Shown: in pieces, positions 1-36,432 of the stretch
How positions within the stretch are numbered: position 1 is the stretch's first letter
How the letters are laid out: each line of letters begins with the position of its first letter
DNA from: Deltaproteobacteria bacterium
GTDB lineage: Bacteria; Myxococcota_A; Polyangia; Polyangiales; Polyangiaceae
DNA length: 36,432 nucleotides
Assembly (NCBI GenBank): GCA_016209145.1
Contig: JACQWT010000166.1
Coordinates: 1 to 36,432, forward strand
Reading direction: 5' to 3'
Notes under the pieces: generated by a model
Seen by the model: the letters and a program-made list of their open reading frames with translations, nothing else
What the model was told of the DNA's origin: nothing
The model's database searches: none
Translations under genes and position numbers: made by a program

Positions 1-31
1 CACGAGCACGCTCGCAGTTGCGTCTCGGTGT

Positions 32-54
32 CCCCTCTCCCTCCGGGAGAGGGG
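32..54. repeat. Perfect 10-bp stem / 3-nt loop hairpin (CCCCTCTCCC-TCC-GGGAGAGGGG) followed by caggggtgaggg; REP-like intergenic repeat
   Basis: Direct reading; the string ccctctccc...gggagagggg.aggggtgaggg resembles intergenic palindromic repeats seen in many proteobacteria. Confidence 0.6.
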
Positions 55-138
55 CAGGGGTGAGGGTAACGATCCTGCCGGCGTCACGGATCCCGCAGTC
101 TCGCGAGATCACGCCTCCCGACTTCCGGCCAAGAGCGC

Positions 139-160
139 TTCTCCCCGACACACTCCTAGG
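139..160 (+). repeat. Partial end of a second, diverged MITE-like copy abutting the element at 160-272
   Basis: cttctccccgacacactcctagg matches the right end (ctttctccgacacactcctagg) of the 113-bp element with small differences and shares the CTAG at 156-159. Confidence 0.6.
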
Positions 161-276
161 AGTCTGTCGGAGAAAAAACTAAGTGCGCGGAATTGTTCGG
201 TTCCAGCGTCAGAGTAAAGTGAGCGATTTCGATAACTTGGACCATTTCGAGCACGCTTTCTCCGACACACTCCTAG
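156..276 (+). mobile_element. MITE-like element copy 1: 113 bp (160-272) with about 16-bp near-perfect TIRs (GAGTCTGTCGGAGAAA / TTTCTCCGACACACTC), flanked by CTAG
   Basis: Reverse complement is found identically at 36182-36294; terminal inverted repeats with one mismatch; CTAG on both sides. Confidence 0.85.
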
Positions 277-368
277 GGGACGGCGAGCGCTTGCCGCGAG
301 CGGCGCGCCGTGCAAAATGCTCCCCCACCATGACCGCGCCTGGGTCGGCCACGGGGAGGCATTCAATC

Positions 369-974
369 ATGCGACAGTGGCGAAGTGCTGGGTTGCTGCT
401 CTGCGGCGTTGCTCTGGCGATGGCCGCCACCGCCACCTGCGGTGGGGACGGCGGTGTCCAGGTGGCTCCCACCCCCGGGGCGGGTGGCACGGGACACGGG
501 GGGGCAGGCGGCGCGGCGCCTTGCCGGTCCGGGACGAGCGCGTGCGACGGCAAGTGCGTCAGCACGAAGCTCGATCCCGAGAACTGCGGCAAGTGCGGCA
601 ACGCCTGCGCCGAGGGCGAACTGTGCTCCGTGGGCCAGTGCGGCGTCGCGTGCCTGGGCGGCAGCGTGCAGTGCGGTGAGCTGTGCGTGAACACGAGCCT
701 CGATCCGAAGAACTGCGGCGCGTGCGGCAAGACCTGCGCCGGCGCAGAGGTGTGCTCGGCCGGAGGGTGCGGGATCAAGTGCGTGGGCGGCACGTCGCTG
801 TGCGGCGCGAAGTGCGTGGACTCGAGCACCGACCCCGCCAACTGCGGCGCCTGCGACAACGTCTGCGCCGAGGGTGAGGTCTGGGGAGCGGGTCGGAGTG
901 GGTTGCGGGCGCCAGCCCGCGCTGTCAACTTCAACGTCGCGGTGCTGCGTCACGGGCTACGGCGCCTCAGCTAA
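369..974 (+). pseudogene. Cys-rich repeat lipoprotein-like protein, apparently C-terminally truncated/decayed after about 880
   Basis: Signal-like N-terminus MRQWRSAGLLLCGVALAMAATATCGG; three repeats of C..G..xCGxKCVxxxxDPxNCGxCGxxCAxGExCSxGxCG; the next repeat loses its Cys residues (VWGAGRSGLRAP) and the ORF ends shortly after. Confidence 0.6.
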
Positions 975-1260
975 AATCCGCAACACCCCTTCCCGCCTTC
1001 ATGTTTCTCGTTCTTTCATCGAGCTGCCGAAGTAGCGAACAAGCATGAAAACAGGACCGATGCGCGCGCTGGCGCTACGTCGGTGCGAAAGTAGGCCTAG
1101 GCGCGGCCCCGCAGACATAGTCGAACTATTTCAAGGGGCCGCAACGACGGCCGGCGACGCGGATCGCCGATGCCGGCGACGGGAGGTGATTCCTGCTCAG
1201 GCTCGCAGGCCCTGTCGCTGGTTGCCGTGCCTCGACCGCTCTGCAATACTCGTTGGTGCA

Positions 1261-1665
1261 ATGGAGCGGATACCGTCCGTCGAGACGATGCGGCGCGTCC
1301 TTGCCGCTGCGCCCGGCGTGCGGCTTGGCGTGCTGTTCGGCTCGCTTGCGCGAGGGACGAGCCACGCCGGATCCGACATCGATCTAGCGGTGATCGCCCG
1401 CGGGGTGGATTTGCTCGATCTAGGCCGGCGCGTGAGCAGCGAGCTCGGCTGCGACGTGGACGTTGTGTCAGCCGACAGTGACCATATCCCGTTGCTCGAT
1501 GCGCTCGTTCGAGACGGCATCGTCGTCTTCGAATCGCATCGTGGCGCCGGGGCGCAGTGGCGGGCCAACGCGATCGCGTCCCTCGAGATCGATCGGCCAT
1601 GGTTCGCGCACATGCGGGACGCTTATCTCCGACGGGTCGCCCGGCGCGGTGTGCTGCATGGTTGA
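1261..1665 (+). CDS. MNT-family minimal nucleotidyltransferase (MntA-like antitoxin of a HEPN/MNT pair)
   Basis: Contains GSLARGTSHAGSDIDL, i.e. GSX10DXD; overlaps the downstream HEPN gene by 8 bp. Confidence 0.8.
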   Translation: MERIPSVETMRRVLAAAPGVRLGVLFGSLARGTSHAGSDIDLAVIARGVDLLDLGRRVSSELGCDVDVVSADSDHIPLLDALVRDGIVVFESHRGAGAQWRANAIASLEIDRPWFAHMRDAYLRRVARRGVLHG

Positions 1666-2107
1666 TCCGGGTGTCGTCGCAGCGAAGCTGGCGGAGCTTG
1701 CGGGCCGCATGGTGCGCGTCCGGGCACGCTGCCCGCCCACCGCCGCCGAGCTCATGCACGACCAGGATGCCCTGGAGATCATTGCGTTCAACTTGATGCT
1801 GAGCGTTCAGGCGTGCCTGGACATCGCCAGCCACGTCATCGCCGACGAAGGCTGGCCGCCCGCGACGTCGCTCGCGCAGGCGTTCGGACGACTGCACGAG
1901 CACGGGCTCCTGAGCCGCGAGACAGCGGACGCTCTCGGGCGGGCCGCCGGGCTGCGCAACGTCCTGGCCCACGGCTACGCCGGGGTCAACGTGGAGCTGG
2001 TCCACGCGGCGGCACGCGAGGGGATCGAGGATCTCGATCGGTTCGCGCGCGAGGTCGCTGCATGGACGGGGGCGAGAGGCTCCGGGACGGAGCGTGGCGG
2101 CGGCTAG
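1658..2107 (+). CDS. HEPN-domain protein, HepT-like (DUF86) RNase toxin
   Basis: Contains RNVLAHGY, an RX4HXY motif; paired with the upstream MNT protein. Confidence 0.78.
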   Translation: MVDPGVVAAKLAELAGRMVRVRARCPPTAAELMHDQDALEIIAFNLMLSVQACLDIASHVIADEGWPPATSLAQAFGRLHEHGLLSRETADALGRAAGLRNVLAHGYAGVNVELVHAAAREGIEDLDRFAREVAAWTGARGSGTERGGG

Positions 2108-2138
2108 CAAGCCATCCCGCAAGGGGCGAGCTCGTACC

Positions 2139-4862
2139 ATGCCCAAGCATTGCCTACGGTTCCTTGCTTTCGTCCTGGCGGCGCTCGCCGCGGCGTGCAG
2201 CCTTGAGCTCGATCCACGGCCCTCGCCGCCCACGATTGCGCGCTTCGACCCGTCGGCCGGCGTCATTCCGATGCCCTCCGACGTCGTCGTGGACGACGAG
2301 ACCGGGCACATCGGTTTGCCCATCGCCGCCGGCATGACTCCGGCCGAGCAGGACTTGCGCGCGTTCCTCAACGAGGGCAAGGCATGGTCGACCGCCTTCG
2401 CCGCCTCCGTGGAGTTCAGCGGGCCGGTCGACCGGCACAGCGTCACGGCACAGTCGTTCCAGCTCTGGGACTTTGGCGCCGCGCCGGCACCGATCGAGTG
2501 GCGCTGGGACGACGATCGGCCGGCGGGCTACGAGGGCCCGATCGTAGTGATCGAGGAGGGCGGCACGACGCTGCGCGTCGATCCCCCGCGCGCCGGCTGG
2601 GCCCGCGGCGGTCGCTACGTGCTCTTCGTGCGTGGCGGCGCCGGCGGCGTGCGCGACAGCGCGGGCCTGCCCGTGCAATGTGACAAGATCTTCTACTTCG
2701 TGCGGCTGCCCGTACCGCTCGACCGGCCCGAGAACCAGCGCGCCTTCCCCGGCGCGACGCGCGCCGAGCGGCTGGAGGTCGCGGGCCGACTTGAGAAGAT
2801 ACGACGCAAGCTCGATCCCTTCTTCCGCTACTTCGAGGGCGCCAAGCTGCCGGCCTCAGAGCGCATCGGGCGCGACGAGATCGTGGCCCTGTGGAGCTTT
2901 GCGGTCACGACCGAGACCGAGCTCGCCATGGACCCTGCCTCGCAGCGCATGCCCCTGCCCGTCGATCTGCTGGTCGATCCTCAGACCGGCCTCGTCGATC
3001 TGCCCGCGGCGCCCTGGGACAGCCAGATCGAGGCCGACGCCAAGAGCCAGCTCCGCAAGCTGAGCGGCTTCGGTCTCTCGGCCAACTTGCTCTTCGAGCT
3101 CACGGCCGCCGTCGATCCGGCCACCGCAAGCCCGCAGAGCATCCAGCTCTTCCGGCTGGGCGACGCTCCGGCCGAGGTTCCCCTGGAGCGCATCGAGGTC
3201 ATGGCCGAAGAGGGCTCGGCGCCCTGCCAGCAGGCCCCGGTAGCCGAGGGCTGTAAGCACCTCGTGCTGGTCGTCCGCGACGAGGCGCTGCCGCTTGCGC
3301 CCGCTGCGAGCTACGCGCTCGTCGTGCGCGACGGGCTGCGCGCGGCGGACGGCGGCCCCATCCGCCCCATGCTCATCGGCCACTTGATGCGCGCCGAGCA
3401 TCCGCTCGTCGTGGACGGCGTGAGCCAGCTAGGCTCGGTCCCCGACGATCTGGCGGGGCGCCTGGAGCTCTCCCGCGCTAGGATGGCTGGTTTGCTGGGC
3501 CAGATCGGCCGCGAGGGCATCATCACGGCCTGGCCCTTCACCACGATGGACGCCGCGTCGCGGCTCCAGGACGCGTTTGGCACGGCCGAGCGGCTCGGCA
3601 CCCCGGTCGATCTTCTCGACATCAAGTGGAAGACCCTGGACGCGTTCAACAAGGACGAGGCGTTCGAGAGCCTTTTTCCCGGCGTGGCGGCACAGGCGGT
3701 GCGCGAGGTGTACGCTTTGCGCCTTGCGGGCGTGGCGCGGGTCGTCGAGGGTGCCATCCGCTCGCCCTACCTGCTCGACCGCACGACGCGCCGCCTGCGG
3801 GCCGACGGCGGCTACGAGCTCGAGGACGTGCGCTTCGTCATGACCATCCCCGAATCGGCCGGTGTGCAGCACCCCCCGCCGGTCGTGATCTTCGCCCACG
3901 CCATCGTCACCGACCGGCGCTTCGTCCTGACCATCGCCGGCGAGCTGGCCCAGCGCGGCTATGCCGCCATCGCCATCGATCTGCCCTTCCATGGCGAGCG
4001 GATCGCCTGCGTGGAATCGAGCCTGGTCGCGATCCCCAACTTCCTGTCCGAGGAGCTAAAGGATCTGCTCGGCTTCCACGATGGTCTCATCATGCTGCCG
4101 CCCTGCCTGTCGGGTAAGAAGGCGAGCTGCAGCCCCACCGGAGAGTGCCTCGACGCGAACGGAAACCCCGAGCCCTTCAACAGCTTCCTGACGCTCGCGG
4201 GCAAGCCGGCCGTGGTCGATCTGAAGCCCGCCTCGGGCGCCGCGTTCCTCGACATCAACGACATCCCCTACATCAACGACCACTTCGTGCAGGCGCTGGC
4301 CGACCTCGGCGCGCTCAAGCGCGTCCTGCGCGGCGCCGACTGGGAGAAGGCCACGGGCTATCCCATCCGCACCGATCGGTTCTACCTCGCCGGCCAGTCG
4401 CTCGGGGCCATAGTGGGGAGCGTGGTTGCCGCCCTCGATCCGGACACCGAGCGCGCGGTGCTCAACGTGCCGGGCGCGGATCTGGTCGATCTGTTCATGG
4501 ATTCGACCTACTTCCGGCCCCTGTTCGACGACTTCTTCGCGCGCGAGCAGATCGCCCCGGGCAGCTTCGAGCAGGAGCGGCTGCTCGACGTGGCCCGCTG
4601 GCTCATCGATTCGGTCGATCCGCAGGCGGTGGCGCACCTGTACCAGAGCAACGGCACGCCGGCACTCATCCAGATCGACAGTGGTGCTCCCGGCGGCGAC
4701 ATCATCATTCCCAACCGCACCACGCGCCTCTTGCAGCGCATCAGTGGGCTGCCGATGCGCGAGTACGACTCCATCCTGCACGCCGATCTCGTGGTGCCCG
4801 GGCTCGGCGACAAGATGCTCCAGGACATGGCGCGCTTTCTCGCGGGCGAGATCGACCAATGA
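2139..4862 (+). CDS. Outer-surface lipoprotein lipase of the VolA/Pla-1 type (Lipase_bact_N-like N-terminus plus alpha/beta hydrolase)
   Basis: Lipobox-like N-terminus ...LAALAAACSLELDP; IPMPSDVVVDD N-terminal motif; GQSLG nucleophile elbow in FYLAGQSLGAIVGS. Confidence 0.75.
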   Translation: MPKHCLRFLAFVLAALAAACSLELDPRPSPPTIARFDPSAGVIPMPSDVVVDDETGHIGLPIAAGMTPAEQDLRAFLNEGKAWSTAFAASVEFSGPVDRHSVTAQSFQLWDFGAAPAPIEWRWDDDRPAGYEGPIVVIEEGGTTLRVDPPRAGWARGGRYVLFVRGGAGGVRDSAGLPVQCDKIFYFVRLPVPLDRPENQRAFPGATRAERLEVAGRLEKIRRKLDPFFRYFEGAKLPASERIGRDEIVALWSFAVTTETELAMDPASQRMPLPVDLLVDPQTGLVDLPAAPWDSQIEADAKSQLRKLSGFGLSANLLFELTAAVDPATASPQSIQLFRLGDAPAEVPLERIEVMAEEGSAPCQQAPVAEGCKHLVLVVRDEALPLAPAASYALVVRDGLRAADGGPIRPMLIGHLMRAEHPLVVDGVSQLGSVPDDLAGRLELSRARMAGLLGQIGREGIITAWPFTTMDAASRLQDAFGTAERLGTPVDLLDIKWKTLDAFNKDEAFESLFPGVAAQAVREVYALRLAGVARVVEGAIRSPYLLDRTTRRLRADGGYELEDVRFVMTIPESAGVQHPPPVVIFAHAIVTDRRFVLTIAGELAQRGYAAIAIDLPFHGERIACVESSLVAIPNFLSEELKDLLGFHDGLIMLPPCLSGKKASCSPTGECLDANGNPEPFNSFLTLAGKPAVVDLKPASGAAFLDINDIPYINDHFVQALADLGALKRVLRGADWEKATGYPIRTDRFYLAGQSLGAIVGSVVAALDPDTERAVLNVPGADLVDLFMDSTYFRPLFDDFFAREQIAPGSFEQERLLDVARWLIDSVDPQAVAHLYQSNGTPALIQIDSGAPGGDIIIPNRTTRLLQRISGLPMREYDSILHADLVVPGLGDKMLQDMARFLAGEIDQ

Positions 4863-6106
4863 CGGCGCTCGCGCGGCGCGCCTTCCTCTCGACGCTGGCC
4901 TTCTCGTGCGCCTCGGCGCTTCCAGTCGCAGCGCGCGCCGGCGGCTTCGAGGTGGCGCAGCAGAGCGCCATGGCCGCCGGCACGGGCGGCGCCGCGACGG
5001 GGCGTGTCGACCACGCGGCCGCGGCCTGGTTCTGCCCGGCAGCGCTGGCGGACGGCGGCGGGCTACGCACCGAGCTCGGCGTGACTTTCGCGCTGGTCGC
5101 CATCCACGCCGCGTCCCTGCCGCAGGCTCCCGAGGCACCCTGGGAAGCCGACACCGAGAGTCCGGTCGCGACGCCGGCCTACCTGTACGCGAGCTACGCC
5201 TGGGCCGACTGGGCGGCCGGCCTGGCGGTCAACACGCCGTTCGGCAGCCGGATCGACTGGCCCCAGGGCTGGGCGCAGCGCTTCGACGTCGTCTCGTCGC
5301 AAATCCAGTTCCTGCGCCTCTCGCCCCTGGTTGCCTACCGTCTCGGGCCGGTGCACCTCGGCGCCGGCCCGCAGATCGACATCGGGCGCCTGTACGTCAA
5401 GCGGGCCACCAACCACATCGTGGAGGAAGGCTCGTCCGCCATGGTGCTGAGCGGCGTGGGCGCGGGCGCGCACCTGTCGGCCTTTGCCGCGCTGGGCGAG
5501 CATGTGGGCCTCGGTCTGAGCTACCGCAGCCGGGCGGATGTGGCGTTGTCCGGCGACGCCGACTTCAACGTGCCCGAACCCCTGGCGGCGAGCTACCCCG
5601 ATCAGCACGTCTCGGCCGACTTCGCGCTGCCGGATCGGATCGCCGCCGGGCTCGCGCTCAAGGCCGGGCCGGTGCGCGGCCTGCTCGATCTTTCGCTGAC
5701 GCTGTGGTCGGTCAACGACGAGCTCGCCATCGACTTCGAGGATCCGGCCACCGCCGACCGCCGGCAGGTGAACGATTGGCGCAACAGCCTCGCCCTGCGC
5801 GGCGGCGTGGAGTGGGCGCCCGCGGCGGAGCTCGTGCTGCGCGCCGGCTTCTACGGCGACGGCATTCCGGGCGCGCCGCCGCCCGAGGAGCGCCTCTCGC
5901 CTTCGTCGCCGGGCTCGGTTCGCATCGCCGCAACGGGCGGCGTCACGGGCAACATCTCCTCGTTCCTCTCGGTCGACGCGTTTTACGAGCACATGCGCCT
6001 CATCGAGCGCGCATCGAGCAGCGAGGACGCCCCGCTCGCGAGCTATCGCGGCTACGCCCACGTCTTCGGCCTGGCGCTTCGCGCTCATGCCGGGGGCAAG
6101 CCCTGA
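4859..6106 (+). CDS. OmpP1/FadL/TodX-family outer-membrane hydrophobic-compound transporter
   Basis: Signal peptide, then GGFEVAQQSAMAAGTGGAATGRVDHAAAAWFCPAALADGGGLRTELGVTF...; ATGA overlap with the lipase gene. Confidence 0.8.
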   Translation: MTALARRAFLSTLAFSCASALPVAARAGGFEVAQQSAMAAGTGGAATGRVDHAAAAWFCPAALADGGGLRTELGVTFALVAIHAASLPQAPEAPWEADTESPVATPAYLYASYAWADWAAGLAVNTPFGSRIDWPQGWAQRFDVVSSQIQFLRLSPLVAYRLGPVHLGAGPQIDIGRLYVKRATNHIVEEGSSAMVLSGVGAGAHLSAFAALGEHVGLGLSYRSRADVALSGDADFNVPEPLAASYPDQHVSADFALPDRIAAGLALKAGPVRGLLDLSLTLWSVNDELAIDFEDPATADRRQVNDWRNSLALRGGVEWAPAAELVLRAGFYGDGIPGAPPPEERLSPSSPGSVRIAATGGVTGNISSFLSVDAFYEHMRLIERASSSEDAPLASYRGYAHVFGLALRAHAGGKP

Positions 6107-6116
6107 CGCGTGCCGG

Positions 6117-7031
6117 CTACTGCTTGGGGAAGAGCTCCCGGCAGGTGTCGATCACGTCGCAGTCGGCCGCCCCGTCCTCCATGCAGGCCACGAGCTCGGC
6201 GAGCTTGTCGTCCGGCAGCGTCGAGACACGCACCTCGCAGCGGTTCTCGCAGCCGCCGGGGCCGCCGTACTGGTGCTGGGCCATGCACGCCTTCTCGCTC
6301 TCTATCGTGCCATACTGGCCGGTCAGCTTCTCGCAGGTCGCGCCGCCGCTGCAATCGCCGTCCTGCTGGCACGCCGGGGAGCAGCGGCGGCCCACGCAGA
6401 CCAGTGCGGCCTCGCAGCCCGGCCCGTCGATGAAGCACAGCGGCCCGTTCTGGCACACGTCACCGTCGTCGACCTTGCCGTTGCAATCGTCATCGCGCCC
6501 GTTGCACGCCTCGGCCTGGCCGCAAAGCTTGCACGTGGCGGGCGACGGCAGGCAGTAGCCGCCAACCTCGGCCGTGCCGTCCGGGCAGTCCGCGTCGCCC
6601 TTCTCGGCCACGCAGACCAGGGCCCCCAGCGACGGCAGGGCCTGGCAGACGTGGCCCGGGGCGCAGTCGGCGTGCGTCCGGCATGCCTCGCACTGCCCGC
6701 GCGTGCCGCACTTGTCGCCGCAGTCGTCCGAGGGCGCCACGCACTGCTCGGGCGCCTGGCAGCCGCCGGAGGCGAGCTGCACCGCCGCGGAGGCATTGAC
6801 GAGCCCGGCGCCCCGGAAGTTGGAATGGCCGGCGTCGTCCCACTGGCCGAACACCCGATCGATCTTGGTGGCCGTGCTCGCCAGGATGTCGCGCACCTGC
6901 TGGGCGGTAAGCGTCGGCGCGGCGGAAAGCACCAGGCCGACCACGCCGGAGACGAACGGGCAGGCGGAGGAGGTGCCGCCGAAATCGGGCGTGTACTTCG
7001 ATCCGGCCGCCGTGGTCGTGATGGCGTTGTA
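6117..7031 (-). pseudogene. 5'-truncated subtilisin-like (S8) serine protease with Cys-rich / MopE-like metal-binding C-terminal region
   Basis: In-frame reading upstream of the ORF start gives YNAITTTAAGSKYTPDFGGTSSACPFVSGVVGLVLSAAP (catalytic-Ser block), preceded by a TAG at 7034-7032; no Asp or His catalytic blocks present; C-terminus has ACNGRDDDCNGKVDDG. Confidence 0.75.
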
Positions 7032-7061
7032 CTACCGCGGCACGCGATCGCTTCCTGCGCC

Positions 7062-8180
7062 TCACCTCGGGGAGCACGTTTCCGACGCCTCGTCGGGGCC
7101 GCGCTGCGGCCCGGCCCGCGCCCTCCGCGTCAGCACCTCAGGCGCGGCCGATCGCGCCCTCTTCGGCCTGCCCCGCACCTCCACCGCCGCGCCGCGGGCG
7201 AGCTTGGCCGCCATCCTGCCTACCTCGGCGCGGACGGCCTTGGCCAGCTCGGGCGGCTCGATCACCGTGGCGCTCGCGCCGAGCGAGAGCACGCGCCGCA
7301 CGATCTCGGGCAGACCGAGCACGGGCAGCCGGCGCACCAGCACCTCGCCGTCCGGCTCCCAGCGGTCCTGCTGCCCGGGGTGCCAGAGCTGCGTGGCGAC
7401 AAGCCGCGAGAGCGGCGGCTCGATGCGGATCGCGGCGGTGGCGAGCTTGCCGCCCCGGAAGGCGCCCCAGCCCGCGACAAGCTCGCGCTCCACGTGCTCG
7501 TGGCACGGCTCGGGGGCGGGCTCGGCGAGCAACTCGACGCCCTCTACCGCGGCGAGGTTGAAGTTGCGCGGCTCGCCCTGGCGCAGCCGGCAGCGAGTGG
7601 CGAGGTAGTACGTGCCGTCGTGGAAGAGCAGGTGGCGCGGCTCCACCACGCGCTCGGTGCGCTCCCCTGACCAGGGGCTCCGGTAGCACAGCCGCAGGCA
7701 GCGGCGGAGCGCCAGCGCGCGCAGCACGGTTTCCAGCGTCTCGCCTCGCACTTGGGACAGGGACGGCAGCATCGCCGACAGCACCCGGCCGAGGTCCGAG
7801 CCGGCAGGCGAGCGCGCCAGCACCTCGGCCTCGACCTTGCTCCAGAAGTCCTCAATGGCCCGCGCGAGCACCGGGGCCGCGGCCGCCGAGATCTGTCCAA
7901 GCAGGCTGCGCGCGAGCGCGAGGGCCGCGACCTCCTCGGCCGAGAGCGGCAGCCGCGGCAGATCGAAGCACGGATCGGTGAGCTTCCACGATCCTTGCGC
8001 TGCGTCGAACACGAGCGGCGCGTGGAAGTCGTCGCGCAGCGCGGCGATCGCCCGCCGAGCCGTCGGGACCGACAGCTCGAAGCGGTCCGCGAGCGCACGC
8101 GCCGTGACCGTGGAGCCGCGCCGCAGCTCCTCGACGAGCCACCAGGCCCTCATCCAGAACAGCCTGCCGTCCGAGGCCAT
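7062..8180 (-). CDS. HTH plus WYL-domain transcriptional regulator (YafY/PafC type)
   Basis: N-terminal HTH (ARALADRFELSVPTARRAIAALRDDF), WYL-like core (LRLCYRSPWSGERTERVVEPRHLLFHDGTYYLATRC). Confidence 0.85.
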   Translation of the reverse strand: MASDGRLFWMRAWWLVEELRRGSTVTARALADRFELSVPTARRAIAALRDDFHAPLVFDAAQGSWKLTDPCFDLPRLPLSAEEVAALALARSLLGQISAAAAPVLARAIEDFWSKVEAEVLARSPAGSDLGRVLSAMLPSLSQVRGETLETVLRALALRRCLRLCYRSPWSGERTERVVEPRHLLFHDGTYYLATRCRLRQGEPRNFNLAAVEGVELLAEPAPEPCHEHVERELVAGWGAFRGGKLATAAIRIEPPLSRLVATQLWHPGQQDRWEPDGEVLVRRLPVLGLPEIVRRVLSLGASATVIEPPELAKAVRAEVGRMAAKLARGAAVEVRGRPKRARSAAPEVLTRRARAGPQRGPDEASETCSPR

Positions 8181-8425
8181 GCCGCCCTCCCTTCGTCGCG
8201 GCAATGGGCTTGCCTGACGTGCCGCGACCGCCTCCATGGCAGGTACACCCGAACGGCAAGGGCGCCAACCAACACGGCGAGGGCCGGCGCCCTCCGCCAG
8301 CCCCGCGCCCCTGCCTGGGTGCCGGCCGCTCGGGCTCGCCCGCGGGACCGCCAATCCACCCCGGGGAGCGTAGGGGCTTGCCTGGGCCGCCCGCGCGATC
8401 CATAAGGCAACCCCGGCCGCGGGCT

Positions 8426-8442
8426 GGATGGCGCAGCCATCC
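8426..8442. promoter_or_regulatory. Perfect 7-bp stem hairpin GGATGGC-GCA-GCCATCC about 30 nt upstream of the glutamine synthetase start
   Basis: Direct reading of the inverted repeat; function unknown. Confidence 0.35.
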
Positions 8443-8472
8443 TGCCCGACGGCGCCGCGAAAGGAGTCCGAG

Positions 8473-9894
8473 GTGAACGCGAAGAGCACCGAGCTGCGAG
8501 CCAACGTGGAGCAGTTCCGCCGCGAGATGGAAGCGTACGTGTCCGAGTTTGGCACGAGCGGGCTGTCGCTTGGCAGCGCGGGCGAGGTCCTGCGCTTCGT
8601 CAAGGAGCACCGCATCGAGTCGATCCGGCTCTGGTTCGTCGACATCCTCGGCTTCCTCAAGAGCTTCTCCATCACGCCGGCGGAGCTCGAGGGCGCGATC
8701 GCCGAGGGCATGGGCTTCGACGGCTCCTCGGTCGAGGGCTACCAGCGGATCAACGAGAGCGACATGGTCGCGTTCCCGTTGCCCGAGACAGCCCAGGTCA
8801 TTCCCTTCAGGATCGGCGGCGCGCGGGCGCTGCGCATGTTCGCCCAGATCCGCAACCCGGATCGCAGCCCGTACGCCAACGATCCGCGCTTCATTCTCGC
8901 CGGCGCGCTGGCCCGGCTGGGCGATCACGGGCTCTCGCACATGAACGCGGGCCCGGAGGGGGAGTTCTTCTACTTCGCGAGCGACCAGGCGACCCGTGTG
9001 CTCGATCAGGCGGGCTACTTCGATCTCAATCCGGTGGATCTGGGCGACGGCCTGCGCGAGGCCACCGTCTTCGCCCTGCACGCGATGGGGATCCCGGTCG
9101 AGTACTCGCACCACGAGGTGGGGCCGAGCCAGCACGAGATCGATCTCAAGTACGCGCCCGCCATGCGCATGGCCGACAGCGTCATGACCTACAAGTGGCT
9201 CGTGAAGGAGATCGCCCACCGCAACGGCGTGCACGCCACGTTCATGCCCAAGCCGCTGGCCACGGAGAACGGCAGCGGCATGCACACGCACCTGTCGCTG
9301 TTTCGCGACGCGCGCACCAACGCCTTCTTCAGCGCCGAGGACCCCTTTCACCTCTCGCCGCTCGCCCGCGCCTTCATGGCCGGCGTGCTGGAGCACGCCC
9401 GCGAGATCTGCCTCGTGACCAACCAGTGGTACAACTCGTACAAGCGGCTCGTGCCGGGCTTCGAGGCGCCGGTCTACATCGCCTGGGCACAGCGCAACCG
9501 CTCGGCCCTGATCCGTGTGCCGGTCTACAAGCCCGGCAAGGAGCTGGCGACGCGCATCGAGCTGCGCTTCCCCGACGCGGCGTGCAACCCCTATCTGGCG
9601 TTTGCGGTCATGCTCGCCGCCGGGCTCGAGGGCGTCTCCGGCGGCTACCGCCTGCCGGATGAGGTCACGACGGACATTTACGCCCTCAACCCCATGGAGC
9701 GGGAGCGCCAGCACATCCGCTCCTTGCCCCATAGCCTCTACGAGGCAATCGGCTGCGCCCGCGAAAGCGTGCTCGTGCGCCGGACGCTGGGAGAGGGAGT
9801 GTTGGGGAAGCTGGTGGAGACCAAGCTGGGCGAGGTGGAGAGCTACCGCAAGACCGTCACGGCCAAGGAGATCGCGGAGTACATGGTGCTGTAG
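8473..9894 (+). CDS. glnA: Type I glutamine synthetase (GTG start)
   Basis: aaggag RBS upstream; RLWFVDILGFLKSFSI, MGFDGSSVEGY, AGPEGEFFYF, MHTHLSLF, and RFPDAACNPYLAFAVMLAAGLEG motifs; C-terminus lacks an obvious NLYDLPP-type adenylylation-site tyrosine context. Confidence 0.93.
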   Translation: MNAKSTELRANVEQFRREMEAYVSEFGTSGLSLGSAGEVLRFVKEHRIESIRLWFVDILGFLKSFSITPAELEGAIAEGMGFDGSSVEGYQRINESDMVAFPLPETAQVIPFRIGGARALRMFAQIRNPDRSPYANDPRFILAGALARLGDHGLSHMNAGPEGEFFYFASDQATRVLDQAGYFDLNPVDLGDGLREATVFALHAMGIPVEYSHHEVGPSQHEIDLKYAPAMRMADSVMTYKWLVKEIAHRNGVHATFMPKPLATENGSGMHTHLSLFRDARTNAFFSAEDPFHLSPLARAFMAGVLEHAREICLVTNQWYNSYKRLVPGFEAPVYIAWAQRNRSALIRVPVYKPGKELATRIELRFPDAACNPYLAFAVMLAAGLEGVSGGYRLPDEVTTDIYALNPMERERQHIRSLPHSLYEAIGCARESVLVRRTLGEGVLGKLVETKLGEVESYRKTVTAKEIAEYMVL

Positions 9895-9923
9895 GGATCG
9901 GCTCCGCCCCTTCTCCCAAGAGC

Positions 9924-9940
9924 CGTCGCGCCGCGCGACG
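9924..9940. terminator. Perfect hairpin CGTCGCG-CCG-CGCGACG downstream of the glutamine synthetase (possible terminator, no clear T-tract)
   Basis: Inverted repeat 30 nt after the stop codon. Confidence 0.35.
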
Positions 9941-10119
9941 AATCAGGGCATGCGCACCATCTCGATCGCGGCCGCGCGGATGGATCGGCCGCCGTCGTCG
10001 CGGCAAAGGTGGTTGAAGCCTATCGGCGTGGTTCCGCTCCGCTTGCAGGCGAAGGTAGCGCCCCGCAAAGGCGCCAACCAGCTTGTCGGCCTCGCGCTTC
10101 GACCCTATGCTTCCTGTTG

Positions 10120-10362
10120 ATGCTGCCGCCGGTCCGGCGCGAGGTCTTGCGCGAGCGCGAAGCTCAGGATGATGCGGATGACGCCGCCGTGAGCGCGCGC
10201 GAGACTCCGGGCGAGCGGCTGGCGTTGACCATTGAGCTGAGCGAGCTGACGCGCGCGCTCGCCGAGGCCGTAGGCGCCCCGTGGGTGACCGCGCCGGCCG
10301 ACGACCTCGGCGAGAAGGCCAGGCTCTACGCGGCCCCGCTGCGCCTGCTGGTACGCCCGTGA
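10120..10362 (+). CDS. Small hypothetical protein co-transcribed with the downstream nucleotidyltransferase
   Basis: ORF MLPPVRREVLREREAQDDADDAAVSARETPGERLALTIELSELTRALAEAVG...; GTGA overlap with the next gene. Confidence 0.6.
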   Translation: MLPPVRREVLREREAQDDADDAAVSARETPGERLALTIELSELTRALAEAVGAPWVTAPADDLGEKARLYAAPLRLLVRP

Positions 10363-10979
10363 CCCCGAAGCTGGAGCGCGCGCTGGGCGACGGTGTAGAG
10401 GCAATCGAGAGCCTCGGGCTGAAATACGCCGTGGTCGGAGGGCTTGCGCTCGGAGCCTGGGCTGCCCCTCGCGCTACGCGCGACGTGGATCTCTACGTCG
10501 AGCTGCCGCCGGCGAGCCGGCCGGCGCTCGCCCAGGCGCTGCGCGAGCGGGCGTTCCATGTCCCCGCCATGGAGGATGAGCTCCAGCGCTTCGGCGTCTT
10601 CCGCAGCCGCTCGCGCGACGGAGTCTTCCTCGACGTGTTCGACTCGGTCGGGCCGCTCGGGGAGGCCATCATCGCCCGCCGGCGCCAGGCGCCGCTCGCC
10701 GGGCGCGTTCTGTGGATCGTTGCCCCCGAGGATCTCGCCTTGCTCAAGGCGTTCTCGGATCGCCCGCGCGACTTCGATGATCTCGTCGCCCTGCTGAGCC
10801 GCGCCGGGAGCGGCATCGACCTGTCATATCTCGAGCGGTGGGCCCGGGAGCTCGATCGGAGCATCGGCAGCAACGAGGTGAGTGAGCGGGTGCACCGGGC
10901 CCTTGGCTCCGGGCGCCCCGATGCTCTTGACCGCCGCCTGGGGCTTGGTGTTGATCAAATCCCCCCCAACTGGGAGTAG
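10359..10979 (+). CDS. AbiEii/AbiGii-like nucleotidyltransferase-fold protein
   Basis: GLKYAVVGGLALGAWAAPRATRDVDLYVELP (GG...R.T.DVDL motif); IVAPEDLALLKAFSDRPRDFDDL motif typical of this fold family. Confidence 0.72.
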   Translation: MTPKLERALGDGVEAIESLGLKYAVVGGLALGAWAAPRATRDVDLYVELPPASRPALAQALRERAFHVPAMEDELQRFGVFRSRSRDGVFLDVFDSVGPLGEAIIARRRQAPLAGRVLWIVAPEDLALLKAFSDRPRDFDDLVALLSRAGSGIDLSYLERWARELDRSIGSNEVSERVHRALGSGRPDALDRRLGLGVDQIPPNWE

Positions 10980-10983
10980 TAGA

Positions 10984-11574
10984 TCAGGCCTCGTGCGCCG
11001 GCGCCGCCACGGGAACGAAGGTGCCCGAGACCACCCTGCGGCCGCGGGCCGACTCGGGCAGCGGTCCGGGCCAGACCGTGACGCGGGCGTCGCCCACCAC
11101 CTGGTTGCGCTCGCGCACCCACTCCTGCCGCTCGTCCACCCAGGCTTGCACCGCCGCCCGCGCTTCCTCGGTGATGGCGCGCGCGTCGTTGGGATCGGCG
11201 ACGCTCATGCCCCGGTCGTAGAGCCAGCGGACTTCCATCGGCCGCTGCGGATCGGCCTGGGCGGCCTCGTCGCGCTGCCGCCGGGCGGCGTCGAGCTCGG
11301 CCTGGCGCATGGCCTCGGCGCGCTGCGCCATGGCGGCGTCGCGCTCCGCCTCCCGGCGGCGCGCCAGCTCGCATTCCTCCGGATCCAGCGGGCGCATACA
11401 ACCGCGCAGCCGCTCGCTGAGCTGTGGCGCCGTCTCGCGGCCCGCCGGGCCCAGCACCTCGGTGAACCGAGGCCGCCCGCGCAGCCAGGCGGCGGCGTCC
11501 TGCTCGGAGTCGAAGCTCGCCACGCCCGACTCGCCCGACTCCAAGTTGCGGATCCCCAGCTCGATCTTGGCCAT
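10984..11574 (-). CDS. Hypothetical protein with charged central coiled-coil-like segment
   Basis: Open frame MAKIELGIRNLESGESGVASFDSEQDAAAWLRG...; balanced residue composition unlike shadow ORFs. Confidence 0.6.
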   Translation of the reverse strand: MAKIELGIRNLESGESGVASFDSEQDAAAWLRGRPRFTEVLGPAGRETAPQLSERLRGCMRPLDPEECELARRREAERDAAMAQRAEAMRQAELDAARRQRDEAAQADPQRPMEVRWLYDRGMSVADPNDARAITEEARAAVQAWVDERQEWVRERNQVVGDARVTVWPGPLPESARGRRVVSGTFVPVAAPAHEA

Positions 11575-11782
11575 GCCGTGCTTGCTCCTCGACGGCATGT
11601 TAGCGGGCTTCGCGTTCGATGGGGAGTTGCATTGACCCGCTGCGAGTGGAGCGGCAAGATCGCCCGCGAGGAGGCGGCGCGCTACGTGCTCAGCCCGAAG
11701 AAGCTCGACGAACGCCGGCCGTCGCCCTGATTACGCCCGGTGCCGGCTTGACAGGTCGCCGGATATCGAGGATCGCTCGGCC

Positions 11783-12724
11783 ATGCGTTCGACGAGAGGC
11801 TTCCGACCCCAAGCGGCCGGGCGGCGCGCCCGTGCCGCGCCGATCGTGCTCCTCGCCTTGCTCGCCGCCGGCTGCGCAGCGGCCGCCGCGCCGACGGCCG
11901 CGCCGACGGCCGCGCCGCGGGCCGAGCGCCGGGCCCTGGACTGGAAAACCATCATCCCCCCGGGACCGCCGATGGAGCAGGTGCAAGGAACCGATATCAC
12001 TATCCGCAACATCTCGACGCACGCCGTCGCGTACAGCGTCGAGCCGGCCGACGGGACGGGCGCCTCCCGCCGCCATGTGCTGGAGCCGGGCGCCATCGAT
12101 CGCTTCCCCGCGCCGGGCGACGTGCACATCGGCTTCGAGTCGAAGAAGGGCACACAGGGCTACCGTCTCGTGCCGGGCGCCTCGTACCTGTTCCGCTACG
12201 AGGAGCGGGATGGAGCCAGCCTGAACGAAGGCTCGCACGGCCGGGCCGACGCGGCCGACCTGGGACCCTTCGTGCCCACGCCCCCGGAGGTGGTGGAGAA
12301 GATGCTGGAGGCGGCCGAGCTCACGGACAAGGACGTGTTCTTCGATCTCGGCTGTGGCGACGGCCGGATCGTCATTGCCGCCGCCCAGCGCTACGGCTGC
12401 CGTGGCGTGGGCATCGATCTGGATCCGAAGCTCGTCGAGGAGTCGCGCCGCAACGCCGAGCGCGCGGGCGTGGCGCGGCTCGTCGAGTTCCGTGCCGGCG
12501 ACGCGACCAAGGCGGATCTGACCGGCGCCACCGCGGTCACGCTCTACCTCTTGCCCGAGTCCAACGAAGCGCTGCGGCCCTTGCTGGAGAAGCAGCTCGC
12601 CCCGGGCGCGCGGATCGTCTGCCATGACTACGGCATCCGCGGCTGGGAGGGACGCGAGACGCGGAGCATCACGCTTGTGGCCGGGGACGGCAAGAAGCAC
12701 TACATCTACGTCTATCGGAGGTAG
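11783..12724 (+). CDS. Exported/lipoprotein SAM-dependent methyltransferase
   Basis: Lipobox-like LLALLAAGCAAAAAP; motif I FFDLGCGDGRIVIAAAQRYGCRGVGIDLDPKLVEESRRNAERAG. Confidence 0.8.
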   Translation: MRSTRGFRPQAAGRRARAAPIVLLALLAAGCAAAAAPTAAPTAAPRAERRALDWKTIIPPGPPMEQVQGTDITIRNISTHAVAYSVEPADGTGASRRHVLEPGAIDRFPAPGDVHIGFESKKGTQGYRLVPGASYLFRYEERDGASLNEGSHGRADAADLGPFVPTPPEVVEKMLEAAELTDKDVFFDLGCGDGRIVIAAAQRYGCRGVGIDLDPKLVEESRRNAERAGVARLVEFRAGDATKADLTGATAVTLYLLPESNEALRPLLEKQLAPGARIVCHDYGIRGWEGRETRSITLVAGDGKKHYIYVYRR

Positions 12725-12742
12725 CCGTCCGCGGCGGCGGTC

Positions 12743-12754
12743 GTGCTATAGCAC
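12743..12754. promoter_or_regulatory. 12-bp perfect palindrome GTGCTATAGCAC within a longer imperfect inverted repeat (ggcggtcGTGCTATAGCACcggccgcc)
   Basis: Located in the intergenic gap upstream of the M2 peptidase; contains a TATA-like core. Confidence 0.35.
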
Positions 12755-12787
12755 CGGCCGCCTCGTAGAATTCCGGGAGACTGAGCG

Positions 12788-14770
12788 ATGCGCCGAGCAC
12801 GTCCTTGTTCGTGGTTTGCGGGAGCAGGTCTGGGCGTCGCCGCCGTGGCGGCCGCGCTCGTGGGATGCGGAGGCGGCGCCGGCTGGCGGCCCGCTCCCTG
12901 CCCCAACTGCGCGGAGCAGCGCTACCCCGGATCGGTGGCGCCGGGCGAGGAGCAGATCGAGCCCGACACCGAGGTTTCGGCCGAGGAGGCCGAGCGCTTC
13001 GTGGCCAACGTCGAGAAGGAGCTGCGCCGGTTCTGGATCCGCCGCGAGCGCGCCGGCTGGCTGCAGACCAACTTCATCACCTTCGACACCGAGTCGCTGG
13101 CCGCCGAGACCGAGAAGGACGCGATGGACTACCTGCGGCGCGTCACCAAGCAGGCGCGGCGCTTCGAGGGCCTGAAGCTCGACGCCGCTCTCGCGCGCAA
13201 GCTCAAGCTGCTCAAGCTCGCGGCCACGCTGCCCCCGCCCGGCGATCCGGCCAAGACCGCGGAGCTTGCCGCGATCGCGACCTGGCTCCAGTCGGCCTAC
13301 GGCAAGGCCAAGTACTGCCCCAAGCCGGACGGGGCGCTGCGCCGGGCGCTCGGCAAGGACAAGGGCAACGCCGAGGCCCTCGCCTGTGCGCCGGGCAAGG
13401 GAGGCGTCAGCCTGGACGTGCTGGTCAAGCTGCTCGCCACGAGCCGCGACGAGGAGGCCCTGCGGGAGGCTTGGATCGGCTGGCACGGCATCTCGCCGCC
13501 CATGCGCGAGAAGTACGCGCGCTACGTCGAGCTCGGCAACGATGGGGCGAAGCAGCTCGGCTTCGGCGACGTGGGCGAGCTGTGGCGCAGCGGCTACGAC
13601 ATGTCGCCGGCCCAGTTCCGCGCCGAGGCGGACCGGCTGTACGCGGAGGTCCGGCCCTTCTACGAGGAGCTGCACTGCTATGTGCGCGCCCGGCTGCGCG
13701 AGCAGTACGGCGCGAAGCTCGTCGGCGAGAAGGCGCCGATCCCCGCGCACCTCTTGGGCAACATGTGGTCGCAGAGCTGGGGCAACGTCTATCCGCTGGT
13801 CGAGCCGTTCAAGGGCCAGGGCGATGTCGACGCGACCGCCAGCCTCGTCAAGCAGAAGTACGACGAGCTCAAGATGGCCAGGCTCGGCGAGGCGTTCTTC
13901 ACCTCGCTCGGCCTCGATCCGCTGCCCCAGACCTTCTGGGAGCGCTCGCTCTTCAAGAAGCCGCGGGACCGGGAGGTCGTCTGCCACGCCAGCGCCTGGG
14001 ACGTGACCTACAGCGACGATCTACGCATCAAGATGTGCATCGAGATGACCGACGAGGATCTCGGCACCATCCACCACGAGCTCGGCCACAACTACTACTT
14101 CCACTACTACCGCGACCAGCCCGTGCTCTTCCAGCAGGGCGCCAACGACGGGTTCCACGAGGCCCTGGGCGACACCATCGCGCTGTCGATCACGCCGGCC
14201 TATCTCAAGCGCATCGGCTTGCTCGACAAGCTGCCCGAGGGCGACAAGGGCACCGTCAACTTCCTGATGAAGATGGCCCTCGACAAGGTGGCCTTCCTGC
14301 CCTTCGGCAAGCTCATCGACGAGTGGCGCTGGGATGTCTTCGCCGGCAAGACCCCGGCGGGCCAGTACAACCAGGCATGGTGGGATCTGCGCACGCGGCT
14401 GCAGGGTATCGCGCCGCCCCTGGCGCGCTCGGAGCAGGACTTCGATCCCGGGGCCAAGTACCACGTGCCGGCCAACGTGCCCTACATCCGCTACTTCCTG
14501 GCGTTCTTCTACCAGTTCCAGTTCCACCGGGCCCTGTGCCGCGCCATCGGCCACCAGGGGCCCCTGCACACCTGCTCCATCTACGGCAACAAGCAGGCGG
14601 GCGAGAAGCTCGCGGCGATGATGCGGCTCGGGGCCAGCCAGCCCTGGCCCGAGGCGTTGGCGGCCCTGACGGGCGAGAGCCAGGCGAGCGGCAGCGCACT
14701 GCTCGAGTACTTCGCGCCGCTGCGCGACTGGCTGCGCCAGCAGATCGCGCAGCAGAGCTGCGGCTGGTAG
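12788..14770 (+). CDS. M2-family peptidyl-dipeptidase (angiotensin-converting-enzyme-like) lipoprotein
   Basis: HHELGHNYYFHYYRDQPVLFQQGANDGFHEALGDTIALS matches the ACE HEXXH...GFHEAIGD layout; lipobox ALVGCGGG. Confidence 0.88.
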   Translation: MRRARPCSWFAGAGLGVAAVAAALVGCGGGAGWRPAPCPNCAEQRYPGSVAPGEEQIEPDTEVSAEEAERFVANVEKELRRFWIRRERAGWLQTNFITFDTESLAAETEKDAMDYLRRVTKQARRFEGLKLDAALARKLKLLKLAATLPPPGDPAKTAELAAIATWLQSAYGKAKYCPKPDGALRRALGKDKGNAEALACAPGKGGVSLDVLVKLLATSRDEEALREAWIGWHGISPPMREKYARYVELGNDGAKQLGFGDVGELWRSGYDMSPAQFRAEADRLYAEVRPFYEELHCYVRARLREQYGAKLVGEKAPIPAHLLGNMWSQSWGNVYPLVEPFKGQGDVDATASLVKQKYDELKMARLGEAFFTSLGLDPLPQTFWERSLFKKPRDREVVCHASAWDVTYSDDLRIKMCIEMTDEDLGTIHHELGHNYYFHYYRDQPVLFQQGANDGFHEALGDTIALSITPAYLKRIGLLDKLPEGDKGTVNFLMKMALDKVAFLPFGKLIDEWRWDVFAGKTPAGQYNQAWWDLRTRLQGIAPPLARSEQDFDPGAKYHVPANVPYIRYFLAFFYQFQFHRALCRAIGHQGPLHTCSIYGNKQAGEKLAAMMRLGASQPWPEALAALTGESQASGSALLEYFAPLRDWLRQQIAQQSCGW

Positions 14771-14786
14771 GGAGCGGGCGCGCGCC

Positions 14787-15275
14787 ATGATGAAGATGCC
14801 CGATCCGGGCCTGTACCGCACGACCCGGCCCTACCCGGGCCGCGAGCCGGAGATCCCGGCCGGCGCACTCGTCTACGTCGGCACGGCATCCAACGGCGGG
14901 CTGCCGTTCGTCGTGCGGCCCTCGCAGAACCGCCACAATCGGTGGCACTGGGCTGAGCCCACCATCCCGATGCGGGCCGTCAACTGGGCCGAGACCCTGA
15001 TGCGCCTGCCGGCCGAGGGCTTCTACACGCTGCCCGAGGACTTGCAGTTCGAGGCCGGCGGGCGCTGGCTGCGCAACGCCCTCGTGCAGCTCGGCTACAA
15101 CTCCGAGGGACGGGGCATCATCTTCGTCGCCGAGCAGCACGAGGACGAGGAGCGCAACGTGCTCGTCTTCGGCGAGAGGGGGCGCATGATCGACGACGGG
15201 CTGCTGCACCGGCTGGTGTGGGCGCCGATCTTGCCGGTGGGGAGCAGGAAGCAGGAGGGCGCGGTCGAGGCCTGA
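14787..15275 (+). CDS. Hypothetical protein
   Basis: Open frame immediately downstream of the M2 peptidase; MMKMPDPGLYRTTRPYPGREPEIPAGALVYVGTASNGGLPFVV...; non-low-complexity composition. Confidence 0.65.
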   Translation: MMKMPDPGLYRTTRPYPGREPEIPAGALVYVGTASNGGLPFVVRPSQNRHNRWHWAEPTIPMRAVNWAETLMRLPAEGFYTLPEDLQFEAGGRWLRNALVQLGYNSEGRGIIFVAEQHEDEERNVLVFGERGRMIDDGLLHRLVWAPILPVGSRKQEGAVEA

Positions 15276-15479
15276 GAGCCTGCCCTCGTTGTGCTCGCTC
15301 GCCGATCCGGGAACTCCGGCGCACGCCGCGTGTCCGTAGCCTTGGCGCGAGCAGCGCCGTGGCCCGGCCCGCCGGGCCGGCTCGCGCCCCGGTGCATGGG
15401 CCGCTGGCGCGCGCCCCTCGTGGTCGCCGGGCGCCCGCGGCCGCCGCGCGCCGGAACGAGCGGCGCTGCCGAGGACACC

Positions 15480-16919
15480 ATGTCGCAGAAGTCCTGCCAC
15501 GCCATTGCCGCGCTGTGCGCGCTGGCCCTCACCGGCACCGCGCTTGCGAGCTGTCAGACCGCCACGGCCCGGTGGGGCCGCGGCGCCGGCCCCACTCCCA
15601 TGGCCGGCCCCGGAGCGGACGCCGGGACCCCGCGCGCGCGGGCCCGTGCCGCCGCCACGCCGGCCGGCATCGAGCTGGCGAGCTACGCCGTGCCGTCGGC
15701 GCGTGCGACCGGCCGGCGCGCGCCGCCCATCAGCCTGGCCACGGCGGACGGAGCCGAGCTCGAGCTCGTGCGGCTCTCGGGCCGCTCCGTCGTGCAGGCT
15801 CCGCTCGGGTTCACCGAGCTGCGGCTCGCCTTCGAGGCTGCCGGCCGCATGACGTTCCCGGCGCCCGGCGGCGACGGCGCCGTGACCATCGTCTACCCGC
15901 TCGTGTTCTCGCAGGACGTGCCCCAGGTGACGTCGCCGGAGGTCCCGGCGGCCCCTGCGCCCGAGCCCGCGCCCGAGCCCGCGCCGCCGCTGCCGTCGCC
16001 GCTCAGTGGTCCGCTCGGGCGGGTCATGTCCGCCCTGGGCAACGGCCACCTCAAGGAGGCCATCGAGCTGGCGCACCATTGGTATGCACAATCGCCGGGC
16101 GAGACGCTGGCCTTGGTGGCCCTGGGCGAGGCATACGAGGCCGCGGGCGAGCGCGGCCAGGCGGCGCGCGCCTACGGTTCGCTCGTCGACATGTTCCCGT
16201 GGCGCGCGGACGTGCGGCGCTTCGCCGGAAGCCGCCTGGAGCGCGTGGCGATCCCCGCCGCCTTGGAGCTGGCGCTCGACAGCTTCCGCAAGGCGCGCTC
16301 GGATCGGCCCGACCATCCATCGAGCCACCGGCTGCTCGCCTTCGCGCTGCTCAAGCAGGGCAGGCCGGCCGAAGCGTTCGAGGTCCTGACCGAGGCGCTC
16401 GCCCGGCGCAGCCTCGACGGCAGGTTCCCCGCCGCCGAGCGGGTGCTGCGCGAGGATCTGGGCCTGGCGGCAGCCGCCTGGATCAAGGCCGAGCCCGCGC
16501 GCGGCGAGGAGATCCTGGGCAAGCTCCGGCAGGCGGGCGGGGTCACAGAGCAGGAGGGCTCGCTGCGCTTCGTGCTGACCTGGGAGACCGACGCCAACGA
16601 CGTCGACCTGCACGTCTACGACGCCGGCGGCGGGCACGCCTGGTTCCAGCAGCCCGCGCTGGAGAGCGGGGGCGAGCTGTACGCCGACGTGACGCAGGGC
16701 TACGGCCCGGAGTGCTTCACGGTGCGCCTGGCTCGCGGCGCCGGCTAGCCCCACTACCGGTTGCTCGTCCACTACTACTCCCGCGGTCCCATGGGCTACG
16801 GCATGGGCAAGGTCGAGGCCATCCATCACGACGGCCGGGGCGGGCTGCGCTTCGACGAGCGCCCCTTCGTGGTGATGGCCGACGGCGCGTACGCGGATCT
16901 GGGCACGGTGCGGATGTAG
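15480..16919 (+). pseudogene. Secreted TPR/DUF2135-like protein interrupted by an in-frame TAG at 16746-16748
   Basis: ORF to 16748 ends ...YGPECFTVRLARGAG*; the same frame continues after the TAG as PHYRLLVHYYSRGPMGYGMGKVEAIHHDGRGGLRFDERPFVVMADGAYADLGTVRM* ending at 16919. Confidence 0.75.
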
Positions 16920-16940
16920 GCGACGTCGGCCGGCGCGTGC

Positions 16941-19496
16941 CTACGGCCCGATCCGCTCCAGTACGAGCACGGGCGCGTCGCGCTCGGCCGAGCGCTCCAG
17001 ATCCACCAGAAGCTCGACCACCCAGTCGTTGAGCTCGCCCGGATCGACCAGGATCTGCCTGATGCGCCAGGAGCGCCGGCCGCTCTGGTCCATGAGCGTG
17101 TGCCCGGTGCCGCGCGCCGCCGGATCGGTGCGGATGCGCTCGTGCTCCTCGTAGTAGGGCGCCAGCGTTTGCGCCAGTCGCTCCGCCGTCCACACGGGGT
17201 CACCGGCCGGCGGCTCCACCAGCGTCGCGGCCTGCTCGTAGTCGCGGCCGGCGAGGGCGCGCACGAGGCGGAAGACGAGGTTGCGCACGGCCACGGTGAA
17301 GGCCGGCACGTCGCTCGTGACATCGCGCCGCCGCTCGGGTGCGGGCGGCTCGGCCGCCCCGGGGGGGCTCGGGACGTAGTCCGGATCGCGCAGCCTCTCC
17401 CATTCGTCGAGCAGGCTGGCGTCGACGCCGCGGACGAGGCCGTGGAAGTAGGCGATCATGTCGTCCACATCGTTCGTGCGTGCCCAGTCCGGCACGTTCT
17501 GGACCAGGGCCTTGTAGACGTCGGTGAGATAGCGCAGAAGCAGCCCCTCGTGGCGCTCCAGGCCGTAGCCCTGGACGTAGCTCGCGAAGTCGGCGTACTG
17601 CTCGTACATCTCCCGGCCGACCCCCTTGGGACGGATGTTGTGCGCGCCGACCCAGGGGTGGCGCCGGGCGAAGTCGTTGAAGGAGTCGTAGATGAAGTCG
17701 CGGTTCGGCTTGGGGTGCTCGATCTTGTCGAGCTCCTCTATCCGCTGCTCGTACTCGACGCCGGCCGCCTTGAGCTCGGCGAGCAACTCGCGCTTGAGCC
17801 GTTCGCGCTGCTTGTAGAGCACCGGCTCGGGATCCTCGAGGATTGCCTCCACCAGGCTAAGGACGTCGAGGCAGTACGCCGGGGCCCGGAGGTCGAGCTC
17901 GCCGAGGGTTTCGACGGCATAGAGCGAGAGCGTGTAGTTTAGCGAGAACTGCGGCTGCAAGTCGGGGTTGACGCGCAGCTCGGTGCCCGGGCCATCGGGC
18001 CTCGGATCGAGCTGCATGATGCCGGCGCGAACCATCGAGCGCAGCATCTGCAGGGCGAGCCGGGCATGCCGGCGCTGGAGCGCGGGCCGGTCGTGAGAAC
18101 GCCTGATGAGATCCTTCATCGCGGCGCAGCCGCCCTCGGGCCGGCCGAGGACGTTGTAGAGCATGGCGTGGCTCACGGCGAAGCGGGACTCGAGCGGCTC
18201 CGGCTCGCCCCCCTTCAACCGCTCGAAGGTGCTGCGGTCCCAGTGCACGTAGCCCCGGGCGGGCGGCTTGTGCTTGACGAGCTTCTTCCTCTTGCCGGGG
18301 TCCTGCCTGGCCTTCGCCTCGAGGCGTAGGTTCTCGATGGCGTGCTCGGGCGCCTGCACCACCACGCTGCCGCGCTCGTCGAAGCCCTTGCGCCCGGCGC
18401 GGCCGCAGATCTGGTGGAACTCCCGGACGGACAGGAGCTTGGTCTTCTCGCCGTCGAACTTGCACAGCCGGGTCAGCACCACCGTGCGGATGGGGATGTT
18501 GACGCCCACGCCCAGGGTGTCGGTGCCCGAGACGACGCGCAGCAGGCCGCGCTGCGCGAGTCTCTCCACCAGCCGGCGGTACTTGGGCAGCATGCCCCCG
18601 TGGTGCACGCCGATGCCGTGGCGCACGAAGCGCACGAGCTCGCGGCCGTAGGGCGTGTCGCAGCGCATGCCGCCCAGCTCCTCGGCGAGAGCGCGCTTCT
18701 GCTCCTTGCTGCACACGTCCACGCTCATCAGGTTCTGTGCTTCCTCGTGGCAGCCGCGCTGGGTGAAGCTGACGACGTAGACGGGCGCGAGGCCTGCTTC
18801 GAGCAGCTCCGGCACCGTCTCGTGCAGGGGCCCCTCCGAGTAGCGGAAGTCGAGCGGTACCGGGCGCTCGCGCGAGCGCACGACGGCCGTGGGCCGGCCG
18901 TTGCGCTCGCTCAATGCCTGCGCGAAGAAGCGCATGTCGCCCAGGGTGGCGCTCATCAGAAGGAAGGTCGCCTGCGGCAGGGTCAAGAGCGGCACCTGCC
19001 AGGCCACGCCTCGCTCCGGGTCGGCGTAGAAGTGGAACTCGTCGAGCACCGCGTAGTCGACCCAGGCCTGCTCGCCTTCGCGCAGCGCAATGTTGGCCAG
19101 CACCTCCGCCGTGCAACAGACGATGCTGGCCTCGCGGTTGACCGTCCCGTCGCCGGTCATGAGCCCGACCGCGTCAGGCCCGAAGGCGGCGCACAGGTCG
19201 AAGAACTTCTCGTTCACGAGCGCCTTGACCGGGCTCGTGTAGAACGAGCGGCGCCCCTCGGCCATGGCCTTGAAGTGCATGGCCAGGGCCACGAGCGACT
19301 TGCCCGAGCCGGTAGGCGTGGCAAGGATGATGTTCTTGCCCGCCAGGAGCTCGAGCAGGGCCTCCTCCTGGGCGGGGTACAGTTCGAGGCCAAGCTCGCT
19401 CGTGTAGTCGAGAAAGCGATCGAAGATCGCGGCGCTGTCGCACTGTCCCGGCGGCGGCAGCCGCGAGCCGAGGGGGGGGGGCAGGGGGGCGCTCAT
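16941..19496 (-). CDS. Ski2-like DEAD/DEAH-box helicase with DUF3516-like C-terminus
   Basis: ATPTGSGKS, DEFHF, MSATL, SGTDTLGVGVNIP, QICGRAGRKGFDERG motifs; long conserved C-terminal region. Confidence 0.88.
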   Translation of the reverse strand: MSAPLPPPLGSRLPPPGQCDSAAIFDRFLDYTSELGLELYPAQEEALLELLAGKNIILATPTGSGKSLVALAMHFKAMAEGRRSFYTSPVKALVNEKFFDLCAAFGPDAVGLMTGDGTVNREASIVCCTAEVLANIALREGEQAWVDYAVLDEFHFYADPERGVAWQVPLLTLPQATFLLMSATLGDMRFFAQALSERNGRPTAVVRSRERPVPLDFRYSEGPLHETVPELLEAGLAPVYVVSFTQRGCHEEAQNLMSVDVCSKEQKRALAEELGGMRCDTPYGRELVRFVRHGIGVHHGGMLPKYRRLVERLAQRGLLRVVSGTDTLGVGVNIPIRTVVLTRLCKFDGEKTKLLSVREFHQICGRAGRKGFDERGSVVVQAPEHAIENLRLEAKARQDPGKRKKLVKHKPPARGYVHWDRSTFERLKGGEPEPLESRFAVSHAMLYNVLGRPEGGCAAMKDLIRRSHDRPALQRRHARLALQMLRSMVRAGIMQLDPRPDGPGTELRVNPDLQPQFSLNYTLSLYAVETLGELDLRAPAYCLDVLSLVEAILEDPEPVLYKQRERLKRELLAELKAAGVEYEQRIEELDKIEHPKPNRDFIYDSFNDFARRHPWVGAHNIRPKGVGREMYEQYADFASYVQGYGLERHEGLLLRYLTDVYKALVQNVPDWARTNDVDDMIAYFHGLVRGVDASLLDEWERLRDPDYVPSPPGAAEPPAPERRRDVTSDVPAFTVAVRNLVFRLVRALAGRDYEQAATLVEPPAGDPVWTAERLAQTLAPYYEEHERIRTDPAARGTGHTLMDQSGRRSWRIRQILVDPGELNDWVVELLVDLERSAERDAPVLVLERIGP

Positions 19497-19545
19497 GTTT
19501 CTTCCATGCTGTGACAGTATTGAGGTTGCACGTTCGACGTCGCGC

Positions 19546-20538
19546 CTACCACGGCGGGCGGTCTGCCGCCGACATGGCGTGCGTCGAGGCGTACGCCAGG
19601 CAGGCGGCGCGCGTGCGGAACAGCGTGGGGTGGCTCTCCATCCCGACCTGGAGGAGCTTCACGCCCGCGAGCGCCGCGTTCACTTGTGCCAGCCGCGTGC
19701 CCTTCTCGTCCGGTGGGCACGGGGCGGCGCAGTCGACTGGGCTTGGTCCCGCCGACGCGCGCGCCTGGGCGCTCCCCCACGCCGTGCGGGAAGCCGGGGA
19801 CGCGACTTCCATCCGGAGCTCCTCGCAGGATGTGCAGGTGCGCACCGAGCCGTCGCGGCACCGCTGCTCCCGCTGCGTGCGCAGCGTGCACTTCACGGCG
19901 ATCGAGACCAGCTCCCCGCCGTACCACGCGGCCGTGTCGGTTACCTGCGACAGCCGGTGGCCGACCGCGGCCGCGCACCCGGTGGCGCTGACCGCGTTCT
20001 CGCGCCAGCCGTCTCGCGTCCTCTCGTACCCGTGGCTGAAGCCGCACAGGAGCGTGATGTGGTCGCCGAGCTCGATCGACTCCCCCGACTCGGTCTTGGT
20101 CTTGCCGCGCGTCACGGTTTTCTCGTGGATGGTCCCGTTGAGCGACGCGTCGTCGCGCACGAGGCGCAGCCTGCGGCAGGAGCGGTCGTAGACGTCGATC
20201 GTCTTGCCGGGCGCGGCCCAGCCGAGCAGGCGACCGAGCAGATCCTCCGTCGGGTCGAACGGGCGCAGGCGTGAGGCTTCTTCCGGGAGCTCGGCGCGCA
20301 GCCACACCCACGCCTCGGCCACGGAAATCGGCGCCGGTGCGGGGACCGCGGCAGGGCCGGCTGGGGCGGCGCCCGGCGCCGCGATCGGCACGGTCTTGTC
20401 GCCCGCCGCGATCGGCTTCGCGTCGTGTCGCTCCGCCGCGACGGCGGGCGCGGGGACCGATGCCGGGGGTGGCGAGCACGCGGTGGGAGCGAGAGCGAGA
20501 AGAAGCAGGCCCCACGTCGACTTCTGCACGAAGCCCAT
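19546..20538 (-). CDS. Hypothetical lipoprotein
   Basis: MGFVQKSTWGLLLLALAPTACSPPP signal and lipobox; Pro/Ala linker then Cys-containing domain. Confidence 0.72.
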   Translation of the reverse strand: MGFVQKSTWGLLLLALAPTACSPPPASVPAPAVAAERHDAKPIAAGDKTVPIAAPGAAPAGPAAVPAPAPISVAEAWVWLRAELPEEASRLRPFDPTEDLLGRLLGWAAPGKTIDVYDRSCRRLRLVRDDASLNGTIHEKTVTRGKTKTESGESIELGDHITLLCGFSHGYERTRDGWRENAVSATGCAAAVGHRLSQVTDTAAWYGGELVSIAVKCTLRTQREQRCRDGSVRTCTSCEELRMEVASPASRTAWGSAQARASAGPSPVDCAAPCPPDEKGTRLAQVNAALAGVKLLQVGMESHPTLFRTRAACLAYASTHAMSAADRPPW

Positions 20539-20645
20539 CCTACCGGAGGCACGGGCCCAGGGGAGATCGAAGGCCGGGATCCCCGCCATTTGACGTGGGG
20601 CCGGACACAGATGCCGAGGGTCGGCTTCAAGCCCCGCAACCCCGC

Positions 20646-21833
20646 TCAGGGCCAGCGACGAACGAGCTGATCGAGCAACGCGACGAGCCCGCACGCCTCG
20701 ATGTCGTGCCCGAGGGGGAACGGGCCGCCCTCGGGGATCGCGTAGTAGCGCTCCTTGGCGCCCAGATCCTCGCATCCCGACAGAAAGCCGCGGCTCACCT
20801 TGGGCGACAGCGTTCGCTTGATCTCGATGGCGATGCTCTGCCCGCCGGGAGGCTCGAGCACCAGATCGATCTCTGCCTGGGCACCGGTTCGGTAGTAGCT
20901 CGCCGACCACGTGTCTGGCATGCGGGCCAGGATGCTCTCGACGGCGAGCCCTTCCCACGAGCCACCGCACAGCGGGTGGCCAAGCAGCGTCTCCAGATCG
21001 GGGATGTTGGCCAGCCGGTGCAGCAGGCCCGAGTCCCGGACGTAGAGCTTCGGCGACTTGACCAGGCGCTTGGTGCTGTTGCCCGACCAGGCCGGGAGCT
21101 GGCGCACCATGTAGAGATCCGTCAGCACGTCCACGTAGTGGCGCACCGTGGTGCCGGACACGGCGAGGCTGCTCGCGAGCCGGGCCGCGTTGAGCGGATC
21201 TCCCTGCCCGTAGGCGAGCATCGTCCAGAGCCGCCGCGTCCGCTCCGCGGGAAGACGAGGCCCGAGCTGGGGAATGTCGCGCTCGAGGTAGGTCGAGAGG
21301 AAGCTCGTGCGCCACTGCCAGCTCAGCTCCTCGGTCTCGGCCAGGAAGCTGGGCGGCAAGCCGCCCCGCAGCCAGAGCCGGTCGAGCTTCGACGCGCCCT
21401 CGTGTGCGACGATTTCGTCGAGCGAGAGCGGGGAGAGCTCGAGGTAGGTGATCCTGCCGGCCAGCGATTCCGAGGACTGCCGCAGCAGCTCGCGTGAGGC
21501 CGACCCCAGCACGAGGAAGTGGCCGGCGCGCTCACCACTGCGGATGCGCTCGTCGACCAGGGAACGCAGCAGCGGGAAGAGCTCGGGCCTGCGCTGCACC
21601 TCGTCGATGATCGCAAGCTTGTCCTTGTGTCTGCTCAGGTACAGCTCCGCGTGCTCGAGCTTGCTCAGATCCGAGTCACGTTCCAGGTCGAGGTAGAGGC
21701 AGGGCCGATCGAGCTGCTCGGAGAGTGACAGGGCCAGTGTCGTCTTCCCGACCTGTCTTGGACCGAGCAGAGCAACCACGGGGAACGCGCCCAGGGCGGA
21801 TCTGAGCCGGGCATCGAGCCTGCGCGGAATCAT
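20646..21833 (-). CDS. AAA ATPase with DUF4143-like C-terminal domain
   Basis: Walker A GPRQVGKTT, LAIIDEVQRRPELFPLLRSLVD, SGTTVRHYVDVLTDLYMVRQLPAW, and C-terminal AEIDLVLEPPGGQSIAIEIK (nuclease-like fold motif). Confidence 0.9.
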   Translation of the reverse strand: MIPRRLDARLRSALGAFPVVALLGPRQVGKTTLALSLSEQLDRPCLYLDLERDSDLSKLEHAELYLSRHKDKLAIIDEVQRRPELFPLLRSLVDERIRSGERAGHFLVLGSASRELLRQSSESLAGRITYLELSPLSLDEIVAHEGASKLDRLWLRGGLPPSFLAETEELSWQWRTSFLSTYLERDIPQLGPRLPAERTRRLWTMLAYGQGDPLNAARLASSLAVSGTTVRHYVDVLTDLYMVRQLPAWSGNSTKRLVKSPKLYVRDSGLLHRLANIPDLETLLGHPLCGGSWEGLAVESILARMPDTWSASYYRTGAQAEIDLVLEPPGGQSIAIEIKRTLSPKVSRGFLSGCEDLGAKERYYAIPEGGPFPLGHDIEACGLVALLDQLVRRWP

Positions 21834-21911
21834 CCTAGCAAAATAGAAGCCAAGCTTGAGATTTGCAAGGATCTCCCCATGACGAAGCGCGGCCTGCCGA
21901 TGGCCGAGTAG

Positions 21912-22145
21912 CTACGCTCCCCCCCAGACGAGCTCGGTGGGCAGCGTTCCGTTGTTGTCGGCGCGGCACTCGCCGATCGCGGCGTCGGGGTTCACCGTGG
22001 CCGTCGCCGTGGCACCGGTTGCCGCGGCGATCTCACAGCTCACGATCTCGCAGTAGCCGGGGCTGAGGAACTGCGCCGCAAGCGCAGGGCGCATCCAGGG
22101 CCCCCGATTACTTGACCCCTGGCCCCGTTTCTGAGACGTGCTGGG
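21912..22145 (-). pseudogene. C-terminal fragment of a larger secreted protein (CARDB/adhesin-like tail)
   Basis: ...MRPALAAQFLSPGYCEIVSCEIAAATGATATATVNPDAAIGECRADNNGTLPTELVWGGA*; no signal peptide or upstream domain, only about 60 recognisable residues remain. Confidence 0.45.
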
Positions 22146-22147
22146 AG

Positions 22148-23467
22148 ATGCCCGACACGCGGACCCTGACCTCGTCTGGCAACCGCCCTCGCACGGGGCC
22201 GGCCCGGCGGCAGCTTCCCTGCGAGCTCGGCCGCTACGTGCTGTTCGATCACATCGGGCGCGGCGGCATGGCGGATCTCTACCTGGCGCGCTCCCGGACG
22301 ACCTACGGCGATGCCACCCGCCTGGTGGTCATCAAGGAGGTCATTCCCGAGCTCGCGAGCGACGAGCACTTCGCCACGACGCTGATCTCCGAGGCCAAGC
22401 TCGCCGCGCGGCTTAGCCACCGCAACGTGGTCACGGTCGAGGATCTGGGGCGCGAGGGCGGCGTGCTCTACATCGCCATGGAGTACGTCGAGGGCCTCGA
22501 TCTGCGCGAGCTGCTCCGCTCCTGCACCAAGCGCAAGATCGCGCTGCCCATCGTCTCCTCGCTCTTCGTGCACGCCGAGGTGCTCCAGGCGCTCGAGTAC
22601 GCCCATCACTTCTGCGACGCGGACGGCTCGGAGACGCGCGTCGTCCATCGCGACGTCTCGCCTTCGAACGTGCTCTTGAGCTTCGACGGCGAGGTCAAGC
22701 TGTGCGATTTCGGCATCGCCATCGCGATGACGGCGGATCGGATGACCGCCGAGGTGATCGAGGGCAAGGCCGGGTACATGAGCCCGGAGCAGGCCCGCGG
22801 CGAGCCCATCGATCCGCGCTCCGACATCTTTGCTGCCGGCATCATTCTCTGGGAGCTCCTCAGCGGTCGTCGCCTCTACAAGGCTGCGGGGGGCGAGCCG
22901 CTGCTCGAGGTGGCCAAGCGCGCCGAGATCCCGCCCATCAAGGAGCGCGGGCTGCCGGACGAGAAGCGGCTGCACCAGATCGCGCGCCGGGCGCTGGCGC
23001 GCGATCCCCAGGAACGCTACCAGCGCGCCGGCGAGATGCGGGACGAGCTCAACGAGTACCGCGCCGGGGCCAAGCTCACGACGAGCGCCATCCGCTTCGG
23101 CGAGTGGCTGAGCGAGCACTTCGCCGACGAGAGGGTGCAGGGCCGGCGCTCGCGCGAGCGCGCCTTGGCGGCGCTCGAGCTCGGCCCGCCCGTGGTGATC
23201 GAGCCGCTGCCCCCGTCGCGGCCCGGGGCCTCCGGGCCGGACCCGGACGCCGCGAGCGCACCGTCGGTGGACAGCCGCGCGTCGGGCGGCAGGCCTTCGG
23301 CGCCGAGCAAGGGGCCGGCGGCTTCCCAGCGGCCATCGACCAAGCCCGCGGGCCGGGGCCCGTTCTTGCAGCATCCGCTGGCCGTCCTGTTCGTGTACGC
23401 CCTGGTCGTCGGCGGCGTCTCGTTCGGCATCCTCTGGCTGCTCACGGGCGGGCTCGGCGCGCCGTAG
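22148..23467 (+). CDS. Ser/Thr protein kinase with C-terminal transmembrane helix
   Basis: IGRGGMADLYLAR, VVIKEV, HRDVSPSNVLL, CDFGIA, GYMSPEQARG; C-terminal hydrophobic segment HPLAVLFVYALVVGGVSFGILWLL. Frame opens at 22112. Confidence 0.92.
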   Translation: MPDTRTLTSSGNRPRTGPARRQLPCELGRYVLFDHIGRGGMADLYLARSRTTYGDATRLVVIKEVIPELASDEHFATTLISEAKLAARLSHRNVVTVEDLGREGGVLYIAMEYVEGLDLRELLRSCTKRKIALPIVSSLFVHAEVLQALEYAHHFCDADGSETRVVHRDVSPSNVLLSFDGEVKLCDFGIAIAMTADRMTAEVIEGKAGYMSPEQARGEPIDPRSDIFAAGIILWELLSGRRLYKAAGGEPLLEVAKRAEIPPIKERGLPDEKRLHQIARRALARDPQERYQRAGEMRDELNEYRAGAKLTTSAIRFGEWLSEHFADERVQGRRSRERALAALELGPPVVIEPLPPSRPGASGPDPDAASAPSVDSRASGGRPSAPSKGPAASQRPSTKPAGRGPFLQHPLAVLFVYALVVGGVSFGILWLLTGGLGAP

Positions 23468-23491
23468 CCATCCCCGCGCATTGCTGGCGCC

Positions 23492-25318
23492 ATGCCCTAC
23501 CGGTCCCAACGGCGCAAGGCCAAGGCTGCACCGGCTCCCAGCGCCGGAGCCGTGGCCGACATGGTGCGGCAGTTCGCCGATCCGTACGCGTTCGCGCGCG
23601 AGCTGGTGCAGAACGCCATTGACGCGGGTGCCTCGGCCATCGAGGTGCGCGTGGACCGCGGCCCGGACGGCGTGGCGCGCTTCGCCGTGAGCGACGACGG
23701 CGAGGGTATGGACCGCCCGACGATCGAGGGACCGCTCCTGACGCTGTTCCTCTCCGGCAAGGAAGGCCAGGCGGGCAAGATCGGCAAGTACGGCGTGGGC
23801 TTCGTCTCGGTTCTGGCCATCGCGCCGGACGAGGTGCTGGTCGAGACCTGGCGCGAGGGATCGAGCTTGGTCGTGCGCCTGCGGCCCGACCACAGCTTCG
23901 AGCTCGAGGTCGGGCCCGAGCGGCCCAAGAGCGGTACGGTGGTCACGCTCGTCAAGCACCTGGAGGCCGATGCCTACGCCGAGCACGCCGCGCAGGTGCG
24001 TGTCGCCTTGCGGCGCTGGTGCCGGCACGCGGCCGTGCCGATCCACCTTACGGTGACGAGCGCGCAACGGCCGCTCATTGCCGATAGTCCGCGCGAACGT
24101 GTCAACGACGTGCTGGCCGTGCCCGCGGTGCTGGCCGTGGACGAGGCCGAGGGAGAGGAGCGCTGCGTCGTGGGTCCGAGCGCCGGCTGGGACCTTCGCG
24201 GCGCCCAGCCGGGCGAGTGGGGCGAGATCGAGCTCGGCGAGAGCTTCGCCGGCTTCTACAACCGGGGCCTGACCCTGTTCGAGACGGCGCAGCCGCTCGC
24301 GCCCGAGCTGCGCGGCCTGCGCTTCAAGGTGATGAGCCCGGCGTTGCAGCACACGCTCAGCCGCGACAACGTGCTGCGCGACGAGGCTTTCGCGCGCGTG
24401 TTGCGGCAGGTGCGCGAGCTCGCCACGGGGCGGTTGCGGGCCGAGCTTGCAGCGCAGCTCGCGCGCGCCGCGCGCGACGTGGCCCTCGTCTGGGCGAGCC
24501 TGGAGGCGGCCGAGGTCGGCGCGACCAAGCCCGCTGAACCTCGCGCTGCGCCCGGGCCCGCGGACGCGGCGGCGGCAACGCGCTCTTACGTGGGGCTGCT
24601 TGCCGCGGCCTGTGCCCGGCCGCTCGCCCTGGAGCCGGGCAAGCTCTGCCTGCCGCTGACCGAGCCGATCGCCGACGAGTGGACCACCTCGCTCGGCGAG
24701 CTCGTGCGGCGCGCCTCGCGCGGCGAGCGGCCGCTGTTGGCAGAGCGCGCCGACGAGCTGACCGCCGCCCTCGCCCGCGCCGGCCGGCCGGTCGTGCGGC
24801 TAGTGGACGAGGCGCTGCGCAGCCGCATGGCGTGGAGCGCAGATCCGGGCGGCGAGCCGGTGCTGGCGTGCGACGAGTACGTGCTCGTTCGACCCATCCC
24901 CGAGGCGAGGCTGACCGAGCCGGATCACGTCCTTTGCGAGCTGACGGGGCGCATGCTGCGGGCCGCCGGAGCCAAGCTCGGGTCGGTCGACCTGGCCACC
25001 ACGGCCGGTGCGGCCGTCAAGAGCGGCGCCATCGCCGTGAGCGCAGAGCAGCGGGTTGACCCGGCCGATGACGCACCCCCGGCGTTCGTGTGCACGCGTG
25101 CCGAGACCGCGGGCTTCTGGCGGCGCCTGGGCGCGGCGCGCGACCTGCTGCTGCCCGTGGGCCACGAGGCCGTGCGCCGGGCTCGCGCGCTGGCGCAGTG
25201 GGATGCGCTGACGGCGGGCGCCCTCTTGGCGCGCGCCCTGCTCGTGGCCGAGTTGGGCGCCCTGTCCAAGTCCGTGAGCGATCGATTGGTCGAGGCGGCC
25301 ACCAAGGAGCTGGCGTGA
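23492..25318 (+). CDS. Hsp90-like GHKL ATPase, 608 aa
   Basis: N-box ARELVQNAIDAGAS, G1 VSDDGEGMD, G2 GKIGKYGVGFVS, middle-domain HTLSRDNVLRDEAF motif resembling the Hsp90 LPLNxSRE catalytic-Arg loop. Confidence 0.85.
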   Translation: MPYRSQRRKAKAAPAPSAGAVADMVRQFADPYAFARELVQNAIDAGASAIEVRVDRGPDGVARFAVSDDGEGMDRPTIEGPLLTLFLSGKEGQAGKIGKYGVGFVSVLAIAPDEVLVETWREGSSLVVRLRPDHSFELEVGPERPKSGTVVTLVKHLEADAYAEHAAQVRVALRRWCRHAAVPIHLTVTSAQRPLIADSPRERVNDVLAVPAVLAVDEAEGEERCVVGPSAGWDLRGAQPGEWGEIELGESFAGFYNRGLTLFETAQPLAPELRGLRFKVMSPALQHTLSRDNVLRDEAFARVLRQVRELATGRLRAELAAQLARAARDVALVWASLEAAEVGATKPAEPRAAPGPADAAAATRSYVGLLAAACARPLALEPGKLCLPLTEPIADEWTTSLGELVRRASRGERPLLAERADELTAALARAGRPVVRLVDEALRSRMAWSADPGGEPVLACDEYVLVRPIPEARLTEPDHVLCELTGRMLRAAGAKLGSVDLATTAGAAVKSGAIAVSAEQRVDPADDAPPAFVCTRAETAGFWRRLGAARDLLLPVGHEAVRRARALAQWDALTAGALLARALLVAELGALSKSVSDRLVEAATKELA

Positions 25319-28300
25319 GCGGGCCGACGCAGCCCGTGGGCCAGGTGGTCTCGCGCGGCGTGCTGCGCGTGGATGCGCGCCGCGCCGTGGCCAAGCTGCG
25401 CGAGCATCTGCTCGTCGATCGGCACGACTACCTGTTGGAGGTGGTGCGTTCGGCCGTGGCCGGCGGGGCTACGCGGATCGACGCCCGCTGCGACGCCGAC
25501 GACGTCGAGCTGACCTGGGACGGGACCGCGGCTGCCCCCGGCGCCCTCGTCCACTTGCTCGACCACGTGCTCGGCGCGCCCTCGACCGCAGAAGGGCGAC
25601 GGCTGCGGCTGCTCGCCTCGGGCGTGAACGCGGCGCTGGGGCTCGGTCCGGCGTTCGTCGATCTCTACACGGTGGGTCAGGGCGAGCCGCGCGGGGGCTG
25701 CACGCGGCTGCGCTGGACACCGGCGATGCTCGAGGCCGAGGCCGAGGGCGGGCTGCCCCGGCCCGAGGCGGTCCCGCCGCCCTCGGGCCTGCCGTCGCGG
25801 GGCCTGCGCCTGCACGTGCGCCGCCGCCTTGGCTGGGCCGTCGTGCGCGCTGCCGTTCTGGGCAGCCTGCCCCGGGAGATCGCCGCGCTCGCGGCAGCGA
25901 CGCACGATCTGCCGGTGCCTCTTGCGTTGGGCGGCGAGCCCTTCCCGCGTCCCGCCCGGCCGGCCGCAATCGCCCGCGTGGCCTTCGCGATCGAGGGGGC
26001 CACCCGCGCCGTCCTGGAACTGACCGAGCCCGGCCCGGAGCCGGCCTGGCTCGACGTGGCCGAGCAGGGTGTGCGGCTAGTGCGCTACGCCTGGGAGCCC
26101 CCGTGGGGCTTGGCCTCGCCCTCCGGCGGCGCGGCCCTGCCCGTGCGCGTTCTGTGCGACGCGCCCGAGCTGCCCACCAACGCCTCGCGCTCCGAGATCC
26201 GGGAGGACGCCAGGCTGCTCGCGGAGCTGCGCGAAGGCTCGGCCCGCGCCTTCGAGATGGCCGTGCGCGCTCTGGGCGCCTGGGTGACGGGGGCAGGCGA
26301 GGCCGACGGCCGCGCCGAGCGCCTGAGCGACGACGATGCGACGCTCGACGGCGCGCTCGGGCTCTTCGTGGCCGCGGCGGCGGCCGTGCACCGGCGCCGC
26401 CAGGAATTGGGCGAGCTCGGCCGCTGGCTGCTCGAGTTGCCGCTGTTGCGCGACGGCTGCGGCCGGCCGCGGCCGGCCGGTTCCCTCCTGTCTGCGCCCG
26501 AGCCGCGGGTGTTCTTGTGGCAGGGCCCCGAGCCGATCGATCCCGAGCTCGCGCCGTGGATGCGCGACGTCGTCTGGAAGCAGGGACGGCTGGTCGAGCG
26601 TGCGCTCGGCGGGTCGCGGCTCGCCGATGCGGGCGAGGTCGTGGCGTTGGCTCGCCGCGGCCTGGAGCGCAAGCGTCGCTTTCTCGCGCACCCGGCTGGG
26701 CCGGTGGTGCTGCCGGAAAGCCAAGCCCATCTCGTGCGCGAGCGATTCCGCCTCGAGCACGGCCGCCTCGCCGGCCTGGAGGGAGAGGTCGCCGTGCTCG
26801 ATCCGGCGGCGGCCGCGCGCGGGGCCGAGGCGCGCGTGTTCGTGCAGGGGCGGCAGCTCGCGTGCCTGCCGCTGGAGCCGAGCCTCGTGCCTCTGCCGCT
26901 GGAGATCGCCCTCGCCTGGGAGGGCAAGCTCAGCGTGCGCTTCGGCTTCGACGGGATCGAGGACGACGCGGCCCTGCGCGAGGCCCTGTGGGCCGGGGCG
27001 CAGATCGGCGTGATGGCGGTCGGGCGGCTGGTGGAGAAGATCGAGCAGGGCAAGGACGAGCGCGAGGCAGCGAGGCTGCGCACGGTGCTGCGGGCGGCCG
27101 TGGCCACGGCCTTCGTGTCCCCGCGGGCCTTCGGCCTGGACAGCGACGATGTCGCGGGGCTCGGCGCGGCCCATCCGCTGCGGAGCGTGAAGCTCTGGCG
27201 CACGACGGAGCACGGCCGCTGGGCCAGCCTGCAAGAGCTCGGCGTCTACGCGGCCCGCACCGGCGCGCTGTGCGTCGCCGGGCCACGCGCACGGGGTGGT
27301 GCCCGCGACGGCCGGCCAGTGGTGGCGGCCGATCGGACGGAGCTCGGCCTGCTGCAAGCCGCGCTCGGGGCGAAGGTCCAGCTCGTCCCGTACGAGTGGG
27401 CGCTTCAGGAACGGCCGTCCTGGTGGGACGAGAAGACCAAGGTCGCGTCCGCGGCCCGGGCGATCCAGGACGGCAAGATGCCGGCGTGGGCCGGCGGGGA
27501 GAAGCGGGAGAGGCTCGCCGGCCTGCGCCAGGCGCTCGACAAGAGGCTCGGGTTGCCCGCCGACGAGCCGGGCGACCTGCCGACGCTTCGCCTCGAGGCG
27601 GCGGGCATGCTGGCACTCCTTGCCCCGCGGGCCGCGGGCCTGGCGGAGATCGTCGACCTGCACGCCGGACGCGAGCTGCGCGCGCGGCGCTTCCCGCCGC
27701 GCTTCGGGCCCTGCGTCGCGGTCGTGGACGACGATCGGATCGTGCCGAATGCCGATGGCTCGGGCGTGGTCTGGCGTCCCGCCAGCGGCCTGCTCCCGGA
27801 CTTCCAGCGCGAGCTGCTGGGGGCCATCGTGGCCCACTCGACGGGCGAGGGTGCCGACGCGCGTCTCTCCGGTCTCCCGCCCGCGGGCGCGCGGTCCTCG
27901 CCGCTCTTGCAGAGCTACCTCTTGAGCAGCGCGGCGGCGCTGCGCCGCGCGCGGGAGGGCAAAGCCAATCGGGGGCGCGTCGAGTTGCGTGAGCGGCTCT
28001 GGGCCATGCCGCTGCTGGTGGTGCTGGACGAGCGGGGCGAGCCGGAGACGCTCTCGATCGCACGGGTCGAGGAGCTTCATCCCGCGCCCGCCGAGGTGCC
28101 GGTCGTGGAGCGGCCGGTGGGGCAAGAGGCGCTTGGCTTCGCCACCATGGCGTGGCGCCCCATCGTCGTCTCCAAGGCGGAGCAGTTGGGCGTGCTGCGC
28201 GCCTGCTTCGGCGAGCGGGTGCGCGACGCCTCCGCCGAGATACCCGCGCGCCAGCGGGAGGCGGAGCTCGAGGCGCGCCGCCAGGCGCTGCTCGCGACCG

Positions 28301-31122
28301 AGCCGCTGGATACGAGCGCCGCCGGTCCCTATGCGGCCGAGGGCGCGCTCGTGGCCTGCTGCCGCGACGACGCCACCGGCATGAGCGCGGCCGTGGCGCT
28401 GCCACGGCGGGTGTTCGCGGACGGTCGAGCGCACGTCGAGGTGCTGTACGAGGGGCGCCGCCTGTGCGAGCACTCGCTCGATCCGGGCGGCGAGCTTCCC
28501 GTGGCCGCTCGCGTCAATCTCACCTGGCCGGCGCACGTCTCGGAGTGGCGGTGCCTGAGCGAGGCCGGCCGCGCGGCCGGCCTCGATCTTCTGAAGCGTG
28601 CGGCCATCGACCTTGCCGTCGCGCTCGTGACGCGCGCCCACGGCCTCGGCAACTCCGCCAGGCTGTTCGGCGACCTCGCCGCGCTGCAGCTTGTGCGGGC
28701 CATGCTAGGACGCCGCCCGTTGGCGCTCGGCATCGAGGCTGCCCTACGGCACGCCGAGCTGCTCTGGCCCACGGTGCAGGGGCCTGGTCAGAAGCTCGAC
28801 GCGATCCTCCGGATCGAGCGAGCGCTGTGCTTTGGCGATACCGCCTACGCTTGGGCGCCGCCCGTGCGGCAGCCGAGCCAGCTCGACCAGCCCATCTTGC
28901 ACTTGCCGAGCTCCCCCGAGGGCGAGGCGGCGAAGGCCGTGCTCGCCGCCCGCGACCAGGAGCTGCGCGACGTTTCCGCCGCGGTGGAGAAGCTCCAGCG
29001 CGGCCGCGCGGCAAGACAGGGGCCGGCGGCGCCTCGGCTCCCCGGCGAGCCGCTCCATCCCGCGTTGCGCGCCTCGCTTGCCGACCTCGGGGCAGTGGGC
29101 TGCGAGGGTGAGATCGAGATCGTCGAGGGGCCTGGCTCCGATGTCCGCATGGTGGATCTTGGAGGCAAGGAGCAGGCCGTGGACGGCGCGGCGCCCTGCC
29201 CGCTGCGGGCCGTCGCGCGGATCGAGGCCCTCGCCACGGTCGAGAGCGCTACCCGGGTCGCGGTCGAGATCCGCGCGGCGGCGCAGCGCCACCTCGCGTC
29301 GCTCGGCGATCGGCTTGGCGAGCTCCCGGACTTCGTGCGCGCTCACCTTCGGGAGCAGCTCCTTGCCGGCCTGGCGGCCGGTGGCCCAAGCCCTGACGAA
29401 GCGCGGGCGGCTCTGTTCGAGGACACCGCTGGCCGGCTGCACTCGCTGGACGGGCTGCGCGCCGCCATCGACCAGGGTACGGTCAAGAACTGGTTGTTTA
29501 CCTGGGCGTCGCCGCCCTATCCGGCGCGCGGCTTCGGCAAGGCGATGCTGCGGCTGCGGCAGGAGGATGCCGCCCTGCTGCGCGCCGCGGTGCCGCTCTT
29601 CGACGCCACGCTCACGTTGAAGCGCCAGCTCGAGGCCGAGCGGCGGGCTTCGGCCCCGCCCGTGGATCGGATCGGCATCCCGGCAAAGATCCTGGCCAAG
29701 TGCTTGCAAACCACCAAGCTCGCCGAGCCGGGGCTCGAAGGCGAGGTCGGCTTCCTCGCCCCGGAGCACGCCGGGCTGCGAGAGGCTGCCGTCTTCAAGG
29801 GGCGCCGGCCGCTGTGCACCATGGCCGACGGCGAGGGTTGGCCGCTCGTGGCGGCGGTGGAGGACGACGCGCTCGAGCCGAGCCCATTCTTCGACGGGCC
29901 GCGGGTGAGCGCGCAGGCGCACGCGTTGCGGGAGAAGCTGCGCCGTGCCGTGGACGCCGAGCTCGCCCGCTGGCTCGCGGCGCCCGAGGATGCGGTGGCG
30001 GTCGTGCGCTTCGATGCGAAGGGCCTGGACGTAGCGGGGGTGCACGTGCCGGCGCCGCCCTCCTTGCTGGTCGCCGGCGCGCTGTGGCTGCCGGCGCTCT
30101 GGCCCGAGAGCCCGCTCGTGCGCGTGCGCGGTCTGGGGCGCACCGCGGCCGAGCACCTGCCTCTGTGCGCCGGGAGCGCGCGGCCGGGATGGGAAGCTGC
30201 GCTTCGGCCCGTGCCTATCGAGGGGGACCTGCTGGTCAAGGCGGCCTCGGCGGTGGCGCTCACCCAGCAGGAGCGACTAGGCCAGCTCGGACGCTGGGCG
30301 CTTGACGTGGCGGCGGCGATGCTGAGCGAGCTCGATCCCTCCAGACTGCCGCCCGCCGAGCTCGATGCGTATCGCTGGGACCTGTGGCTGCTCGGCCAGG
30401 GCAGGGGTGCGCCGCCGCGGGCCGAGTGCTGCGATCGGCCGCCGGTCTTGCCCGGCGAGGTGCTCCTGGAGCTGGAGCGCCGCGGCGAGATCTGGTGGAG
30501 CGAGGCGCGGGGCGTGGCCGATGGCGCATTTCCCGACGGGGCCCCGGGCTTCGTGCTGCAGGGCGGCTCGCCCCTGCTGCGCGTGCTGCGCGGCCGCGGC
30601 TATCCCGTGCGCGAGCTCGGCAAGCTGGAGGCCCGGCGCGTGGCCGCGCCTGCCCGCGCCCCCGCCTCCGCGGCGCCGGCCATCGAGCTGGCCGTGCCGG
30701 AGCGGGCCCTCGTCCCGCCCCCCGCTGCCGCTGCGCCGTCCTGGTGGCAGGGCCTGGCAAGCCGCGCCGTTGCGGTGCTGCGCGACGAGCCCGAGGCGCA
30801 GCCCGCCGAAGCCGACGCCCTGCTCCGGGAGCTCCGGTCGGCCGTGGGCCGCCTCGAGCTGACCGGGGACCCGGTGGCCAAGGTCGCCTATGCCAAGGGC
30901 GGCCGCGCCGTCCGCTACGAGCCGAAGGAGCGCCGGCTGGTGCTCGCTCGCAGCCACCCGCTCGTGGCCAGGCTCGCCGCCTCCGAGCCGCTCGATCCGC
31001 GGGCGCTCGCGCTGCTGGTCGCGGCCGCCGTGAGCGAGGTGAACCGCGCGCTCGTCGCCGTCACCGACGACGAGGAGCAGCGCGTGCTGTTGGCGCTGCT
31101 CGGCTCGCGACCGGGAGGGTGA
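25315..31122 (+). CDS. Giant (1935 aa) protein with degenerate GHKL/Hsp90-like N-terminus and repeated modules
   Basis: GTG start overlapping the ATPase stop (GTGA). N-terminal LLEVVRSAVAGGATRIDARCDADDVELTWDGTAAAP parallels FARELVQNAIDAGASAIEVRV...VSDDGEGM; ELPTNASRSEIREDARLL parallels the Hsp90 middle-domain motif; four internal repeats. Confidence 0.8.
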   Translation: MSGPTQPVGQVVSRGVLRVDARRAVAKLREHLLVDRHDYLLEVVRSAVAGGATRIDARCDADDVELTWDGTAAAPGALVHLLDHVLGAPSTAEGRRLRLLASGVNAALGLGPAFVDLYTVGQGEPRGGCTRLRWTPAMLEAEAEGGLPRPEAVPPPSGLPSRGLRLHVRRRLGWAVVRAAVLGSLPREIAALAAATHDLPVPLALGGEPFPRPARPAAIARVAFAIEGATRAVLELTEPGPEPAWLDVAEQGVRLVRYAWEPPWGLASPSGGAALPVRVLCDAPELPTNASRSEIREDARLLAELREGSARAFEMAVRALGAWVTGAGEADGRAERLSDDDATLDGALGLFVAAAAAVHRRRQELGELGRWLLELPLLRDGCGRPRPAGSLLSAPEPRVFLWQGPEPIDPELAPWMRDVVWKQGRLVERALGGSRLADAGEVVALARRGLERKRRFLAHPAGPVVLPESQAHLVRERFRLEHGRLAGLEGEVAVLDPAAAARGAEARVFVQGRQLACLPLEPSLVPLPLEIALAWEGKLSVRFGFDGIEDDAALREALWAGAQIGVMAVGRLVEKIEQGKDEREAARLRTVLRAAVATAFVSPRAFGLDSDDVAGLGAAHPLRSVKLWRTTEHGRWASLQELGVYAARTGALCVAGPRARGGARDGRPVVAADRTELGLLQAALGAKVQLVPYEWALQERPSWWDEKTKVASAARAIQDGKMPAWAGGEKRERLAGLRQALDKRLGLPADEPGDLPTLRLEAAGMLALLAPRAAGLAEIVDLHAGRELRARRFPPRFGPCVAVVDDDRIVPNADGSGVVWRPASGLLPDFQRELLGAIVAHSTGEGADARLSGLPPAGARSSPLLQSYLLSSAAALRRAREGKANRGRVELRERLWAMPLLVVLDERGEPETLSIARVEELHPAPAEVPVVERPVGQEALGFATMAWRPIVVSKAEQLGVLRACFGERVRDASAEIPARQREAELEARRQALLATEPLDTSAAGPYAAEGALVACCRDDATGMSAAVALPRRVFADGRAHVEVLYEGRRLCEHSLDPGGELPVAARVNLTWPAHVSEWRCLSEAGRAAGLDLLKRAAIDLAVALVTRAHGLGNSARLFGDLAALQLVRAMLGRRPLALGIEAALRHAELLWPTVQGPGQKLDAILRIERALCFGDTAYAWAPPVRQPSQLDQPILHLPSSPEGEAAKAVLAARDQELRDVSAAVEKLQRGRAARQGPAAPRLPGEPLHPALRASLADLGAVGCEGEIEIVEGPGSDVRMVDLGGKEQAVDGAAPCPLRAVARIEALATVESATRVAVEIRAAAQRHLASLGDRLGELPDFVRAHLREQLLAGLAAGGPSPDEARAALFEDTAGRLHSLDGLRAAIDQGTVKNWLFTWASPPYPARGFGKAMLRLRQEDAALLRAAVPLFDATLTLKRQLEAERRASAPPVDRIGIPAKILAKCLQTTKLAEPGLEGEVGFLAPEHAGLREAAVFKGRRPLCTMADGEGWPLVAAVEDDALEPSPFFDGPRVSAQAHALREKLRRAVDAELARWLAAPEDAVAVVRFDAKGLDVAGVHVPAPPSLLVAGALWLPALWPESPLVRVRGLGRTAAEHLPLCAGSARPGWEAALRPVPIEGDLLVKAASAVALTQQERLGQLGRWALDVAAAMLSELDPSRLPPAELDAYRWDLWLLGQGRGAPPRAECCDRPPVLPGEVLLELERRGEIWWSEARGVADGAFPDGAPGFVLQGGSPLLRVLRGRGYPVRELGKLEARRVAAPARAPASAAPAIELAVPERALVPPPAAAAPSWWQGLASRAVAVLRDEPEAQPAEADALLRELRSAVGRLELTGDPVAKVAYAKGGRAVRYEPKERRLVLARSHPLVARLAASEPLDPRALALLVAAAVSEVNRALVAVTDDEEQRVLLALLGSRPGG

Positions 31123-31125
31123 GCT

Positions 31126-32685
31126 ATGCTCAGGCCAATGAGCCGCCTCCGATCCTCACGTCCCGCAGGGTCGCGGTTGGCGGCCGCGCTCGCCGCGCTG
31201 CTGCTGGCCGGCGCGGCCGGCTGCGGCGGTGGCGGCGAGCCCGAGCCCGCGCCGGCGCCGGCCGGGCCTCCGGCTTGCACCGGCGATGCCGACTGCGAGC
31301 CGCCGCTCTCGTGCGCCACTGGCGGGGTGCACGAGACGGAGCTGGAGCCGGGCGAGCTGGGCCGCTGCCTCCCCGACGGGCAGATCGTCGGCCGGGGGCC
31401 GCCCACCTGGCCCTGGCAGCCTGGCGGCCGGCCGCTCGCCGAGCGGCTGTGCGTGGTGCAGGGCCTGGACTGGGGCGCTTCGGCCGAGGCCGGCGCGCGC
31501 CGGGCGGTGCAGCGCCAGCTCCTGGAGCAGGCCGGCGTGGCGGTGATTCGCCTCGACCTTCCGTGGGCACAGATCGAGCCCAAGCCGGGCGCCTTCGACT
31601 TCTCCGCCGCGGACCCCATGGTCGATGCCGCTCTGGCCTCGGGGCTCAGCGTGCTCGGCATCCTCGCCTACGGCGTGCCTTGGGCGAGCACCGAGCCGGG
31701 CGCGGACGACAAGTACCCGCCCGACGATCCGGCCGACTACGCCGCCTACGCCCGCAAAGTGGCCGAGCACTTCGCCGGACGGATCCGCGACTACGAGCTG
31801 TGGAACGAGCCCAACGTCGGCTGGCGCTTCTTCAAGCCGCAGCTCAATGGCGACGCGGCCCGCTACGGGAAGCTGCTCGTGGCCGCTTCGGCCTCAGTCC
31901 GCGAGGCGTGCGCGGACTGCCGGCTCTACAGCGCGGGCCTGTCCTTCCACGAGCAGGTGGTCGGCGGCGCGCTCGAGTTCACGCACGATCTGCTTGCGGC
32001 CCACCCCGGCGCGCTGGCGAGCGTCGACGCCTTCGGGCTGCACCCGTACACGCGCTACCCGCCGCAAGCCGGTCCGGAGCAAGACGGCGAGGGCGAGCGA
32101 GCCCTGGGCGCGATGGTGGCAGACGTGCGCGAGGTCCTGGCCCTGCACGGCGCCAGCGCCGGCCTTCCCCTTGCCGCCACCGAGCTCGGCTGGCCGGTGT
32201 ACGAGGCCGTGGGCGAGCCCGAGCAGGCGGCCTTGCTCGCGCGCGAGGTACTGCTTGGCGCTTCTCTCGGGTTGGGTCCGCTGTGCTGGTACAACCTGGT
32301 CGACGGGGAAGCCCACGGCAGCTTCCCGCCCGAGAGCGACTTCGGGCTGTACCGCTACGGCTCGGACGATCCCGCCGGGGCCGCCAGTCCCAAGCCGGCA
32401 CGCGATGCGTTCGCCTGGCTGGCCGCGCTCGGGGATGGCGCCAAGCCGGCAGGGCCGAGCGCCGATGCGGCGCTGCACGATCCCGGCGCCGGCCGGTTCG
32501 CGCTCGACTTCGACGGGCCCCAGGGACGCTGGACCGCGCTGTGGCGCACCGCGGGCCAGGCCGAGGTCACGCTGCGGGGCGAGACACGCGCCGCGCACGA
32601 CCTTTCGGGCAAGGTCGTGGCCACGGCCTCGGGCGGCGCGCTCCACGTGCCGGTTGGCCCGGCGCCGATCTACCTCGTGCCGTAG
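31126..32685 (+). CDS. Lipoprotein with glycoside hydrolase clan-A-like TIM barrel (xylosidase/GH39-like)
   Basis: LLLAGAAGCGGGG lipobox; IRLDLPWAQIEPKPGAFDF; ELWNEPNVGW (acid/base) and LAATELGWPVYE (nucleophile) motifs; start is 3 bp after the giant gene's stop. Confidence 0.8.
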   Translation: MLRPMSRLRSSRPAGSRLAAALAALLLAGAAGCGGGGEPEPAPAPAGPPACTGDADCEPPLSCATGGVHETELEPGELGRCLPDGQIVGRGPPTWPWQPGGRPLAERLCVVQGLDWGASAEAGARRAVQRQLLEQAGVAVIRLDLPWAQIEPKPGAFDFSAADPMVDAALASGLSVLGILAYGVPWASTEPGADDKYPPDDPADYAAYARKVAEHFAGRIRDYELWNEPNVGWRFFKPQLNGDAARYGKLLVAASASVREACADCRLYSAGLSFHEQVVGGALEFTHDLLAAHPGALASVDAFGLHPYTRYPPQAGPEQDGEGERALGAMVADVREVLALHGASAGLPLAATELGWPVYEAVGEPEQAALLAREVLLGASLGLGPLCWYNLVDGEAHGSFPPESDFGLYRYGSDDPAGAASPKPARDAFAWLAALGDGAKPAGPSADAALHDPGAGRFALDFDGPQGRWTALWRTAGQAEVTLRGETRAAHDLSGKVVATASGGALHVPVGPAPIYLVP

Positions 32686-32704
32686 GCCGAGGCCGCGGCG
32701 GCGG

Positions 32705-34870
32705 TCAGTTCGACGGCGTGTCCGAGCAGTCCCGCACGATCTTGAAGCTCTCGAGGATCGGCGTGGCTTCGTTGTCCTCGGTCGAGAGCTCGAGCTCGAT
32801 CTGGATGTACTTGGCCGGCATCGGCTTGAGCGGTCCGGGCGCGTCAGCCAGCTTTGCCGGGGAGGTTTCCCAGTAGCCGAACCACTCGCCCAGGCTTTTC
32901 GGCTCCTCGCCGCTGCGCGCCCGCAGCCGGATGTTCGTGCCCTCCGGCTCCTGTCCCGACCACTCGACCCAGAGCCAGTTCGTGTACTTGCTGTCGCATC
33001 CCTTGACGAGATAGCGGTAGGTCCCCTGCGGCCGGGTGAAGTTGCGCAGCCCGTAGCCGGTGAAGTCGGAGTACGTGTACGGATTCGTGCCCACGGGGGT
33101 CGAGAAGACGTTCTTGCCGAGATCCACGGGGTCGCCGAGCTTGTCGAGATCGATGCGCTTGGCTGTGGAGGCGTCATGGCTGATGCCCCAGACGTGCCCG
33201 CTGAAGTCGACCCCGACTCCGCGCATGGTCGAGCCCATGTGCACGTCGAGCCGCGTGCCGCCCATGCCCACGGCCGTGGCCCAGGGCTGGTCGCCGTCGG
33301 GGATCTCCTGCGGCACGCGCAGGATGTAGCCGGTGGTGTTCGAGGCCACCCACACCCAGCCGCGCGTGTCGGCGGCGATGCCGGCGGTCTCCTGCACTTT
33401 GCCTTCCTCCACGGTGCGCACCCGCGTCCACTTGCCGTTCGCCAGGGTCTCAAAGGTCGTCCGATCCGGCCGGTAGCGATACACATTGCTGCTGCCCCAG
33501 CCGCCGACCCAGATGTTGCCTTTCGGATCGAGCGTGATGCCGTAGTAGTGGTGCGCGCCCCCGTAGGGCTCGTTGAGCACGGGGCCGACCTTCTTGGTGT
33601 CCGCCGTGTCGAAGTAGCACAGGCCCCGGCCGCCCCAGTCGGGCATGACGGCGCTGTGGGAGCCCACGGTCCAGAGAATGCCGTCGCCGTCGACCGTACA
33701 GCCATAGGGACCGATAGGCGCGGGAAAATCGACGTAGCCCTCGATCTGGCCGGTGCTGCCGTTGAGCTTGTAGAAGCGGTTGTTGCCCGGACGGTTGTTG
33801 GTTCCCACCCAGGCGTTGCCCGGGCCGCCCTCGAAGGGATCCCCCCGGTCGAGGCAGACCGAGCGGCCATACTCGTTCGTCTTGGCGTAGTTGCTCGTGA
33901 ACAGCACGCACTCGTCGTCCATGCCGAGGAACTCCGGCGGCTTGTTGTTCGGGCACAGCGTCGAGCCGTCGTCGACCTTGTTGTCGCCGTTGCAGTCGAG
34001 GTCGATATGGCCGTCGCCGTTTACGTCCGTGGACGTCTGGATGATGCCGTCGCTGTTGCGGTCCACGCAGTCCTCCAGGGCGTTGGCGATCTTCGTGGCC
34101 GAGGGCTGCCCGCCGAAGGCGCGGTTCGCGACCCAGACGTCGAAGTTGTAGTCCACCGCCGTCCGGCTCGGGGCGTTGGTGGCCGTCTGGACGGGGTTGC
34201 CGGCGACGTCGAGGCACTGCTTGAGCTTGTAGGCCGGGTTGCCGAAGCACGTGACGCTGAAGTAGCGGGCCACCTCCGCCACGTTGACCGCGTCGACCTT
34301 GGACACCGTGCCGCGATCGCCGATGTCGTGGGTGTTGGCGATCCAGAGGAAGTTGAAGTTGGAGTTGGTCTGATCGAGCACGAGATCGCCCTTCTCGTTC
34401 AGGCCCACGCCGTCGGTCTCGACGTCCGTCTCCGTCTCCGGCATGGGGAAGGGATCGCTCTCGCCGAGCTCCGCGCTCTTGCAGTCCTCGGAGCAGTTGC
34501 CGCATTCGGTGAGCAGGCCTTCGTCGATCTGACCCTCGCAGTTGTTGTCCTTGCCGTCGCAGATCTCGATGGCGGCAGGGTTGGCGCTGCTGTCGTCGTC
34601 GTCGCAGTCCGGCCCGGCCTTGCAGCCGTCGCCGTAGCCGTCGCCGTCCTTGTCGGTTCCGTCGGGGCAGGGCTCGCCGGGGGAGCCGGCCTCTCCGGTG
34701 CTCGTGCTGCTGCTGGCGCCGCCGCCGCTCGCGGTGCCGCCGCCCGCGCCAGGCGGCGGTGCGGTCGAGCCCTCCTCGCCGCCGCAGCTTGCGGCCACGA
34801 TGCCGCCCAGAAGGCCGGCGCAGACAAGTGCTGCCAGGGGACGAATGACGTCAGAGGATCTTCTGCTCAT
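32705..34870 (-). CDS. Lipoprotein with MopE-like metal-binding motif and beta-propeller (virginiamycin-B-lyase-like) repeats
   Basis: LLGGIVAASCGGEE lipobox; DKDGDGYGDG, EICDGKDNNCEGQIDEG; repeated GxIWVGGWGSSNVYRYRP / GWVWVASNTTGYILRV blades. Confidence 0.82.
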   Translation of the reverse strand: MSRRSSDVIRPLAALVCAGLLGGIVAASCGGEEGSTAPPPGAGGGTASGGGASSSTSTGEAGSPGEPCPDGTDKDGDGYGDGCKAGPDCDDDDSSANPAAIEICDGKDNNCEGQIDEGLLTECGNCSEDCKSAELGESDPFPMPETETDVETDGVGLNEKGDLVLDQTNSNFNFLWIANTHDIGDRGTVSKVDAVNVAEVARYFSVTCFGNPAYKLKQCLDVAGNPVQTATNAPSRTAVDYNFDVWVANRAFGGQPSATKIANALEDCVDRNSDGIIQTSTDVNGDGHIDLDCNGDNKVDDGSTLCPNNKPPEFLGMDDECVLFTSNYAKTNEYGRSVCLDRGDPFEGGPGNAWVGTNNRPGNNRFYKLNGSTGQIEGYVDFPAPIGPYGCTVDGDGILWTVGSHSAVMPDWGGRGLCYFDTADTKKVGPVLNEPYGGAHHYYGITLDPKGNIWVGGWGSSNVYRYRPDRTTFETLANGKWTRVRTVEEGKVQETAGIAADTRGWVWVASNTTGYILRVPQEIPDGDQPWATAVGMGGTRLDVHMGSTMRGVGVDFSGHVWGISHDASTAKRIDLDKLGDPVDLGKNVFSTPVGTNPYTYSDFTGYGLRNFTRPQGTYRYLVKGCDSKYTNWLWVEWSGQEPEGTNIRLRARSGEEPKSLGEWFGYWETSPAKLADAPGPLKPMPAKYIQIELELSTEDNEATPILESFKIVRDCSDTPSN

Positions 34871-34946
34871 GGTCCTTGCTCCCGTAGGGCCGCCGGGACG
34901 TAGCCCGAGGCGATCGGCCGAATGATAGCAGCTTCGGCGGGCGCCG

Positions 34947-35972
34947 CTAGCAGCCCGCGAGCGTCTCGCGAAACGCCAGGACCAGGGCATCGACGGCAGC
35001 GGCGAAGCCCGGGCCCACGACGTCGAGATGCGTCACGAGCCGCAGCCGCCTCGGCCCCGTGGCCCCGACCAGCACGCCGCGGCGGCGGGCCGCCTCCACC
35101 ACGCGCTCGGCCGGCACGTCCACCGCGACGCTCACCATGTTCGTCTCCACCGGTACGACCCGCGCGCCGGCAACCGCGCCGAGGGCCTGCCCGAGCAGGC
35201 GCGCGGCGGCGTGGTCGTCGGCGAGGCGCTCGCGCTGGTGCTCGATGGCGTAGAGCGCGCCGGCCGCCAGGATGCCGGCCTGCCGCATGCCTCCGCCCAG
35301 CATCTTGCGCCAGCGCCGGGCCCGCGCGCGGGTCTCGGCGTCGCTGCACAGGGCGGCGCCCACGGGGGCGCCCAGTCCCTTGGAGAAGCAGACGCCCACG
35401 GTGTCGAACCCGGCGCACAGCTCGCTCACGGGCCGGCCCGTGGCCATGGCGGCGTTCCAGATCCTCGCGCCGTCGAGGTGCGCGGCCAGGCAGCGGCCGT
35501 GGGCCAGCGCCACGACGCCCTCGGCCTGCGCCGGCGGGAAAACGCGGCCGCCACTGCGGTTGTGGGTGTTCTCCACGACGACGAGACGGCTGTGCGGGGC
35601 CCAGTACGCATCGGGACGGATGGCCGCATCGAGCGCGGCGGCGTCGAAGAGCCCGTCCTCGCCCACCTGGGCGAACTGCACGCCGCTCCAGGCCGCGCCG
35701 GCGCCTGACTCGTAGTTGGCGCAGTGCGCGCCGCGGGGCACGATCACCTCGTCCCCGGGCCGGCAGTGGCACAATAGGGCGATCTGGTTGGACATGGTGC
35801 CGCTCGGCACGAACAGGGCCGCGGCCTTGCCCGTGAGCTCGGCCACGCGCTCCTCCAGGCGCCGGACCGTCGGATCCTCGCCGTAGACGTCGTCGCCGAC
35901 CTCGGCGCGCGCCATGGCCTGGCGCATGCCCTCGGTCGGACGGGTCACGGTGTCGGAGCGCAGGTCGAACAT
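34947..35972 (-). CDS. ltaE: Low-specificity L-threonine aldolase
   Basis: [64 protein letters not shown] (PLP Lys) motifs. Confidence 0.92.
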
Positions 35973-36177
35973 GGCGAACAAGTAGCATAGCTTCTCGCCA
36001 GCCACGGCGGCATTGCCGATCCGAGCAAGCTGCACGTCGTGGCGATCGAGGAGTGACGAGGCGGGCAGCTTTGGGACGCACGACAGTGTCGTGGTAGGCT
36101 GGCCGTATGGACGGCTGGCTTCCGGCGCGCCTTTTCCTGCGGAGTGGTTCTGCATGCGCAACCCGCCGGCTGATCTA

Positions 36178-36298
36178 CTAGGAGTGTGTCGGAGAAAGCG
36201 TGCTCGAAATGGTCCAAGTTATCGAAATCGCTCACTTTACTCTGACGCTGGAACCGAACAATTCCGCGCACTTAGTTTTTTCTCCGACAGACTCCTAG
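36178..36298 (-). mobile_element. MITE-like element copy 2 (36182-36294), inverted relative to copy 1, flanked by CTAG
   Basis: Reverse complement identical over 113 bp to 160-272; CTAG at 36178-36181 and 36295-36298. Confidence 0.85.
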
Positions 36299-36324
36299 GT
36301 CCGAAAATCGTCGCGTGGCGCGAA

Positions 36325-36418
36325 GAAAAACGAACCGCCAAGACGCCAAGGGCGCCAAGATCGAATCCGATTTTGTTTCTTCCTTGGCGTTCTCGGCGCC
36401 TTGGCGGTTCATCTTCTT
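36325..36418. repeat. Long imperfect hairpin repeat of the gaaccgccaagacgccaagg...ccttggcgttctcggcgccttggcggttc type
   Basis: Left arm 36332-36360 (gaaccgccaagacgccaagggcgccaaga) pairs with right arm 36381-36410 (tccttggcgttctcggcgccttggcggttc). Confidence 0.75.
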
Positions 36419-36432
36419 GCTTGGGTTGCGGG

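Follow-up and report, generated by a model that had tools for sequence, protein, structure and literature searches.

A conserved pair of overlapping genes, encoding an active-type Hsp90 and a giant pseudo-Hsp90 partner, was identified at positions 23492-31122 of the analyzed window (the whole 36,432-nt stretch of DNA). Computation established the homology of the two proteins, their architecture, the contrast between their ATP sites (73/73 versus 0/40 family members) and a conserved, overlapping and co-inherited gene order. On balance, the pair is probably a two-subunit Hsp90, an asymmetric heterodimer: ATP would be spent by one arm, and the other would act as a long, non-hydrolysing client scaffold.

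Four ORFs are located on the + strand between 22148 and 32685, exactly at the positions and with the spacings given by the original prediction (24 nt between kinase and ATPase, a 4-nt GTGA overlap between ATPase and giant, and 3 nt between giant and glycosidase):

22148-23467, + strand: Ser/Thr kinase, membrane-anchored (Pkinase, 7e-39); a local neighbour outside the conserved unit
23492-25318, + strand: catalytic subunit, a 608-aa full-length Hsp90 paralogue with N, middle and C domains (AF2 model, Foldseek, profile)
25315-25318, + strand: GTGA, where the start of the giant overlaps the ATPase stop by 4 nt (read from sequence; the junction recurs in relatives)
25315-31122, + strand: giant partner, a 1935-aa pseudo-Hsp90 (hhalign, Foldseek)
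31126-32685, + strand: putative lipoprotein with the glycosidase-like TIM-barrel motifs LWNEPN and ATELGW; a local neighbour outside the conserved unit

The run is flanked by genes on the opposite strand (20646-21833 and 32705-34990), so the four ORFs form a closed directon, and with a third-position GC of 0.89-0.93 they resemble real genes in this high-GC genome. The kinase motifs noticed earlier (GRGGMADLYLA, HRDVSPSN and DFGIA) were found, and the protein carries a C-terminal membrane segment besides its normal Pkinase domain. The two motifs of the lipoprotein-like glycosidase contain Glu residues typical of clan GH-A, as read from the sequence, and its Pfam matches to GH42/GH10 are sub-threshold.

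The original prediction treated all four genes as one cassette. A module in which the membrane kinase regulates the Hsp90 pair and the pair serves the surface glycosidase would fit the closed directon with its gaps of 24, -4 and 3 nt. It would also fit a kinase gene 35 nt upstream of the pair at another locus (L128), a partner with an N-terminal FHA domain (L080) and two kinase-like genes downstream of an Elusimicrobia locus (L102). However, the gene upstream of the pair varies at nearly every locus, L128 is the one other locus of about 90 with a kinase directly upstream, no glycosidase homologue was found near any of 94 pair loci, and such kinases are abundant in myxobacterial genomes. We regard this reading as highly improbable, and the four-gene cassette was rejected as a conserved unit. 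The proposed check of neighbourhood conservation thus came out positive for the ATPase/giant pair and negative for the kinase. Since neither kinase nor glycosidase is retained beside the pair, the conserved unit is the two-gene pair. The FHA domain of the L080 partner (L080:11715-12380; Pfam 28.7 bits, cut-off 20.7) is a possible link to phosphothreonine signalling.

The domains and key residues of the 608-aa ATPase are located as follows:

23549-24061, + strand: Hsp90 N (ATP-binding) domain, residues 20-190, identified by its conserved key residues
23600-23602, 23612-23614 and 23693-23695, + strand: N-domain residues E37, N41 and D68, respectively, accompanied by G98/G101/G103
24074-24931, + strand: Hsp90 middle domain, residues 195-480 (conservation of R291, secondary structure of the model)
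24362-24364, + strand: Arg291 in HTLSRD, at the site of the catalytic Hsp90 arginine
24932-25315, + strand: Hsp90 C (dimerisation-type) domain, residues 481-608 (alignment up to HtpG residue 609)

The AF2 model of this protein (pLDDT 90.5, pTM 0.88) includes terminal helices at 559-607 in the C domain. It matches HtpG, TRAP1 and eukaryotic Hsp90 over its whole length by Foldseek (7e-23, about 700 columns), with a large rmsd that probably reflects a differing domain orientation. A profile built from 73 ATPase relatives aligns with HtpG residues 10-609 (4.3e-18). The intact Bergerat motifs reported earlier are borne out by a match to HATPase_c_3 (2.8e-12), and E37, N41 and D68 correspond in position to the catalytic Glu, the Mg-binding Asn and the adenine-binding Asp. 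E37, N41, D68, G70, G72, G98, G101 and G103 are present in 73/73 relatives, as is the middle-domain R291; among loci from the GTDB scan, E37, N41 and the glycines owe their conservation partly to selection, because the scan patterns (AFxRELVQN and [KA]IG[KR][YF]G[VI]GF) contain them, and D68, R291 and the relatives found through plain homology are free of this bias. The Bergerat N domain, the middle domain with its Arg and the C-terminal domain that characterize the Hsp90 family are all found in the 608-aa protein, which is predicted to be an active Hsp90 ATPase.

Likeness to HtpG/TRAP1 extends over the N, middle and C domains and includes the catalytic Glu, Asn, Asp, glycine motif and middle Arg, but the identity is about 15% and the score is 38 bits, compared with 674 for the true HtpG of this genome. 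HtpG also differs in forming a homodimer, and it is not known to be encoded together with a pseudo-Hsp90 partner. Against the NCBIfam HtpG model (NF003555) the protein scores 38.1 bits, below the cut-off of 371, and against the HSP90-family model PRK14083 it scores 38 bits (cut-off 455). Its best NCBIfam domain match is the sacsin ATP-binding domain, at 48.4 bits, just below the cut-off of 50. The genome encodes a separate canonical HtpG (674 bits, cut-off 371), so the 608-aa protein is a second Hsp90.

The features of the giant partner are as follows:

25315-25929, + strand: degenerate Hsp90 N domain, residues 1-205 (hhalign to the ATPase N domain 98.2%, 4.5e-14)
25438-25440, + strand: E42 of the N domain, kept; further on in the same domain, S46 replaces the Asn and W68 replaces the Asp
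25930-26724, + strand: R0, middle-domain unit, residues 206-470, with TNASRS at 288-293 (ATPase middle domain 87.6%)
26725-27579, + strand: R1, middle-domain-like unit, residues 471-755 (ATPase middle domain 93.3%; R4 98.2%)
27580-28344, + strand: R2, middle-domain-like unit, residues 756-1010 (ATPase middle domain 86.9%; R1 95.7%)
28345-29079, + strand: R3, middle-domain-like unit, residues 1011-1255 (R1 96.1%; R4 97.1%; ATPase middle domain 57.9%)
29080-29709, + strand: R4, middle-domain-like unit, residues 1256-1465 (R1 98.2%; ATPase middle domain 54.1%)
29710-30474, + strand: R5, partial middle-domain-like unit, residues 1466-1720 (about 95 residues matched; R1 95.9%, R2 90.8%)
30712-31119, + strand: C-terminal region, residues 1800-1935, Hsp90 C-domain-like (hhalign 86.2-90.4%, 38-44 columns)

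The giant has no match in Pfam, NCBIfam or PADLOC, in keeping with the earlier remark that no ordinary enzyme motif could be recognized. No match was found either in a PDB sequence search with a 12-sequence giant profile (up to E 1) or in a single-sequence scan of a collection of genome contigs, and its Hsp90 kinship is visible only through fold and profile-profile comparison. By hhalign, residues 1-430 match the ATPase family at 98.9% (1.6e-17); on this comparison, the stretch is paralogous to the N and middle domains of the ATPase. The structure model of residues 1-1130 (pLDDT 89.3, pTM 0.58) has a TRAP1-like fold (Foldseek, 1.2e-14), and the sole match of the giant-family profile in the host genome, besides the giant itself, is the middle domain of the canonical HtpG (1.1e-5). 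Hsp90 N and middle folds are therefore both found in the giant, and the ATP-binding residues are not. Across its family, 40/40 sequences retain the catalytic Glu and 34/40 the middle-domain Arg, whereas the Mg-binding Asn occurs in 0/40 (Ala, Ser, Gly or other residues in 40/40) and the adenine-binding Asp in 0/40 (Phe, Trp or Ala in 40/40). With the latter two residues lost in 40/40, the giant is very likely a pseudo-ATPase.

The giant-family alignment (39 sequences) was cut into segments, which were compared all-versus-all with each other and with the ATPase domains by hhalign. Six consecutive segments of about 210-290 residues each (R0-R5) match one another at 48-98%, and the scores of R0-R4 against the ATPase middle domain are 54-93%; control pairs of no expected kinship reached at most 8.3%. 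R5 is the weakest unit, at 11% against the ATPase middle domain directly. The repetition is also seen in the modelled residues 1-1130, where groups of beta strands recur at 218-283, 472-534, 757-806 and 1014-1069, and R1 is composed of a beta-sheet, helices and a small alpha/beta part. The N segment of the giant matches the ATPase N domain alone (98.2%), and the C segment matches the ATPase C domain alone (86.2%). When the whole C-terminal profile was compared with the whole ATPase profile, the match was weaker (55.5%, 1.2e-4, 104 columns), so the C-terminal region is graded as likely an Hsp90 C domain, with a short match, rather than as settled. The degenerate-Hsp90 partner proposed in the original prediction is thereby upheld, but the proposal had overlooked that the derivation from Hsp90 runs throughout the protein, from the pseudo-N domain through about six middle units to the C-terminal match.

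The association of the two genes is conserved well beyond the window. Homology search among 59 related genomes retrieved 14 close homologues of the 608-aa protein. A giant homologue is the next gene at all 13 loci with a long enough contig in these order-level relatives; its overlap with the ATPase gene is 4 nt at 12 of them and 1 nt at the other. A profile scan of GTDB genomes returned 318 ATPase relatives, from which 80 loci were kept. Searching from the ATPase towards the partner, we found a partner adjacent in 67 of the 75 assessable GTDB cases, a figure made up of 60 counted automatically and seven added (L079, L080, L102, L114, L121, L129 and L130) whose partners had been missed because of an upstream position, an N-terminal extension, a distance of 0.7 kb or a weak match. 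The 4-nt overlap is the commonest junction (38 of the 60 automatically counted pairs). Homologues of the two genes do not, then, occur mostly apart, and the Hsp90-like ATPase with a dedicated giant partner, as first proposed, is a widely conserved pair.

In a joint tree, the ATPases form one clade and the partners another, each with support of 1.0. Distances within the two families correlate with r 0.91 (permutation maximum 0.17), a value to which shared species history adds. Such mirrored trees fit inheritance as a pair after one ancient duplication. Partner length ranges from 584 to about 1930 aa. The short partners of 584-630 aa (L121 and L130) are about the size of Hsp90, and their profile matches the ATPase N and middle domains at 99% (3.4e-18). 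Given that Hsp90-sized partners exist, the giant form looks like an Hsp90 expanded through repetition. The data narrowly favour a history in which the duplicated subunit lost its ATPase and grew by middle-domain repetition, giving an asymmetric giant clamp that operates in addition to HtpG, both across Myxococcota and in some Elusimicrobiota. At one locus (L116:11569-19238), a single ATPase gene is followed by two tandem pseudo-Hsp90 partners of 1372 and 1194 aa.

No partner was found at 8 of the 75 ATPase loci (L095, L117, L105, L107, L108 and the Eremiobacterota loci L103, L118 and L122), so that a partner is probably dispensable for the catalytic subunit, which may then act as a homodimer. 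These partner-less relatives, the variable partner length and the two partners beside one ATPase in L116 would also be consistent with an ATPase that forms an ordinary homodimeric Hsp90 and a giant that is its dedicated client, co-chaperone or holdase, bound transiently outside the clamp. We consider this rather unlikely. The giant is itself an Hsp90 paralogue with N, middle and apparently C domains, derived from one ancient duplication, and a fold that is kept although its ATP residues have gone typically marks the pseudo-enzyme half of a heteromer.

Hsp90 monomers are joined at their C domains, their N domains are closed by ATP, and clients are contacted largely on the middle domain. Since one subunit of the present pair has an intact ATP site and in the other the same domain order is kept but the site is dead and the middle domains are multiplied, we infer an asymmetric heterodimer. 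Under this two-subunit model, the gene overlap may couple translation and co-assembly of the ATPase and the giant, and the two proteins would pair at their C domains in the manner of Hsp90 monomers. With a single arm hydrolysing ATP, the clamp would open and close asymmetrically, and the multiplied middle domains would make the giant arm a long, non-hydrolysing scaffold for clients. The complex would likely chaperone large or multidomain clients alongside the ordinary HtpG. In an Hsp90 homodimer it is hard to tell apart what each ATP site and each arm contributes. If the model is true, direct tests of asymmetry and client loading would become feasible in a natural pair, one arm of which is incapable of canonical ATP binding and has several middle domains. 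Bacteria would also gain a second Hsp90 system, so far unstudied, with Sorangium, Polyangium and Nannocystis among its culturable carriers. Symmetry breaking in Hsp90 is a live question for TRAP1 (PMC5550277).

Ancient bacterial Hsp90 paralogues have been described (excerpts of PMC1525184; PMC3708813). Excerpted text of Chen et al. 2006 (PMC1525184) distinguishes an HSP90-like outgroup and HTPG groups A, B and C, and mentions divergent, longer Hsp90-like proteins such as one of 982 aa in Methanosarcina; paired active and inactive subunits and repeated middle domains are not described in that text. Sacsin is a giant protein built from Hsp90-like units, the SRR/SIRPT repeats, with N (sr1) and middle-like (sr2) parts (PMC3629688). 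It differs from the present pair in having three ATP-binding units together with UbL and DnaJ domains in one chain. The giant described here has one dead N domain followed by middle repeats, with the active ATPase encoded as a subunit of its own; UbL, DnaJ or HEPN domains were not detected in the giant by Pfam. In the open-access literature and family libraries, no account of an Hsp90 made of an active and an inactive partner, or of Hsp90 middle domains in tandem, was found.

A function in anti-phage or inter-bacterial conflict was also considered. Patchy distribution would agree with it: the ATPase family occurs in 28 of 141 Myxococcota genomes at E<=1e-20 and in up to 8 copies per genome (matches at eight places in G111 and five in G146). 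The ATPase also weakly matches PADLOC TmtA, a group of large proteins that carry a GHKL-type domain at the N-terminus. These matches, however, are confined to about 80 ATPase residues of the GHKL core (best 1e-11), the giant partner matches nothing, and no full-length match to a PADLOC anti-phage component was found for either. Moreover, the giant has no match in phage collections and the ATPase none in plasmid collections, and no recurrent nuclease or toxin neighbour was seen; in distant phyla, the genes that do recur nearby encode GroES and an AAA ATPase. The defence or surface-protein role offered in the original prediction finds no support here, and a conflict function, although possible, is improbable.

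The partner-less ATPase relatives in three loci are preceded, at a distance of 14 nt, by a gene for a GroES-type co-chaperonin (L105:9564-9950, L107:6535-6921 and L108:9564-9950). In Elusimicrobiota and Eremiobacterota, a conserved run of genes encodes a coiled-coil protein, a 330-aa protein and an AAA ATPase, followed by the Hsp90-like ATPase (L102:6347-10026, L124:5935-10008 and L103:6171-9975, also in L118 and L122). The AAA and 330-aa neighbour families of Elusimicrobia were not found in the genome of the window. The GroES and AAA ATPase neighbours lend slight weight to a chaperone reading. The Eremiobacterota locus L103 also contains a single frame with an MreB domain followed by an MreC domain (L103:13182-15035), an apparent fusion of cell-shape proteins, and similar ORFs cluster in L118 and L122.

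Elsewhere in the window, a full-length peptidase of family M2 (angiotensin-converting-enzyme type, 2.4e-217) is encoded by this bacterial host at 12788-14770 on the + strand. A DEAD-box helicase carrying a DUF3516 domain is encoded at 16941-19496 on the - strand. The gene at 32705-34990 on the - strand, which borders the directon, combines a MopE-type metal-binding motif and beta-propeller repeats in one protein.
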